This document shows, piece after piece, positions 1 through 64,000 of a stretch of DNA of 64,000 bases. Position numbers and translations under genes: made by a program. Position 1 is the first letter of the stretch. Each line of letters starts with the position of its first letter. The notes under the pieces were generated by a model. That model saw only the letters and a list, made by a program, of their open reading frames with translations. It made no database searches and was not told where the DNA came from. Source of the DNA: Maribacter zhoushanensis (GTDB lineage Bacteria > Bacteroidota > Bacteroidia > Flavobacteriales > Flavobacteriaceae); contig NZ_JARKMR010000001.1 in NCBI RefSeq assembly GCF_029350975.1, forward strand, positions 1,426,001 through 1,490,000, read 5' to 3'.

Positions 1-1
1 T

Positions 2-607
2 ATTGGTTTTTATGGGGATACCTTAGAAATTACAAGCTCTAATTATGGCGGGTGGACCAATTTTGGACCAGAAAGAATTATTACAAAATCTAACGGAAAT
101 ATTCTTCATGAACTAGATGGTAAACCAGCATTGGATCTTTACAAAACGTATTTAGGTGAAAAAGCTAAAGAATTGCCTAAATCAGCATTGCTTTATCCTT
201 TAAGTGTAAAAGCCACTGAAGATGCAGAACCTCTGGTACGTACTATTTTAAATATAGATGAAAAGGATAACACTATGATTCTTGCAGGTGATGTGCCTGA
301 GGGGTCTAGGGTGCAATTAATGATGTCATCTGTAGATGATATAGCAAATGGTGCTTTTCATGCAGCAGAGCTAGCTATGAACGGTAGAAAGAAGGATCCA
401 GAATTAGCATTGTTGATTAGCTGTATTGGTAGAAAACTGGTAATGGACCAACGTACCGAAGAAGAAATAGAAGAGGTAAAGGCTGTAATTGGCAATAATA
501 CGGTTATAAGCGGGTTTTATTCTTACGGTGAAATGGCTCCGTTCAGTGGTCAAGATAGTTGTAAGTTACATAACCAGACTATGACACTAACTTTATTTAG
601 CGAATAA
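2..607 (+). CDS. FIST-domain sensor protein, C-terminal part (5' end outside window)
   Basis: The frame is open from base 2 and stops at 605-607, giving about 201 residues of a protein that begins to the left of the window. The sequence matches the C-terminal half of FIST proteins: a PLSVKA-type stretch, a VPEGSRVQLM segment and the typical ending GFYSYGEMAP followed by LHNQTMTLTL. FIST domains are predicted cytoplasmic small-ligand sensors that feed signal-transduction proteins. The stop codon overlaps the ATG of the kinase gene by one base, so the two are translationally coupled and this protein is probably the input for that kinase. A TTG at 131 is not the real start because coding sequence continues upstream. 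The ligand cannot be told from the sequence. Confidence 0.85.
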   Translation: MGFYGDTLEITSSNYGGWTNFGPERIITKSNGNILHELDGKPALDLYKTYLGEKAKELPKSALLYPLSVKATEDAEPLVRTILNIDEKDNTMILAGDVPEGSRVQLMMSSVDDIANGAFHAAELAMNGRKKDPELALLISCIGRKLVMDQRTEEEIEEVKAVIGNNTVISGFYSYGEMAPFSGQDSCKLHNQTMTLTLFSE

Positions 608-1671
608 TGCATTCCCTTTTAAAAAGACAAATAAGAAAATATTTACCTGCCGATTTAGAATCGCATCCAGAAATGGAACACTTTTTAGAGGCAATAGAAA
701 AATCATATGAAAATTATGATGATAAATTTTCTATGCTGCATAGAGCTTCCACAATAAGTTCAGATGAACTGTTTGAAGCAAATAAGAAACTACAGAACGA
801 AGCTAAACAGCAGAAAAAGATTCTGGTTTCATTAGAAGATGCCATTCGTAGTTTAACAGATAATCTTAATGAAGATCAATTATTTGGTCAGAATATTGAA
901 GATGAATTTAATGCAGAGCAGCTAGCGATCAATATTAGTAACTTGGCATCACAGGTATCTGAAATGTCTGTAGAAAAAGATAAGTTACTACGAAGTTTAG
1001 AAATCCAGAACCAGTCACTAAACAATTATGCGCAAATGGTGTCGCATGATTTAAGGTCGCCGATAAGAAATATTAGCGCATTAATGGATTGGATATCTGA
1101 GGATGAAAAAAAGAATTTTTCAGATAGCAGTAAAGAGAACTGCAAATTGGTTTCTGAGAATCTTGCTAAAATGGATAAACTTGTTACCGGTATTTTAAGC
1201 CATGCCACTATGGGTGAAACCAAAGAGCAACGTGTTACATTTCAATTAGAGGAAAGTTTAAGAGATATAGAAAAAACCATTTTTGTTCCGGAAAACGTAA
1301 CTTTTGAATATGCGGAAAATTTGCCGGAAATGGCATTTGAAAGGGCAAGGTTAGAACAATTGTTCATGAACTTGTTTTTAAATGCTATAACCGCTACTGA
1401 GCATATAGAAAACGGAGTTATTAAAATTGGGTATGAACCAGATGATGAATATTGGAAATTTAGTGTTTCCGATAATGGAAAAGGGATACCTGCAAAACAC
1501 CAGCAAGGTATATTTCAAATGTTCAAAAAACTAGAAACAACCAATAATGCCACAGGTATAGGGCTTGCGATTGTAAAGAAAATTACGGTACTTTATGAAG
1601 GTTCTGTTTGGTTAGATTCTGAAGAGAATGTAGGCACTACATTTTTTATAACTTTAAAGAAGAATTTATGA
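607..1671 (+). CDS. Soluble sensor histidine kinase
   Basis: 354 residues without membrane segments or signal peptide. Residues 1-135 are helical and charged, probably a coiled-coil coupling region that receives the FIST signal. The HisKA H-box VSHDLRSP places the phospho-acceptor at His147. It is followed by an N-box (NLFLNAITA), a G1 box (DNGKGIP) and a G2 box (GIGLAIVKK), so the kinase looks catalytically complete. It overlaps the FIST gene by 1 base and the Hpt gene by 4 bases. There is no receiver domain, so passage to the Hpt protein would need a separate receiver, or the kinase acts directly on the LytTR regulator. The family call is secure; the partners are inferred from gene order. 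Confidence 0.9.
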   Translation: MHSLLKRQIRKYLPADLESHPEMEHFLEAIEKSYENYDDKFSMLHRASTISSDELFEANKKLQNEAKQQKKILVSLEDAIRSLTDNLNEDQLFGQNIEDEFNAEQLAINISNLASQVSEMSVEKDKLLRSLEIQNQSLNNYAQMVSHDLRSPIRNISALMDWISEDEKKNFSDSSKENCKLVSENLAKMDKLVTGILSHATMGETKEQRVTFQLEESLRDIEKTIFVPENVTFEYAENLPEMAFERARLEQLFMNLFLNAITATEHIENGVIKIGYEPDDEYWKFSVSDNGKGIPAKHQQGIFQMFKKLETTNNATGIGLAIVKKITVLYEGSVWLDSEENVGTTFFITLKKNL

Positions 1672-1988
1672 TAGAGCAACCAAACCTTAATTATGTAGAT
1701 GAGCTTGCGGGAGATGATGTTGAGTTTAGAGGTCAATTTATAGATATTATAAAGAATGAATTTCCTTTAGAGAAAGAAGAGTATTTTGGTCATGTTAATA
1801 ATACAAGAACCAAAGAGGCTGCCGAGATGGTTCATAAACTAAAACATAAATTCAATATTTTAGGGATGGAGAATTCTTATAAGCTAGCGGTAGCTTATGA
1901 AATGGAATTATTGGACGGAAAGCACGATAGTCAATCTAAATTCGTTGAAGTATTGGATACTATTGAAGAATACATTAAAACAATCTAA
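1668..1988 (+). CDS. Stand-alone Hpt phosphotransfer protein
   Basis: 106 residues, all helical. The motif VHKLKHKFNILG matches the Hpt signature (HxLKGxxxxLG), with His56 as the predicted phosphorylation site. Hpt proteins relay phosphate between receiver domains in multistep phosphorelays. The ATG overlaps the end of the kinase gene by 4 bases, and the LytTR regulator starts right after this stop codon. Potential receiver partners in this window are the LytTR regulator, the receiver-only protein at 2717-3130, and the two REC-glycosyltransferase fusions at 10.5 and 21 kb. Which of these it serves cannot be read from sequence. Confidence 0.85.
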   Translation: MIEQPNLNYVDELAGDDVEFRGQFIDIIKNEFPLEKEEYFGHVNNTRTKEAAEMVHKLKHKFNILGMENSYKLAVAYEMELLDGKHDSQSKFVEVLDTIEEYIKTI

Positions 1989-2699
1989 ATGAACTGTATT
2001 ATAATAGATGATGAGGCTACTGCTAGAGCAGTTGTAAAGCAACTATGCTCTAAAATACCTGAACTAGATGTCATCGAAGAATTTGATAATGCTATTTCAG
2101 CTATTAAATTTTTAAATCAACAGACTATAGACGTTATTTTTTTAGATATTCATATGCCAGGGTTTAGTGGTGTTGATTTTATACAGACTTTAAAAGATCC
2201 ACCTAAAGTGGTTATGACGACTTCAGATACAGACTTTGCTATTGCAGCTTACGAGTATGAGTGTATCGTTGATTATTTGGTAAAGCCTATTACATTAGAA
2301 CGTTTTGAAAAATGTATAGATAAAATTAAAAGTAGTTCAGTAAAAAAACCTCAAGTACAAGCTGCAGGTCAACAAAAAACATCTGAAGGAGAAGATTTAT
2401 ATATCAATATTGATAGACGATTAATTAAATTGAAATTAAATGAAATTTTAGTTATCGAAGCCAAAGGCGATTATATTGATATCAAAACCGAAAAAGAAGA
2501 TCATAGGGTACACACAACCTTAAAAAAGATAAAAGAAAAATTACCAGAAAAATTATTTCTACAAATACACCGTTCTTACATTATCAACTTTACTAAAATC
2601 ATTGATATTGAAGATAACAGTGTTCTTATAGCCAAGAATGTGGTGCCTATTAGTAGATCTAACCGTCCAGAATTAATGAGGAGATTAAACTTACTTTAG
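1989..2699 (+). CDS. LytTR-family response regulator
   Basis: 236 residues. The N-terminal receiver has the acidic pair in IIDDEA and phospho-acceptor Asp53 in FLDIHMPG. A short linker near residues 115-135 leads to a LytTR DNA-binding domain, recognised from the EAKGDYIDI stretch and the IHRSYIIN motif. LytTR regulators bind short direct repeats upstream of promoters. The gene starts directly after the Hpt stop codon and is the last gene of the FIST-kinase-Hpt operon. It is a natural candidate to bind the 27-bp element shared by three exopolysaccharide promoters further right in the window. That target is inference, not shown. Confidence 0.9.
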   Translation: MNCIIIDDEATARAVVKQLCSKIPELDVIEEFDNAISAIKFLNQQTIDVIFLDIHMPGFSGVDFIQTLKDPPKVVMTTSDTDFAIAAYEYECIVDYLVKPITLERFEKCIDKIKSSSVKKPQVQAAGQQKTSEGEDLYINIDRRLIKLKLNEILVIEAKGDYIDIKTEKEDHRVHTTLKKIKEKLPEKLFLQIHRSYIINFTKIIDIEDNSVLIAKNVVPISRSNRPELMRRLNLL

Positions 2700-2716
2700 G
2701 TTAAAATTAAATTAGG

Positions 2717-3130
2717 CTACCAATTCTCGTGGTAGATTTTTTTAAATATTTCGGTTAATTGAACCTTGTTTACGGGTTTTACCACATAACCGGTAAGTTC
2801 TTCAAAATGAGAAGCTCTTTTTATATCACTATCTCGCATAGATGAACTGACCATGTAGATATTAATACTGTTCATGATTTTTGGTTTCAGTTTTTTAAAT
2901 TCGTTTAAAAATCCCCACCCATCTAAGAATGGCATATTGATGTCTAGAAATATTACTTCTGGTAGTTCTATTTGTTCATCTGTACATTGAGAGATATACT
3001 CAACAGCTTGTTCACCATCTGTAAAAGTGCTTACAACTAATTCATTTGACAATTGATTAATAGTCTTTTGCATTAAATAAAGATAAAGTTCATCATCATC
3101 AATGAGCAATATGTTTGGCTTTGTATTCAT
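2717..3130 (-). CDS. Receiver-only response regulator
   Basis: 137 residues forming one CheY-like receiver: acidic cluster IDDDE near residues 10-14, phospho-acceptor Asp63 in FLDINMP, a Ser run (VSSS) at the Thr/Ser switch position, and the conserved Lys in VVKPV. There is no output domain, so it acts by protein contact or as a phosphorelay intermediate. It lies 3 bases downstream of the membrane histidine kinase in the same operon and converges on the LytTR regulator gene with 17 bases between them. It could supply the receiver step needed to charge the Hpt protein of the facing operon. Confidence 0.85.
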   Translation of the reverse strand: MNTKPNILLIDDDELYLYLMQKTINQLSNELVVSTFTDGEQAVEYISQCTDEQIELPEVIFLDINMPFLDGWGFLNEFKKLKPKIMNSINIYMVSSSMRDSDIKRASHFEELTGYVVKPVNKVQLTEIFKKIYHENW

Positions 3131-3133
3131 TTT

Positions 3134-4921
3134 TTAAAATTTTATTTTAAACGTTGTTCCTTGTCCTACTTTACTTTCTATTGTTATTGTGGCATTAAGA
3201 GCTTCTAATTGCGATTTAATTAAAAAAAGTCCCATTCCTTTTCCTGATATATTTCTGTGGAATCTTTTATATAATTTAAATATGTTTTCTCCATGTTTAT
3301 CAAGATTTAATCCTATTCCATTATCTCTAACATAAAGTACCTTCTTTTTGTTTTCTAAGGCAGTTTCAAACTGTATGTAAGAAGCTACATCATCTCTTTT
3401 GTATTTTATGGCGTTAGATATAAAGTTTTGCAGTATGCTCTGTAAATAGAATTTTGAATATGAAATATGGTCCCAAGCCTTTAAGTCTAATAGAACTTCA
3501 AAATCACTATTATTTAACAGTGTTTCTGTAAACTCACTTTTTACTTCTTCAATAAGCTGTGCTAAGTTGATATCTACAATTTTAATCTCTTTATTATCTA
3601 GAATAGCTACATACTCATTAATGTCTTTTGTAAGATTGGTAATACTATTTGCTACTAGACCTAACTTTGGTAATAGTTGATTTAAAATATCAGGATTTTT
3701 CTCTTTCTGAATCATTTCAACAATTACGGACATACTTGTAACCGGCGAACGCAAATTGTGAGAAATTAAGTAGTTGAAATCACTCAATTGTTTATTTCTT
3801 ATTCCTAAACTATTGTTCATTTCATTCATCATACTATTATTCTCCTCTAGTAGATTTTTACTTCTTGTCAATAGTATATTTTTGTTTTCTAACTCTGTAT
3901 AGAATTGTTCTTTTTCAATTTTCTTTTTTTGAAAAATATAGCAGAGGGTCAGTAGACCAAAAATTGAAATAATATTAAAGGTTAACAAGCTTTCAAATAA
4001 AGGCTGTAATTCGGCTTTAACTACTTTTGGAGGAATTTCCAAAGCTATAAGCCAATTAGAGGCGGTAACTATTTCTGATGGTAGGTTAGATATGGAACCA
4101 AAGGTAAATGTTGCACCATTTAAATTGATTGATTGCTGTGACCAAATATGGTCATTTGCCACAAAAGAGCTGTCTCTATTATGTGTTATTGCTCTGGTAT
4201 TTAGAATATTGTCTAAAGAACTATTCTTATTTGCAGTTTCATAGGGCAAATCTTCTGTTTTGGTACTTGAACTTATAACTCTTAAATCCTCATCTAGTAA
4301 ATAAACATTCTTTTCCTCAACTTTTGATTTTATTTGGTCTAGAATTTTTTTCATTTTAAAATTGATGACCACTAAACCTATTTGATTTTCCTCATTATCA
4401 AAAATTGGAGCCACAGTTCTAATTACTGGTTTATGCGGTTTTTCTATTTCTCCATTTTCTTTATTTAAGCTTATTTGAGAAAGATATATTTGATCTCTTT
4501 TTAACTGTAATCCTGCTTTTACATAAGGATGATAATTTTTATTTTGTAGAGCGCTAATTACAATAGAATCGTTTGCAACCCGTTCCGTTCTAAAAAATTC
4601 TTTTCCTTCTAAATCTATAAAGCGAAATTGATCATAAAAAGTAATATCCTCAATAAGTTCTAGATAAGACTTTAAGTATGAGGAATGCTCTGTTAAAGGA
4701 TCAAAATTCTTTGGGAACTTTAAACTGGCCCAATAATGGGTGTTACGTAAAAAAGAATGGCATTCATCTTCAAAGGCAGCCTTTTTCATCGTGGTTGCAA
4801 GAATCTGACGCTCCTTAATAGATTCAATTAATTTTACTTTTTGGGTGTAAAATAAAAAAAGAGAAAGCGCTAAAACTGTCAGATAAAGGCCAATAAACAT
4901 TTTTAAAACTCTCTTCCACAT
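3134..4921 (-). CDS. Membrane-bound sensor histidine kinase with dCache-like periplasmic domain
   Basis: 595 residues. Transmembrane segments lie near residues 7-26 and 308-330 and enclose a periplasmic region of about 280 residues with PDC/dCache-like features (FRFIDLEGKEFFRT, APIFDNEENQIGLVVI). A coiled coil (about 335-380) leads to the H-box ISHNLRSP with His388. The ATP-binding part shows an N-box (NFISNAIKY), DNGIG and GKGMGLFL. Receptors of this type sense small molecules in the periplasm; the ligand is unknown. It is the first gene of a two-gene operon with the receiver-only protein. The upstream region holds a TAnnTTTG -7 box and a nested inverted repeat. Confidence 0.85.
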   Translation of the reverse strand: MWKRVLKMFIGLYLTVLALSLFLFYTQKVKLIESIKERQILATTMKKAAFEDECHSFLRNTHYWASLKFPKNFDPLTEHSSYLKSYLELIEDITFYDQFRFIDLEGKEFFRTERVANDSIVISALQNKNYHPYVKAGLQLKRDQIYLSQISLNKENGEIEKPHKPVIRTVAPIFDNEENQIGLVVINFKMKKILDQIKSKVEEKNVYLLDEDLRVISSSTKTEDLPYETANKNSSLDNILNTRAITHNRDSSFVANDHIWSQQSINLNGATFTFGSISNLPSEIVTASNWLIALEIPPKVVKAELQPLFESLLTFNIISIFGLLTLCYIFQKKKIEKEQFYTELENKNILLTRSKNLLEENNSMMNEMNNSLGIRNKQLSDFNYLISHNLRSPVTSMSVIVEMIQKEKNPDILNQLLPKLGLVANSITNLTKDINEYVAILDNKEIKIVDINLAQLIEEVKSEFTETLLNNSDFEVLLDLKAWDHISYSKFYLQSILQNFISNAIKYKRDDVASYIQFETALENKKKVLYVRDNGIGLNLDKHGENIFKLYKRFHRNISGKGMGLFLIKSQLEALNATITIESKVGQGTTFKIKF

Positions 4922-4986
4922 ACTGCCTCGATTAGAGTTTCATTTTCAATAGTGATTTTGTTTTGTGTGTGTTCTAAACACCTGTA

Positions 4987-5086
4987 CAAAAATAGGTAAA
5001 TTCCTACAATTATATCGGTTTTACGAGCTTATTTCTATACTTTTCACTTTTTTCAAGAAAAAAAGTGAATAATTTTGTAGGAATTT
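4987..5086 (-). promoter_or_regulatory. Promoter region with nested inverted repeats upstream of the membrane kinase
   Basis: On the - strand TATTTTTG (4987-4994) matches the Bacteroidota -7 consensus TAnnTTTG, 66 bases before the kinase ATG. Just upstream lies an outer inverted repeat with perfect 12-base arms AAATTCCTACAA (4998-5009) and its complement (5075-5086). Inside it is a second inverted repeat with 11-base arms TTCACTTTTTT (5043-5053) and its complement (5059-5069). The outer arms could be paired operator half-sites. The inner hairpin could also end transcripts of the upstream TPR/barrel gene, but no T-tract follows it on the - strand. Confidence 0.5.
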
Positions 5087-5185
5087 ATGATGTGCTTTAT
5101 AACTGCCTTTTGGTACTGTTACAGAGAACTCATCAATAGCTGTTTAATTTCTTATTTGGTTTTAATCAACTATGTTTTTGGAAAA

Positions 5186-7246
5186 TTAATCTAGCTTTAA
5201 TTTTTTGTAGAAAAGCGGCTTCTTTAGAAAGAGCCATTTTGCTTTTAATCCTATTTCGGTAAATTCAAAACCTGCAGCTGTTGCAGAAGCAATATTACTA
5301 TACTTACCATAAAAGTTTAGACTAAAACGCTTAGAAAATTGATGTTGTACAGAAGCTTCAGCTCTAAAGATATTGGTGTTAGGGTCATCTTCAACTTTTT
5401 GAATACCGGTAGCTGCACTTGCCATATAAGTTGTTTTTTCAGATATTTTACCACGAACATCGGCAAAGAGTTCAACAGCTTGGTATTTCTCTGGACTAAA
5501 ATATATGGTTGGTACTTGGTCTTTAAATGTTATATACTGATAATTAACACCCATTTTTAAAGCAGGTTTTTTAAGCACATTATAGTAAAGCGATGTAAAT
5601 AATAAGTTTCTGACATTATCATCACTCTGTTGTGTATGCATTAATTGGGTATACCAGCCAAAATTGACATTAGTGCCTAAATTATAATTTAAACCATAAT
5701 GGTTTTGTACAATTTCGCGCTCAATTAATTCAGCATTAAAACTTTGCACTTCTCGTTGATAACCTAAAGTTAAGTTTTGAAGCTTAAAAGGTTGTAGGTC
5801 TAATTTTATATCAAGAACAGGCTGTGTGTATGCTTCATCTAAAAATCTTGAGTTGTTCAAACCCAATACCGTTTTTAAAATAGTCTTTGGGAATAGTTTG
5901 TACTGTAAACCCACTAAAGCTACATGTGAAGTGGCTTCATTATCTGTTACCTTATTTTCAGTAGACCTAAAGAAATAAGAAACCGTAGTTCTAAATTTTG
6001 TAGAGAAAGGTACATCTACCGTAGTATTGGTAAAAAAAGCTGTATTGTTACCGTTATCAAAAGTATAAGCGGCATGCTCTTCTATGGTAGGGGTGTGCAT
6101 TAAGTTCAACTTTTCAATAAAACCCTTGGCATCTTTTTGATTCTCATAAAATTTTAAAGTTTGGTTGGCCATGAAATACGCCGGTACAATTTTATCAGAT
6201 GCAAATAAGGCGTTTGCTTTTCCTAAATTACCATCAAAAGAAGCACTATCATTGACCAAGATTCTATCATAGCTTTCAACACTTGCTTTTGAATCTCCCG
6301 TGTATAGACCTAATGTTGCTTTTAAGGCGTGTATCCAATTTCTATTGGGAAAATGGTTTTCTAAACTATCTATTTTTTTACGGGCAGGTATAAATTTTTT
6401 ATTCCAGATGAGCGCTTGTACATAACGATCGTAGGTGTTTTCAGTTAGAGCTACGTCATCAAGTTTATCTACTTTTACTGTTGCGCCTTTAGCAATAACT
6501 AGAGCCTCTTTATCATTTTCATCTAAATGTTCTGCCAATGCAATACCATTTAACGCGGTAATAGAATCTTTTGGGGTAGTGGCATACCTAACATACATAT
6601 TCTTTGCTTTGTCCGCTTGCTTGGTAATTAAATAAAGATTGGCAAGATTGATCAATACATCTTTATCTTCAGGAAAATCTTCAAATATTTTTTTAAGTGT
6701 TTGCTCACCTTTACCATATTGTTGGTTATTAACAAAGGCATTGGCATAACCTAACCTCATAAATTTTCTTGAGACTTTAGCACTTTCGTTTTCAGGCTGT
6801 AATTCTATGGCTTTTTCAACCCAACTTAAAGCAGATTTATATTCTTTTAAATTACTCAGCGTATTTGCATATCCTAGTACGGCACCAAATTTAGTAGGGA
6901 ATTTTTCAACTAAATCTGCATATAACGGCTTGGCTTGTTCATATTCTTTAGCCCATAAAAATGATTCATTGTAATTGATCAATATTTCAAAATCACCAGG
7001 GTAATCTTCTAATAGGTCAGAGAAAAGACCTGTTGCCTTTTGTGGTTCTCCGCTAAGACCAACTGCTCGTCCATAACACAGTAAAGCTGTTTTGTTATTA
7101 GGGTCGGTTTTAAGGTATTCACCAAAAAAAAGTTCGGCTTCTTGAAAGTCACCTTTCTCTAATAAACCAAAACCTTTTGTCATATCAGATTGTGCTCTTA
7201 ATAGCGAAGAGGTCAATAGAATAAGGAAAACTACTTTACGAATCAT
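5186..7246 (-). CDS. TPR protein with C-terminal outer-membrane beta-barrel (YaiO/PgaA/PelB-like)
   Basis: 686 residues with a signal peptide ending near residue 19 (LLRAQ). Residues about 20-380 are tandem TPR repeats (for example FEILINYNESFLWAKEYEQA, ALSWVEKAIELQPEN). Residues about 395-686 alternate in the aromatic pattern of beta-strands and end without a sorting domain, consistent with a YaiO-type barrel. Periplasmic TPR plus outer-membrane barrel is the layout of the exopolysaccharide exporters PgaA, BcsC and PelB. It is divergent from the first flippase gene, so it is a good candidate for the secretion pore of this locus. The barrel call is from pattern only; a porin without export function remains possible. 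Confidence 0.7.
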   Translation of the reverse strand: MIRKVVFLILLTSSLLRAQSDMTKGFGLLEKGDFQEAELFFGEYLKTDPNNKTALLCYGRAVGLSGEPQKATGLFSDLLEDYPGDFEILINYNESFLWAKEYEQAKPLYADLVEKFPTKFGAVLGYANTLSNLKEYKSALSWVEKAIELQPENESAKVSRKFMRLGYANAFVNNQQYGKGEQTLKKIFEDFPEDKDVLINLANLYLITKQADKAKNMYVRYATTPKDSITALNGIALAEHLDENDKEALVIAKGATVKVDKLDDVALTENTYDRYVQALIWNKKFIPARKKIDSLENHFPNRNWIHALKATLGLYTGDSKASVESYDRILVNDSASFDGNLGKANALFASDKIVPAYFMANQTLKFYENQKDAKGFIEKLNLMHTPTIEEHAAYTFDNGNNTAFFTNTTVDVPFSTKFRTTVSYFFRSTENKVTDNEATSHVALVGLQYKLFPKTILKTVLGLNNSRFLDEAYTQPVLDIKLDLQPFKLQNLTLGYQREVQSFNAELIEREIVQNHYGLNYNLGTNVNFGWYTQLMHTQQSDDNVRNLLFTSLYYNVLKKPALKMGVNYQYITFKDQVPTIYFSPEKYQAVELFADVRGKISEKTTYMASAATGIQKVEDDPNTNIFRAEASVQHQFSKRFSLNFYGKYSNIASATAAGFEFTEIGLKAKWLFLKKPLFYKKLKLD

Positions 7247-7361
7247 TAATGTGAGATTTATACTACAAATACCTAACGGTAATTATTGCGATTTATTTGT
7301 CTTTATCAATATTGTAAAGATAATTCTGCATCTATGGTTACGGAAGTAGGATAATTGCCAT

Positions 7362-7427
7362 TCATCTACAGCAAATGGTCATCTACCTAAAGCACTTAAT
7401 TTAAGATGGTAGCCTTTGTGATATTTG
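7362..7427 (+). promoter_or_regulatory. Shared 27-bp element plus -7 box, flippase 1 promoter
   Basis: The element at 7362-7388 fits the consensus TCRTCTAYAGYAA, four variable bases, then TYAYCYRYCT. It contains two CATCTAC repeats with a 17-base period. A -7-like box GATATTTG (one mismatch to TAnnTTTG) starts 32 bases after the element ends, at 7420-7427. The same element with the same spacing occurs at 8876 and 20863. The flippase ATG at 7470 follows 42 bases after the -7 box. An activator such as a LytTR regulator is the likely binder. Confidence 0.65.
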
Positions 7428-7469
7428 AGGCCTAACCAAGTCAATGTTTGGACTTTAAAAAACGTAACC

Positions 7470-8717
7470 ATGACAGCAATTAAACTAGTAATGAACAAAG
7501 TTTCTCCAGAAAAAATATTTATGGTGAGCGTACTGGTCGTAAACGGAGGTAATTATTTATATAACCTTATACTAGGTAGATTGCTTGGTCCCGCAGCTTA
7601 CAGTGAAGCTGCATTATTGATCACGTTACTATTGGTTTTATCTTTCTTAGGGATGACTTTTCAACTTGCAACTGCAAAATTTGCCATCTTATTTTCTAAT
7701 GACGATTGGGTAGCGCTTAAACAACTGCTGTATAAACATGCGTTGGTTTTTGGTATGCTAATAGGTATACTACTTTTTGCTTTTGCAGAAGATTTGCAAA
7801 AAATATTTCAAACAGAATCTGATTTAATTTTTAAAACTTTTGCTGTCTCGGTACCTATTTATTTTTTTATGTCCGTTAATAGGGGAAGGTATCAAGGTAA
7901 ACAAGATTATCAAAAATTATCTATTACGTATCAGACCGAGATGTGGAGCAGATTATTGATTACACTAGGTTTGTTATGGTTTGTGCCTTTCAAACCTGCT
8001 TTTCTAGTAGCGTTAGGCATTGGGCTTTCATTTGTATTCGGTTTAATTCCTACAAATTTCAACTTTAAAAGTATCACGCAAAATGTTGCCTTGTCTAAAG
8101 AGAATAGGCAGAAAGTAATAAGCTTTATTCTGTTGACTGCTGGTTATGAACTTACACAGATTATAATCAACAATAGCGATATTCTTTTGGTAAAGCATTA
8201 TTTTGATACCGTAAATGCCGGGCTTTATTCTTCTTTGGCCATGATTGGACGGGTAGTTTACTTTGTTGCTTGGATGTTTGTAATGCTGCTTTTGCCCGCT
8301 GTAGTACAAAAGCAAAAAGATGGTGAACCTACTGCACCTATATTAATTAAGTATGTAAGTTATATTGGTGGCTTGGCTATTACCATAACATGCTGTTGTG
8401 CTATTTTTCCAGAGTTTATTATCAATGTAATGTTTGGTGAGGCTTATGTTTCTATGGCGCCTTTATTATGGCAATACGCACTAGCTACTTCGCTTTTTGC
8501 TATCTCAAATATATTTGCTTATTACTTTCTGTCTCTTGATCAATATGTACCTGTGATCTTATCTGGGGTGTTGGGAATTTCTCAAATTGTGATGATTACA
8601 TTCTTTCATAGCTCTTTATACATAGTTGTACAGGTACATATAATTGCCATGGTAGCTTTATTGATTGCTCAACTACTTTATTTTACTCATAATACTATAT
8701 TGAACAAGACAGCTTAA
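7470..8717 (+). CDS. Polysaccharide flippase (Wzx/PelG-like), copy 1
   Basis: About 415 residues and a dozen hydrophobic segments, in the MATE/oligosaccharide flippase superfamily. The ATG at 7470 is chosen over a TTG at 7425 because it aligns with the start of its paralogue at 11668 and because the TTG overlaps the predicted -7 box. Characteristic stretches shared with copy 2 include NGGNYLYNL, LGRLLGP, MSVNRGR and IINNSDILLVKHYF. Flippases of this type move lipid-linked sugars or growing chains across the inner membrane. It has its own terminator and its own copy of the shared promoter element. Substrate unknown. Confidence 0.8.
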   Translation: MTAIKLVMNKVSPEKIFMVSVLVVNGGNYLYNLILGRLLGPAAYSEAALLITLLLVLSFLGMTFQLATAKFAILFSNDDWVALKQLLYKHALVFGMLIGILLFAFAEDLQKIFQTESDLIFKTFAVSVPIYFFMSVNRGRYQGKQDYQKLSITYQTEMWSRLLITLGLLWFVPFKPAFLVALGIGLSFVFGLIPTNFNFKSITQNVALSKENRQKVISFILLTAGYELTQIIINNSDILLVKHYFDTVNAGLYSSLAMIGRVVYFVAWMFVMLLLPAVVQKQKDGEPTAPILIKYVSYIGGLAITITCCCAIFPEFIINVMFGEAYVSMAPLLWQYALATSLFAISNIFAYYFLSLDQYVPVILSGVLGISQIVMITFFHSSLYIVVQVHIIAMVALLIAQLLYFTHNTILNKTA

Positions 8718-8740
8718 TACTTAAATATTAAGTAAGTCTG

Positions 8741-8774
8741 GCCCGAAGAGTTCCCCCCATCTTCGGGCTTTTTT
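8741..8774 (+). terminator. Rho-independent terminator after flippase 1
   Basis: Perfect 8-base stem GCCCGAAG (8741-8748) and CTTCGGGC (8761-8768) with a 12-base loop, followed by TTTTTT. It lies 23 bases after the flippase stop and separates that gene from the GT4 promoter downstream. Confidence 0.85.
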
Positions 8775-8875
8775 ATTATATGTTATTTTTAGTGATAGGG
8801 TGTTTTTTATTGTAAACCTTTGAAAAACTGATAAATGCTGATTTTGAAAAAGGCTTGTCTAACTATTGCTCCCAT

Positions 8876-8941
8876 TCGTCTATAGTAAGGCTTCATCCAC
8901 CTAAAACCATCTAAAAAAGCATTGTCTTAGTTAGATATTTG
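8876..8941 (+). promoter_or_regulatory. Shared 27-bp element plus -7 box, GT4 copy 1 promoter
   Basis: The second copy of the shared element (8876-8902) is followed after 31 bases by GATATTTG at 8934-8941, the same box and spacing as at the flippase 1 promoter. The GT4 ATG follows 38 bases later at 8980. A further CATCTAA half-site lies at 8908-8914, inside a 13-base string (8905-8917) that reappears in the inverted repeat at 14295. Confidence 0.65.
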
Positions 8942-8979
8942 TATCAAGAATAACCAAATAGAATTAAATACTTAACCAC

Positions 8980-10209
8980 ATGAAATTAGCTATAGTAACT
9001 GCATATCCTCCTAGTAAAGTAACGTTAACGGAATACGGATATCACTTGGTAAAACATTTTAGACTTCAAAAAGAAGTAACAGAAATCATTTTAGTAACCG
9101 ATAAGACCGAAGGTGAAAAAGATCTTGCTTTTACTGAAGATGGATGTAAGATTACCGTAAAAGAATGTTGGAGATTTAATGACTACAGTAATCTTTTTAA
9201 AATAAACAAAGCTATCTCGGCAACTAAGCCAGATGCTGTACTTTTTAATTTGCAGTTTTTAAAGTTTGGTGACAAAAAAATACCTGCCGCACTTGGTTTA
9301 ATGTTACCACTTATGTGTAAAATGAAGGGTATACCTACTATATCATTACTGCACAATATAATGGAACAAGTAGATTTAGAAAATGCGGGTATCACTTCCA
9401 ATTACTTTCTTAAGAAGGCATATAATGTAATTGGTAACGTATTAACAAAATTTGTGTTGGCCTCAGATGTAGTGGCCGTAACCATAAGTAAATATCAAAC
9501 TATATTGGAGAAAAAATATGAGTCTAGAAATGTCGCTCTAATTCCCCATGGCTCATTTGAAACTCCACCAGAACCCACTTATGATTTACCTGAAGGTCCA
9601 AAAAAAGTAATGGCATTTGGCAAGTTTGGTACTTATAAAAAAGTAGAGGTCTTGATAGAAGCGGTAGAGTTGATCAGACAACGTACCGATCAAAATATAG
9701 AAATCGTAATTGCCGGTACAGATAGCCCTAATACGCCAGGATATTTAGATGGTATTAAAAAGAAATATATACACGTAGAGCAAATGCACTTTACGGGTTA
9801 CGTGGCAGAAGAAGATGTACCTGTAATTTTTAGCGAAAGCGCAGTTGTAGTTTTTCCCTATACTTCAACTACAGGTAGTTCTGGTGTGTTACACCAGGCA
9901 GGTAGTTATGGTAAGGCAGTTGTATTACCAGATTTGGGCGATCTTAGTATTTTGGTAAAAGAAGAAGGATTTAAAGGCGAATTTTTTGAGCCTGAAAATG
10001 TTGCTTCACTGGCAGACGCTATAGAGCAAATATTGGAGCACGATTCTTATAGAAAGTATTTGGCTATGGCAAATTACAGAGCTGCTTGCTCATTGCCCAT
10101 GTCAGAAATTACAAAAATGTATGTAGAATATTTTAAAGTGTTACAAGTAGCAAAGTCTAAAGGATTTACGTTAGATGTTCCTTTAGTGGAAAAAGAATTA
10201 ATGGCATAA
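8980..10209 (+). CDS. GT4-family glycosyltransferase, copy 1
   Basis: 409 residues, GT-B fold. The N-terminus MKLAIVTAYPPSK is a Rossmann acceptor domain. The C-terminal donor domain has VMAFGKFGTYKKVE, IVIAGTDSP and FPYTSTTGSSGVLHQAGSYG. In that last motif the usual GT4 pair of glutamates (EX7E) is absent, as in the second copy. It is cytosolic, with no signal peptide or clear membrane helix, and would add sugars to a lipid-linked or growing chain on the inner face. Its own promoter and terminator flank it. The paralogue at 12991 has the same length and a nearly identical start. Donor and acceptor sugars are unknown. Confidence 0.85.
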   Translation: MKLAIVTAYPPSKVTLTEYGYHLVKHFRLQKEVTEIILVTDKTEGEKDLAFTEDGCKITVKECWRFNDYSNLFKINKAISATKPDAVLFNLQFLKFGDKKIPAALGLMLPLMCKMKGIPTISLLHNIMEQVDLENAGITSNYFLKKAYNVIGNVLTKFVLASDVVAVTISKYQTILEKKYESRNVALIPHGSFETPPEPTYDLPEGPKKVMAFGKFGTYKKVEVLIEAVELIRQRTDQNIEIVIAGTDSPNTPGYLDGIKKKYIHVEQMHFTGYVAEEDVPVIFSESAVVVFPYTSTTGSSGVLHQAGSYGKAVVLPDLGDLSILVKEEGFKGEFFEPENVASLADAIEQILEHDSYRKYLAMANYRAACSLPMSEITKMYVEYFKVLQVAKSKGFTLDVPLVEKELMA

Positions 10210-10235
10210 ACTATTTGGTTAGGTTTAGTGAAAAA

Positions 10236-10270
10236 GGGGGTAGTGTGGTTAGCTACTCCCTTTTTATTTT
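10236..10270 (+). terminator. Rho-independent terminator after GT4 copy 1
   Basis: An 8-base stem GGGGGTAG (10236-10243) pairs with CTACTCCC (10253-10260), including one G-T pair, and is followed by a T-rich run. It starts 26 bases after the GT4 stop codon. Confidence 0.8.
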
Positions 10271-10491
10271 TTACAATATCAGAGTATAAAATGATGAAAC
10301 AGGGATATTATTTAAAGATGTTACATGTGAAAAAATAAATGTTTTTATTATTTTAAATAGCTGGTTTATATGTGTTTACGTTAGTTTTTGGGCTTTAATT
10401 ATCCAAGAGGGATGTAATTTTTCTACTTGTATTTTACAATTTTCAATAAAATACACGTTATATGTAAGTAAAATCTTACCTAAAAATTGCT

Positions 10492-11631
10492 ATGAAAATA
10501 CTAACCATAGATGACCAACAGCTTATTTTATTATCTGTTGAAAAGCGCCTTACCGAACTTGGATATGAGGTCAAAACTGCTGATACAGGTAAAAAAGGCA
10601 TCGAAATTTATGATTCTTTTAAGCCAGATTTGGTTCTCGTTGATATAAATATGCCCGGTATTTCTGGTTTAGAAGTAGTAAAGCATATTAAAGGTGGCGA
10701 CAGAAAATCGACCCCGGTTTTAGTGATGTCCGGCAATACCGAAGAAAATATAATTATGGATGGCTTTACTTTAGGCATTGATGATTATATGAAAAAGCCG
10801 GTAAGTTTATCTGAAATGGCGGCTCGTATTAAAAGACTGATTGGTGCCCCCGTAATAGAATTGAATGCAAATGTTTCTGGCGACGGAAGAATGTTACAGA
10901 AAAATTGTGTTGGCGTAGTAATCCCTTGTTATAATGAAGAAGAACGACTTTTAGGTAAAGAATTTAGAGATTTTGCACACAGTAACCTTGGTTATCATCT
11001 TTGTTTTGTAAACGATGGTAGTACAGATAATACGCTCGAAGTTTTAGGAGAACTAAAAAAAGGTAATGAAAGCAATATAAGTATATATGATTGTGAGAAA
11101 AATGGCGGTAAGGCCGAAGCAGTACGCTTAGGAATGTTACATATGGCCAAAGATCCTCAATTAGATTATATTGGCTTTTTAGATGCCGATCTTTCTACAG
11201 ATTTTAGAGATTTTGATGATTTAGTAGAAACACTTGACAAGTCTGATTTTAAAATTGTCAGTGGCTCAAGAATGAGCAGAATGGGAGCAGATATTACTAA
11301 AGAATCTGCACGTAAAATTATTAGTATGACCATTAACCTGATCATACGTACCATTTTAAGAATGCCATTTAACGATACACAATGTGGAGCTAAAGTAATG
11401 GACCGTTCCGTGGTGCCACTTATGTTTTCCAAGCCTTTTATTACCAAGTGGTTATTTGATGTTGAGATGTTTATACGTATGAGAAAGTACTTTGGTAAAA
11501 AAGAAGCTATTAAACTCATTTGTGAACAACCACTAAAAAGATGGATTCATGCAGATGGTTCTAAACTTTCAATGAAAGATTCAGTGAAAATTGTTGGTCA
11601 ACTTGCAAAGATTGCGGTTGTATACAGATAA
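10492..11631 (+). CDS. Phospho-receiver / GT2 glycosyltransferase fusion, copy 1
   Basis: 379 residues with two complete domains. Residues 1-120 form a receiver: acidic pair Asp7-Asp8, phospho-acceptor Asp51 in LVDINMPG, Ser80 at the switch position and Lys102 in MKKPV. Residues 138-379 form a GT2 enzyme of the dolichol/polyprenyl-phosphate hexose synthase type (DPM1/ALG5-like): IPCYNEEER, VNDGSTDNT, DADLSTDFRDFDD, QCGAKVMD and a C-terminal RWIHADGSKL. No membrane helices are visible. The receiver seems to put a cytosolic enzyme under direct phosphorylation control. The product may be a polyprenyl-phosphate sugar used by the GT-C protein at 17.6 kb. It heads a likely operon with flippase 2 (36 bases downstream) and GT4 copy 2. 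Confidence 0.9.
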   Translation: MKILTIDDQQLILLSVEKRLTELGYEVKTADTGKKGIEIYDSFKPDLVLVDINMPGISGLEVVKHIKGGDRKSTPVLVMSGNTEENIIMDGFTLGIDDYMKKPVSLSEMAARIKRLIGAPVIELNANVSGDGRMLQKNCVGVVIPCYNEEERLLGKEFRDFAHSNLGYHLCFVNDGSTDNTLEVLGELKKGNESNISIYDCEKNGGKAEAVRLGMLHMAKDPQLDYIGFLDADLSTDFRDFDDLVETLDKSDFKIVSGSRMSRMGADITKESARKIISMTINLIIRTILRMPFNDTQCGAKVMDRSVVPLMFSKPFITKWLFDVEMFIRMRKYFGKKEAIKLICEQPLKRWIHADGSKLSMKDSVKIVGQLAKIAVVYR

Positions 11632-11667
11632 TTATACTCAATAACCCTAGAAAATTACACCAAGTAG

Positions 11668-12924
11668 ATGTCAACAATAAAATTAGCTTTGAAGCGAATC
11701 TCGTCTAAACAATTGTTTATGGCTAGTGCTTTGCTTGTAAATGGCGGCAATTACTTATACAACCTACTTTTAGGTAGATTGTTAGGTCCTGAAGCTTTTG
11801 CAGATGCTGCATTATTGGTCACTTTACTCTTGGTACTTTCATTTGTAGGTATGACATTTCAATTGGCAACGACAAAATTTGCCGTGCTATTTACAAATTA
11901 TACTTGGATCGCTTTTAAAAATACCATGTATAGATATGCATTGGTATTCGGTGTATTTACCGGTATTCTGGTGCTTATTTTTTCAAAGAACCTTCAAGAA
12001 CTGTTTAATACCCAAAATCATTACATGTTTATGATTTTTGCGGTAGCCATACCCTTGTACTTTGTTATGAGCGTTAATAGGGGAAGATTTCAAGGAGGCC
12101 ATGATTTTGGAAAATTGGCGGGCACGTACCAAACAGAAATGTGGAGCAGGTTGCTACTTACTTTTGCACTTTTGCTCTTGGTGCCTTTTGAACCAGGTAT
12201 ATTGATTGCTACTGGTATTGCCCTTTCTTTTGTTTTTGGATTATTTCCTTCAGATTTTAAAGGTGTACAGGTATTCTCAAAGGATAAATTAGCTGCGGCG
12301 GAATTAAAACAAGTTTGGATTTTTATAGGACTTACTGCGGGATATGAACTTACCCAGATTATAATTAACAATAGTGACATTCTTTTGGTCAAGCATTATT
12401 TTGATGATAAACAAGCTGGCTTGTATTCATCATTAGCGTTGATCGGTAGGGTAGTGTACTTTGTGGCGTGGATGTTTGTAATGTTGCTAATGCCAACGGT
12501 TATTCAAAAACAAAAAGATGGTGAACCAACGGCTCCGGTGCTTTTTAAGTATGTATTTTTTATTGGCGGCTTATCCACCTTTATAGTATTTGTGTGCTTT
12601 CTGTTTCCGAATTTGATTATCACTTTAATGTTCGGTGATGCGTATTTATCTATTGCACATTTACTTTGGAAATATGCTTTGGCGACTTCATTGTTCGCGG
12701 TATCAAACATATTCGCGTATTACTTTTTATCATTAAATCAATATTCGCCCGTAATATTATCCGGCTTGTTAGGCTTTTCTCAAGTTGCTTTGATTATGCT
12801 ATATCATGACAATCTAGAGACCGTAGTACATATGCAAATTGTAGCTATGGTCATACTACTGGTAGCTCAACTAATATTTTTCATCATCAAGAATAAAGCA
12901 GATTCTAAAGTCATTAAAGAATAA
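11668..12924 (+). CDS. Polysaccharide flippase (Wzx/PelG-like), copy 2
   Basis: 418 residues, about a dozen membrane segments, clear paralogue of the flippase at 7470 over its full length (shared NGGNYLYNLL, LGRLLGPEAF, MSVNRGRFQGG, IINNSDILLVKHYF, FAVSNIFAYYFLSL). It starts 36 bases after the REC-GT2 stop, without a terminator between, so co-transcription is likely. The two copies differ most near the C-terminus and in loop segments, which suggests either redundancy or different substrates. Confidence 0.82.
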   Translation: MSTIKLALKRISSKQLFMASALLVNGGNYLYNLLLGRLLGPEAFADAALLVTLLLVLSFVGMTFQLATTKFAVLFTNYTWIAFKNTMYRYALVFGVFTGILVLIFSKNLQELFNTQNHYMFMIFAVAIPLYFVMSVNRGRFQGGHDFGKLAGTYQTEMWSRLLLTFALLLLVPFEPGILIATGIALSFVFGLFPSDFKGVQVFSKDKLAAAELKQVWIFIGLTAGYELTQIIINNSDILLVKHYFDDKQAGLYSSLALIGRVVYFVAWMFVMLLMPTVIQKQKDGEPTAPVLFKYVFFIGGLSTFIVFVCFLFPNLIITLMFGDAYLSIAHLLWKYALATSLFAVSNIFAYYFLSLNQYSPVILSGLLGFSQVALIMLYHDNLETVVHMQIVAMVILLVAQLIFFIIKNKADSKVIKE

Positions 12925-12936
12925 CCTAATTGAAAG

Positions 12937-12951
12937 TGCAGTAATACTGCA
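12937..12951. repeat. 15-base palindrome between flippase 2 and GT4 copy 2
   Basis: TGCAGTA-A-TACTGCA is a perfect palindrome in the 66-base gap between the two genes. There is no T-tract after it, so it is not a typical terminator. It may be an operator or an mRNA processing hairpin. No matching site was seen at the copy 1 genes. Confidence 0.4.
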
Positions 12952-12990
12952 TCCTAAAAAAATAGAGTTGTAAAATAAAATTTAACCGAA

Positions 12991-14220
12991 ATGAAATTAG
13001 CCATTGTAACCGCATATCCACCTAGTAAAGTAACCTTAACAGAATATGGTTATTATTTGGTAAAACATTTTAGACTTCAAGAAGAAGTAACAGAATTGAT
13101 TCTGATTACTGATAAAACCGACGGTGCTAAAGATTTAAATTTTGATGGCGAAGGCTGTAAGATTACGGTCAAAGAATGTTGGAGCTTTAATAGCTATAGC
13201 AATATATTCAGCATCAGTAAGACTATTTCAAAGGTAAAGCCAGATGCAGTCTTATTTAATCTTCAATTTTTAAAATTCGGAGATAAAAAAATACCGGCTG
13301 CCATGGGCTTAATGCTTCCTTTTATTTGCAAGACAAAAGGGATACCAACAATTTCATTACTACATAATATTCTTGAGCAGGTAGATTTAGAAAATGCAGG
13401 GTTCACCAATAATAAAGTACTACAAAGTATTTATAATTTTATTGGAACTACGCTAACAAAATTTGTTCTTGCTTCAGATGTTCTTGCGGTTACTATCAGT
13501 AAATATGTAACAACGTTAGAAGAGAAGTATAAGGTAAAGAATGTAGCGTTGATTCCACATGGTGCATTTGAAACCCCGCCAGAGCCAGATTTCAAGCTTC
13601 CTGAAGGTCCAAAACAAGTAATGGCATTTGGTAAGTTTGGTACCTATAAAAAAGTGGAGATTCTTATAGAAGCTGTCGAAGAAATTAGAGCTCGTACCAA
13701 TGAAGATATTGAAATTGTGATAGCAGGTACAGATAGTCCTAATACACCTGGTTATTTAGAAGAAATGAAACAGAAATATAGCCATGTACCACAAATAAGA
13801 CATACTGGTTACGTAGCTGAAGAAGATGTACCCCAAATATTTGGAGATAGTGCGGTTACCGTTTTTCCTTATACCTCTACTACCGGTAGTTCTGGTGTAT
13901 TGCATCAAGCAGGTAGTTACGGTAATGCTGTAGCGTTACCAGATTTAGGAGATTTAAGTGTATTGGTAAAAGAAGAAGGCTACTTAGGCGAGTTTTTTGA
14001 TGCTCACGATACATCATCTCTGGCAAATGCTATTGAAAAAATAATAACCGACGACTCTTACAGAGTTCAGTTGGCGAAACAAAATTATAAAGCGGCATGT
14101 TCATTACCAATGTCCGCTATTACACAGATGTATATAGACTATTTTAAAGCTATACAGAAATCGAAAGAAACCGGTTTTAATATAGATATATCAACTGTGG
14201 AGAAGAAATTGGTTCATTAA
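12991..14220 (+). CDS. GT4-family glycosyltransferase, copy 2
   Basis: 409 residues, the same length as copy 1, and collinear with it from MKLAIVTAYPP to the C-terminus. The donor-domain motif FPYTSTTGSSGVLHQAGSYG is identical in the two proteins and again lacks the EX7E glutamates. It is the third gene of the REC-GT2, flippase 2, GT4 set and is closed by a strong terminator. Substitutions are spread along the whole protein, so the duplication is not very recent. Confidence 0.85.
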   Translation: MKLAIVTAYPPSKVTLTEYGYYLVKHFRLQEEVTELILITDKTDGAKDLNFDGEGCKITVKECWSFNSYSNIFSISKTISKVKPDAVLFNLQFLKFGDKKIPAAMGLMLPFICKTKGIPTISLLHNILEQVDLENAGFTNNKVLQSIYNFIGTTLTKFVLASDVLAVTISKYVTTLEEKYKVKNVALIPHGAFETPPEPDFKLPEGPKQVMAFGKFGTYKKVEILIEAVEEIRARTNEDIEIVIAGTDSPNTPGYLEEMKQKYSHVPQIRHTGYVAEEDVPQIFGDSAVTVFPYTSTTGSSGVLHQAGSYGNAVALPDLGDLSVLVKEEGYLGEFFDAHDTSSLANAIEKIITDDSYRVQLAKQNYKAACSLPMSAITQMYIDYFKAIQKSKETGFNIDISTVEKKLVH

Positions 14221-14244
14221 GAATCGATATGGTTAGTATTTGAG

Positions 14245-14271
14245 GGCTGGTGTGGTAACCAGCCTTTTTTT
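14245..14271 (+). terminator. Rho-independent terminator after GT4 copy 2
   Basis: The stem GGCTGGT (14245-14251) pairs perfectly with ACCAGCC (14258-14264), with a 6-base loop, and is followed by seven T residues. It starts 25 bases after the stop codon. Confidence 0.88.
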
Positions 14272-14294
14272 GTGCTTATTATTTTAATTAAAGA

Positions 14295-14335
14295 AACCAT
14301 CTAAAAACAATTCTTAAATTGATTTTTAGATGGTT
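14295..14335. repeat. Inverted repeat between convergent genes
   Basis: AACCATCTAAAAA (14295-14307) and its exact complement (14323-14335) are separated by 15 bases that extend the pairing. The repeat covers the stop codon of the small membrane protein on the - strand. It may terminate - strand transcription, although no T-tract follows in that direction. The same 13 bases occur in direct orientation at 8905-8917 in the GT4 copy 1 promoter. Confidence 0.6.
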
Positions 14336-14784
14336 CGGGTATTTTTAATAAGTGCTGTAATTACGTTAATAGCATAGAATAACTGTCCAATTAGTATTAA
14401 AAGTATGAAAATGATAGATAATAAATTTAACTTTTCCCTACTTTCTAGAATGGCCATTTCTGATTCATAATTCCTATCGTGGAAAACTATAAGGGTTATC
14501 CACAAAAATAAAACACCAATATATGTCAAAGCTATATGTATAAAAGTCAACCAATCTGAAAAACGATATTTGAGTTTAGGCAATAACCAATACCCAAATC
14601 CGATTATGGCCGATAATAATGAGATTAAATAACAGATGTAGTTGTATTTGATAATATAGTAAGTGTCATAAAAGTTGATTTCTAAATCAATATTAGAATT
14701 ATTAAGACCAAAAGAAAAACTGATAAAAGTTAAAGACCAGAGTATTAAATATGGTTTATCAATAATGTTTTTTATTTTATTCAT
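14326..14784 (-). CDS. Small membrane protein resembling a fragment of cytochrome oxidase subunit I
   Basis: 152 residues with about four membrane segments. Residues 40-43 (DTYY), a GYWLLPK stretch and IHIALTYIGV lie in the same order and spacing as in the helix IX-XI part of CoxI (HDTYYVVAHFHY, YYWFPK, IHFWLTFIGV). The heme-ligand histidines of CoxI (AHFH) are replaced here by KYNY, so heme binding by this segment is not expected. It is the last gene of the - strand block with GH5, lipoprotein and GT-C genes, 28 bases after GH5. The similarity is from memory of the family motif and not from a search; function unknown. Confidence 0.55.
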   Translation of the reverse strand: MNKIKNIIDKPYLILWSLTFISFSFGLNNSNIDLEINFYDTYYIIKYNYICYLISLLSAIIGFGYWLLPKLKYRFSDWLTFIHIALTYIGVLFLWITLIVFHDRNYESEMAILESREKLNLLSIIFILLILIGQLFYAINVITALIKNTRTI

Positions 14785-14812
14785 TTACTTAATAAGGTTT
14801 TTAGACCTGATT

Positions 14813-16357
14813 TTAATCTAATTTTTTAATGGATAATTCATAATATGAGGGTTTCTTATTGCCTAAAGAATCTAAACAACCAAAGAAATGTTGCTTTTTT
14901 GTTCGCCAGGGTAAGCTGCCGGCAACCGAGTTAGGTACCTTTTCAAAGTCATAGAGCGTCCAAAATAAATACGGAATGTTCTCTTGTTCTAAATATCCTT
15001 GCATTACGTTATAATAAGCAGCTTGTTTTTCGTTAGACCCTGTGAATAAGCTCCACATACCATCATAGGAAGAATCTCCATATTCTTGTAAAACAATAGG
15101 TTTGTTTGGGGTTAAATACCTTAGAATCTTATATGATTCTATAAAATACTCAGGCTTTTTATAGTAGTGAAAAGAAATGAAATCAACTTCTTTAGATAGG
15201 TTCAACGCCGCCTCTGGGTTAGACCAACCAATGGTTATTGGGTTTTTAGTATCCCAATTTCTAATCTCTAAAATCATTTGATTTAGCCACTGTAGTACAT
15301 TCTCTTTACCACGGGAATCAAAATCTAGATCGGGTTCGTTTTTTATATCCCATCCTAAAAGTGCAGGGTGGTCTTTTACTGCATTTACAATGGCTTCTGC
15401 ATGTCTATGGGTCAATGTCCAATTAGATATGTCGTAATCTCCATAAAAATCAAACAGGGTTATGAGAACATCTAAACCGTTGTCTTCTGCCTTATCCAAT
15501 AATTTCTTTAGTAGTTCAAGCTTTTTGGTATCTACCCTGCTTTTACCAAAATCTTCATATTGAATAAATACACGAATAGTATTTAATCCCATATCGTGAA
15601 TAATCTTAAAGTCCTCATTTATAATGGTATCATTAAAACGTTTGCCAAAAGTGTCCCAAGGGGAGTCTTTTGGATAGTAGTTTAAACCTTTTTGCTGTTT
15701 GATTTTTTCAAGTTTAGCCTGTATGTTTCGTTTTTCAACTTTGGATGTATCTATGGGGTTTGGTATTTCTTTTAAGTGTCTAATACGCCAAAACCCATCC
15801 TCTAACAGCATCATAACTTGGTAGCTAGTGGTGTCTTTTTCTTTAAAAAGAAGAGATTCGCCCTCATAGGTTTCTTGATACTCTTCTACGTTGTAATCTT
15901 TAAACACCACCATAGTGCCATCGGCAGTATAAAAATCTAATGCGGGATTGTGGTTTAAGGTAGTACGTTTATACCAGTGGTTGTTCTTTACGTTTAAATC
16001 AATATTATCATACAATCTAACCCTTGCGCTATCGGTATAAAAATCTTCAATACCGTAACGGTCATTTTTCTTGAATGCAATATTTCTAACGTGCCAAGCA
16101 TTCATATAATCATTGGTTATCTCAGCTAAGGCCTGCTCTTCCATAGGTCGCCCAGGATTATCGATATTAGACCAATTTAAATTTGGTTTATACACATCAT
16201 CCATAGGTACTTCTAAATGAAGCATAGAGGTTTTGTCGGCACCGGTATTCATAAATGCCCAAGCAGCTCCTATTCCGTATAGAATTAGTCCGTTAATAGC
16301 CAAAAAGGTGACTATTAGTACAGTTCTGTATAATGCTTTATTTAACTGTATTGCCAT
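14813..16357 (-). CDS. Membrane-anchored GH5-like glycoside hydrolase with NTF2-like domain
   Basis: 514 residues. One N-terminal membrane anchor (about residues 10-36) leaves the rest periplasmic. Residues about 70-200 look like an NTF2/SnoaL-like domain (ending GFWRIRHLKEI). Residues about 210-514 form a clan-A TIM barrel like GH5 cellulases and mannanases: acid/base Glu341 in KNEPDLD and nucleophile Glu425 in VLQEYGDSS, with FWTLYDF near the end. Hydrolases inside exopolysaccharide loci trim or release the polymer, as BcsZ or PelA do. The start overlaps the upstream lipoprotein gene by 20 bases, so coupling is likely. Substrate unknown, but beta-linked hexose polymers are usual for the family. 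Confidence 0.8.
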   Translation of the reverse strand: MAIQLNKALYRTVLIVTFLAINGLILYGIGAAWAFMNTGADKTSMLHLEVPMDDVYKPNLNWSNIDNPGRPMEEQALAEITNDYMNAWHVRNIAFKKNDRYGIEDFYTDSARVRLYDNIDLNVKNNHWYKRTTLNHNPALDFYTADGTMVVFKDYNVEEYQETYEGESLLFKEKDTTSYQVMMLLEDGFWRIRHLKEIPNPIDTSKVEKRNIQAKLEKIKQQKGLNYYPKDSPWDTFGKRFNDTIINEDFKIIHDMGLNTIRVFIQYEDFGKSRVDTKKLELLKKLLDKAEDNGLDVLITLFDFYGDYDISNWTLTHRHAEAIVNAVKDHPALLGWDIKNEPDLDFDSRGKENVLQWLNQMILEIRNWDTKNPITIGWSNPEAALNLSKEVDFISFHYYKKPEYFIESYKILRYLTPNKPIVLQEYGDSSYDGMWSLFTGSNEKQAAYYNVMQGYLEQENIPYLFWTLYDFEKVPNSVAGSLPWRTKKQHFFGCLDSLGNKKPSYYELSIKKLD

Positions 16358-17585
16358 GTATATTCTTTGTAAATTCTTTTGTAATACCTGCAGCGGTCAA
16401 TTTCAATATATAGTCTCCTTCTTCAAGAAAATGCTCACCTAAGAATATGTTGCACACTCCGTTTTTTGACGTTGTTTTTTTTGTGTCTATAAACTCTCCT
16501 TCAGCATTGTAAATATCTAATTGTAATAGTAGTCCGTCAGGAATCAATTGTTTCATAAAGCTCTCAAACGGACCAATATCAATATTTCTATTTCCTTTAG
16601 AAAAATGAACCGCGTAATCTTTTATCGCAGATTTAAACTCAAATTTTGTAGTGTTACTTTCTGCAGCGCCTGTTACAAATGCTTGTATTTCCCAAAGGGC
16701 AGCTTTATCCGGGTGTAGTGTTTTGGCTTCGGCAACACCATTTATGGTAGTGCCAATAGTATACAAATATTGGTCTTTTTCATTTTTGATTACAAAAGTT
16801 ACCAGTGTGCCATTGGTAACCGTATTACCATATTCATCTTTTATAATGTCTGATGTAAACGTTACTATTTGGTTGCCATCGGCAAAGTTATGAGCGCTAG
16901 AACTACTTATAGAAAAGTTGACTGCATTAGCAGGGTATACAATGGTTGCCAATTCTTTAGAGGTGGTACCGTTACATTCTGATGTTACCAATATTCTACC
17001 AGATTTTAAGGTCGATGCCACATTATACCATGCAATAAAACTTTCTGTGGAAATCTGTAATTCATCTATATTTTCTAAGAATTGATATTTTATGGTTACT
17101 TCTGTACCATCATCTAAAGGGTTGTCATAAGCATCTGTAGGTGAAATGGTCAACATGGAGAAATCATTTCTACCTGCCGTTACACTACGGGGACCAAAAT
17201 AAGATTCTACGTAAGTTGCCTTTGGAGCATTTGTAGCAATATGATGTGTGCCTTCATCTAAAATATTACCATCTAAAAGCAACTTCCAATTGAACGGACC
17301 CGCTATTCTTGTGAAGTTCTTAGGTACAGCGAATTTTATGTTATCGGTCTCTGTTTCTGTAGCATTTAGCAGTACACTACCATATGCATTTTTAATCTGT
17401 AATTTATAGGTTTCCTTTGGCGTATCTGTTGAAAAAGATATGGTGATGGCATCACCGGCAATACTATTTTTTAATTGCGATAGTAGCTCTGTTTTGGGCA
17501 CATAAGTTTCCTTGGGTTGTTCTTCTTTTTTTTCTGAACAACCAAATAGTACCATACCTAGAAGTAGTATAATTGTATAGCGCAT
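16338..17585 (-). CDS. Lipoprotein with Ig-like (Big-type) domains
   Basis: 415 residues. The lipobox LFGC puts the lipidated cysteine at residue 16. The rest is beta-rich, with two or three Ig-like units: one with TISPTDAYDNPLDDGTEV and one with DIIKDEYGNTVTNGTLV, both resembling the invasin/Big_1 consensus. It starts 1 base after the GT-C stop codon and overlaps the GH5 gene, so the three are expressed together. A periplasmic scaffold or a polymer-guiding role is possible; nothing in the sequence shows enzymatic activity. Confidence 0.75.
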   Translation of the reverse strand: MRYTIILLLGMVLFGCSEKKEEQPKETYVPKTELLSQLKNSIAGDAITISFSTDTPKETYKLQIKNAYGSVLLNATETETDNIKFAVPKNFTRIAGPFNWKLLLDGNILDEGTHHIATNAPKATYVESYFGPRSVTAGRNDFSMLTISPTDAYDNPLDDGTEVTIKYQFLENIDELQISTESFIAWYNVASTLKSGRILVTSECNGTTSKELATIVYPANAVNFSISSSSAHNFADGNQIVTFTSDIIKDEYGNTVTNGTLVTFVIKNEKDQYLYTIGTTINGVAEAKTLHPDKAALWEIQAFVTGAAESNTTKFEFKSAIKDYAVHFSKGNRNIDIGPFESFMKQLIPDGLLLQLDIYNAEGEFIDTKKTTSKNGVCNIFLGEHFLEEGDYILKLTAAGITKEFTKNIHGNTVK

Positions 17586-17586
17586 A

Positions 17587-20500
17587 CTATTTTGGATTAC
17601 CTATATAACTATTGATTTCAAACTTTATATACTCATATCCTTTTCCTTTAAAAGGTTGTGTCTGCTGTTTGCCATGTACCAATTTTCTGTTAGGAAATAA
17701 TTTATCTGCAATGGCCTTGTTCGGTGAACCGTTTACAAAACAATTTTCTAAACTACTGCTTATAATTTCTAAACTATCAAGATCTAATGGCTTGTAATTA
17801 AAAAATTGCTTTCGCTGTATTCTAACCCCTTCGGTAACAAACTTATGGTCTACCCAAATTAAATTACTATCGGCATCATAATAGGATATAATTAACTGTG
17901 GTATGGTTACTTCCTGGACACCGGAATTAAACAATACACCATTAAAACCTTGTTCAGTATATTCCAAATCTTGTAAGGCAACATGCTTGTACAAATCTGT
18001 GTTTGCCGTATTACCTGCAGACTGCAGGTTAAACTTGGTAGGTTGTTGTTCAAAACTTACCGGTGTAAATTGATCTGGATCAAAAGTTGGCGGTAAGGTG
18101 TCTTTGGTAGACGACCATGCAATACCTTCAAAATTGATCTTGAAAGTGGTTGTTTCTTTTGGCATCAACTTATGCTTTATTTGATGCTTGGCATTATAAT
18201 TCGCCAATTCCTTATTCTCATCGTTATAAAGGGTGGCTTTAATTACAATATCTGCCGGGGTATTATCTACATTCTGTAATTCGCCAATGATACTATACTG
18301 TCCTTTGTACTTTACTAGTTTTGCCGATAGAATCTCTAAAACCGGCTGTTTTAGAACATCCTCATGATAGGTTTCTTGGGTGGTTATTTTTCTTCTACCA
18401 TGATTGTAATATGTAGTGCCATTTGCCGTGAAAAGCTGATCTGGCGGTATGTCGTTATCGAACTTTAATGATTTTACGTACCACTTATTTTTGCGTTTTA
18501 CCAGCTCATAAAACTCATTGTTGAATACGTTTTCTAATGGGGTGATCCAACGTGTGGCTACTTTTGCTTTTGCGCTATTTTCGGTTTCATCATAAATTTC
18601 AATTCCTAATGAATCTAGTTTTGCATAAGAACTTAAAATACCATCGGTTACCGAAACTTCTAGCATATACTGTGCTATATCTATATTTTCTTCAGGGTCT
18701 ATGTAAGAATGTGCTCTTGAGAATTCTTTAAAATCTAAAGCGTCATAGTAAGATTCTACTACGTTGTTCGGTGATAATTGGGTGACATTTTTTACATAGA
18801 AAATATACATGCCGTACCCCATGCATATTAAAATTAACAGAGCCCACCAATGAGAGAAGGTTAATAGTTTTGATGGAAATTTATTGTAGGGCAGTTCTAA
18901 TTTCATAAATGAATGCACCGGTACTTTCCTTGACTTTAACAGCCTTACCCATATCATTTGAATATTTACAAAAATGGCGATCAGTACGGTAGATAGCGGA
19001 ATTATACCCCACATAATTTTCATTATGGTAGGTACATCTTGCTTGGGCATAATTTGGGGTATGGGCGCCACATTTAGTTTTTCCCAAACCATAATTCCGT
19101 TTTCTAGTTGCTGTAGCCTTTGCCAACCACAGTAGTACAGAATGGGATCATAGAACTTATCGTTTGAGAATATATATTTTAGATTATATTTTTCTGGTAC
19201 TGTCAAGAATTGCTGTAAGGATCCAATACCTTCTACACCTCTAAATTTGGAGTTCTCTATCCGTTCGATGGCTCTTGTCGTCAATTCGGGTAATCGGCGT
19301 GCAGAGTGGTAGTTTCCATCTACCGTCATTGCTCTGGTCTGTGCAGAAAGCCATGCCATTTGATCTCCAAAACCTAAAGGTAAATAACGCCATGAGTCAT
19401 GCGAATCTGCTCCAAGAAAGTTAACAATTGGCAGCATTTTAATTTTAGCGGGTTGTGATGGTCTAAAATACCCTAAGGTCATAGTAAACAGTACCATAAA
19501 GAGCATACCACCTGCAATCAGCCCACCTAAAACTCTATGGTAAACTCCGCCAAACTTTTCTTGTATCAGGGTTTTTAAATCACCTTCAACCATACGGTAG
19601 GCAAACTCTGCAAAAATGGGGAGTGCCATAATGGTTGCCCACAAGGTAAACCTATCTAAGGTTAAAATATTAAATGCCATTTCACCTAGCATTAAGCGAG
19701 GTATAGGGGTGGTGCCGCCCGTTCCTAATATGGTTAATAGGGTAAAGGATAATCCGAAGAAAACATACCTTTTACTAAAATACCTGTAAAAGAAATAGGG
19801 TAGAATAAATAGAAATACGCCCCAGGGAATAAGGAAAAATACAAGACCTGATGAGGTTATTTCCAAGAAATTATCTCTTGAGCCATGAGGTATGGCAACT
19901 TGGGTAATGGGGTTTCTTTTAGAGTTGTACCAGTAGGGAAAAATACAGAACACCAGCAAGAATATAGCGGTACCGCCAAACTTGGCAATACGCCAAAAGT
20001 GTTGTAATGTAGTGCCCCAGAATACTTTAAACGTAAGTGCTTTATAAGATTCAACTTTTTCTCTAGCGGCATCCATCACCGCCATACCCATTAATGGTGC
20101 AATGAAAAATACCATGCCAAAAAGAGGGGTTACATGGTGAGAGGTTACCGTTACCGCGAGCATGGTTGCTGACGTAATGAAGTACCGTGTTTTACCTGTT
20201 TTGATCCACAAGTAAATTTCTGTCATGGAGTGTAACAATATCGATAACGCCGAAACGCTAGGTAACTGCCCAAAAATATGTAATGTTTCTACAAAGGTTG
20301 ATGAGAATACGGCCATTACGGCACCGTAGCCGGCAATTCTTCTACTACCGGTCATTAATAGTGTGTACCTATAAGCACCCGTAATAAATAGCACTATAGC
20401 TATTAACGCGACCGTATACATACCAAACTTTAAACCACCTATATAAGAGAGTATACCAATTAGCTGATGTACCAACGGTGGATAAGATTGTACGGTAAAG

Positions 20501-20676
20501 CCCGTATACCATCTATATTCCCAAGGGTCAAACCAACTACTGGCATAATGATCCGCAAAAAATAGGTGTATTAATGCGTCATAAGTAGATTCTAACGTAA
20601 AGAAAATAGCAGAACCATGAAAAGCAAGGCCTACTATTAAAGCCAGTATTAAAAGGGTATTGGTTTTTTTCTTCAA
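17587..20676 (-). CDS. Large GT-C-like membrane protein with periplasmic NTF2-like and FxLYD-like domains
   Basis: 1029 residues. The first 550 or so contain about a dozen hydrophobic helices; the first loop has DALIHLFFADHY and DPWEYRWYTGF, typical of GT-C enzymes and of 'PTPS-related' membrane proteins, in which acidic residues sit in the first outer loop. A further helix lies near 609-632. The C-terminal region is periplasmic: an NTF2-like domain (about 637-739) and two FxLYD-like beta domains (about 775-860 and 897-970). GT-C enzymes use polyprenyl-phosphate sugars on the outer face, which would fit a product of the REC-GT2 proteins. It leads a four-gene - strand operon and is divergent from REC-GT2 copy 2. 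GT-C activity is inferred from architecture. Confidence 0.65.
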   Translation of the reverse strand: MKKKTNTLLILALIVGLAFHGSAIFFTLESTYDALIHLFFADHYASSWFDPWEYRWYTGFTVQSYPPLVHQLIGILSYIGGLKFGMYTVALIAIVLFITGAYRYTLLMTGSRRIAGYGAVMAVFSSTFVETLHIFGQLPSVSALSILLHSMTEIYLWIKTGKTRYFITSATMLAVTVTSHHVTPLFGMVFFIAPLMGMAVMDAAREKVESYKALTFKVFWGTTLQHFWRIAKFGGTAIFLLVFCIFPYWYNSKRNPITQVAIPHGSRDNFLEITSSGLVFFLIPWGVFLFILPYFFYRYFSKRYVFFGLSFTLLTILGTGGTTPIPRLMLGEMAFNILTLDRFTLWATIMALPIFAEFAYRMVEGDLKTLIQEKFGGVYHRVLGGLIAGGMLFMVLFTMTLGYFRPSQPAKIKMLPIVNFLGADSHDSWRYLPLGFGDQMAWLSAQTRAMTVDGNYHSARRLPELTTRAIERIENSKFRGVEGIGSLQQFLTVPEKYNLKYIFSNDKFYDPILYYCGWQRLQQLENGIMVWEKLNVAPIPQIMPKQDVPTIMKIMWGIIPLSTVLIAIFVNIQMIWVRLLKSRKVPVHSFMKLELPYNKFPSKLLTFSHWWALLILICMGYGMYIFYVKNVTQLSPNNVVESYYDALDFKEFSRAHSYIDPEENIDIAQYMLEVSVTDGILSSYAKLDSLGIEIYDETENSAKAKVATRWITPLENVFNNEFYELVKRKNKWYVKSLKFDNDIPPDQLFTANGTTYYNHGRRKITTQETYHEDVLKQPVLEILSAKLVKYKGQYSIIGELQNVDNTPADIVIKATLYNDENKELANYNAKHQIKHKLMPKETTTFKINFEGIAWSSTKDTLPPTFDPDQFTPVSFEQQPTKFNLQSAGNTANTDLYKHVALQDLEYTEQGFNGVLFNSGVQEVTIPQLIISYYDADSNLIWVDHKFVTEGVRIQRKQFFNYKPLDLDSLEIISSSLENCFVNGSPNKAIADKLFPNRKLVHGKQQTQPFKGKGYEYIKFEINSYIGNPK

Positions 20677-20862
20677 AAGTTATATTAGAATCAATTTTAA
20701 TATAAAGGTATTAAATATATAAGATGATGATTACAATAAAAAGGGATTAGCGGTAATTTTAATAATATAATACTTACAATTTCCTTTATTGTTTACAGAA
20801 TATCTTAAAATTGATTTTACTTTTTTTTAAAAAAAATTTCGTTGTCGAAAGTTACAAACCGC

Positions 20863-20928
20863 TCGTCTACAGTAAACTGTTACCCGTCTTTGATTGTTAA
20901 GAAACATAATCCTTACCAAGTAATTTTG
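20863..20928 (+). promoter_or_regulatory. Shared 27-bp element plus -7 box, REC-GT2 copy 2 promoter
   Basis: The third copy of the shared element (20863-20889) is again followed after 31 bases by a -7 box, here TAATTTTG (20921-20928), a perfect TAnnTTTG. The ATG of REC-GT2 copy 2 follows 34 bases later. Here two CGTCT strings are also 21 bases apart, the usual period of LytTR direct repeats. The element lies in the divergent gap with the GT-C operon and might act on both. Confidence 0.68.
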
Positions 20929-20962
20929 TCAATGTTAACCATAAGCAACCAAATTTTAGAGT

Positions 20963-22129
20963 ATGAAAATTTTAGCCATAGACGATCAAAAACTTATACT
21001 GTTATCTGTTGAAAAACGATTAACGGAAATAGGTTATGAAGTCAAAACAGCCAATTCTATTGAGTCTGGTATTCAATTATTTAATTCTTTTAAACCAGAT
21101 TTAGTTTTGCTAGATATGAATATGCCAGAGATATCTGGTACAGAATTAGTATCATGTACTGGTACAGAAGTGGTAAAGTACATTCGTATGTTCATGAAAA
21201 ATGATACGCCAATTTTAGTAATGTCAGGAAATACGGATGAACATTTAATCATGGAAAATTTTAATCTAGGGGTTAATGATTATCTTAAAAAACCCGTAAG
21301 CTTAGATGAAATGGCGGCTAGAATTAAAAGAATAATAGGCGTTCCAAAGAATGAAGGTGTGGTAACTTCTAAAGTATCGGATACACGTATTCTTCAAAAA
21401 AAATGTGTGGGTGTCGTTATTCCATGCTATAATGAAGAAGAGCGACTGTCAAGTGAAGATTTTAAAGCTTTTGCCCATAAGAATATAGGTTATCATTTAT
21501 GTTTTGTCAATGATGGTAGTACAGATAATACATTGTCAGTTCTACGGAAATTAAAAAATGAAAACCCAGATAACATTAGTATTTATAATTGCAAAGAAAA
21601 TGGAGGTAAGGCAGAAGCGGTAAGACAAGGTATGTTGCACCTGGTAAAAGATGCACAATTAGATTATATAGGGTTTTTAGATGCAGATCTTTCTACAGAT
21701 TTTAGAGATTTTGATGATTTGGTAAAAACAATCGAAACCTCTGATTTTAAAATTGTAAGTGGGTCACGTATAGCAAGAATGGGCGCCAATATTACAAAAG
21801 AGTCTGCTCGTAAGGTAATAAGCATGACCATTAACCTTATTATCCAAACAATATTAGGTATGCCTTTTAAGGACACCCAGTGTGGTGCCAAAGTAATGGA
21901 TCGTGAAATTGCCTCAAAAATGTTCAACAAAAAGTTTGTTACCAAATGGCTGTTCGATGTTGAACTGTTTATGAGAATGAAAAAATATTTTGGAAAAGCT
22001 GAGGTAAAGAATATGATTTGCGAGCAACCGTTAAAAAGATGGATACATGCTGATGGCTCTAAATTATCTATGAAAGACTCTGTTAAAATTGTTGGCCAAT
22101 TAGCCCAAATAGCAGTACATTATAGATAA
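20963..22129 (+). CDS. Phospho-receiver / GT2 glycosyltransferase fusion, copy 2
   Basis: 388 residues, collinear with the protein at 10492. The receiver has Asp7-Asp8, Asp51 in LLDMNMPE, a switch Ser in VMSGNTD and LKKPV. The GT2 domain has IPCYNEEERL, VNDGSTDNT, DADLSTDF, QCGAKVMD and RWIHADGSKL. Unlike copy 1 it carries eight extra residues after the phospho-acceptor loop, made by a 24-base tandem duplication (CTGGTACAGAA at 21135 and again at 21159), which lengthens the start of receiver helix 3. It is monocistronic with its own shared-element promoter and a terminator. Its divergent neighbour is the GT-C protein that could use its product. Confidence 0.9.
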   Translation: MKILAIDDQKLILLSVEKRLTEIGYEVKTANSIESGIQLFNSFKPDLVLLDMNMPEISGTELVSCTGTEVVKYIRMFMKNDTPILVMSGNTDEHLIMENFNLGVNDYLKKPVSLDEMAARIKRIIGVPKNEGVVTSKVSDTRILQKKCVGVVIPCYNEEERLSSEDFKAFAHKNIGYHLCFVNDGSTDNTLSVLRKLKNENPDNISIYNCKENGGKAEAVRQGMLHLVKDAQLDYIGFLDADLSTDFRDFDDLVKTIETSDFKIVSGSRIARMGANITKESARKVISMTINLIIQTILGMPFKDTQCGAKVMDREIASKMFNKKFVTKWLFDVELFMRMKKYFGKAEVKNMICEQPLKRWIHADGSKLSMKDSVKIVGQLAQIAVHYR

Positions 22130-22167
22130 ATTCTTTTAAAATTAAGAATTACCATTTCAAGTTTATA

Positions 22168-22207
22168 AAAGTGCTGAGATTTAGTTATCTCGGCACTTTT
22201 TGTTTTT
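22168..22207 (+). terminator. Rho-independent terminator after REC-GT2 copy 2
   Basis: AAAGTGCTGAGAT (22168-22180) pairs with ATCTCGGCACTTT (22187-22199) with one G-T pair and a 6-base loop, followed by a T-rich run. This makes a GTG start at 22211 for the next gene unlikely. Confidence 0.85.
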
Positions 22208-22264
22208 ATAGTGCTCAATTCTTATTACTGCCAAAGCGTATCTTTGCGATATATAAAACAGGGG

Positions 22265-24490
22265 TTGAGCAAAGTTCAAAAATATATTTCTGGTTCTCTT
22301 AAAGAGCTTGTGCAGTATTTCGGCAGTACCAATTTTTCAAAGTCGGTACTTACCGTTATCGCTGTAATTACACCCTTGTTTATAGGTATTAATACAGGAT
22401 ACACAGAAATTGGTCTAGCTATATGTTTTGGTGCTTTTTGGTGTAACCCTAGTGATGTAAACGGCAGTCAAAAACATAAAGTTTACGGTATTCTATTTTC
22501 TGCGGCTTTGGTTATGGTCGTTAGTTTTATTGGCGGATATTTACATTACTCCAATTGGCTTGCCCTTGTAATTTTAGGGGTTCTTAGTTTTGGTATTTCA
22601 TTAATAGCCTCTTACGGGTTTAGGGCATCTTTAATAAGCTTTTCTGGTCTTCTGGCTTTAATTTTAAGTTTTGCCCATACACCAGGCCAATTAAAAATCT
22701 ACGAATATTCTTTGTTGGTTGGGCTTGGCGGACTTTGGTATTTGGCCCTTTCACTATTATGGTACAAAATAAACCCTAAAGGACAGACCGAAGAGATTTT
22801 ATACGAAATCATTGGTAAAACCGGTGATTTACTTAAAAAAAGAGGTAAGCTTATTAATGGGGAAGCAAATAGAAAAAAGCTTCAAAAAAAAATATTCTTA
22901 TTACAAAGTCAACTTACAGAACAGCATGATACTTTACGAGAAATTCTTATACTTTCCCGTATCAATTCTGGTACTTCTACTTACAATGGTAAACGGGTTT
23001 TAGTACTTGTACAACTAATAGAAATGCTAGAAACAGCAGGTGCCAATCCGGTAAATTATACTAAAATGGATGAGCAATTTGCCATATATCCTGAGTTTAC
23101 CCAATTATTTCAGCATCTAATCTTTAACATGGCAGAGCAATTGCAGTCTATGGCAAAGATTGGGAATAAGCCCAATGAACTACCAAAGCACCAACGGTTG
23201 AATAAACAGTTTAAGGAGCTAAGGAACAAAATTTCTGAATTAGGTACTGTTAAGAATAATAAGGCTTATGAAGCTTTTATCATGTTTCAGAATCTTTTGG
23301 AATACCAAGAAAAGCAGTTTGATAAACTCAAAAGAATGAAATGGCTGCTTAGTGATCATGATGTTGCATCAGAAGAGTTTATAGATAAAGAGATTTTAAA
23401 ACGATTTTTAATTTCTCAAGATTATAGCCCACGAATATTACTTAGAAACCTAAGTTTCAGGTCTACCATTTTTAGACATTCCTTGCGTTTGGCAATTACG
23501 CTCATGGTTGGCTTTGTATTGGGTAATTTATTTTCGTTTCAGAATTTGTATTGGATTTTGTTGACCATAATTTTGATAATGAGACCTAGTTACGGCCTTA
23601 CCAAGGCACGGACGAAAGATAGAACGGTAGGTACCATTATAGGAGGTGTTATTGCTACTGCCATTGTATACTTGGTTCAAGATATTTATGTATACGGCAT
23701 ACTGGCGTTAATATCATTTGTAGTGGCACTTTCAATGCTACAAAAGAATTATAAGTTATCTGCTATATATGTTACCCTTAGTATAGTATTCATTTATGGC
23801 ATTCTTCAGCCAGATATTATGACGGTAATTCAATACCGAATTTTAGATACGTTGGTTGGTGCGGGTTTATCGTATTTGGGTTTTTTATTGTTATGGCCTA
23901 GCTGGAGCTTTCAAGAAATACAAAAAGATGTAACTAAAAGTGTTCAAGCAAACCAAATATACCTGTCTAAAATTGCAGATTTCTATATCAACAAAGGCAA
24001 AGTGCCCACTAGTTATAGATTGGCACGTAAAAATGCTTTTTTGGAAACATCTAATTTAAGTTCCGCTTTTCAGCGTATGACTCAAGAACCACATTCTAAA
24101 CAAAAGAATTTGAATAAAATATATGAGTTAGTAGAGTTGAACCATAATTTTCTCTCCTCTTTGGCGTCGTTGAGTATTTATATTCAAAACCATAAGACTA
24201 CGGAAGCTTCTGAGCGTTTTAATGGTATTATACATAGAATCGATGAAAACCTTTCTGTTGTTCTTGATGCCCTATCTAATGACCCAAACACTGTAGCAAA
24301 ATTAAATTTTGATGAGGTAGTCTCATTTGAAAAACAATTGCCCAAGTTTGAATCTGAAAACGTTATTCTAAATAATACGGATAATAGTGCATTAAAAAGA
24401 AACCATCAAGAAGAGCAGTTGATATGGGAACAACTACGATGGCTATTTTCCTTGAGTTCTAATATGATGAAATTGACAACAAATTTGTAG
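22265..24490 (+). CDS. FUSC/YccS-family inner-membrane transporter
   Basis: 741 residues from the TTG at 22265, the start I prefer; a GTG at 22211 is in frame but lies against the terminator of the previous gene. Two membrane modules of about five to six helices (residues about 20-165 and 390-545) flank cytosolic helical regions, the layout of the FUSC family (YccS, YhfK, aromatic-acid and fusaric-acid efflux). The second module has RPSYGLTKARTKDRTVGTIIGG, the well-conserved FUSC loop, here a few residues longer than usual. It is not obviously linked to the polysaccharide genes and converges on the next gene with 16 bases between. Confidence 0.85.
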   Translation: MSKVQKYISGSLKELVQYFGSTNFSKSVLTVIAVITPLFIGINTGYTEIGLAICFGAFWCNPSDVNGSQKHKVYGILFSAALVMVVSFIGGYLHYSNWLALVILGVLSFGISLIASYGFRASLISFSGLLALILSFAHTPGQLKIYEYSLLVGLGGLWYLALSLLWYKINPKGQTEEILYEIIGKTGDLLKKRGKLINGEANRKKLQKKIFLLQSQLTEQHDTLREILILSRINSGTSTYNGKRVLVLVQLIEMLETAGANPVNYTKMDEQFAIYPEFTQLFQHLIFNMAEQLQSMAKIGNKPNELPKHQRLNKQFKELRNKISELGTVKNNKAYEAFIMFQNLLEYQEKQFDKLKRMKWLLSDHDVASEEFIDKEILKRFLISQDYSPRILLRNLSFRSTIFRHSLRLAITLMVGFVLGNLFSFQNLYWILLTIILIMRPSYGLTKARTKDRTVGTIIGGVIATAIVYLVQDIYVYGILALISFVVALSMLQKNYKLSAIYVTLSIVFIYGILQPDIMTVIQYRILDTLVGAGLSYLGFLLLWPSWSFQEIQKDVTKSVQANQIYLSKIADFYINKGKVPTSYRLARKNAFLETSNLSSAFQRMTQEPHSKQKNLNKIYELVELNHNFLSSLASLSIYIQNHKTTEASERFNGIIHRIDENLSVVLDALSNDPNTVAKLNFDEVVSFEKQLPKFESENVILNNTDNSALKRNHQEEQLIWEQLRWLFSLSSNMMKLTTNL

Positions 24491-24506
24491 TAAGTGATGC
24501 TGTTAA

Positions 24507-25349
24507 TTAACGTTCGGTTTTTTTGAACTCAAAACTCTTTGAATCTAGGTATTTCCAAATTTCTGACATATTTCTTGAGTCTGATAATTCATTAAAATCA
24601 GGTTGCGATAGGCAATAGGTGAGAAAGCCGTTAACGTTAGCTTCTGGAATATTGAAATGTTTCGCTATCGTTTGCTTTGAAAACTTATATATAATTTTTT
24701 TTTCCAAAGCCATATTTTCATCACGCTTTACCATTTCTTCAAGTGACTTGGTTCTGCCAGAGACCTTGTTCATTATTTTATGGGTGTTGACCTTTACACT
24801 CAAACCAACGTAACTCAGTATTTCATTCAATTTACCATATTCGTCCATTGTTTGTAGACTTACATACTTTCCTCTGTCAGCCTCTTGTAACAGTCTTTCG
24901 CTTTGGGTCATTTTGGTGACATCTGCATTTTGTAGTCCCAAAGAATATGATGTTACGGTTGGTTCTAAATACAACCTGTCTATATCCCTGTCAATATCCC
25001 CGGTCAAATTATAAGGAGTAACCGTTACCTCATTTAAATCGATAACATTATCAATTAGCTGAATCGTAATTAAACTACTATTCATATGAGATTTGCTAAT
25101 TACTATTTCTTTTGGTAGGTATTGCACTGCAGTAATGCGAAGCGAGTCTTTTAATTTCACCTCAATTGAGAATAAACCTAAAGAATCTGTAATGGTAGAT
25201 CTCTTAGAATTAAGGTTAATGACCAGTACATTAGATATATCATTTTTAGTACTTGAAACTTTACCCTTTAATATAGTAGTATTGTCTTGACCAAACCCTA
25301 AAAACGAGGCTAGTACTGCTGCAAATAAGAATATAGAATGTTTTGGCAA
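24507..25349 (-). CDS. Exported protein with carboxypeptidase-regulatory-like domain
   Basis: 280 residues with a signal peptide (ends near FLGFGQ). Residues about 25-110 form a CarboxypepD_reg-like beta-sandwich (LKGKVSSTKNDISNVLVINLN, TITDSLGLFSIEV), common in Bacteroidota envelope proteins and TonB receptors. The remaining part is helical and unknown, with no TonB barrel, so this is a stand-alone member. It stands as a single gene. Confidence 0.7.
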   Translation of the reverse strand: MPKHSIFLFAAVLASFLGFGQDNTTILKGKVSSTKNDISNVLVINLNSKRSTITDSLGLFSIEVKLKDSLRITAVQYLPKEIVISKSHMNSSLITIQLIDNVIDLNEVTVTPYNLTGDIDRDIDRLYLEPTVTSYSLGLQNADVTKMTQSERLLQEADRGKYVSLQTMDEYGKLNEILSYVGLSVKVNTHKIMNKVSGRTKSLEEMVKRDENMALEKKIIYKFSKQTIAKHFNIPEANVNGFLTYCLSQPDFNELSDSRNMSEIWKYLDSKSFEFKKTER

Positions 25350-25477
25350 TGGTTGTGTTTGTGCTAAAAATACTACGCCGTTATTTAAAAAATGAAAAGA
25401 TTAAGTTAAAATGATATTACTGGTTTGTAGTCTGAAAGAGCTGTTTAAGATGATGATATCTCTTTTGTTTATCAAGA

Positions 25478-25984
25478 TTAATCCTTGTAACGCTTACCTT
25501 TTTCAAGTGTCCAAATGTTTAAAACAGTACCTTTCAACAAGTTTACAGTATCTGGTTGTACCAATTCTATTTCTTTAATACTGTTTGTAGCAATGTTATA
25601 ATTTTTACGCTCTAATAAGTAACCATCAACATAAACATTGGTTTGTTCGTCCAAACCAAAGAAGTTGTTTAATTCTTTTTGTGTTTTGGTAGCGGGACTT
25701 TCAACTAGTTCAAATAATATGATGCCAAATTCAGTTAAATTGTAAAACTCGGTACCTGCTCTGGTAGGTTTGTCTTTGAAAACTGAAACTTCTTTTATCT
25801 TACTTTTTATGCCTTCTTTAGTATCGGCTAATGAGTTGAGAAGGCGTTCATTTCCAATAATTTTTGGGACTATTAAATAAGTAATGTTTATAGTTTTTGC
25901 TTGTGGTAGTTTATTAAAATCATCTTGAGAGAACATGCTAGATGTCATCAATAAAAACAACAATAAAATAGTAATCTTGCCCAT
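25478..25984 (-). CDS. Exported protein of unknown function
   Basis: 168 residues from the ATG at 25984, which gives a standard signal peptide (MGKITILLLFLLMTSSMFSQ); another ATG at 26002 would only add six residues before it. After cleavage the protein is mixed alpha/beta with a DGYLLERKNY turn that recalls the plug-like domains of Bacteroidota envelope proteins. I do not recognise a family. Confidence 0.6.
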   Translation of the reverse strand: MGKITILLLFLLMTSSMFSQDDFNKLPQAKTINITYLIVPKIIGNERLLNSLADTKEGIKSKIKEVSVFKDKPTRAGTEFYNLTEFGIILFELVESPATKTQKELNNFFGLDEQTNVYVDGYLLERKNYNIATNSIKEIELVQPDTVNLLKGTVLNIWTLEKGKRYKD

Positions 25985-26024
25985 TTTTAAAAGTAATAGC
26001 ATTATTAAATATAGGGAGTTTAGA

Positions 26025-26666
26025 TTATAACTTTCTTATTAATAAAATATGAGAGATAAAAACTATAGGTACAATACAGGTTGGTAAAAAACAATATGGA
26101 AATTCTAAAAGCGCAATATTTGGCTGATCAAATGCAAATTGCTGTATGGGTAGCGGCGAAGATAATATTGCGATTATAACAATGCTAGATAGAAATAATA
26201 GTCCGATAAAATTCCAAGGTAAAAGAATCTTCCGTGCTAAATTCTTCTTTTTTACGAGTTGATAAATTAGAATAACAGCGGCAGTTATACCTATTAAAAT
26301 ATCAAAATTCCAGCCGGTAAATGTCATTATTTCGGGAATTAGTCCTGCTAGAAATAGTTGATATAAACATAATTCTACCGGTATCCTTATAATATGTATG
26401 CCAAGTAAATAATTGGTATTTAATTTATCAATTGAAATCTTTTTTAAACAATATATGGTAAGTAAGATAGTTGCTAAAATTGCCAATGGAAATAACATGG
26501 GCTTATTTTTAAAGACCCCTAAGAATGCTAAAAATCCTATTACGATTTGCCAGAGAAAAAACAGCTTAACCACGTGCATGTTTTTTCCTGTTGCTCTGTA
26601 GAATAAGAACAAAGTAATAAAAGTGAGTAGTATGAATGTGACTTGTAACATTTTATTATCTACCAA
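26025..26666 (-). CDS. Integral membrane protein, unknown
   Basis: 213 residues, six or seven hydrophobic helices, no soluble domain and no motif I recognise. It overlaps the DUF1569 gene by 11 bases and is co-transcribed with it behind the promoter with candidate Crp/Fnr sites near 27.17 kb. Confidence 0.7.
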   Translation of the reverse strand: MVDNKMLQVTFILLTFITLFLFYRATGKNMHVVKLFFLWQIVIGFLAFLGVFKNKPMLFPLAILATILLTIYCLKKISIDKLNTNYLLGIHIIRIPVELCLYQLFLAGLIPEIMTFTGWNFDILIGITAAVILIYQLVKKKNLARKILLPWNFIGLLFLSSIVIIAILSSPLPIQQFAFDQPNIALLEFPYCFLPTCIVPIVFISHILLIRKL

Positions 26667-27099
26667 ACTGTCTTAAATGATGGTCTGTATGTTTATAAAC
26701 AAAAATGCCAATTTCATCATTTGTCATTTTCCCAAAGAAGGGGTGGGTAAATTCTGAGTTTGAAAAACTAGAATAATCGTTGAGCAATTTAATCCATTTC
26801 TCTTTTTCATCATTAAAATCACCTGATCCGGTTATTTTGAATTCTGGATGTGTAGGTTGGTTCTTTCTCATTTGGTTATCATTTTTCATGATTCCCTTAA
26901 GCGCCATTCCTCCAAAAAGTTTACCTATGAACAATCTCTTATATTGTTTTTTGCCCTGAAACAATTCTTCACTTAACGTACAATGCTTCAGCATTTGATA
27001 ACTGTCCATTTTACCCCATTGCGCATTGTCTATTTCTTGTAAAGCCTGTATACGTTCTATTAGTTCATTGCTAGTGTTTGTATTGAAAATTGTTTTCAT
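26656..27099 (-). CDS. DUF1569 (DinB-like) protein
   Basis: 147 residues, helical. The sequence GKMDSYQMLKHC and the C-terminal HTDHHLRQFGR match DUF1569, a DinB/YfiT-like four-helix fold with histidines that may bind a metal. No signal peptide. First gene of a two-gene operon. Physiological role unknown. Confidence 0.75.
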   Translation of the reverse strand: MKTIFNTNTSNELIERIQALQEIDNAQWGKMDSYQMLKHCTLSEELFQGKKQYKRLFIGKLFGGMALKGIMKNDNQMRKNQPTHPEFKITGSGDFNDEKEKWIKLLNDYSSFSNSEFTHPFFGKMTNDEIGIFVYKHTDHHLRQFGR

Positions 27100-27153
27100 A
27101 TGGTTAGTTTAAGTAGTTATAAATGAGTTTGTAGATAGTTTAAAATAACATCT

Positions 27154-27190
27154 ATGTGACGCATTGCTTAAACAAATATATGTGGCACAT
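27154..27190 (-). promoter_or_regulatory. Promoter with two candidate Crp/Fnr-type sites
   Basis: On the - strand TATATTTG (27173-27180) is a perfect -7 box about 74 bases before the DUF1569 ATG. The + strand shows ATGTGGCACAT (27180-27190), an 11-base palindrome, and ATGTGACGCAT (27154-27164), which differs at two positions. They flank the -7 box on both sides, the placement expected for repression. A Crp/Fnr-type regulator is encoded directly upstream. Confidence 0.5.
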
Positions 27191-27225
27191 TCAATTAAAT
27201 AGTTGCCATATGACAAAAACGTATT

Positions 27226-27804
27226 TTATGAAGCTATTTCTTTTCTAATACGACTTAATGAATATTTTGTAATGCCTAAATAAGTGGCTATATGCTGTAA
27301 TGAAACATTCTTAATTACATGAGGCTTTTCTTTTAGTAATTGTAGATAGCGATCCTTTGCTTCATCGGCTATAAAAGATACACGCTGATTTTTAAGTGCG
27401 AAGTAAGAACCTACTAATTTTCTTCTGCCTTGTTCTCTAAATGTCTCAATACTATGAAATAGTTCTTGAAAAGTATCAAAATCTAATTGCCAACATACCA
27501 TATCCGTAATGGCTTGAATATTTTCCCGTGTAGGATTACGAAGAAAAAATGACGACCAATCTATAGCGATTTCTCCTTGGCTGTAAAAGTCCGTAGTAAT
27601 ATCATTTCCTTTAGTGTCGTTTACAAACGAACGGGCAAAACCACTTTCAATAAACCAATAATGGTTTTCAATTTTTCCTTCTTTTAATAGATATTCGTTT
27701 TTTGAGAAGCTTACTTTTTTGAACTTGGGAATAATTACTTCTAATTCTTTTTCTGAAAATGTAGTAGGTGAGAATATGTTATTTAGAAAATGATCGGTTT
27801 GCAT
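27226..27804 (-). CDS. Crp/Fnr-family transcriptional regulator
   Basis: 192 residues: cNMP-binding-like domain (about 15-125, with YLLKEGKIENHYWFIESGFARSF) and a C-terminal helix-turn-helix (VSLQHIATYLGITKYSLSRIRKE). It has no cysteine cluster for an iron-sulfur centre, and the cAMP-contact residues are not obviously present, as in many Bacteroidota members of this family. Likely targets are the neighbouring promoter at 27.17 kb and perhaps its own. Confidence 0.85.
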   Translation of the reverse strand: MQTDHFLNNIFSPTTFSEKELEVIIPKFKKVSFSKNEYLLKEGKIENHYWFIESGFARSFVNDTKGNDITTDFYSQGEIAIDWSSFFLRNPTRENIQAITDMVCWQLDFDTFQELFHSIETFREQGRRKLVGSYFALKNQRVSFIADEAKDRYLQLLKEKPHVIKNVSLQHIATYLGITKYSLSRIRKEIAS

Positions 27805-27917
27805 TTTAAAAGGTCTATTTAGAAATGTAGTAATACTTATTAATTTGTTTCTAAACTACTTATAATTTGCTTTTGACCAATTATTTACCTTGTATTATTT
27901 TGTTGTTTTTTAGGTAA

Positions 27918-28838
27918 CTACTCTTTTTTTATTTGCTCAATACCTTCATGATACGTGGTAACCGGAAAATCTTGAAATCTATTTTTAAACTTGGTGGAGA
28001 CGAAGATGTTATTGTGCTTGTACCTTGGTAACAATTCTTGTAATTCCTTCATTTGAGCCTTGAACATACCACCTAATGTGAATGCAATTTTAGGAACTAC
28101 AGTGTATTGAAAAGATGTGCCATACACCTTAGAGGTCAAAGCAATAAACTGTTTGTAGGTAAGGCGAGAATCATCACAGGGTAGGTGCCAAGTTTGATTG
28201 TAGGTGTCTGGTGAGTTGCCAATTAAAGCCATTGCTTTACTGGCATCTGGAGTCCAAATTAAGGTTCTTAAGGTATTATCACTAATAAATACCTTTAGCT
28301 TTTTATTGTTTTTTATATTATTGAAAATGATAGCATTGGTAATGCTTTGTGTTTTACCTGGACCATAAAATTCTGGTGCTCTACATATAACAGCTTCTAA
28401 CTGGCCTGATTTCATTTCCTTTAAAAGCATATTCGTAATTTCTGCTCTTACCTTTCCTTTTGGCCCAACAGGTGCAAATTTACTTTCTTCGGTTAAAGGT
28501 GTTTCGTTCTGTGCATACATATAGGTATTATCAAAGAAGACTAGTTTTGCTTGGTGTTTTTTACACGCATCTATTACATTACGCATCATAATAGGAAATT
28601 GGTCTACCCACATTTTTGTATTCATAGGTAGACCAACTGTTAAGTATGCAATGTCACTTCCTTTTACAGCTTCTTCGGTTTTTTTCTTATCTAATAAATT
28701 GGCAGAAAAGAGCATGTCCGTATCATTGACTTTTTTAGGGTTTCTACTGACCAGCCTTATATTAGAAGTGTACTTCTTCTTAAGTTCTTTTGCTAATTCA
28801 ATTGCGATTTGACCGTTGGCTCCAAGTATAGTTTGCAT
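27918..28838 (-). CDS. NAD(P)-binding Rossmann-fold protein (epimerase/reductase type)
   Basis: 306 residues. The N-terminus TILGANGQIAIELA is a nucleotide-binding GxxGxxA loop, followed by an atypical-SDR fold with YLTVGLP, FFDNTYMYA and a LPCDDSRLTYKQF segment near the C-terminus. The Tyr in NTYMYA may stand for the catalytic Tyr. It ends 113 bases from the Crp/Fnr gene and lies 7 bases downstream of the DUF2147 gene, with which it is probably co-transcribed. Substrate unknown. Confidence 0.8.
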   Translation of the reverse strand: MQTILGANGQIAIELAKELKKKYTSNIRLVSRNPKKVNDTDMLFSANLLDKKKTEEAVKGSDIAYLTVGLPMNTKMWVDQFPIMMRNVIDACKKHQAKLVFFDNTYMYAQNETPLTEESKFAPVGPKGKVRAEITNMLLKEMKSGQLEAVICRAPEFYGPGKTQSITNAIIFNNIKNNKKLKVFISDNTLRTLIWTPDASKAMALIGNSPDTYNQTWHLPCDDSRLTYKQFIALTSKVYGTSFQYTVVPKIAFTLGGMFKAQMKELQELLPRYKHNNIFVSTKFKNRFQDFPVTTYHEGIEQIKKE

Positions 28839-28845
28839 TTATAAA

Positions 28846-29265
28846 TTATTGCTTTCTGATCCAGTATTGGGTTCTACCCAATAATGAAAAACCTAAATAC
28901 CCTCTTACTTTCAATTTGTTAGGTTCTTCTAATTCTAAATAGCATTTATATTCTTTACCGTTTTCTGGATCTAAAATAGTACCATCGTTATATTCATCTC
29001 CATCTTTTTTAATATCCTCAATTATGACCAGACCTCTTATTTTTTGACCTTTTTTTGAGCCTTTACAATTATCGCAAACTTTGTCTGCATCACTTTTATA
29101 GCTATTTACTATTTTGGCGAAATAGGTGTCGTTGGTTTTATAAATTTCGATTAGTGCTTTTTTCTCGTTGGTCTCGTCATCATAGGTTTCCCATTGACCG
29201 GTAATTGTTTGTCCGTAACTCATAAAGCTTACTGTCATTACTAATAGAACGAATAAATTTTTCAT
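28846..29265 (-). CDS. DUF2147 exported protein
   Basis: 139 residues with signal peptide (ends SYGQ). The mature part ITGQWETYDDETNEKKALIEIYK, the CDNCKG pair of cysteines, GDEYNDGTILDPENGKEYKC and LKVRGYLGFSLLGRTQYW are the DUF2147 signature, a lipocalin-like small periplasmic protein. First gene of a two-gene unit. Function unknown. Confidence 0.85.
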   Translation of the reverse strand: MKNLFVLLVMTVSFMSYGQTITGQWETYDDETNEKKALIEIYKTNDTYFAKIVNSYKSDADKVCDNCKGSKKGQKIRGLVIIEDIKKDGDEYNDGTILDPENGKEYKCYLELEEPNKLKVRGYLGFSLLGRTQYWIRKQ

Positions 29266-29332
29266 GTTTTTTGCTATTTTTTATTGTCAATTTAACTTGC
29301 TTATAGTCAGTTTAAGTCTAAACTGCTAAGAA

Positions 29333-29389
29333 CAAAGATGAGGAAAAATATAGATAATTTATCTATGTATGGTATTTGTAGATGGTATT
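29333..29389 (-). promoter_or_regulatory. Likely DUF2147 promoter with palindrome and direct repeat
   Basis: CATCTTTG (29333-29340, - strand) is one mismatch from TAnnTTTG. Upstream of it lies the 17-base palindrome ATAGATAA-T-TTATCTAT (29350-29366), and beyond that a direct repeat of ATGGTATT (29369-29376 and 29382-29389). The arrangement suggests a regulated promoter; the binder is unknown. Confidence 0.4.
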
Positions 29390-29409
29390 TTTTTTGAGTT
29401 TTTTCTCAA

Positions 29410-30000
29410 TTAAAAAGTTGAGAATCGCTCAGATTTAATTGCAGACCATTCCTCTTTTATAATGCTAAAATAAACATCATTTCTACTACTACCGTTAGGG
29501 GAAATATAGTTGTTTCTAAATACACCTTCTTTTGTAGCTCCTAGTTTTAATATAGCTTTTTGTGATCTTATATTTTCTTCATCTGCACTAAACTGTATTC
29601 TTCTAAATCCTATATTTTCAAATCCGAATTTTAGTAACTCATTTTTACAGGCATGGTTAAGTCCCGTTCCTTGAAAATCTTTTCCATACCAGGTCCAGCC
29701 AATTTCACATTTTTCACTTTCAACATTTATATTCCCATATCTAGTGCTACCAGCGACCCGGTTGGTTTTTTTATCTATTATTAAAAAGGGATAGGAAACT
29801 GCGTTCAGTTTGTCTTTTTCAGTATTTGCGAGATATTCATTAAAATCATTTTCAGTTTTCATGTGCATCCCCATAAACTCCCAAATATCATCTTGGAAAA
29901 TTATTTTTTTAAGCTCTTGGTTTCGTTTATGATGAAAGGGGAGAAGTAACACTCTTTCATTTTCTAATTGAATATCTGTATTTAAAAGAGTGACGTTCAT
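29410..30000 (-). CDS. GNAT-family N-acetyltransferase (RimJ/RimL-like)
   Basis: 196 residues. GNAT fold with the acetyl-CoA loop in WYGKDFQGTGLNHACK, followed by FGFENIGFRRIQFSADEENIRSQKAILKLGA, the usual RimJ/RimL-type motif. Cytosolic single gene. Substrate not predictable. Confidence 0.85.
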   Translation of the reverse strand: MNVTLLNTDIQLENERVLLLPFHHKRNQELKKIIFQDDIWEFMGMHMKTENDFNEYLANTEKDKLNAVSYPFLIIDKKTNRVAGSTRYGNINVESEKCEIGWTWYGKDFQGTGLNHACKNELLKFGFENIGFRRIQFSADEENIRSQKAILKLGATKEGVFRNNYISPNGSSRNDVYFSIIKEEWSAIKSERFSTF

Positions 30001-30173
30001 ATAATTTAAAGTTTTAGCGATTCTTTAAATATAGGACAAGTAGGGTAGGAGAAGATTTTTATAAAGTTTTATAATTTATTCCAGTGGTATTGTCAGAAAA
30101 TATAAACTGCATTTTCTAATTGGACTTCGCTAATACTAACAATTATTTATATGGACCAACAACTAATAGTTTA

Positions 30174-30740
30174 CTACTTTTTCTTGTTCTTTAGTTTTTG
30201 TTTGAAGTAATCTTTATTAGCTATGTAGATAGTTTTTTTGACCTCACAAAAAACTATCGTTTTCTCTTTATTGGTAAGCTGGGTATTTTTAATAATATCT
30301 ATTTCTTTCTTGTTAGCTACTTGTTCTTTAATGTCGGTAAGTTCTTTCTCTGTAAAATCAAAGTCTGCATATAGGTTTTCTTTTGCCGGTTTTTTAAAAA
30401 ATATTTCAGCAGATTTATCCCAAACTACATAGTCGTTTCCCATAATGCTCAAAAGCTGAATCATTGGTATAGGGTCTACGGCGGCAAACATACTGCCTCC
30501 AAAAATAGAATTAACGTAGTTTTTATTCTTGTAGCTAATTGGTAATATGATTTTTACATGTAATAAGTTTTCTGATACCTCAATTATTTTAGCAGTACTT
30601 CTTCTGTACATTGGGGATAAATTAAAACCTAATCTAAAAATGGTATTCTTATTAAATACTTTAGAGGCTAAAGCTTCAACTTTCTGGTAAACGGACATAC
30701 TTGGGTATAATTTTAAAATTGATTGAAAACTGTTGCTCAT
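30174..30740 (-). CDS. DUF4442 (hotdog-fold, thioesterase-like) protein
   Basis: 188 residues. The segment KNKNYVNSIFGGSMFAAVDP is the core of DUF4442 hotdog proteins, which are related to PaaI/YiiD-type thioesterases. It starts 6 bases after the preceding gene and is the last of a three-gene operon with an unknown protein and a CrtA-like protein, which suggests a lipid-related job. No direct evidence of substrate. Confidence 0.75.
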   Translation of the reverse strand: MSNSFQSILKLYPSMSVYQKVEALASKVFNKNTIFRLGFNLSPMYRRSTAKIIEVSENLLHVKIILPISYKNKNYVNSIFGGSMFAAVDPIPMIQLLSIMGNDYVVWDKSAEIFFKKPAKENLYADFDFTEKELTDIKEQVANKKEIDIIKNTQLTNKEKTIVFCEVKKTIYIANKDYFKQKLKNKKK

Positions 30741-30746
30741 TACAAC

Positions 30747-31604
30747 TTAACAATGCCTTATGTGATAGGTAAATTGTAACACTCTCAGATTCCACAAAGT
30801 TAAGGTCTGTATGGCAGTTATTTGTTCATTTTCTGAACTTACCACAAGCTTATCTCTAAACGATTTAATAAATTTTGTCCAAAAGTTACCTTTAGCGTCG
30901 TGTAGTAGAAAGTAAAATCCGCTGTCTCCAATTTTTTTGCCCGATGAGTTTAAAATAAGTTCACCTTTCTCACCTACGGTGGGGTTTAATATAACCGTTG
31001 CACTGCCATTCGGCAAAGGGAAAATCGCTTTTATACAACTAGTGCCATTCGGTAGGGTACACGGTTCATATACACCAGAATACACCACTTGACCAGATTT
31101 CTTGAAAGTTCTGAGCCATATTGTTCGCTTAACTGCTTTCGATTGTTTGTCTATTAAATGAATAATTTGACTCTGTAATGCTTCTGAGTTTTTATCGGAA
31201 CCCATGGGGATATTTAACTGTTGAATGCGATTACTAAATAAGATTTTTAATAACCCACCAAACATCTTGAAAACAGGATTCCATTTCACATTTAAGTCAA
31301 AATCATAATTGCTTGTGTTTTCGTAAAAGTCAATGACGTCTTTAGATAAGTTTTTAAGTTCTTGTTCCGGTAAATCTAATTCGCTAATAGACTGTAATAA
31401 GCCTTTGTCTATTTGCTTATCATCGATGGTTAGGTTTTCATTTTCTGCTAATTGCTGAATAAATTTTAAGCCAATGCCGTTAGTTTTACCAAAAGGACCC
31501 AAAAGCCATTGGTAATCTGCAGGTCTAATTTTTTTACCTAATAGAATTACCCATTGCTGAGTAATCCAATCTTGAAAGTTTTGTTTTAAAGATGCGAATG
31601 CCAT
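30747..31604 (-). CDS. Conserved protein of unknown function
   Basis: 285 residues, no signal peptide and no strong membrane helix. It begins MAFASLKQNFQDW and contains YQWLLGPFGKTNGIGLKF and a beta-rich C-terminal half with GSATVILNPTVGEKGELILNS. I do not recognise a family. It lies between the CrtA-like gene (abutting, 0 bases) and the DUF4442 gene (6 bases), so the three are one transcription unit. Confidence 0.7.
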   Translation of the reverse strand: MAFASLKQNFQDWITQQWVILLGKKIRPADYQWLLGPFGKTNGIGLKFIQQLAENENLTIDDKQIDKGLLQSISELDLPEQELKNLSKDVIDFYENTSNYDFDLNVKWNPVFKMFGGLLKILFSNRIQQLNIPMGSDKNSEALQSQIIHLIDKQSKAVKRTIWLRTFKKSGQVVYSGVYEPCTLPNGTSCIKAIFPLPNGSATVILNPTVGEKGELILNSSGKKIGDSGFYFLLHDAKGNFWTKFIKSFRDKLVVSSENEQITAIQTLTLWNLRVLQFTYHIRHC

Positions 31605-32324
31605 TTACTCAAATTTATTTAATTGAGCGGTTGGTATGAAATTTTGTTGCCCTTTCCATTCTCCAAATTCAGATATTGGCTTAAAACGTAGTGTGGTAAA
31701 TTCAAAATGAAAGTCTTTTCTATCTCTCTCTTTCATGGCATTTGAATGTCTTTTTGGTTTAGGCATATTGCTATGACCATGAACCATGCTGGTCATTTCT
31801 TTTTCAGTTTTCCAAATTGAAAATGTCGATACTGTATTAGGTAATTTAATAGAAGCCAAAGAAAGTAAAGTACCAGTATGGTCTCTAACCAGTTTTTCTA
31901 CAGGTCTGCCCCATTTTAAAAATCTCGGTATGGCAAAAGGTTTCATTCTTGCAATGGTAACAGCTACTACTGCAGATGATTCATTCTCTAATGTCGCCTT
32001 TTCTTTCGGAATTTTGAATCCCTTAATTTTCCCCCATTCTCTCATAAATACTAAGCGAACATGCCAACCTTTGTTTAAAATGTTACCGAATTTGTCATTT
32101 TTAAGATAGTTCTCTAGTGCACCTTCATTTTCCCACTGTGCAAAAATGGCAACTTGGGTTATTAGAAATCTAGAAGTAGATATGATAGGTGAGCCTAATG
32201 TCATGGCAGACATATATTCGACATGTACAAGACCTTTTGTATTCTTTTTTACCGGGTTTGCGAATAACCCCTTAATTGCCAAAGCAAATGGTATTTTGAC
32301 AAGATGAAAAGAGAATATGGTCAT
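31605..32324 (-). CDS. Spheroidene monooxygenase (CrtA)-like protein
   Basis: 239 residues. The pattern SRFLITQVAIFAQWENEGALENYL, WHVRLVFMREWG, VSTFSIWKTEKEMTSMVHGHS and KERDRKDFHFEFTTLRF resembles the CrtA family of heme monooxygenases with a dimeric ferredoxin-like fold. True CrtA acts on carotenoids, but no carotenoid genes are in this window, so the substrate here is open. First gene of a three-gene operon. Family assignment is from memory of conserved motifs. Confidence 0.65.
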   Translation of the reverse strand: MTIFSFHLVKIPFALAIKGLFANPVKKNTKGLVHVEYMSAMTLGSPIISTSRFLITQVAIFAQWENEGALENYLKNDKFGNILNKGWHVRLVFMREWGKIKGFKIPKEKATLENESSAVVAVTIARMKPFAIPRFLKWGRPVEKLVRDHTGTLLSLASIKLPNTVSTFSIWKTEKEMTSMVHGHSNMPKPKRHSNAMKERDRKDFHFEFTTLRFKPISEFGEWKGQQNFIPTAQLNKFE

Positions 32325-32378
32325 TTTTTGTATTGTTAAATACTTGATTTTAAAACGTTAATTTATTGGTCTAAAAAA

Positions 32379-33140
32379 TTAAGTACTCAAATCAGTGTCT
32401 TCCCAACTAGTATCTTTAGAAACCATATAAGTTAAAGAATGCCTTCTTTCGTGAATAACACCACCATTGCCCATTGGGTCAAAACCAGTTGGTACGGTAT
32501 CACTACCTAGCTGAGCACTTCTAACTGCGTTATGTAGACAATAGAAAAGGTCTTCTTTCTGCATTAAATCATTTTCTGAGACGATTTCTTTGTCTTTTAC
32601 CCACTCTGCCACGCTTTGGTCTAATTTACAGGTGTAGTTACTTAAAATGTCTTGCATAAGTTCGCCTGACATCATCTCGCCTGTTATTTCAGGTTCTTTG
32701 TAACCAAAATACCAAGCCAGAGGCCACGCATTTTCAAATTTCCAGCCAATAGCATTTCTTGCTTGTTCATCATCTCTTGGTACGTCTAAAATTGCTTTTT
32801 CATCCTGAGTCATAAAATCTTGAAGATTGTTATTATCGACAAAACTTAAGATGTGCTCTTTTGGTAAACTTTCTTCAGGAACCATTAACCACAGCACCAA
32901 AGCTTTTATGGCATGTAATCTATTTGCTATTTCTATAGCAGGTCTTAATTGTCTGCCCAAATCTGTTGGTAGGGATATGGTAGGTTTAAAGCCAGCATTG
33001 AAACAAATATCTAAATTTTCTCGCCTTAAATCTGTCATCCAAGCAATATCATCATAAGATTTAGAAGTAGATTTATCTTGAGTTTCTTTCTTTGGTTCTT
33101 CATTATCTTTTGAACCGAATAGCTTTTTGAATATCCCCAT
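32379..33140 (-). CDS. DUF4272 protein
   Basis: 253 residues, soluble. RRENLDICFNAGFKPTISLP, RLHAIKALVLWLMVPEESL, NAIGWKFENAWPLAWYFGY and FYCLHNAVRSAQLGS form the DUF4272 signature. The N-terminus (MGIFKKLFGSKD) is a charged amphipathic start seen in many proteins often found near polymorphic toxins or peripheral membrane sites. Function unknown; single gene. Confidence 0.8.
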   Translation of the reverse strand: MGIFKKLFGSKDNEEPKKETQDKSTSKSYDDIAWMTDLRRENLDICFNAGFKPTISLPTDLGRQLRPAIEIANRLHAIKALVLWLMVPEESLPKEHILSFVDNNNLQDFMTQDEKAILDVPRDDEQARNAIGWKFENAWPLAWYFGYKEPEITGEMMSGELMQDILSNYTCKLDQSVAEWVKDKEIVSENDLMQKEDLFYCLHNAVRSAQLGSDTVPTGFDPMGNGGVIHERRHSLTYMVSKDTSWEDTDLST

Positions 33141-33315
33141 ATTATTGTAGTTGTTGAATTTTGTTTTTTAACGTTTTTGGATATGCTTTGTTGTATCAAA
33201 TAAGACACAATTAAATTATACTATTGAATTTGAACCCTATATTCAATATAACTTTAAGTCGTATTCTTTGAGTTGGTGCACTATGTGGTGAAGGTTTAAT
33301 TTTTGTGAAATAGTC

Positions 33316-34205
33316 TTAGACTTTCCAAGATTGTCTTATGATATTTTTTAAAAGGTCATAATAATCCCATCCAATTTTTCTAGCAGAGAGTAGAACCAAA
33401 CTATCTTGGTTTTGCCTATGAGGTCTAGATGGCCCTGTCATGTTAGGTTTCAAATTTACATCGAACAAATAATATTTTCCATTTTCATCTGCACGGCAAT
33501 CTATACGAATTGGAGCTTTTATTTGTAGCAGTTCCCCAGATTTCTTGCAATGGTTAACAACGGCTACTATTTCTTTGGATTTTAGTTCATCATCACTTAA
33601 CACGGTACTGTTCTCAATTACAGCGACATTGCCTATTCTTTGTTAGAGAATATTTTCTTTAGATTGTTATCTAATTCTTGTTGATTTGTTACTAAGGTAA
33701 CTCCTTGACTACCGCGGCCTCTTATTGGTTTAACGACCATGGGAAAATTAAAATTTAATTTATGATCACTAAGGTCTCCTGAAGTAATTAATTGTGATTT
33801 GGGTACTGGAATTTGATTTTTTCGTAATACTTCGTTTGTGAAATGTTTATCGTCATAAATGTCCACTTTTTCAGGTAATTGCCCTATAAATTGAAGGTTT
33901 TTACCAAAAAAGTGTTCAATTTCATGCTTTTTATATAAAACGGTATTTAACCAAAAGGTGTCTGCGCCTTTACTTATTGCATTTTCAATACCTTCTTTTG
34001 TATCTGGAAAGACCCAATCTAAATCAATATTAACATTAGGATTCTTGATTGGAGTAACTACGTGAACATCATTTTTCTTTAATTCGTAAGCAATGTCCGC
34101 TCCACTATCTGAATATCCACCAGGTTTCATAGGTTTTTGAATTCCATTTTTAATAGGTGGGAGTGTTGCCTGATACAAAATTGCTACTTTACTTAACATA
34201 TTCAT
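33316..34205 (-). pseudogene. ATP-grasp (D-Ala-D-Ala ligase-like) gene, broken by deletion and frameshift
   Basis: The - strand encodes 190 residues (34205 to 33633) of the N-terminal and ATP-loop part (PMVVKPIRGRGSQGVTLV), then stops at SNKE. A different frame resumes at about 33650 with RIGNVAVIENSTVLSDDE and continues to IRIDCRADENGKYYLFDVNLKPNMTGPSRP, the ATP-grasp C-terminal metal and phosphate site. Comparison with the family layout shows that roughly 40-50 residues containing the adenine-binding EE strand are missing between the two pieces. A single internal deletion not divisible by three explains both facts. The product would not be an active ligase unless two pieces assemble, which I consider unlikely. 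Confidence 0.75.
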
Positions 34206-34505
34206 TAGATTATCAAGATTTCGATACTGCGTGGCTAACGTTAAAAATTAAATAGGATTTTGTTTGATTGGTATACGGTATAGGTTATTAGCTGTTATGC
34301 TACGCATGTTTTACGTGTAAGATAAAGATAGGCATTTGAAGAGTGAATACCTTTAAAAGGTGGATAGAAGTGGGAGAGTTTTTTTCTTTAATATTTACTT
34401 TTCTAGACCAAATAGTTACTGGCATTTTTCATTTGGTAGGGCAATCAATTTTCCCAATATGCGCTTCGGTTTACGTATTGAAAATTATCAGGTGTTTGGT
34501 AGTGA
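34206..34505. other. Intergenic region without recognisable gene
   Basis: 300 bases between the ATP-grasp pseudogene and the PorP/SprF gene. Short + strand reading frames here run into the neighbouring - strand gene and have no family features. I see no -7 box in the right place, no hairpin terminator and no RNA gene. Confidence 0.6.
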
Positions 34506-35501
34506 TCAATTATTCGTCTTATACAAAAAGGTATTGTATCTAGAATTGTAACCACGATTTGATTGCCTATTGGAGAATAAATTAACGCCCAACGTCAATT
34601 GATGAAAACCTCCGTTTCCTGCAACCAAACCTCCAAATTCACTTGAGTAGGTATAGGAAATTAAAAATTTGTCAAACTCAATGCCTGCTATTGGGGTAAT
34701 AAGATTATAATTTTTGATTTCACTTTTTTCTATACTTCTACGGTATGAAAGCGCAAACCATGCTCTGGCTGTTTTGCCAAAAGTTTGATACACTTTAGCA
34801 TTGATGTCCACTAAACTTTCTCCGGTAAGTTCTACATATTGCAACATTACCGATGGTTCAAATTGAAGGTTCTGTCCACGACCAAAGAAATAGCCCAAAT
34901 TCAATAGATATCTTCTTAAGTTTAATGATTTAAACTCTGAGTTTTCTACTTCTCGCGTATTAAGCAATACATTTTTAGCGGTTAAGTAAACAAACCCATC
35001 TAGTTTATGATAGGCAAAACTTAAGTCTGCATTAAAATAAGCTTCAGATCTAATTACTTGAGCAACAATGGGATCAAAATCAGCAAAAGTTCGTTGATCC
35101 AAACTATTTAAAACATAAGAAGCTGCAAGACCAAAAGAAAATTGATTTAACGCTTCATAATTTCCGAAATTTAAATGATAAGCATAAGCTCCTTGAAACC
35201 CCACTTGAGAATGAAATCCGTTCTTATCATTGAAAATTAATCCGCCTAAAGCGGCGTTATCCCCTATGCTGCTGTGCATACTTATGGTTTGTAAAGCAGG
35301 AGAGTTACTAACTCCGTTCCACTGTTGACGGTGTGTAAGCCTTACTTTAGCACTATTGCCAATACCTGCGGCTGTTGGGTGCACCATAAATATGTTATCG
35401 GATAAATAATCTGAATAGACTGGTAATGTGCCCTGTGCTCCTAAAAACTGAGTTAAGAACATACTTGTACCTACTAAAAAAAGATAAATTGATTTTTGCA
35501 T
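34506..35501 (-). CDS. PorP/SprF-family type IX secretion membrane protein
   Basis: 331 residues with signal peptide (ends FLGAQ). YSDYLSDNIFMVHPTAAGI, RLTHRQQWNGVSNSP and the following beta-barrel strands match PorP/SprF. Members sit in the outer membrane and are usually encoded next to a large type IX substrate whose attachment or export they support. Here the gene starts 5 bases after the 1951-residue surface protein, so the two are a pair. Confidence 0.88.
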   Translation of the reverse strand: MQKSIYLFLVGTSMFLTQFLGAQGTLPVYSDYLSDNIFMVHPTAAGIGNSAKVRLTHRQQWNGVSNSPALQTISMHSSIGDNAALGGLIFNDKNGFHSQVGFQGAYAYHLNFGNYEALNQFSFGLAASYVLNSLDQRTFADFDPIVAQVIRSEAYFNADLSFAYHKLDGFVYLTAKNVLLNTREVENSEFKSLNLRRYLLNLGYFFGRGQNLQFEPSVMLQYVELTGESLVDINAKVYQTFGKTARAWFALSYRRSIEKSEIKNYNLITPIAGIEFDKFLISYTYSSEFGGLVAGNGGFHQLTLGVNLFSNRQSNRGYNSRYNTFLYKTNN

Positions 35502-35506
35502 TGTTA

Positions 35507-38500
35507 TTACCTTTTTATTAAGCTAAAATGTCCTCTTTCTTGAGCTCCAGAATCATGCACAATTACATACCAATAATCATCTTCGGGCATTGATTGACCT
35601 TTGTATGTGCCATCCCAACCCTCTGACTCAGGTCTTATTTGCTTTAAGATTTTTCCGAATCTATCCAGTACATAAATGTAGTCTATCGTGTTATCCTTAT
35701 CCTCCACATTCCATGTATCATGGTAGCCGTCATTATTTGGTGTAAAAAATGGTGAAATACCTTCTGTGATAATTTCTATGATTTCTTCTTCTTCTTCTAC
35801 TTCTTGTGAAAGTTCTTCTGTGGTAAATTCATTTGCAGAACATAGATCTGACTCTCCCATATTTGTTATCGCGAATACAGAAACGAAGTACGTACTGTTC
35901 TCATCTAACGAATTGGTTACTGTATATTCCAGCTCATTTTCTACTACAGTTTCTTCTATTTCCGTTCCTCCTAAACTAGTTCCAATTATCACTCTATAGC
36001 CAGTAGCCTCATTTACTGCTTGCCATGTAATGTTTGGATTAATAGAGACGTTGATACTATCATCAGCTGGGGTAGTAACTATAGGAGCTTCAGTTCCTGT
36101 AACATCCCAAGAACACGTTGTAGAATTAAACGTTACTGTTTGACCACATGAAGCTATTGGTTCAAGATCTTGTGTTCCTGTTACTTCCCACGAGCATGTT
36201 GCATTATTAAAAGTAGCGGTTTGCCAACATTCTGTTACTGGTTCAGGGTCAGCTGTACCGGTAACATCCCAAGAACAGGTTGTAGAATTAAACGTTACCG
36301 TTTGACCACATGAAGCTATTGGTTGAGGATCTTGTGTTCCTGTTACATCCCACGAGCATGTTGCATTATTAAATGTCGCTGTCTCCCAACATTCTGTTAT
36401 TGGCTCTGGGTCAGCTGTACCGGTAACATCCCAAGAACAGGTTGTAGAATTAAACGTTACCGTTTGACCACATGAAGCTATTGGTTGAGGATCTTGTGTT
36501 CCTGTTACTTCCCACGAGCATGTTGCATTATTAAAAGTAGCTGTTTGCCAACATTCTGTTACAGGTTCAGGGTCAGCTGTGCCAGTAATATCCCAAGAAC
36601 AGGTTGTTGAATTAAATGTTACTATTTGACCACAGGATGCCGGTAGTTCTGGGTCTTGTGTTCCTGTTATCTCCCATGAACAAGTTGCATTATTGAAAGT
36701 TGCGGTCTCCCAACATTCTGTTATTGGTTCTGGGTCAGCTGTGCCGGTAACATCCCAAGAACAGGTTGTAGAATTAAACGTTACCGTTTGACCACATGAA
36801 GCTATTGGTTGAGGATCTTGTGTTCCTGTTACTTCCCACGAGCATGTTGCATTATTAAAAGTAGCTGTTTGCCAACATTCTGTTACAGGTTCAGGGTCAG
36901 CTGTGCCAGTAATATCCCAAGAACAGGTTGTTGAATTAAATGTTACTATTTGACCACAGGATGCCGGTAGTTCTGGGTCTTGTGTTCCTGTTATCTCCCA
37001 TGAACAAGTTGCATTATTGAAAGTTGCGGTCTCCCAACATTCTGTTATTGGTTCTGGGTCAGCTGTGCCGGTAACATCCCAAGAACAGGTTGTAGAATTA
37101 AACGTTACCGTTTGACCACATGAAGCTATTGGTTCAGGATCTTGTGTTCCTGTTACTTCCCACGAGCATGTTGCATTATTAAATGTAGCGGTTTGCCAAC
37201 ATTCAGTTGTTGGCTCTGGGTCAGCTGTGCCGGTAACATCCCAAGAACAGGTTGTAGAATTAAACGTTACCGTTTGACCACATGAAGCGATTGGTTCAGG
37301 ATCTTGTGTTCCTAGGTTTTCCCAAGTACATGAGGTAGTATTAAATTGGTAGTCGTCCCAACAATTTGTAGCGGTAGGTTCCACTTCTTGAGTTCCTAGG
37401 TTTTCCCAAGAACAAGAGGTAGTATTGAATTGATAATCATCCCAACAATTTGTAGCAGTTGGTTCCACTTCTTGAGTTCCTTGGTTTTCCCAAGTACAAG
37501 AGGTACTATTGAATTGATAGTCATCCCAACAATTAACATTAGTTGGTTTATCAAGATCAATATAGGTTGCTCCTAAACAATTTTCACCATTGTTAATTGC
37601 AACAGCATCTATCTCATTCCAACCTGGCACCGCTGGGCTATCTAGTTCTATTCTTACTTCGGAAACATCAAATGTTGTTTGTGGAAATTCAATTTTTAAA
37701 ATTCTAGAACATGTAATATGAATAGGAGTTGCCGTATATACTGATTCCCATTGATCTGTATTAGGATTTTTTACTAGCACATTGTCTATTGCCCCTCCGT
37801 TGTAAGTTTCAAAAATGTGTATAGCACTTATGGGAGCAGGATTATCAAATCGTAATTCTATCCATTCTCTTTGTGCATCTTGGGTTCTAGAAGCCCATGT
37901 GCCTATTAAATCTCCATAATTCGGATATATATTGAATGCTCCTAAAGCTTGTTGTGCAGACCAAGAGTTTGTATTAAACTCCGTACTAAAACCTATTACC
38001 TCTGCAGCATAATTACATGCCTGCGATGCATTCTCTGTTGTTGTAAACTCGATTACTGTACAAGAAGTAGATTCAACAGTATTATTTATTGCAAAAACAG
38101 AAACGAAATAAGTTGTATTTTCTAATAAATTGTTTGTAGGTGTATAACTCAATACATTACCTAAAGTCTCATTCACTATATCTGTACCACCAGAACTTGT
38201 ACCTACAGTTAATCTATAGCCAGTTGCTCCTGTTGTGGCATTCCATGTAATGGTCGGACTAATAGATACACCCGTTGCCGTGTTAAATGGTGCATTTACC
38301 TCTGGGCAATTAGGGACCGTAGTTATTGTTTCGGTTTTAAATTCAACAACAGAACAAGAAGTGGATTCAACAGTATTATTTATAGCAAAAACAGAAACAA
38401 AATAAGTTGTGTTTTCTAATAAATCGTTTGTAGGTGTATAACTTAGTACATTACCTAAAATTTCATTCGCTATATCTGTACCACCAGAACTTGTACCTAC

Positions 38501-41362
38501 AATTACTCTATAACCAGTTGCTCCAGTTGAAGCATTCCATGTAATCGTAGGGTTAATCGAAACATCTGTGGCTGTATTTGTTGGCGAAGTTACAACTGGA
38601 CACGAAGGAGTGATGACTGCACATTCTTTGCCAGCATCAGTAATTGTCCAACTATCAGAGGCTATCATATTATCCCTTGCAGTTTCCCCAGCGCAATATT
38701 TACTATTCCCTCCAGAAAATGGTACACCAGGTTTTAAGGTTTGTGAATTCCATCCGTTTAATAATGCATCATAATTTGTAGTAGATAATGTTACAGACTG
38801 AAACATATTTTCAGCATTCTCAATACTGGTAACATTCCAAGCCCCTATATTTTGATTAAAAGACGTAGCACCAGAAAACATAAGTTCCGTATTATCTACG
38901 CTTCCTGTATTCCAATCTCCTATACTTTCATTAAAAGCTATAGCATCAGTGAACATTCGCCACATATCAGTTACTTTTGATGTATCCCAACCTCCGATAT
39001 CTTGGTTAAAATTATCCGTGCTTGAAAACATATTGGACATGTCTGTTACGGCAGAAGTATCCCAATTGGTAATATTTCCATTGAAGGCTTTAGCAGATCG
39101 GAACATGTTTTCCATGTTTGTAACTTTCGATGTTTTTGTTGCCCAATCTTCTAATTCTTGATTAAAAACGGTACAACTTTGAAACATCCAGCCCATGTCT
39201 GTAACATTAGAAACATCCCAACCTCCAACGTCTTGATTAAAAGCAAAACAGCGATAAAACATCGCATTCATATTCTCTACATTAGAAACATCCCAATCTC
39301 CTATGTCTTGATTAAAAATAAGACAACTTTCAAACATAGAGGCTGTATTTTCTACCATAGATAAATTTGGTTTGTCTGTAAAATTACCTTCTAAGTTTTC
39401 ACAGCCGTTGAATGCATTTTGCATACTGCTCCAAACTTGAGAACCCCATTGGTCAATAGCGGTAATTTTTTCTTTATCTAATCCATTATTAAAGTATATT
39501 CTTGGAAAATCGCCCTGTATTCTTATCGTATACGTGCCTGCAGTGCCAAAATCATGAGTTACATTTCCAGTTATACCAAGCTCATCGAAAACCCCATCAT
39601 TATTCCAGTCTACATCATAATTATAGCCGGTGCCGTTAGTTGGTATGGTTATGGAAGTATTGCTAGAAGTCCCTGGGTTATCTGTTTTCCAAGTGGTTAC
39701 AAAATCATTTAAGGACTTTGCAACTGTGGTAACATTTAAAGTAATTGTATTTCTTTTTAAAGTTAACCCCATAACTATATCACTTGTAACCTCGCAATAA
39801 TACTCTCCAGCATCTGTTGTTTGCAGGTTGGTTAAATTTAATGTGGCATTGGTAGCACCTGTTATTGGAGAGTTGTCTTTAAACCATTGGTAATTATTTT
39901 GTGATCCACTACATGTAGTAGTCATTGTGGTAGAAGTACCTGTATTTAGATTTCTTGTTTCAACGGCATCAAGAAGTGCTTGTGAGGTGTATTGAAAACT
40001 ACTTAAATAATCGTCATACCAAACAAATTCGTTTTCAAAATCTCCAAATTCAAAAGCATTGTTTGTAATGTAAAAGCTATTAAAATTGGTCAATGTTGTA
40101 AAATTGGGTATAGAACCTGATAATTGATTCCTATCAACCTGTAAGGTTAATAAAGTTGAAAGATTCGCTAGTTCTTCTGGTAGCGTCCCGCTTAATAAAT
40201 TGTTACTAAAAAATATATACCTTAAAGATGGACTATTTCCTATTTCTGGCGGTATACTTCCACTTATTTGATTATTTTGAAAGCTTAATTGCTGTAAACT
40301 TGGTAAGTTAGAGAGTTGCCATGGAAGGCTACCAGTAATCATATTTGATGTTAAGTGAATTTGTAGAATACTAGTCATTCCCCCTATTTCATGAGGAATA
40401 CTTCCTGATAGTTGATTATCACTTAAGTATAAATACTGTAATGAAGTTAAATCACCTATTTCCGCCGGAATACTACCCGTGAGCATATTATCTTGTAAAT
40501 AAAGCGAAGTTAAATCAGACAACAGTCCAATTTCAGGTGGTATGTTACCCGATAATTGATTATCAGAAGCTCTTAGGTTAATTAGCCTATTAAGTGAACC
40601 TATAGATGAAGGAATTTCACCATCAAGTTGATTATCATTTAACCATAGGTGTTCAAGAAAAGTTAAATTACCAATATTAAAAGGGATGCTACCCGTAAAT
40701 GAATTTCTATCTAGGTATAAAGATTGCAATTTTGTTAGCTCAGTAAGTTCATCAGGTATTGTACCATTAAGATTGTTATCAGCTAAACTTAAAAAGGTTA
40801 ACTCTGTTAAATTCTGAATTTCGGTTGGAATAGAGCCTGTAAGGTTATCATTATGATCAAGGGCTAAATATGTTAAGTTCGTTAAGTTGCCTAAGCTTAA
40901 GGGTATAGTTCCACTAAAATTATTATAACCTATTTCCAATACCTTCAAAGTAGTAAGGTTTCCAATTTCTATAGGTATACTAGTCCCTGTTAAATCAGCA
41001 TATTCTATAAGTAACTCTGTTAAAAATGGAAAATCACCTATTTCAGGTGGAATACTACCTGATAAATTGTTTTGGTCGTTAAATTGACTAAGTTCTAAAC
41101 TAGTTATATTATTACCCACTACTGTTACTCCGTACCAATCGCTCGTAACAGGTTGTGAGAAATCCCAATCATCGGAGTTGTCTGCATCATTCTGACTAAT
41201 CCAATTTGGTCCGTCTAAAGAATTATAAACCGCTTCTAAGGCTATTTTCTCTGCAGGAGTTACTTGGCTAAAAGAAATAGATGTAATGAGAAAAAAGAAC
41301 AATATCGCATATTGTCTCCCTATTCGTTTCTTAACAGCTAGAGTAGGGGCTATTCTAAACAT
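35507..41362 (-). CDS. Giant type IX-secreted surface protein (LRR, Ig, BspA-like, Fn3-like, Cys-module repeats, CHU_C)
   Basis: 1951 residues. Signal peptide near residues 15-33. Residues about 84-434 are plant-type leucine-rich repeats (LxxNxLSGSIPxEIGxL). An Ig-like domain follows (about 470-545, DAGEYYCEV), then BspA/DUF285-type repeats (about 630-875, WDVSNVTDMGWMF), two Fn3-like domains (about 920-1107), a discoidin-like domain (about 1114-1264), 18 Cys modules of 27 residues (about 1274-1757), a third Fn3-like domain and the gliding-type CHU_C C-terminus (FFTPNNDGYHDTWNV, GRHFSL-like end). The end routes it through type IX secretion to the surface. Likely an adhesin; the ligand is unknown. 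Confidence 0.85.
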   Translation of the reverse strand: MFRIAPTLAVKKRIGRQYAILFFFLITSISFSQVTPAEKIALEAVYNSLDGPNWISQNDADNSDDWDFSQPVTSDWYGVTVVGNNITSLELSQFNDQNNLSGSIPPEIGDFPFLTELLIEYADLTGTSIPIEIGNLTTLKVLEIGYNNFSGTIPLSLGNLTNLTYLALDHNDNLTGSIPTEIQNLTELTFLSLADNNLNGTIPDELTELTKLQSLYLDRNSFTGSIPFNIGNLTFLEHLWLNDNQLDGEIPSSIGSLNRLINLRASDNQLSGNIPPEIGLLSDLTSLYLQDNMLTGSIPAEIGDLTSLQYLYLSDNQLSGSIPHEIGGMTSILQIHLTSNMITGSLPWQLSNLPSLQQLSFQNNQISGSIPPEIGNSPSLRYIFFSNNLLSGTLPEELANLSTLLTLQVDRNQLSGSIPNFTTLTNFNSFYITNNAFEFGDFENEFVWYDDYLSSFQYTSQALLDAVETRNLNTGTSTTMTTTCSGSQNNYQWFKDNSPITGATNATLNLTNLQTTDAGEYYCEVTSDIVMGLTLKRNTITLNVTTVAKSLNDFVTTWKTDNPGTSSNTSITIPTNGTGYNYDVDWNNDGVFDELGITGNVTHDFGTAGTYTIRIQGDFPRIYFNNGLDKEKITAIDQWGSQVWSSMQNAFNGCENLEGNFTDKPNLSMVENTASMFESCLIFNQDIGDWDVSNVENMNAMFYRCFAFNQDVGGWDVSNVTDMGWMFQSCTVFNQELEDWATKTSKVTNMENMFRSAKAFNGNITNWDTSAVTDMSNMFSSTDNFNQDIGGWDTSKVTDMWRMFTDAIAFNESIGDWNTGSVDNTELMFSGATSFNQNIGAWNVTSIENAENMFQSVTLSTTNYDALLNGWNSQTLKPGVPFSGGNSKYCAGETARDNMIASDSWTITDAGKECAVITPSCPVVTSPTNTATDVSINPTITWNASTGATGYRVIVGTSSGGTDIANEILGNVLSYTPTNDLLENTTYFVSVFAINNTVESTSCSVVEFKTETITTVPNCPEVNAPFNTATGVSISPTITWNATTGATGYRLTVGTSSGGTDIVNETLGNVLSYTPTNNLLENTTYFVSVFAINNTVESTSCTVIEFTTTENASQACNYAAEVIGFSTEFNTNSWSAQQALGAFNIYPNYGDLIGTWASRTQDAQREWIELRFDNPAPISAIHIFETYNGGAIDNVLVKNPNTDQWESVYTATPIHITCSRILKIEFPQTTFDVSEVRIELDSPAVPGWNEIDAVAINNGENCLGATYIDLDKPTNVNCWDDYQFNSTSCTWENQGTQEVEPTATNCWDDYQFNTTSCSWENLGTQEVEPTATNCWDDYQFNTTSCTWENLGTQDPEPIASCGQTVTFNSTTCSWDVTGTADPEPTTECWQTATFNNATCSWEVTGTQDPEPIASCGQTVTFNSTTCSWDVTGTADPEPITECWETATFNNATCSWEITGTQDPELPASCGQIVTFNSTTCSWDITGTADPEPVTECWQTATFNNATCSWEVTGTQDPQPIASCGQTVTFNSTTCSWDVTGTADPEPITECWETATFNNATCSWEITGTQDPELPASCGQIVTFNSTTCSWDITGTADPEPVTECWQTATFNNATCSWEVTGTQDPQPIASCGQTVTFNSTTCSWDVTGTADPEPITECWETATFNNATCSWDVTGTQDPQPIASCGQTVTFNSTTCSWDVTGTADPEPVTECWQTATFNNATCSWEVTGTQDLEPIASCGQTVTFNSTTCSWDVTGTEAPIVTTPADDSINVSINPNITWQAVNEATGYRVIIGTSLGGTEIEETVVENELEYTVTNSLDENSTYFVSVFAITNMGESDLCSANEFTTEELSQEVEEEEEIIEIITEGISPFFTPNNDGYHDTWNVEDKDNTIDYIYVLDRFGKILKQIRPESEGWDGTYKGQSMPEDDYWYVIVHDSGAQERGHFSLIKR
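36085..37534. repeat. Tandem array of 18 modules of 81 bp within the giant surface protein
   Basis: Modules 1-3 (CWDDYQF type) are followed by 15 alternating CGQTVTF and CWQTATF/CWETATF modules, each 27 residues with two Cys and a conserved CSW. The pair period is 162 bp. A higher-order unit of four modules (324 bp) is repeated: the string TTATTGGTTCTGGGTCAGCT occurs at 36721 and 37045, with a near copy at 36397. This points to recent unequal exchange; copy number may vary between strains. Confidence 0.9.
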
Positions 41363-41374
41363 ATTGTGGGGGTG

Positions 41375-41770
41375 TTATATTTTTTGGTTGACGAAATCAG
41401 CGATTTCTCTTTGGTCTGTTATAGAAATGGCTACTGAATCTAGAATTACTTTTTTATCCGGATTTTTTAATTTGATATATCCGTTTAAGGCACGACTGTC
41501 TAAATTTATTTTTTTAATGTTGGTAAAAGGGTAGAAGTTTTTGTCTTGTGACGAGAGTAGATTAATACCTTCATCACTTAACTCAATTACTGGTATAATA
41601 GGATTATTGGAAATACTTATAATTTTAGAAATGGAAATACCAATAAGGGGAAGAGCTTGCCATGCAAAATATTCAATTAATATCCATCCAAATATTGGCA
41701 GACCTATGCCCGCTGCCAATAGAAAATACCATAATAGTAGATTCTCTTTTTTATAATAAATTTTAGTCAT
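41375..41770 (-). CDS. Small membrane protein with PH-like domain
   Basis: 131 residues with two membrane helices near residues 10-60 and a C-terminal beta-rich part (IELSDEGINLLSS, FYPFTNIKKINLDSR) like bacterial PH-domain membrane proteins. Located between the LytTR regulator and the giant surface protein. Function unknown. Confidence 0.6.
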   Translation of the reverse strand: MTKIYYKKENLLLWYFLLAAGIGLPIFGWILIEYFAWQALPLIGISISKIISISNNPIIPVIELSDEGINLLSSQDKNFYPFTNIKKINLDSRALNGYIKLKNPDKKVILDSVAISITDQREIADFVNQKI

Positions 41771-41905
41771 TTTAGGTTGGTCAAAGCCTTAGTGGCCTTT
41801 GTTGGTTTTGAAACCTAAATAACAAGAATTATATAAGAAAAGTGTAATGGTACCAGACCAATTGATAAGTGTAGTGTCTTAATTGATATTCGACAATTTT
41901 ATTAC

Positions 41906-42637
41906 CTATTCATTTAATAGTGTGGCTTTTATTTCTGCTTTTCTTCTGGCAGAAATAGCGACAACGTCATTGTTTTTTAAGAGAATAGAATCATTTTCAA
42001 GGCTAAGAATGTGTTTTTTGTTTACTAAATATGATTGATGAGTTCTTATAAAAATATCTTCAGGTAAAAGTTCTTGATAATGTTTCAGGTTTTTTGAAAC
42101 CAGAATAGTTTCATCTTCTGTGACTATTTTGGTATACGATCCGTCTGACTGGCAATAAAGTATAGTGTCTACTTCTAGAAAATGTACTTTTTTTGCTGTT
42201 TTAAGAGCAATTTTTTGAATAGTAGATGCTTTATTATCTTTTAAGTTTTTTAAGAGGGTTTTGGTTTCCTTTTCTACATAAACCATAGATTTTACCCTTT
42301 CTAATGTATTTTTTAATTCATCTGGTGCTATAGGTTTAAGTATATAGTCTAAAGCATTGTACTTAAATGCCCGTATGGCAAATTCGTTGAATGCGGTTAT
42401 GAAGACAAGTTTAAAATCTATTTGGGGAATTTGCTCTAATAAATCAAAACTATTACCATCTTCAAGCTCAATATCTAAAAACACTACATCTGGTTTGCAG
42501 CTTGTAAGCATGGTTTTTGCACTTTTAATTGAAGCGGCTTCACCTACTACAACATATGTGCTCGATATTAGTTTGAGCATTTTTTTAATCAATTCCCTAA
42601 CATTGATTTCATCATCTATAATCGCAATTTTAATCAT
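41906..42637 (-). CDS. LytTR-family response regulator
   Basis: 243 residues: receiver with IIDDE and phospho-acceptor Asp55 in FLDIELEDG, KPI switch region, then a LytTR domain (YCQSDGSYTKIV, IRTHQSYLVNKKHI). It overlaps the kinase gene by 4 bases, so the two form a standard LytS/LytTR-type pair. Targets are unknown; it is a second candidate binder for the shared element in the polysaccharide locus. Confidence 0.9.
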   Translation of the reverse strand: MIKIAIIDDEINVRELIKKMLKLISSTYVVVGEAASIKSAKTMLTSCKPDVVFLDIELEDGNSFDLLEQIPQIDFKLVFITAFNEFAIRAFKYNALDYILKPIAPDELKNTLERVKSMVYVEKETKTLLKNLKDNKASTIQKIALKTAKKVHFLEVDTILYCQSDGSYTKIVTEDETILVSKNLKHYQELLPEDIFIRTHQSYLVNKKHILSLENDSILLKNNDVVAISARRKAEIKATLLNE

Positions 42638-44325
42638 GGGCGCAGGTCTAAAAATATGGATACTTTGGTTCCTTTATTATTGTCTAGAGCTTTTATAGAA
42701 AACTTTTTTTCTTCACCTAAGTCTCTTAATTTTAGACGTTTTAAGAAGATGTCTATAGCATGCTCGCGATTGTCTCTAACCTTTTCTTTATTGTAGCCAA
42801 TACCGTTATCTATAATTTCTATATGGGTATATTTTTCTTGCTCTGTAATATTTATTTGAAGTAACCCTTTTTCATTTTTCGGCTTTAAACCATGCTCAAT
42901 TGAATTTTCAATAAAAGGTTGTAATAGCATTGGAGGTAATTTTATTATTGATACCTCAATATCATCAGATATGTTTATCTCGTAATCAAACTTATTTTCA
43001 AAACGTAATTGTTGGGTTTCTATATAATTCTTTAAAATGTCAAGGTCTTCTTCTAATGTAATTCGCTTTTTGTTCACTACATCGAAATTTTGTCTAACCA
43101 ATTTGGCAAAGCGAGTAAGGTAGGTGCTGGATTTTATAGGGTCTTCGTCAAAGAACGTTTTTTGTATAGCGGTAAGTGCATTAAATACAAAATGCGGATT
43201 CATTTGTGTTCTTAGAATTTTTTGCTCTAGTTCTAATTTTTGTTGTTTTAGCTCTAGTCTTGAATTTCTGTTCTTCTGAAAAACGTAAAGCCCAAGAGCT
43301 AATAAAAAACTTAAAATTGCACCTAATATTATCTTGTTCTTTTTATTTAGTTCTAACTCTTTTTTTAAATTTTCTTGTTCAATGAATTGCTCATTTTTTC
43401 TATTGATCAATTTCATTTTTTCTTCACTCTCATATGAAGTCAATAATTGGGTGACAGAGTCTTTCTTTCTAATTAACTCTGGTATACTTTTAAAATCTTC
43501 ATCTTTTACCGCAGCTTCAACCAATACTTCATAAATTTCTTGTTGAATGAGATAGTGCTCTGTACGCTCTTCAATCTTTAGCGCCTTTTGGTAAATGGCT
43601 ATACACTTTTTAGGGTCATCTTGTATTAAATGAACATAGCCTAAATTTCTTAATGCGTTTGTATTTAACCTATCGATCTTATTATTTATTTCTATCGCTT
43701 TTTCATAGTAAGATATAGCCTCATCATAATTTTCTGTTTGTTCAAGTATAAAACCTAAATTGTTATATGAAGCAGACAAAGTTTCTTTGTCGTTCAATGC
43801 TATTTGTAGGTCTATGGCTTTTTTTACGTGCGCAATAGAAGCATTATAATCTCCTGCCAAAAAAGAAAGGTGACCTAAGGAATTTAAAGTTTTGGCTTCT
43901 CCTTTTTTGTCTCCGATCTCTTTAAAGAAATTATAAGCGGTATTGGTATATATGGCAGCGGTATCTTGCTTTGAAATCATAGCATAAGAATCTCCTAAAA
44001 GCATATTTGTCTTAGCTAGGTATTCTTTGTTAGATTCTTTTTGAAACAAGTACAGCGCTTCATTTAAGCTGCCAATTGCCTCAACATCTTTTTCTAAGGT
44101 CGCCAATAACCTTCCTTTCTCATGAAATAAAATAGCCCTTCTTTTATCTGAGTAATCCTCATATTTAATTAAGCTATCTATTTTTTGAAGTGACGGTCTT
44201 AAGTTGGTGTCAGAAATGTATTCTAAAAATTCACTATCGGTGAATGTATTGTTCTGAGTGTTTTTGTTACAACAGTTAAACGAAACAATGATTAAAAGAA
44301 GAAGAGCTACTATTGTTTGTTTCAT
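42634..44325 (-). CDS. TPR sensor histidine kinase of the LytS type
   Basis: 563 residues from the ATG at 44325, preferred over 44349 because it gives a normal signal sequence (MKQTIVALLLLIIVSFNCC). The mature part has about six TPR repeats (for example GDYNASIAHVKKAIDLQ, ENYDEAISYYEKAIEIN), one membrane helix (KIILGAILSFLLALGLYVF) and the His_kinase domain with QMNPHFVFNAL, where His (residue 378) is phosphorylated, then an ATPase domain (LLQPFIENSIEHGL, DNGIGYN). Periplasmic TPRs plus LytS kinase is common in Bacteroidota. The signal is unknown. Confidence 0.88.
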   Translation of the reverse strand: MKQTIVALLLLIIVSFNCCNKNTQNNTFTDSEFLEYISDTNLRPSLQKIDSLIKYEDYSDKRRAILFHEKGRLLATLEKDVEAIGSLNEALYLFQKESNKEYLAKTNMLLGDSYAMISKQDTAAIYTNTAYNFFKEIGDKKGEAKTLNSLGHLSFLAGDYNASIAHVKKAIDLQIALNDKETLSASYNNLGFILEQTENYDEAISYYEKAIEINNKIDRLNTNALRNLGYVHLIQDDPKKCIAIYQKALKIEERTEHYLIQQEIYEVLVEAAVKDEDFKSIPELIRKKDSVTQLLTSYESEEKMKLINRKNEQFIEQENLKKELELNKKNKIILGAILSFLLALGLYVFQKNRNSRLELKQQKLELEQKILRTQMNPHFVFNALTAIQKTFFDEDPIKSSTYLTRFAKLVRQNFDVVNKKRITLEEDLDILKNYIETQQLRFENKFDYEINISDDIEVSIIKLPPMLLQPFIENSIEHGLKPKNEKGLLQINITEQEKYTHIEIIDNGIGYNKEKVRDNREHAIDIFLKRLKLRDLGEEKKFSIKALDNNKGTKVSIFLDLRP

Positions 44326-44386
44326 GTTTCTGAACTCAAAGTACATCAATGTAAAGAATTTTAGATTTTTTGAAGATATGCTTTTA

Positions 44387-45373
44387 TTACATACTATCTA
44401 AAATTGCTTTTTTCTTATCTGTGTATTCGCTTTCTGTTATTAACTCCATCTCAAACAATTCTTTTAGCTTTTTAAGTTTGATCATTGGGGGCTCATTAGA
44501 TGTTTGTTGTTGAACGCCTTGGTTCAATGCTGAGTTTGCCTGAGTGCCGGCATTTAAGCCCATTAGTACACCTGCTGCCCCGGTTTCATTATTCGCTGCA
44601 TCTCGCATTGCTGCTATTCGCTGCATTTCTGTGTATTCCAATCCAGCAATTTTAGCGGCCAACACTTCTGCCTGTACATCAGATATTTTTGCTATTCTTT
44701 CTACAGTATCCTTATCGAACTGTGAACCTTCTATTCTAAAATCAAGCACTTCAAAACCTAAATCGGCAAAAACAGAAGTTGTTTTGTTTTTTGCCTCAAT
44801 AGCTATTGTATTTAAATTGCTATCAATGTTAACATAAGAGAATTTTGCATTGGCCAAATAATCTGTAATGGGTTGTGTTACTCTTGAAATAAAGACTTCT
44901 TTTAAATGAGAGTGGCAATATATTTCCTGCCCCGCTATTACATTTTCAAAAAACCATTGTGGTTTTGTTATTCTAATACTGTAATTGCCAAAGGCAGAAA
45001 GCAATATAGGAAAGGTGTAAATGGGGTCAGTATATGCAATAGGCACGCGAGTACCCCAGCGCATATTTAAAATATCAGCTTTTCTATAAAACCAAATTCC
45101 CATAACGTGTTCACTACGTTCACGCAAAGAGAGAAGCTTTTTTAAAGAAGTCAAAAACGGAGTGTTGTCCGATTTTAGGTCATACATTCCTTCTTCAACT
45201 AAAACACTTTGTACCTTACCTTCATAGGTTAAAATACAACCTTGACCTGGTTGTAAAATTAACTTTGATGCATTTTTAATTTCATCTCCTTTGTCTGTGA
45301 ACTTGATAAAAAGCTCCTTTTCATTAGGATCTTCCCATTGTATTACTGAACGATATTGGTTTGCTATATTCAT
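44387..45373 (-). CDS. SPFH-domain protein with C-terminal SHOCT motif
   Basis: 328 residues. Residues about 30-235 fit the SPFH/Band 7-type 'virion core protein'/YdjI family (FIKFTDKGDEIKNASKLILQPGQGCILTYEGK, RWGTRVPIAYTDPIY), followed by an Ala/Asn-rich linker and a short C-terminal SHOCT motif (KLKKLKELFEMELITESEYTDKKKAIL). Related SPFH proteins act as membrane scaffolds; the specific partner is not predictable here. Single gene. Confidence 0.78.
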   Translation of the reverse strand: MNIANQYRSVIQWEDPNEKELFIKFTDKGDEIKNASKLILQPGQGCILTYEGKVQSVLVEEGMYDLKSDNTPFLTSLKKLLSLRERSEHVMGIWFYRKADILNMRWGTRVPIAYTDPIYTFPILLSAFGNYSIRITKPQWFFENVIAGQEIYCHSHLKEVFISRVTQPITDYLANAKFSYVNIDSNLNTIAIEAKNKTTSVFADLGFEVLDFRIEGSQFDKDTVERIAKISDVQAEVLAAKIAGLEYTEMQRIAAMRDAANNETGAAGVLMGLNAGTQANSALNQGVQQQTSNEPPMIKLKKLKELFEMELITESEYTDKKKAILDSM

Positions 45374-45513
45374 TTGAAAAACTGGTATTAAAAAGCCTTC
45401 AAAAACAATAATAGCTATAGTTCCTAGTTATTGCAATTCTGATTGATAAGCGTAAACATCTAGTTTGTAAGTACTATGAATTTATACGAAAAGGCGTTTG
45501 GTCATTATGTAAT

Positions 45514-45813
45514 TCACCCTTCAATTACATGAGTGTTAACTTTGTCAGAAGTTTGGTCTGGTTGTTTTTTAAGTTGTTCTACAGTAAATAGAGCACTTAA
45601 TGCTGCTAATAACAATGCAGGTAAAACTGCTATAAAAATACCATCGTCTATATCAGTATCTGTAAGTGCAAAAATTAAAATTATAGTAACTATTTCTACA
45701 CCGAACCAAGTAAGTATCAATCTCCAAATCCATTTACTAGGTTTTATATTTTTTTCTTCAGCTATTGCTCTAATTTTTTTGGTAAAATAACCAATTGCTA
45801 AAATTTCTAACAT
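45514..45813 (-). CDS. Small membrane protein, unknown
   Basis: 99 residues, two hydrophobic segments (about 28-50 and 58-76) and a short C-terminal tail. I do not recognise a family. Its position 140 bases upstream of the SPFH gene may be significant. Confidence 0.6.
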   Translation of the reverse strand: MLEILAIGYFTKKIRAIAEEKNIKPSKWIWRLILTWFGVEIVTIILIFALTDTDIDDGIFIAVLPALLLAALSALFTVEQLKKQPDQTSDKVNTHVIEG

Positions 45814-46117
45814 AGATACTATTTTTAGGTTTGTGAATTAATTGGATATATATAACCCTAAAATGCTATTTATATTTCTTTTACCTATAAACAATTTATA
45901 TGCGTAGTAAATTAGTTTACAAGTGTAAGAAAAGGGTAGAGGATAAGTATTTTGAACAGGTAAATTCATTATTTTAGATATGTTGGATAACTATAAATTT
46001 TATTCTCTCAATACACTTTTTCCCAACTTAAAAATTTCTATTTATTACTATCGCATTAAAACTACATTTTAAAAATCGACGTTGTCTTTAATATATTCAT
46101 TAGGTTTATTTACTGAA
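45814..46117. other. Intergenic region, AT-rich
   Basis: 304 bases upstream of the 99-residue membrane protein and downstream of the 759-residue protein gene. No clear TAnnTTTG box, terminator or RNA gene was seen by eye. Confidence 0.5.
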
Positions 46118-48397
46118 CTACTGCGATGTATACAGCTTAAAATAGCTACACTCATCAATAATCATATCATAGAAATCTGTAGATGAGTATTCTTTTTCTA
46201 AAGTTTTGAAGCTTTTATATTGGGGTAATTTAAAAGTGTAATAGGCATTCTCTTTTACCTCAAAAGTTTTTGAAGCGCCTACATTATAAAAATTGTTTAA
46301 TTCACACTTAGCCATTAGATATAAACACCGTGCATTAAGCTCTTTATTTGTAGAAAGGTCTATGGTGTTTTGATAATACTGCATGGCAACAGAACTCATA
46401 TCAAAATAGGTTTTGTCATGTAGAAATATTGTAGATAAATTATAGTTTTCTTTATTTTTGATTATGGCGTCTGCTTCTTTAATTTGATCGTTATAGGTGT
46501 AACTATGACTGCAGCAGTTAGAATTACTAGTTAAGAGCCCTCTATAATACCCTGTGTTAGATATATTGAAGTAATAATTACCCAATAGGTAATTGGCTAA
46601 CTTTACTTTCCATTGTTTTTCATCTTGCCTTAATTGCTCTAAAGCAATCAAATTTTCTGCTAGTTGTTTTCTATTAAATGTTTTGGTGATAAAAGGGAAG
46701 GCTTTATAAACTTCATCTACCATAACCTCACTATCTACACAATCAAAACATTCTTTTATATTGTTACTAAAAATTAATGCAGGTATTGATTTCTGGCCAA
46801 CATACGTTTTATTTTTATTAAAAAATACTAATGCTTGCGTAGGGTTTTGTTCATATAAATAATACACCCCTTTTTGGTAATTGATGTAGTCTAGATAGTT
46901 TACCTTATCATTTGTACTTATTTGAATCAGTTGCTTTTCGTAGGCACTTTTATTTTGTTTTAAATAGAATTTTTCTAAATCATTTAAAAGTTCTAATGAT
47001 TGTATTTTATTGGTATTCTGTATGCTATTATGAACTAAAAACGATTTAGCAATTTCACCATTGTCTAAATAGGTATGTGCTATTTTATCTAAGATAATTA
47101 AACGCCAATCTTCTGCACTTTCATCTTTCTTAATTGGGTTTTCTAGTAAAAATTTATGAATGTAATTTTCATTTTCTGGGCTAATAGTTTTCCAAGTAAA
47201 TACCTCATAAACAATGTTTAATATCTTCTTTTGATCAGAGAATGTCTTTACTTCGTTTAATTTGTTCTTGGCTGTAGTAAGATCTTTATTTATAAAGGAT
47301 AAATAAGAACTGGCCATTCTCCAGAAATCTTTATTTTTTACCCCAAAAGCTATTTGCTGTTCTGCTACCTGTAATAAGTTAGCGTGTTTATTATTAGCTT
47401 TTAGATATGGTAATTCCTTTTTATGCTCATAACTATCGGTTTCCCAAACAATGCGTTCTACATTGTTTAAAGCACGCATAAAAAGTAGTTCTACACGAGC
47501 ATCATTTGCATCTAAAGCAATAAACTTTTTAATGTTGTTTACTTCATCTGAAAAATCACGTAGGCTACGAATTAGCAGTAAGTCTTTTTCATCTTCTATA
47601 CCATTTATGTAGTTAGAACCGTCTACGTTTTTAAAAGTGCAAAAATTAAAACTGTTATAAGCAGATTTTTTTTTGTCAATACTATTGTTAAGAACCTTGG
47701 TAAAGTAATAGGCTGCAGTATCATAATTACCTGTTGAGTAATGGCAACCTGCAACTTGGTCTAATATGTAATAATATATTTCATTTTTAGTTACTTTATC
47801 TTCAATCGTATTTTCAAAAAATGCAATAGCCTCATTATAATTTTTAGTGTAATGCAATGCTCTGATAATTTGATAATAATACCTTGCCTTTAATTGTTCA
47901 TTACTTATTGTGGCTAGTAGTGTATTTGCTTCGGATACTAAATCTTCTGCATCTAAAGATTCATATTCTGATTTTAATAAAGCTGCCTCATAGTCCCAGG
48001 TGCTAACCGCGCTTCTAAAAGAGAATACTTCGCTACATTTTTGAGCAAATGCTAAATAGTTTTTTACATCTATTTCTAAAGTTGATTTTTTGTTTTTCCA
48101 ATCAAAATCAGGATAGTTATAAACGGCATTTTCTATCTCTGAAGTAGTCCAGTTGGTAAGCATACTTTCCCAAAGTTGTACATTTCCTTTTGGGTAGACT
48201 TTTTTAGCGTTTGCATTATAGTAATAATGCTCTTCATAAAAATGGTTGTATTCATCACGCAAAAAAGGATAGAATTCTTCTGCAGAAATATTAGTTTGTT
48301 TAAATAGATTATAAAAGCCACCATACCATTCTCCGCCAACACAAGCCAGCGTTATTGAAGTGAAAAATAGCGTTATTAACGTGAGTGTATTTTTCAT
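46118..48397 (-). CDS. Exported helical-repeat (TPR-like) protein, unknown
   Basis: 759 residues with signal peptide (ITLAC). The mature N-terminus CVGGEWYGGFYNLF is followed by a long helical part with TPR-like periodicity (IIRALHYTKNYNEAIAFFENT, ATYYFTK-like stretches), and ends in KTLEKEYSSTDFYDMI. It overlaps the 340-residue lipoprotein gene by 4 bases, so the two are coupled. I do not recognise a named family. Confidence 0.7.
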   Translation of the reverse strand: MKNTLTLITLFFTSITLACVGGEWYGGFYNLFKQTNISAEEFYPFLRDEYNHFYEEHYYYNANAKKVYPKGNVQLWESMLTNWTTSEIENAVYNYPDFDWKNKKSTLEIDVKNYLAFAQKCSEVFSFRSAVSTWDYEAALLKSEYESLDAEDLVSEANTLLATISNEQLKARYYYQIIRALHYTKNYNEAIAFFENTIEDKVTKNEIYYYILDQVAGCHYSTGNYDTAAYYFTKVLNNSIDKKKSAYNSFNFCTFKNVDGSNYINGIEDEKDLLLIRSLRDFSDEVNNIKKFIALDANDARVELLFMRALNNVERIVWETDSYEHKKELPYLKANNKHANLLQVAEQQIAFGVKNKDFWRMASSYLSFINKDLTTAKNKLNEVKTFSDQKKILNIVYEVFTWKTISPENENYIHKFLLENPIKKDESAEDWRLIILDKIAHTYLDNGEIAKSFLVHNSIQNTNKIQSLELLNDLEKFYLKQNKSAYEKQLIQISTNDKVNYLDYINYQKGVYYLYEQNPTQALVFFNKNKTYVGQKSIPALIFSNNIKECFDCVDSEVMVDEVYKAFPFITKTFNRKQLAENLIALEQLRQDEKQWKVKLANYLLGNYYFNISNTGYYRGLLTSNSNCCSHSYTYNDQIKEADAIIKNKENYNLSTIFLHDKTYFDMSSVAMQYYQNTIDLSTNKELNARCLYLMAKCELNNFYNVGASKTFEVKENAYYTFKLPQYKSFKTLEKEYSSTDFYDMIIDECSYFKLYTSQ

Positions 48398-49416
48398 AAT
48401 TCGGTTATTATTTTTTGTAAATCTAAGCTGTTCAAAGCATGGTCATCTAAATGATAAAAGATAATATTATCAATCTTCAACTTACTATTTTTAACGGTTT
48501 TGTATAAGTTAATAATTTCGTTTTCAGTTAACTCTTCTAGTTTTAAATTATACCCATTACTCAGGTAAAAACCTCTATATAAAGTGTCTTTCACTACAGT
48601 AAAGTTAGTGTCATCTACTTTTGTGAAATGGGAATCTTTCTCTAAAATAGAACGTTCTGTGTCTTTTATAATTTTAATCTTATTTGACGTGTTGGTAACT
48701 ATGGTTTGCGAAAAAAGGGGCAATCCAAGGCTTAATCTTAAAGGGTAGCTGGTATTTGAATTTATATATTTTTGTACTATTCTATTTTCTAAAATTGAAT
48801 TCTCATTTCTATTCTTTAAATCACCAATATTGTACAACATTAATGTTCCTGATTTTACAGGAGGAATACCGGTTCGTTTCTGAAATTTTATCTGATGTAA
48901 CCTTATGGTTGTAGATACTTCAAATTCATTATTCATTAATTTTAAAAACTCAAAATAGGCATTCTTTGTAGTCTGCGTCCAATCACAATCAATCTGAATT
49001 ATGTTTAGTTTTTTTTGAAATTGCTTTTCACTTATTTCATGTATTAATCGGGTAGTGCGCTCAGCTAAACCTTTAATGTCAATTTTGTCTTTAAAAACAT
49101 GATTTGTAATATATACTACAGGTACAATTTCATAATCTTGATACGCTTCATCTACTTCTCTTAATAGATATACAGGGTAAATACCATCATTTTCCGTATC
49201 ATTTTTGTCTACTAAATTGAGGTCGAAGTAATGTAAGTAAACCTTTTTGCTATCAGCTAAAGTCAATGCTTCTTTATAAGTTTCATTATATGTTGCTTTA
49301 GCTTTCCAGTGATAGAAAGAAATGTTCTTTTCCTTACTAGTGTTAGCACAATTATAAAATAATGTACCTACTATAAATAGCAGTAATGTTAATTTTAAAT
49401 ATGGTGTTTTTATCAC
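48394..49416 (-). CDS. Lipoprotein, possibly a TIM-barrel protein
   Basis: 340 residues with lipobox FYNC near residue 23. The mature part has a barrel-like layout: FYHWKA, VYLHYFDLNLVDK, VVPVVYITN, IIQIDCDWTQTTKNAYFEF and IDNIIFYHLDDHAL, which recalls glycoside-hydrolase-like DUF3142 proteins. The DCDWT acidic strand may mark an active site. Coupled to the 759-residue protein. Function not known. Confidence 0.65.
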   Translation of the reverse strand: MIKTPYLKLTLLLFIVGTLFYNCANTSKEKNISFYHWKAKATYNETYKEALTLADSKKVYLHYFDLNLVDKNDTENDGIYPVYLLREVDEAYQDYEIVPVVYITNHVFKDKIDIKGLAERTTRLIHEISEKQFQKKLNIIQIDCDWTQTTKNAYFEFLKLMNNEFEVSTTIRLHQIKFQKRTGIPPVKSGTLMLYNIGDLKNRNENSILENRIVQKYINSNTSYPLRLSLGLPLFSQTIVTNTSNKIKIIKDTERSILEKDSHFTKVDDTNFTVVKDTLYRGFYLSNGYNLKLEELTENEIINLYKTVKNSKLKIDNIIFYHLDDHALNSLDLQKIITEL

Positions 49417-49617
49417 TTTTATTTGTTTAACTAGTAGATATAAGTAGTACTATTTTACTTTATATTTTAGAACCTTTTTAATTCGTTAATTTTTTAAGTC
49501 CACCATTTTTACATCATATTTAATTTAACTAATCTTACCTTGTATCGGGTTTTGATGTAATTAAAATGGTAAAAGTTTTATCAATAATTTGACTACCGTT
49601 TATTGTAAACTTTTAAG

Positions 49618-49833
49618 TTAAAATCTTGCCATACTGCTTCCGTCTGCAATCCACATTATAATATATAATAGAACTACATACATAATAGTAAAAGAAATAA
49701 ACCATAAGGCTCTTTTTTTTCTTTTATTTATAAACGCACTTACAGCAAGTATTATTAATACTAAAGGTACTCCTACAATTATAAATAAGGGTATTAAAAC
49801 CATTTTACCTGGATTAAATTGTAAAATCTGCAT
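49618..49833 (-). CDS. Small two-helix membrane protein
   Basis: 71 residues with two membrane helices joined by a basic loop (NKRKKRALW). It lies 21 bases downstream of the hydroxylase-family gene and is probably co-transcribed. No family recognised. Confidence 0.5.
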   Translation of the reverse strand: MQILQFNPGKMVLIPLFIIVGVPLVLIILAVSAFINKRKKRALWFISFTIMYVVLLYIIMWIADGSSMARF

Positions 49834-49854
49834 AACCTTATTCTTTTTATAACC

Positions 49855-50511
49855 TCAATGCTTATAATAGGTGCCAAATAACTTATCCCATATAACCGTG
49901 TAGAAACCAAAGTTTTGATTGGCTTGTTGATGATGAGTTAAATGAAAAACATGATTGCCAAAAAGCCAAGGTTGCTTGGTAGCGTTGGTATTTAAATGCC
50001 CTATAACACCCAAGACCCAGTTTAAAAATAGAAAAGCTAGAAAACTATAGAGATTAAGTTGAATGAAATAAGCACAGGCAGTTAAAAGCAACCCAAATAA
50101 TATAGTTTCTGAAGGTGCCATTACATATAAACTAATTGCATTGAAGTATTCATGAGCGTGATGTTTGTCATGAAATTTATTGAACGGCCAAATGAAATGA
50201 GATACTAAATGTAGTAGGTACATTAGCAAATCAAAAGTAAAAAAGAGTAATATAAAATCTATTATAAAGTTAGCATCTGTGGTAAACCTAATATATTGAT
50301 TGTTGTACAAATAGTAACCAGGTATGGCTATCAAAATATTAATAACCATAACTGCTAAACTATTATAAATATCATGCTTTGTAAGCTCTAGAGTTTTGTG
50401 GTTGTAAACTTTAGACCAAGTATAGCTTATTGCAATGGTACATAAATACATAAGAATGTTAGCGGCAATTAAGCCGCCCCAAAACATATATGTATTATCT
50501 AAAAATTTCAT
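49855..50511 (-). CDS. Fatty-acid hydroxylase / sterol desaturase family membrane enzyme
   Basis: 218 residues with four membrane helices. The three His boxes of the diiron hydroxylase superfamily are present: HLVSH (His101, His105), HDKHHAH (114-120) and NHVFHLTHH near residue 195. Members oxidise membrane lipids, sterols or carotenoids; the substrate here is not evident. It lies 10 bases downstream of the 452-residue propeller-like gene. Confidence 0.85.
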   Translation of the reverse strand: MKFLDNTYMFWGGLIAANILMYLCTIAISYTWSKVYNHKTLELTKHDIYNSLAVMVINILIAIPGYYLYNNQYIRFTTDANFIIDFILLFFTFDLLMYLLHLVSHFIWPFNKFHDKHHAHEYFNAISLYVMAPSETILFGLLLTACAYFIQLNLYSFLAFLFLNWVLGVIGHLNTNATKQPWLFGNHVFHLTHHQQANQNFGFYTVIWDKLFGTYYKH

Positions 50512-50521
50512 TTTACGAATT

Positions 50522-51880
50522 TTACCAAATCAAAGGCTCAATATCTTGCCAAATTACCCAGCGGTTGGTTTCTTTTACATTCATATCTGTAACTAAGGTT
50601 TTGTCTCTTTCTGTTGCTGTTAAATCAAACTTTATGACATAACCAGAAAAAGTACCAATAACCAAACTCTTTTTATCGGCAGAATAGTCCATACTCATAA
50701 TGGTGCCACCAACATGTAAATAAGCTTTGTCTTTTGGATCTTTAGGATTAGAATACCAAATGTACCCGTTGTTTGCACCTAGCAGATAACCATCTTTAAA
50801 TGGTAGTATAGAAAATATCCAAGCATTATCGTTCATAAGGTCAAAACGCTCATCAAAATCTTGATACCAAGAAGTGTTTGCTTCAATAGGTAGATGTTTT
50901 AAATCCATACCTATTACGCCACTTTGTTGATAATGGCAAGAACCTAAGGCAATGTGGTCTAAAGAATCATGGAAAGCCACTGTATGTGGGTATTCTGAAC
51001 GAGCTTGAACTTTACCTATGGTTTGGAAATGACCGTCTTTCTCTTCCAATATAAAATGCTCACTTGATTGAAAGCCCGTGGCAATTTTAGTATTGTCTGC
51101 TGATAAGGCTGCGTGGAAATAATCTAGGCTGACTTCAAAACTTTCATTTTCGTCATATTCTTCATAAAAATTTTCAACAAAATAAGGAAGCATTTCCTGT
51201 GTTGGAAATACACATTCGCTGCCTTGGTCACCAACTATAAATATACCATTTGTAGTTGCTAATAAAACTCTATTGCCATCATTAAAAACTATAGCACTTA
51301 GAACAATAAGACCATCTTTTTTAAAATTTGCAACTTTAATGTTTTCTGTTGCTTTTCCGTACCCTTTAGGATATTTAAAAATATGTATTGGATCGGCATC
51401 CCAATCTTTATAAACCTGAACTTCTTTTTTAGTGATTTTAACTACATATTCCTTATTGGCAGAAATTCCTATAGCACGTACTCCTTTTTGCTTGGTTATT
51501 TTGTCGTTTTCTAACAAATAGACGTTGCCGTTATCTAAGTAGATATTACCATCTGCACGTACTACAATTCTATCATCTTTTAGAACTATGACTTGATTGA
51601 TACTTCTAGAGATACCATCATAAAATTGTTGGAACGGTTCATATGCTGGCGGAAATAATTCGCGTAATTTCTTATGCTCACCATTTTTGTTCAGTTCTAT
51701 GGCTTTATGATAAACGGACTCTGCCATATCTGCTCTGGTTTCATTTGGTTCTTCAGGACCATCACCACCTTTGTAAATAGCATCTAAAAATGCATTTAGC
51801 TGATTTTTAAATTGTTCACCCTCTTTAATCCATCTTTCTGATAAAACTGTTGTAGCATCTTTTTTACTGAATAATCCCAT
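50522..51880 (-). CDS. Beta-propeller-like soluble protein
   Basis: 452 residues from the ATG at 51880 (AAAGAAG ribosome-binding sequence just upstream); an ATG at 51934 would add 18 poorly fitting residues. The body after residue about 100 has WD40-like blades (IVVRADGNIYLDNGNVYLL, NGYIWYSNPKD, SMDYSADKKSLVIGTFSGYV). The N-terminal MGLFSKKDATTV is similar in style to the DUF4272 protein at 33.1 kb. Cytosolic; function unknown. Confidence 0.65.
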   Translation of the reverse strand: MGLFSKKDATTVLSERWIKEGEQFKNQLNAFLDAIYKGGDGPEEPNETRADMAESVYHKAIELNKNGEHKKLRELFPPAYEPFQQFYDGISRSINQVIVLKDDRIVVRADGNIYLDNGNVYLLENDKITKQKGVRAIGISANKEYVVKITKKEVQVYKDWDADPIHIFKYPKGYGKATENIKVANFKKDGLIVLSAIVFNDGNRVLLATTNGIFIVGDQGSECVFPTQEMLPYFVENFYEEYDENESFEVSLDYFHAALSADNTKIATGFQSSEHFILEEKDGHFQTIGKVQARSEYPHTVAFHDSLDHIALGSCHYQQSGVIGMDLKHLPIEANTSWYQDFDERFDLMNDNAWIFSILPFKDGYLLGANNGYIWYSNPKDPKDKAYLHVGGTIMSMDYSADKKSLVIGTFSGYVIKFDLTATERDKTLVTDMNVKETNRWVIWQDIEPLIW

Positions 51881-52050
51881 AATTTCTTCTTTGTTGTAGT
51901 TAACTGAACTTCTAAGAAAAAGGATTATTGCCAAGTATAACTGACTAATTTGTATTCGTATCTATCTAATTTATATTTGTTAATTTGTTGTGCAAAAACT
52001 TTATTTTTAAGACTAATAATCAGAGTATTTACAATTAATCATTGGTTTAA

Positions 52051-54789
52051 TTATGGTCTTTTAATAAGTTCTAAAACAGCTTCTTTGGTCAGAGTTGTTT
52101 CCATCTCTAAACGTTCTCCTTTATCATATTTCAAATAGCTATAGGTATTGCTACTTTTATCATAGCGAATATGAACACCGTCGTAAAAATCTCTATTTAA
52201 GATTATTCCTGTTGCTACATGCTTATCATCTATATAAGAATGCATGGTCACTTCACCGTCAACAAACAGCTTTTCTGGATTAAGAAAGTTTTTGTACGTA
52301 AACTTCTTAATATGTTTAAAACTAGGGTATGCCTTTAATAGAATTCCTTCTTTTTTTAAGCTGATTACTAATTGAGAATCTACCAAGGCATAATTAATAT
52401 TATATCTAGCTTCGTTATAATTAATATTTATAGCTGTTATTATATTATCATGAAATTCTACTGTGCCGGCAGAAACGTCAATGTCAGAATACATTTCTAC
52501 TTTCGCTTTAGTTTGTTCTTTATTCAAATAGGTACCTCTTAACATTACTAAATCTGAATCTTTCTCAGTAACAATAAAACCATTATCTGAATAGATAACC
52601 GTATTTCGTATTTTCTGATTTAGATCATCTTTGGTGACTATGGTTTTTAAAAGTTTTCCGTTTTTATATTCGTGAAAATGCAGCCTATCTTCTGTATGCT
52701 CCATAAACCTACCTTCATGGGGTCTACCAGATTTATATTGCATAGAATCTACAACAACAAGGGTTTCATAGTCATTAAAACCTACATACTGTGTACCTGA
52801 AATTATACCATTTTCATAGTTGGTAAATGAGGCTAATATAGATTCAAATTTGAAAAAGTCACCATTAAAAGGTTTGCCATCTTTGTAATTTCCTTGCGCA
52901 ATTTCTCCTTTTGGATTTTTTAGGCGTGGCCAAGATTCTGATATAATAATACCTTTGTCAAATACAGCTTCTCTCTCTATTACTTCTTCTAGCCCAGTTT
53001 CTGTTATTTCTCTTTCAACCCCTTGTTTTAGTCCTTTTTTATAGATTGTGAATGTATGGTCATTTATAACTGTGCCCTTAATAGGTTTACCTTTCTTGTA
53101 GATGCAATTAGTTTTCTTTTTTAAGTCTTTTTCATAGAACTCAATTAATCCATGGCGTTCATTGTTTTTATAAGCTCCACTAATGCTCAAATTTCTATTT
53201 TCTTCATCTTGCTTTATAAAAACACCTTCTTTTATTCCGTTTTTATAGGTTGTCATTTCTCCGCTGTAAGCTATGTAATGAACACCATTGTAGGGTAATT
53301 CATCTTTAAAGGTTAATGTATAGGTTTTACCATTCGCAATAATTGTTTGCGCACTAACAATTCCGTTTTCGTAAGTGGTGTCACCAGTAAAAACGAAAGT
53401 ATCATTTTCATAATCAAACTTAAAATTGTCTATTTTAACAGTAAGCCCATTTTCATAGTGCGTTCTGGTATAGTTGTCACAAACTTGACCCGTGTACGGT
53501 TTCCCTTTTTTGTAAATACATTCGCAAATTTCTGCGTCTATGAGGTTACTTTTTACATTTCCATTCAGTAAATCATTCTCATATTCTTGTTGTTCTAAAA
53601 TTTCACCTACGCTGTTATATTGAGCAAATATGCCATGTTTTTCACCCTCTTTAAAAGAAGTAAAAAGCATACTGTACGGGTCATAGAAAGTTCCGTTCCA
53701 AGGTTTATCATCTTTGTAGATTCCTTTTGCTAATTCTTTTCCATCCTTTAGATAAAAGGCACTTTCACCATTTTTATCATAATTTTGAATATGTTCATAG
53801 GACTTTACCTGCTCCAAGTTATCGGAATAATACAAAGTTTGTTTACCATCTAATCTTCCTTCTTTGTAGCTAGAAATACTGTTAACATAATTATCTATAA
53901 ATTGACCATTATAATGTTCGCCATCTTTATTTATACCTCTGGTCACTTCTACTTTTTTTCTCGAGTATCCTATTTCCTCACCTTCTAATTTTCCGTTGGC
54001 ATATGTTTTTAAACTGCCATAGCTAAAAACGGTACCGCTATACGGTTTGCCATTCTTGTAATCAGCTTTTGAAAGTAGGTTTTCTTTGGCATCAAATACA
54101 GCGTACTCACCATGCATTTCTCCGTTTTTGAAATACATGTAGTCTTCTAGACTTTTAGCATCATCTTCTTCATTTATGAAAAAAGTGGCTAACATACCTT
54201 CTTTAATACTGCCATTTATATAACTGTTTTTACCTATTTCTTTTCCTTTTTTATCATAATATCTAGTAATACTAATACTATCGTTTTGTTGTATTTTTTT
54301 CTGTGCGATCTGATCGGAGTTTTCATAAAACATTTGTTGTCCAATACGATTACCTTCTTTGTAAATAGGAATAAACCCATTAAAACAACATGGGTCAATG
54401 AACGAACCTTCCCAGCCGTGACCATTTTTATACTTCCCTTTTGCTCTTAAGAATCCGTTTTGCGAATACACGATAGATTCTCCGTTAAGTATGCCGTTAG
54501 TATAATATCTGCTTTCAGAAAGCTTTCCGTCTTTGTGGTACCATTCTATTTTTCCTTCCATGGTTTCATCCTCAAGGTTAGACCAATATCCATTCATTTG
54601 TATTGTTCCGTTTACGAAGTAGTCTTTAACATGATACAGGTTATCTTCCTTTTCTAAAGGAATAGGTCTAAAAAAAGCCGCATTTGCTTTATCGGTTCTA
54701 TGCCAATCTGAGTCAAAATAGAGCGTATCTTTTTGTGCGGATATTTGGGTTGTAAAAACTAAAAAGAGTAAGAAGAGTAGATTTTTCAT
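52051..54789 (-). CDS. Large exported MORN-repeat (YwqK-like) protein 1
   Basis: 912 residues with signal peptide (ends ISAQ). It consists mostly of MORN/YwqK-type repeats (YENGIxxG, YKNGKPYxGxF, DNGxxxxxxxYKNGxxxG). The N-terminus KDTLYFDSDWHRTDKANAAFFRPIPLE is shared with the neighbouring 949-residue protein, so these are tandem paralogues. They are 5 bases apart in one operon. YwqK-type proteins are annotated as antitoxin-like, but this size and export signal suggest a surface or periplasmic role instead. Confidence 0.8.
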   Translation of the reverse strand: MKNLLFLLFLVFTTQISAQKDTLYFDSDWHRTDKANAAFFRPIPLEKEDNLYHVKDYFVNGTIQMNGYWSNLEDETMEGKIEWYHKDGKLSESRYYTNGILNGESIVYSQNGFLRAKGKYKNGHGWEGSFIDPCCFNGFIPIYKEGNRIGQQMFYENSDQIAQKKIQQNDSISITRYYDKKGKEIGKNSYINGSIKEGMLATFFINEEDDAKSLEDYMYFKNGEMHGEYAVFDAKENLLSKADYKNGKPYSGTVFSYGSLKTYANGKLEGEEIGYSRKKVEVTRGINKDGEHYNGQFIDNYVNSISSYKEGRLDGKQTLYYSDNLEQVKSYEHIQNYDKNGESAFYLKDGKELAKGIYKDDKPWNGTFYDPYSMLFTSFKEGEKHGIFAQYNSVGEILEQQEYENDLLNGNVKSNLIDAEICECIYKKGKPYTGQVCDNYTRTHYENGLTVKIDNFKFDYENDTFVFTGDTTYENGIVSAQTIIANGKTYTLTFKDELPYNGVHYIAYSGEMTTYKNGIKEGVFIKQDEENRNLSISGAYKNNERHGLIEFYEKDLKKKTNCIYKKGKPIKGTVINDHTFTIYKKGLKQGVEREITETGLEEVIEREAVFDKGIIISESWPRLKNPKGEIAQGNYKDGKPFNGDFFKFESILASFTNYENGIISGTQYVGFNDYETLVVVDSMQYKSGRPHEGRFMEHTEDRLHFHEYKNGKLLKTIVTKDDLNQKIRNTVIYSDNGFIVTEKDSDLVMLRGTYLNKEQTKAKVEMYSDIDVSAGTVEFHDNIITAININYNEARYNINYALVDSQLVISLKKEGILLKAYPSFKHIKKFTYKNFLNPEKLFVDGEVTMHSYIDDKHVATGIILNRDFYDGVHIRYDKSSNTYSYLKYDKGERLEMETTLTKEAVLELIKRP

Positions 54790-54794
54790 TTTAG

Positions 54795-57644
54795 TTATTG
54801 CTTGGTATTTATCAGCTGTAATAATTGCTGTTTTGTTATATTTTTTTGATTTTCAATCAGTTCGCCACTCTTATAAAAGTTATAATTGTAGTCTCCTTTT
54901 TGGTTAATGGCAGTTGTTACGCCATCGTACTCTCTTCCATTTTTATAAATACAGGTTGCAATAGGTGTTTCTTCACCATCAAAATAAAAATAGGCGGGAC
55001 CGTCACCAAAATAGAATAATCGAAGCCAATCTTGAATATCACTAGGTCTTATTATACGCTCAGGTTTAAGTGTACTTTCAAACTTTATGAGCATACTTTC
55101 TAAGTCGAAAATTAACTTTATTTTATTTAAGGCAATGCTTTCAATAGTAACGTTTGTGTCATATTCCTTGAAAGAAAACGAAGCATTGGAAATCCCTTTT
55201 TTGGAGAAGGAGAATCTACCCATTTCAATTCCATTACCGGTAACAATTGCAGTGCCTTCACTAGGGTCGGTATCTTTATAAATTACCTCGCTAGAATAGT
55301 TCGTCATATTATTTGAAGGTCTTTCATTTGTAGTCGTATAACCTTTAGATGTGTACTTAACTATGGCATCTGGTTTTTTGCTAAGTCCCCATGTATATAT
55401 ATTAGTCTGTACTAAGTTTCCATTTTCATAATGATGCTCTAGGGTATCGCTATTGTATACTTCAAGTAGATTGCCCTGAAATGGTTTTTCGTCTTTATAG
55501 CTTACACTATCTAAAATCACCCGCATATTAGAACCCATTGTAGTAAAATATTCCATGCCAGATTTTTTACCGTTTTCATAATGGCTTACAGATTGATAGC
55601 TGCTTTTTGCATTTGTATCTGGTATATTAATAGCTAGGGTAGTTAAAAAATCTCCCGAAAAAGGCATATTATTTTTATAGGTACCTGAAAGAAGTTCTTT
55701 GTCTTTGAAAGGAAGAAAAATAGTTTTGCTTAATGTTTTGCCTTTTTTAAATTGGGTTACTTCTTCTATTGAATTTGCTTTAAAGTTAACTACAGTTTCT
55801 TCTCCATTTTTTTTACCTTTTTTGAATCTTGACAGTGTATATCTCTCAGGAAAATAATTCTTGTCTATTTTTTCCAGCGTGGCAAAACTACCTTCAAACG
55901 GAAGCCCATTTTTATATAAACCTTCTGCTATTAATTCTTGGTCATAATAATATTTACTTTGTTGAAGTACATTTTCTTGATACTGATAAATTGCTTTAAA
56001 TTTTTGAGCATAATATTCAGATTTTAATTGTTCGCCTTCATTATAAGTGTTGCATGTATAATTGGTACCACCAGAATATTCATAAAACATCCCGGTAAAC
56101 GGTTGGTCATTTTTATACACACCTTCTGCTAATAATTCATTTTCTTTAAAATATTGAATTTGTCCATGTAGTTTACCTTCTTTGTAATTTCTACTAATAC
56201 TATCAAAAGGAGAATTGTAATTTCCATAAGCGAGTACGGGAGTTTCTAGCCCGTGTTTAAGACCGTTTTTAAAAGATATAACGGTGTCTTTGTAAATGGT
56301 AGTGCCATCAATTGGTTTGCCATTTTTGTACGTACAGAATGTGCTTGTCTTATTTTGTAAATTCTGGAAGGTTATTTTGCCGTCGTAAACACCTTGGTTA
56401 TAATTACCGGATGCGCTATAACCCTTGTATTTTTTAGTAACTAGAAAAGGACCTTCTTTTTCTCCAGCATTATAAGTGGTTAGGCTACCAGATATACGAT
56501 CATAGTCCTGACCAGAATACGCTTTGCCATTTTTATAAAGCAACTCGTATTTTTCTCCATTAAAATGAATTATTTTTTTAGTTTTCTCTTTTTCCTGAAA
56601 AAACAGAATTTCTATTTTTTTATTTTGATCATCAGAATTGTAAGAGGTTAATTTTGTTAGTAAACCATCTACGTACTCATAAACGTCATAGCCTTTGCAT
56701 TCTTCTCCTTTAAAGGGTCCTTGTTCTTTATATTCACACTCACATATTCTCTTCTCAAAAAGCCCTGTGCTTATGACCTTACCAGAAACCTTACCATTAA
56801 CATATTCATGAAGAGCTATTATTTTACCTTGTTCATTAAATTTAGTTAGCGGACCATTAAAAACCCCATTTTTATAAGTGGCGATTGTGCGCATGTATTC
56901 ATTGTAAAATGAACCTTTAAAAGGCATTCCTGATTTATTGATGCCTCTAGCTTTTTCTTTGCCATCTTCGTAATAAGAAATTTCTTCTCCTTCTTTTGTA
57001 CCATCATTAATAGCATAAAACTGTTTTTTTTGCGTGAAATTTAAATCGTAATAAGATGTGGTATATCCATCATTTTTGCCATTTTTATATGTGGTTTTTT
57101 CGGTTTGGGTATTGGTGAATTCTCCACTAAATCGTTTTCCGTTCTTGTTGATTCCTTTGGTGGCTATTGTGCCATTATCTGCATAACTTATTTCTTCGCC
57201 ATTTAATACACCATTGGCATAGGTTTGTAGCAAACGGTAAACAATAAAACTACCTGAATAAGGCTTATTGTTCTTATAAACGCCTTTAGAGCTAACTTGA
57301 CCTCCGTTTTTATAAATAGTATTCTCACCTTCTAAAACGCCATTATTATATTCTGATTCTATAGATTTTGTTCCGTCTTCAAAGTACCACGTAACTTTGC
57401 CGTGTAAGGTCTCTTTATCTAAATGGGACCAATAACCCTGCATTTGCAGATTACCATTTATATAATAGTCTTTAACTTTATATAAATCACCTTCTTTCTC
57501 TAACGGCACAAGGCGAAAAAACGCGGCATTTTTCTTATCTGTTTTATTCCACTTGGAATTAAAGTAAAGGGTGTCTTTTTGTGCTATAAGGTTGGTAGCG
57601 CTACAAAAGACAACTAATAGAATAATTTGATTCTTAATGCTCAT
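54795..57644 (-). CDS. Large exported MORN-repeat (YwqK-like) protein 2
   Basis: 949 residues with signal peptide (ends LIAQ). Same layout as its neighbour: N-terminal KDTLYFNSKWNKTDKKNAAFFRLVPLE, then many MORN-type units (YKNNKPYSGSF, YENGKKSGMEYF, YNAGEKEGPF) up to about residue 800 and a non-repeat C-terminal region. It overlaps the DKNYY gene by 11 bases, so it follows it in the same transcript. Tandem duplication of the gene is evident. Confidence 0.8.
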   Translation of the reverse strand: MSIKNQIILLVVFCSATNLIAQKDTLYFNSKWNKTDKKNAAFFRLVPLEKEGDLYKVKDYYINGNLQMQGYWSHLDKETLHGKVTWYFEDGTKSIESEYNNGVLEGENTIYKNGGQVSSKGVYKNNKPYSGSFIVYRLLQTYANGVLNGEEISYADNGTIATKGINKNGKRFSGEFTNTQTEKTTYKNGKNDGYTTSYYDLNFTQKKQFYAINDGTKEGEEISYYEDGKEKARGINKSGMPFKGSFYNEYMRTIATYKNGVFNGPLTKFNEQGKIIALHEYVNGKVSGKVISTGLFEKRICECEYKEQGPFKGEECKGYDVYEYVDGLLTKLTSYNSDDQNKKIEILFFQEKEKTKKIIHFNGEKYELLYKNGKAYSGQDYDRISGSLTTYNAGEKEGPFLVTKKYKGYSASGNYNQGVYDGKITFQNLQNKTSTFCTYKNGKPIDGTTIYKDTVISFKNGLKHGLETPVLAYGNYNSPFDSISRNYKEGKLHGQIQYFKENELLAEGVYKNDQPFTGMFYEYSGGTNYTCNTYNEGEQLKSEYYAQKFKAIYQYQENVLQQSKYYYDQELIAEGLYKNGLPFEGSFATLEKIDKNYFPERYTLSRFKKGKKNGEETVVNFKANSIEEVTQFKKGKTLSKTIFLPFKDKELLSGTYKNNMPFSGDFLTTLAINIPDTNAKSSYQSVSHYENGKKSGMEYFTTMGSNMRVILDSVSYKDEKPFQGNLLEVYNSDTLEHHYENGNLVQTNIYTWGLSKKPDAIVKYTSKGYTTTNERPSNNMTNYSSEVIYKDTDPSEGTAIVTGNGIEMGRFSFSKKGISNASFSFKEYDTNVTIESIALNKIKLIFDLESMLIKFESTLKPERIIRPSDIQDWLRLFYFGDGPAYFYFDGEETPIATCIYKNGREYDGVTTAINQKGDYNYNFYKSGELIENQKNITKQQLLQLINTKQ

Positions 57645-58419
57645 TTGTTTCTTCAGTTTTCTTTGTTATTGCTATGTTGCCACCATGATCACTATAAAAA
57701 TTAGTGTGGTCTTGCGCAATAAATTTATATTCGTATTCTTTTAGCTCTTCATAACTAAAAGCTTTAAAGGAATTATAGTCGGCTTCCTTGATTTTTTCCC
57801 TTTTAAAAAAGATTGACTTTTCATCTTTTGAAATATCATTTGACAATTTGCTAAACGAACCAACTAAGGCACTTTCAATAACATTGCCTCTATAATAAAC
57901 TTGGTTTTTGTCTTTTGCATGTTGACTGTAGTCATCTCCAATTACTGAAAAAGTATTTATGTCAGCACCAATTACCACACTATTAACATCTGAAGGTTGA
58001 TAATATACTTGGTTGTCATCTAAAGCGTAATCGTGATTTAAAAACCTAAAGCTTAAACCATGGCTGTTAGGGATGATGTTATTGTCATAATACACGCCAT
58101 ATGCATCTGCCGTTACCATTTTTTTTAAAACTTTGAATGTAACTGGGTCACGCTTAACAAGTTTTTTTGCTTCATTAAAAACACTTGATTTATCTATGCC
58201 GTAATATTTAGTTAGTTGCTGAAAGGTTTTAGCATCTGCATCTTCTACAACATCAATGGAAGTATGCGCTTTTGTGTAGTATTCCTGACCAAGTCTATAA
58301 ACAGAATGGTATAGGACCTGATTTCCCTTTATTTCGTAAAACGTTTCGTCAGCATCAGAGCAAGAGGCTACTATTAAGATAAGTATACATAGAAGTATCT
58401 GTTTTAAACTTAAATACAT
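57634..58419 (-). CDS. DKNYY-domain lipoprotein
   Basis: 261 residues with lipobox VASC near residue 20. DKNQVYYRGNVIESA, DDNQVYYQPSDV and KDEKSIFFKREKI are DKNYY-type repeats. The family is common in bacterial envelope proteins, with no defined function. It lies 1 base after the Ycf48-like gene and overlaps the MORN 2 gene, so it belongs to a four-gene operon. Confidence 0.78.
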   Translation of the reverse strand: MYLSLKQILLCILILIVASCSDADETFYEIKGNQVLYHSVYRLGQEYYTKAHTSIDVVEDADAKTFQQLTKYYGIDKSSVFNEAKKLVKRDPVTFKVLKKMVTADAYGVYYDNNIIPNSHGLSFRFLNHDYALDDNQVYYQPSDVNSVVIGADINTFSVIGDDYSQHAKDKNQVYYRGNVIESALVGSFSKLSNDISKDEKSIFFKREKIKEADYNSFKAFSYEELKEYEYKFIAQDHTNFYSDHGGNIAITKKTEETNEH

Positions 58420-58420
58420 A

Positions 58421-59602
58421 CTATTTGTTTAATGTGTTTGTTTTATACAAATTGTCCCTGTCTAAAATAAGTACTTCATCAGCAATAGCTTGAATTCCAA
58501 ATGACTCCCCCGTAAATAGGACCTCTTCATTATCTGATGTCAAGAAAGGTTTAATTGAGGCGTCATCTATATTGAATTCGTATACAAAGGTATCTCTGTA
58601 ATAATCTGAAGATATACTTGTGGTAATTAATGCAGTTTCTTTGGTAAAAAGAATATCGGAAATGTTGGCTTTATGTCCGTCACCATCTTGCGGCATGTCA
58701 ATTTTACGCCAATCTTTTCCGCCGTTATCTGTATAGAATAGGTCTCCTGCCAGACCTCCTATTAAGCCAATGTTTTGGTTTGAGAATGCAATAGAGTTGA
58801 GGTTTACAAAATCTTTACCATCCGTCTCAAACAGTAGTTGCCAATTTAAACCGCCATCGGTACTTTTATAGCTTCTACCAGAAAAAGTAACTACAATAAT
58901 TTCTTTTTCTGAAAAGGCGACAAAGTCTGAAATTCCTTCTGTTTCTTTTTCTAAGCCCTTGTGTTCAATAGTAGTCCAAGTTTTACCCGCATCTATGGTT
59001 TTTAGAATAACAGCAAAACCTTCGTCTTTTCCGTTGATATATCCATAACCAGTAATAAAGCCAACTTGCTGGTTAACAAAGCGTATTTTGTAATATTTGT
59101 TAAAGAAATAACCTCTTTTTTCATATAGATCTTTGGTATTGAATACATTCCAATTCTCTCCTAAATCCGGTGTGGTGAAAACATACTCGCTATCACCTAT
59201 AACATAGATGTTGTCACCTGAAAATGCTGCAGAATAAAACGGATTACCGAATCTAGAAAACCGATTTTCTAACCAATTTTCACCTCCATCTTTTGTGATT
59301 CTGGTTATTAAACCGGCACCGCCAACGATTACCCCAATATCTTGGTTTTTAAAAGACATACCGTTATACATATGAAAGCCTGTATCTTCTATATGATGTA
59401 AAACGGAAACTTCTTGTTTGGTTGTGGCATTTAAAAAAGTTGTTCCTTTTTGGGTAATAGTATCTTTAGTTACAAACTCAGTGTCTAGAACTAATTCTAC
59501 TTTATTGAAACCAGTCAATGGTTTTTCTTCTTGGTCATTTTGCCCTTTGCAGGATTGTAGAACAAGAATTAAAACTAGTAGTAAATACTGAAATATTTTC
59601 AT
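58421..59602 (-). CDS. Ycf48/BNR-type beta-propeller lipoprotein
   Basis: 393 residues, lipobox LQSC near residue 18. Repeated propeller motifs typical of Ycf48/BNR proteins: ITRDGG-like (ITKDGGENWLENRF), TPDLGENWNVF, TIDAGKTWTTI, STDGGLNWQLLF, TDNGGKDWRKI, plus IGLIGGLAGDLF. In this family the fold often supports protein assembly or surface contacts. First gene of an operon with DKNYY and the two MORN proteins. Confidence 0.82.
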   Translation of the reverse strand: MKIFQYLLLVLILVLQSCKGQNDQEEKPLTGFNKVELVLDTEFVTKDTITQKGTTFLNATTKQEVSVLHHIEDTGFHMYNGMSFKNQDIGVIVGGAGLITRITKDGGENWLENRFSRFGNPFYSAAFSGDNIYVIGDSEYVFTTPDLGENWNVFNTKDLYEKRGYFFNKYYKIRFVNQQVGFITGYGYINGKDEGFAVILKTIDAGKTWTTIEHKGLEKETEGISDFVAFSEKEIIVVTFSGRSYKSTDGGLNWQLLFETDGKDFVNLNSIAFSNQNIGLIGGLAGDLFYTDNGGKDWRKIDMPQDGDGHKANISDILFTKETALITTSISSDYYRDTFVYEFNIDDASIKPFLTSDNEEVLFTGESFGIQAIADEVLILDRDNLYKTNTLNK

Positions 59603-59708
59603 GATTAATTTCTTTTAAAACAACTGATACTACTATAACGGAATAATTTTAATAAGTTATTATTACGGAAGAAACAGAGTTGTTTTTTGGAATTAGATTC
59701 TCTTGGCA

Positions 59709-61685
59709 TCAATCTTCTTTTTTCATCATAAGTTGCACCAATGCTACTAAAGCACCACCAATTATTCCTAGAATAATAAACGGAAGGAATAATGTATCTA
59801 TGATTTTTCTAAAGAAAGATTTATTGTTTTTTTTCTTTCTTTTAATAACCTTGACTCCAAGGTCATCTAAAGCATCTTCGGCTTCTTCACATTTTGTTTC
59901 GTAAAACTCCCAATCATTAACATCTTGTAAATTGTCTACCGTTTTTTGAAACGCTATGGCAGCTTTATCTTTTTGATTTGTGGCATTGTAGCAAAGACCT
60001 AAATAATAAGCTACCAAACCTACTTCTTTAGGTTCTTGTTCCTGTATTATTTCTTGTTCTAGAAACCATTCCATTTCTGGTATATATTTATCATATACTT
60101 TTTCTTCTGTTACCGCATATTCATAAAATATTTTCCCTGAAAATATGACATAATGGGCAGCATCTTTTGCCCCTTGTCCTATCTTGTTATAGAGTTCTTT
60201 TGCCTTAAAATAATTTGCTTCTGCATTTTCTAGATCTCTTAAACCAACATAACATTTTACTAATCGTAAAAAGTATTTTTGCCTCTCGTTAATACTTAAT
60301 ACTTTACCATATTGCTTAAATACCGTTTGTGTGCTTTCTATTGATTTTTGATAATTTTTACCTTCAAAATAATCATAAGAAGCATTTTCAACATTTTCCC
60401 TAAACGGACTCATTTGAAAGCCCTCTATATGAATGCTTCCCGCTTTGTCATATAACAACTCTTTCTCTTTGTCATCTTTTAGGGTTTCAGCATAATTGCC
60501 AAGTGCATTTGCATAATTATTACAGAGCATGGCAAATAAATGGGGTTGGTTGTTGTGGGTGTCTCCTTTGCCATGTAGCAGATAATCTTTGTATTGCTGA
60601 TAGCCTACTTCACCATACTGTATGGCTATTTGGGCTATTTTTTTCTTCTTCTTGTTCTTTTTGGTTTTATCGAATAGGATAGTAAAAGTGGATAATGTAT
60701 TGTACATGTGTACAGAAGGACCGGAAAACTTAAAAGGAAGACTTAAAAAATCATTGTTAGATTTTTTTGCCGCTTTTTTAATTCTATCTAAGTCCGTATA
60801 AGCAGTATGGTTTTCGCAATTAAAAAGATGTTTAAAAGCTTCGTATGCCTTTACATAATTTTTAGTTTCAAAGTAATGTGTATTTGCAATAGCAGTTACT
60901 AATAAAGCATTGTTTGGATATACTTCTAACCACTTTTCTACTTCTGGATAATACTTTTCGTAAAAATCTAGCTTATCCGTTATCTTAAAATGTTCTTTTT
61001 CATTTCTAATAATATTAAATAATAAGCCCAGTAATTGTGGATGCTTGTCTAGTTTTTTGGCATCGTACATTTCTTTTAGTTTGATGCCGTATTGCAATCT
61101 ATAACCATCTTCGTTATCAAAAGACCAAGTGTAATGCGTTAGCAGAATTTCTTCTGCAATCGTATAATTTTCTTTTTCTAGATGTTTTAAACCTGCTAAG
61201 CCATTATTATAAAAAAAAGGATACTTTTTATAAGCTTTATACCAGAGATCTAAGGCATCATCTAATAGTTTTTGCTCGTATTTATAAAAAGCAAACTTGT
61301 CTAGGAGCTCGCTTTCTTTTTCATGTTTTACATAAGACTTATCATAAAGAGTCTGTAATTCTACTAACTGCTCTTCAATTACATTTTCTGCTTTATCAGG
61401 TATGGAAAGTGCATCGTTATAAACCCACCAAAGCCAGTCATACCCTATCATCTTATCTTCTTTAAACTGATTGTTTTCTGAAATAAATGTGGCGTCTTCT
61501 ATTATTTTCGAAGTGTTTTGGAAAATGTCGGCATTTAAACGCATACGCAGCGTTAGCATATCTATATCAATCGGATTTTTTTCCAATATCTGTTCAATGA
61601 TTGACAGTGCCTCATAACCTAGTTTTTGTTGATTGGCATCTTCACTATCTAGTTGACTTAAAATTTTCTTTAATTGGTTTTTCAT
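59709..61685 (-). CDS. TPR-rich protein with C-terminal membrane anchor
   Basis: 658 residues. Long helical repeats resembling TPRs, for example LYDKAGSIHIEGFQMSPF and YYLGLCYNATNQKDKAAIAFQKT. The C-terminus has a basic stretch (KRKKKNNKSFFRK) followed by a hydrophobic helix (FLPFIILGIIGGALVALVQLMM), a tail anchor with the repeats in the cytosol. It lies 23 bases after the NADase-type glycan-binding gene. Role unknown. Confidence 0.7.
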   Translation of the reverse strand: MKNQLKKILSQLDSEDANQQKLGYEALSIIEQILEKNPIDIDMLTLRMRLNADIFQNTSKIIEDATFISENNQFKEDKMIGYDWLWWVYNDALSIPDKAENVIEEQLVELQTLYDKSYVKHEKESELLDKFAFYKYEQKLLDDALDLWYKAYKKYPFFYNNGLAGLKHLEKENYTIAEEILLTHYTWSFDNEDGYRLQYGIKLKEMYDAKKLDKHPQLLGLLFNIIRNEKEHFKITDKLDFYEKYYPEVEKWLEVYPNNALLVTAIANTHYFETKNYVKAYEAFKHLFNCENHTAYTDLDRIKKAAKKSNNDFLSLPFKFSGPSVHMYNTLSTFTILFDKTKKNKKKKKIAQIAIQYGEVGYQQYKDYLLHGKGDTHNNQPHLFAMLCNNYANALGNYAETLKDDKEKELLYDKAGSIHIEGFQMSPFRENVENASYDYFEGKNYQKSIESTQTVFKQYGKVLSINERQKYFLRLVKCYVGLRDLENAEANYFKAKELYNKIGQGAKDAAHYVIFSGKIFYEYAVTEEKVYDKYIPEMEWFLEQEIIQEQEPKEVGLVAYYLGLCYNATNQKDKAAIAFQKTVDNLQDVNDWEFYETKCEEAEDALDDLGVKVIKRKKKNNKSFFRKIIDTLFLPFIILGIIGGALVALVQLMMKKED

Positions 61686-61708
61686 TCTTAGCTTTTAATT
61701 TACAGATG

Positions 61709-62563
61709 TTAATACACATCTAATCCATCAAAATATATTTCTGTTATGACGGTGTCATCATAATTATCGCCTGGGTACACACTTAAGATTTCAAACCGGA
61801 TAGTATCTCCTGATTCTATTTCTTTATTATAAGATTTGAACTGATTGCCTTTCTCATCTCTATACTTGTAATAACTTTTACCATCTTTTGTAATACCACG
61901 ATAGGTAATTTCATAACCTATTGTTGGTATTTCAAAAATTTGTTCTGCATACACATCTTTTAGCTCAAGAATGGCAAATTCAATATTATTTACACAAACT
62001 TTTAATTGCTTAACTCTTGAATTATTTTTCCAAGTTGTTTTGTCTTTGATATAACCATTCGCAATCTTAATGGTTGTAATACGCGGATGTTGTGGAGGGA
62101 AATTAAATTCTATATACTCACCTATACCATAGCCTTTTACACCTTCTACCCACGCTGTGCCATAACTTAAGTCACTAATACTGGCGTAGTCGTAGTAATT
62201 GCCATTTTGCGGTTCTAGGGCAGATGATACTTTGCAGAATGCAGTAGTATTATCTAAATGGTTTATGTTATAGCCTTCATCTGTCCAATCATCTCCGCAA
62301 ACAATGCTCCACATGTCTTCACAAGCTTCACTATAACCTAGCGCGCTACATTTATTTATTAAATCATCTTTGGTTTCATCATCGTAATTTTCCCAAACTG
62401 CGCTATCTGTAAACAATGCTTCACATGTAGACCATATTTGTTTTTTCTCTTCGAAATTATATTCCTTACCAATGGTTGGTTTTAGTGTGGGTGTTTCTTG
62501 GTCAAAAACTGAAAATTGCATCCAAAAAAACAACGAATAAGTAAGTATTTTAATCAAATTCAT
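61709..62563 (-). CDS. Exported protein with NADase-type glycan-binding domain
   Basis: 284 residues with signal peptide. After a helical part with four Cys (CEALF, CSALGYSEACEDM) comes a discoidin-like domain: ISDLSYGTAWVEGVKGYGIGEYIEFNF, IKIANGYIKDKTTWKNNSRVKQLKV, as in the NADase-type glycan-binding domain family. The domain name comes from bacterial toxins, but no NADase catalytic part is present. Middle gene of a unit with a lipoprotein and the TPR protein. Confidence 0.78.
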   Translation of the reverse strand: MNLIKILTYSLFFWMQFSVFDQETPTLKPTIGKEYNFEEKKQIWSTCEALFTDSAVWENYDDETKDDLINKCSALGYSEACEDMWSIVCGDDWTDEGYNINHLDNTTAFCKVSSALEPQNGNYYDYASISDLSYGTAWVEGVKGYGIGEYIEFNFPPQHPRITTIKIANGYIKDKTTWKNNSRVKQLKVCVNNIEFAILELKDVYAEQIFEIPTIGYEITYRGITKDGKSYYKYRDEKGNQFKSYNKEIESGDTIRFEILSVYPGDNYDDTVITEIYFDGLDVY

Positions 62564-62574
62564 TTTATACGCTT

Positions 62575-63417
62575 TTATTGAAGTGTTTTAAGCGCTGTTT
62601 CTTCCCGCACTTCTCCGTTTTTTAATAGCCTAAATTTAATTTTACTCTCTTCTTTATAAAGTTTAATTTCTTGAAAATCATAGCTAAGTACCTCAGTTAT
62701 ATCAGAGAACAAACCGCCACCTTCGTTTATGAATTTGGTTAAAATTTTCTTGTCCTTTTCTGATATGGGATCTTGTATTCTTTCTTTTTCTTTAAATATT
62801 ATACTTGTTCCCTTTAATTGAAAGCGTTGTTGAGCTACTCGTTTTCTTATGTCATAGTGGTAATTGTATGACAGTAAAAAATTATTATATCCTTCAGGGA
62901 TTACTCCTGAATACATTTCTAGGGTATTGAAAACTGCTGTTTCTCCTTCTTGCTTACTCATAAGATTGATTGCTATACTTTTTACACCACTTTTTTTGTG
63001 CTTTAAGAAAACATCTTCCAAACTGTCTGTGTAAACAGGGTTGGTTACCCATTCATCATCCACCTTAAAAAACAATTTCTCACTTCTGTTTTTGGAACTC
63101 GTATAATCAAAAACAATAGAATCATTTAATTCTTCATTATTTCCAGCAAATAAAATATAAGGTTGCAAAAGTTCTTTCTCAGGGTATAACCTAACTTCAT
63201 TATCCTTTATACTGTAGTCACCATATACATGTACATCTACAGAATCTTGTGACGTGTAATAATGAAACAAATTATTATCTAGTAGCGCCAATTTGGTAGG
63301 CACTTCCTTTTCTGATAAATCATAGATACCTCTTATAAATGTCTTTTCCTTTATTTTTATCTGTTCTGCGCAACTTGCATAAAGACATAAAATGCAAAGG
63401 GCTATTATGTATTTCAT
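62575..63417 (-). CDS. Lipoprotein, unknown
   Basis: 280 residues, lipobox YASC near residue 16. Mature part is beta-rich in the first half (IRGIYDLSEKEVPTKLALLDNN, YGDYSIKDNEVRLYPEKE). I do not recognise a family. First gene of the three-gene operon with the glycan-binding-domain protein and the TPR protein. Confidence 0.6.
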   Translation of the reverse strand: MKYIIALCILCLYASCAEQIKIKEKTFIRGIYDLSEKEVPTKLALLDNNLFHYYTSQDSVDVHVYGDYSIKDNEVRLYPEKELLQPYILFAGNNEELNDSIVFDYTSSKNRSEKLFFKVDDEWVTNPVYTDSLEDVFLKHKKSGVKSIAINLMSKQEGETAVFNTLEMYSGVIPEGYNNFLLSYNYHYDIRKRVAQQRFQLKGTSIIFKEKERIQDPISEKDKKILTKFINEGGGLFSDITEVLSYDFQEIKLYKEESKIKFRLLKNGEVREETALKTLQ

Positions 63418-63488
63418 GTATATCTTATGATTTAACCAAAAATTTTACCAGATGGTATTAAAAATGCCATGTACCTATAACAAATAAA

Positions 63489-63508
63489 GCTGAATAAAAT
63501 TATTCAGC
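63489..63508 (-). terminator. Terminator after the right-edge gene
   Basis: The stem GCTGAATA (63489-63496) pairs with TATTCAGC (63501-63508) around a 4-base loop; on the - strand it is followed by TTTATTTGTT. It ends transcription of the gene at 63548-64000. Confidence 0.7.
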
Positions 63509-63547
63509 CTTATTCTTACTTATAGGAAATGGTTAGTATGTAATGTC

Positions 63548-64000
63548 TTAAAAATCAATATCATCACTTAAGTTTGCGCTCTGACCTTGGTACATTTCAT
63601 TAAAGTGTGCCTCCCACTTTTCTGTAAGTTCACCTTGTTCAACCAAAAGTTCACGCATTTTATCTGAATCTGGATTTTCTTGCATAGCAGATTGTATTTG
63701 ACCGCCCCAGTGCATTGCTAATTGTGAAAACTCTGTCATAGAGACATCGTATTCTTTTTGTAAATCTATTTCAACACCCACATCTTGTGCAATGGCATAA
63801 TGTCTTTCCATTTTAATATAATCGCTCCAATTAGGATGTTTAGCAAGTGCTACTTCAGGACCCTCTGCTCCACCTGCAGCGTTAGCGAACTTACCTTGTT
63901 TCGGATTCATAAATACCTCCCCATAGAATTTCATATCATCATGGCTCAATTCAGCCATTTTTCCATTCCATTGGTTTTTAGTATCCTCCCATACTGGTAA
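63548..64000 (-). CDS. Cytosolic protein, unknown (5' end probably outside window)
   Basis: From the ATG at 63958 it has 136 residues, but the frame stays open to the window edge (LPVWEDTKNQWNGK precedes the Met), so the true start may lie to the right. The sequence is acidic and helical (MAELSHDDMKFYGEVFMNPKQGKFANAAGG, and ELTEKWEAHFNEMYQGQSANLSDDIDF at the end). No signal peptide in the visible part. I do not recognise a family. Confidence 0.6.
   Translation of the reverse strand, partial: LPVWEDTKNQWNGKMAELSHDDMKFYGEVFMNPKQGKFANAAGGAEGPEVALAKHPNWSDYIKMERHYAIAQDVGVEIDLQKEYDVSMTEFSQLAMHWGGQIQSAMQENPDSDKMRELLVEQGELTEKWEAHFNEMYQGQSANLSDDIDF

Follow-up and report, generated by a model that had tools for sequence, protein, structure and literature searches.

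In many bacteria, matrix polysaccharide is switched through c-di-GMP. How is it switched in Bacteroidota, in which GGDEF proteins are none or very few (PMC7288161)? A locus in a 64,000-nucleotide stretch of the Maribacter zhoushanensis genome, referred to here as the window, provides a testable answer, namely phosphorylation of the synthase. Our best reading is that a phosphorelay, probably sensing NO or redox state, switches lipid-sugar supply at the level of the enzyme, where others use c-di-GMP.

The locus has two open reading frames in which a receiver is joined to a GT2 glycosyltransferase domain (REC-GT2), with each domain complete, as the original prediction had it.

10492..11631, + strand: REC-GT2 copy a, 379 amino acids (aa); receiver at residues 1-117, linker at about 118-139, GT2 at 140-379
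20963..22129, + strand: REC-GT2 copy b, 388 aa; divergent from the gene for the membrane protein MEM1029

The copies are paralogues (74% identical), and they are the two proteins covered here among 22 GT2 matches in this genome. Both domains score above the curated Pfam cut-offs in copies a and b, respectively (PF00072, 7.3e-26 and 2.7e-22; PF00535, 3.7e-22 and 8.7e-22). Copy a has the receiver residues that had been claimed for both proteins, D7, D8, D51, S80, and K102. Copy b carries them all under different numbering: 8 residues inserted where receiver helix 3 begins displace its Ser and Lys by 8. Insertions of this kind also occur in a few relatives. These five residues, which mark a phosphorylatable receiver, are present in 60/60 distinct fused proteins. 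The receiver matches those of YycF, PhoP, CtrA, and PleD in the PDB, and its sequence is of the OmpR/PhoB type, with D98 (59/60), E108 (60/60), R112 (59/60), and R115 (56/60) at what we take to be the dimer face of helix4-strand5-helix5.

The DGS, DAD, and GSKL motifs occur in both copies, and among the 60 distinct fused proteins they are retained in 59, 57 (plus one DAG), and 57, respectively. G113 and G117, both decayed members with an intact receiver and a decayed GT2 domain, are among the proteins that have lost motifs. The earlier label of "DPM1/ALG5 type" was roughly right; ArnC and GtrB are the nearest solved structures by both sequence and fold, and dolichol-phosphate mannose synthase (DPMS) is more distant. 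The domain has a GT-A fold with the metal-binding DXD (Foldseek, 7.4e-11 to ArnC and 9.5e-10 to GtrB). We saw no C-terminal transmembrane part in REC-GT2, which ends after a helix at 361-378, with alignments spanning about 240-250 columns; some members of the ArnC/GtrB/DPMS family are without C-terminal membrane helices. The linker is variable, with a mean majority-residue frequency of 0.43 versus 0.74 in the receiver and 0.82 in GT2 (58 aligned rows, 56 distinct). In the AlphaFold model it has low confidence, and the interdomain contact is not usable.

Is the fusion a peculiarity of one genome? A single match spans both domains in 62 of 299 Flavobacteriaceae genomes (a count to which two decayed members contribute, as do two matches truncated at contig ends), so the architecture recurs, and chance fusion or an assembly artefact is ruled out. 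Carriers include named strains of Zobellia, Maribacter, Algibacter, and Winogradskyella. In an unrooted tree with some long branches and a bootstrap not fully settled, from which short fragments and below-length matches were left out, fused (60) and REC-less (20) sequences fall on opposite sides of one branch (support 100/99). Because they separate this cleanly, repeated gain or loss of the receiver need not be invoked.

The original prediction overlooked that REC-GT2 is part of a conserved polysaccharide locus, which comprises a TPR outer-membrane protein, a flippase, a GT4 glycosyltransferase, a hydrolase, and the 1029-aa MEM1029. As we read it, the unit is wider than the noted span, covering roughly 1-22129 and a further 3.5 kb that precedes the window. 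The noted span itself, 10492..22129, also contains six further open reading frames, one of 152 aa.

5186..7246, - strand: TPR protein, probably an outer-membrane exporter, remotely PgaA-like (TPR_19, 1.1e-20)
7425..8717, + strand: flippase copy a (Polysacc_synt_3; PF13440, 5.8e-12)
8980..10209, + strand: GT4 glycosyltransferase copy a (PF13692, 3.2e-20)
11668..12924, + strand: flippase copy b, 36 bp past REC-GT2 copy a; 63% identical to flippase copy a
12991..14220, + strand: GT4 copy b; 75% identical to GT4 copy a
14813..16357, - strand: glycoside hydrolase-like protein (PF02836, 2.8e-6); N-terminal hydrophobic stretch by eye
16338..17585, - strand: Ig-like, lipoprotein-like protein; lipobox by eye, weak Invasin_D3 match below cut-off; kept in the locus
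17587..20676, - strand: MEM1029; GT-C-like at the N terminus, followed by NTF2-like and FxLYD-like domains

The 96 locus stretches we retrieved represent 72 distinct loci, and the counts of neighbours are lower bounds because many of the stretches are short; a ManA gene is present in at least 11 of the 72 and a ManC gene in at least 1. MEM1029 models as a GT-C enzyme with the GT-C membrane fold. For its transmembrane region, all rows among the 50 matches listed are GT-C enzymes or relatives. The protein occurs in 76/299 genomes, 75 of which have this GT2, with or without a receiver, and the two genes start no more than 6 kb apart in 68 of these 75. E-value limits (1e-60, 1e-40, 1e-70, and 1e-100) were our own choice, and such counts carry no kinship correction; the genome sets behind the co-occurrence, H-NOX/Bac_transf, and distinct-protein and distinct-locus counts were compiled by hand from search rows.

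What could signal to the receiver? Often adjoining the locus is a relay made up of a receiver, H-NOX, a PAS kinase, a NosP-like FIST protein, a NosK-like kinase, Hpt, and a LytTR regulator. The window holds the following genes next to the polysaccharide genes.

1..607, + strand: FIST protein (NosP-like), C-terminal part, the gene beginning upstream of the window (PF08495, 2.1e-41; PF10442, 4.6e-36)
607..1671, + strand: soluble histidine kinase, NosK-like (HATPase_c, 1.7e-21; HisKA, 0.0026 at residues 139-197)
1668..1988, + strand: likely Hpt phosphotransfer protein, His56 (PF01627, 0.033, below cut-off)
1989..2699, + strand: LytTR-type response regulator (PF00072 and PF04397)
2717..3130, - strand: single-domain receiver (PF00072)
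3134..4921, - strand: sensor histidine kinase (HK_sensor/Cache)

The complete FIST gene lies at L162:12477-13607. Both H-NOX and FIST genes stand beside histidine kinases (HNOB, 5.5e-39; FIST, 2.1e-41), and YxSxR, presumably the heme motif of H-NOX, is present in 25 of the 27 H-NOX proteins found in the retrieved stretches. No sensor domain was found in the soluble kinase. The product of 1668..1988 is likely an Hpt protein, judging from its orthologues: 18/19 match PF01627 at E up to 10 (best, 8e-6), and His56 is present in 19/19. Searched against the PDB, its profile reaches Hpt domains at E values of 0.08-0.19 only.

The relay LytTR gene is found in 113/299 genomes, but in 73/76 of those with MEM1029 (hypergeometric, 3e-36, without kinship correction), and it lies within 25 kb of GT2 or MEM1029 in 50 of the 61 fused genomes that bear it. 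Fusion and relay do not always go together: 16 MEM1029 genomes have only REC-less GT2, and 15 of these carry the relay gene. In 12/299 genomes there is another fusion, of a receiver-like domain to a Bac_transf sugar transferase; that domain was judged a pseudo-receiver from 3 of the 12, and the relay gene is present in 11 of the 12 and within 5 kb in 6. GGDEF had no match in this genome or in 40/40 chosen REC-GT2 relatives, drawn from the 61 other fused genomes, and 8/14 control genomes were positive. Judged by GGDEF alone, we found no c-di-GMP output.

Direct two-component control of glycan supply is the most economical reading. On balance we favor REC-GT2 as a polyprenyl-phosphate sugar synthase that is set by its own receiver, fed by the relay, and serving the polysaccharide of the locus. 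It would be a soluble or membrane-peripheral enzyme, with mannose as the probable sugar, whose activity would be set by phosphorylation of its OmpR/PhoB-type receiver. H-NOX and the NosP-like FIST may report NO, the presumed ligand, or redox state to partner kinases, from which phosphate would pass to Hpt, the putative donor, and on to Asp51 of REC-GT2. Phosphorylated receivers could then pair via helix4-strand5-helix5 and switch the GT2 domains on or off. At the outer face of the inner membrane, MEM1029 would use the predicted product, a polyprenyl-phosphate sugar, to build the polysaccharide that the locus-encoded GT4, flippase, and TPR proteins would make and export. More tentatively, and with some doubt, we suggest that these bacteria, working without c-di-GMP, have wired an NO/redox relay into a lipid-sugar enzyme and switch matrix post-translationally with no second messenger, and that other members of the family have coupled the relay again, to a polysaccharide-initiating sugar transferase with a receiver-like domain. 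The pathway, likely donor protein, and likely sensor all lie within one 26-kb stretch. For marine Flavobacteriaceae, this means a predicted lipid-linked-sugar enzyme for surface polysaccharide with a predicted phosphorylation switch built in.

The REC-less loci with a relay and the pair with decayed GT2 count against an enzyme switch. It is possible, though we think it unlikely, that the receiver serves in dimerisation or docking, dependent on phosphorylation, and brings the synthase to the GT-C/flippase complex while activity itself is unswitched. The variable linker, modelled with low confidence, would suit such a role, and REC-less homologues occupy the same locus; however, a phosphorylation site that is invariant in its entirety (60/60) exceeds the need of a mere dock. 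We give equally little credence to phosphate arriving from another kinase of the cell, with the H-NOX/FIST relay reaching the locus through the LytTR regulator only. A further kinase is indeed close by (window 3134-4921), and the relay is retained with REC-less loci. Yet at L146, L148, and L150 the LytTR gene is elsewhere while H-NOX, kinases, and Hpt stand beside the locus, and G077 and G113, which are without MEM1029, still have REC-GT2 near the relay, at distances of 5.1 and 8.6 kb.

Very improbable, in our judgement, is a receiver that acts as a phosphate sink or competitor tuning LytTR signalling, with the GT2 part secondary. The intact receivers of G113 and G117 speak for it, as does an extra free 123-aa receiver adjoining REC-GT2 in at least 2/72 distinct loci; the retention of DAD and GSKL in the fused proteins and the near-constant company of MEM1029 and GT2 speak against it.

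REC-GT2 shares GT2 fold and motifs with ArnC, GtrB, and dolichol-phosphate mannose synthase, and differs in its N-terminal receiver and in the C-terminal transmembrane part, which was not seen. A TPR outer-membrane exporter is common to this locus and to Pel and PNAG export, and the gene content of Pel also includes GT4 and a flippase. Unlike those systems, this one gave no GGDEF match, and family models lend no support to Pel or PNAG membership: the TPR protein scores 57 bits against TIGR03939 (PgaA), far under the cut-off of 366.65, and no Pel-named match for the flippase or GT4 appeared in the results from Pfam and NCBIfam, libraries that may contain no Pel models. The output domain of PorX is enzyme-like, and SypA is a STAS protein.

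The remaining comparisons draw on the accessible portions of the papers cited. PorX, a response regulator of the same phylum, likewise has a non-DNA-binding output, and differs from REC-GT2 in output domain and process (PMC11320123). In Vibrio fischeri, HnoX-HahK, SypF, and SypG-SypE control SYP polysaccharide; there an NO sensor and phosphorelay govern a polysaccharide, as predicted here, partly below transcription via SypE and SypA; unlike REC-GT2, SypE targets SypA and is not fused to a biosynthetic enzyme (PMC12369376). As in the NosP-NosK-NosR and H-NOX/kinase systems, a FIST or H-NOX gene here adjoins a kinase, and NosK and the kinase here both have no recognised sensor domain, with about 130 residues ahead of the phosphorylation domain; the described outputs are c-di-GMP enzymes or transcription, whereas the candidate output here is a glycosyltransferase (PMC12570481, PMC8738867). 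The original prediction knew of no described example in this context, but receiver-glycosyltransferase fusions have been described: in Methanobacteriaceae, REC is fused to a BcsA-like glycosyltransferase of the MTH_548 type (PMC5847659). Both types combine one or more receivers with a GT2-superfamily enzyme and are lineage-restricted (PMC5847659). For receivers fused to a GT2 of the ArnC/DPMS kind, we found no literature in a search that most subscription papers fell outside. The MTH_548 type is archaeal and cellulose synthase-like (PF13641), whereas REC-GT2 is ArnC/GtrB/DPMS-like (PF00535) and belongs to a conserved polysaccharide locus that has a relay close by, a difference within an already known kind of fusion that we consider worth testing.

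The original prediction named two fusions of a receiver to a lipid-sugar glycosyltransferase (REC-GT2), and ORF and domain searches bear both out as real genes with a complete receiver followed by a complete GT2 domain. They lie in the window with a membrane protein of the same polysaccharide locus:

10492-11631 (+), REC-GT2 copy a
17587-20676 (-), MEM1029, a 1029-aa membrane protein modelled as GT-C-like
20963-22129 (+), REC-GT2 copy b

The two copies are 74% identical, the cassette being present twice (flippase copies 63%, GT4 copies 75% identical), and relatives at 93-94% identity occur in three Maribacter records. At receiver helix 3 copy b has eight extra residues (TELVSCTG-like), present in similar form in a few relatives; they look like a small internal duplication. 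The window also holds a 1951-aa ORF (35507-41362) in which leucine-rich repeats and a long tandem Cys/Trp repeat array were recognised by eye; it is probably a surface protein.

With a profile of both proteins as query (E <= 1e-60), relatives were found in 79 of 299 Flavobacteriaceae genomes, 62 with at least one match across both domains and 17 with a match to the GT2 part only. A phylum-wide draw of 296 genomes gave 12 matches, nine from Flavobacteriaceae; of the other three, G712, from another family, has the full fusion, and G585 and G822 have GT2 only. Residues D7, D8, D51, S80 and K102 are invariant in all 60 distinct fused proteins, and most keep the GT2 motifs (DGS 59/60, DAD and GSKL each 57/60); exceptions include the clearly decayed G113 (no Pfam GT2 match) and G117 (a weak one). 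Two homologues in genomes without MEM1029 (L138:9347-10489, L139:9138-10274) have an intact receiver and have lost the GT2 motifs. A free 123-aa receiver, about 55% identical to that of REC-GT2, sits inside the locus at L046:10001-10372 (same genome, L158:4778-5149) and L048:276-647.

In the GT2-domain tree, one branch (support 100/99) splits the 60 fused from 20 receiver-less forms. L063 and L121, from outside Flavobacteriaceae, group with the latter, a placement consistent with a single fusion event on a tree whose root is unproved. Both forms are retained in G077 and G248. Eight short GT2 pieces all score closer to the receiver-less form: six adjoin REC-GT2, and two adjoin the relay where the genome has no MEM1029. 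The pattern suggests an unregulated copy having been replaced by REC-GT2, although simple duplication followed by loss would produce it too. Pieces of ~160 aa without DAD directly follow REC-GT2 (L046:11601-12104, L051:11212-11700, L056:11206-11697) in at least three genera, counting L054; they are nearer the receiver-less clade and are possibly functional pseudo-enzymes.

The relay begins upstream of the window and runs into it: single receiver, H-NOX (HNOB match, 5.5e-39), PAS kinase, FIST, soluble kinase, Hpt and LytTR regulator, FIST and its kinase being optional. The candidate Hpt is assigned on three grounds: 18 of the 19 orthologues match PF01627 with E <= 10 (lowest 8e-6; window member 0.033), a His is kept in 19/19, and the PDB gives Hpt-domain matches, all non-significant. 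H-NOX falls inside the stretch in 12 of 20 REC-GT2 loci with extended flank (L142-L161); the others stop early or carry the relay farther away. The LytTR gene occurs in 113 of 299 genomes, including 73 of 76 with MEM1029. Its distance to GT2 or MEM1029 is at most 25 kb in 50 of the 61 fused genomes having it and in 9 of 16 receiver-less genomes (15 with MEM1029, plus G079). The gene lies away from the locus in G011, G172 and G227, where H-NOX, kinases and Hpt are still in place, and 5.1 kb (G077) and 8.6 kb (G113) from REC-GT2 in genomes without MEM1029. Coupling is not strict, as seen from receiver-less loci that have the relay, from intact receivers joined to a decayed GT2, and from 40 genomes with the relay but no MEM1029. 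Beside the relay, G288 has a receiver piece and a MEM1029 piece, likely remnants of a REC-GT2 locus, as is perhaps a GT4 piece without Pfam match in G115. A GGDEF search found none in the genome itself or in 40/40 REC-GT2 genomes tested, and gave positives in 8 of 14 control genomes.

In G034, G109 and G246 the relay borders another polysaccharide cluster, containing a fusion of an N-terminal receiver-like domain to a Bac_transf (PF02397) sugar transferase. Such fusions were seen in clusters adjoining the H-NOX relay at L165:14272-15459, L167:4981-6168 and L172:7594-8826. This domain has a reduced acidic pair and another residue in place of the acceptor Asp, and so looks like a pseudo-receiver; an ordinary receiver with the usual residues adjoins it as a separate gene. 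Among the 299 genomes 12 have this fusion, all of them lacking MEM1029; 11 carry the gene of the relay (hypergeometric 1.3e-4, without correction for kinship), within 5 kb in six.

The fusion had been put forward without a known described example in this context. However, receivers have repeatedly been noted attached to metabolic enzymes, and among glycosyltransferases one example, a BcsA-like fusion in Methanobacteriaceae, is published (PMC5847659); REC-GT2 is therefore a variant, not the first of its kind. Relative to that case it is novel in its glycosyltransferase type, in being bacterial and in its spread through one family, and also in its GT-C-like partner and candidate gas-sensing relay. 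Near the flippase, 16 of the 72 distinct loci (L161:8615-8893 among them) have a STAS-domain-like gene that recalls SypA of the Vibrio fischeri SYP system; similarity is as low as 28%, and one member was checked against Pfam.

The structure model yielded no interface between the domains. The receiver matches those of YycF, PhoP, CtrA and PleD, and it retains residues that make up the dimerisation surface in OmpR/PhoB-type receivers. In PleD, receiver pairing upon phosphorylation brings the enzyme domains into pairs; phosphorylated REC-GT2 receivers would likewise pair their GT2 domains, and this PleD logic is the nearest known to REC-GT2.
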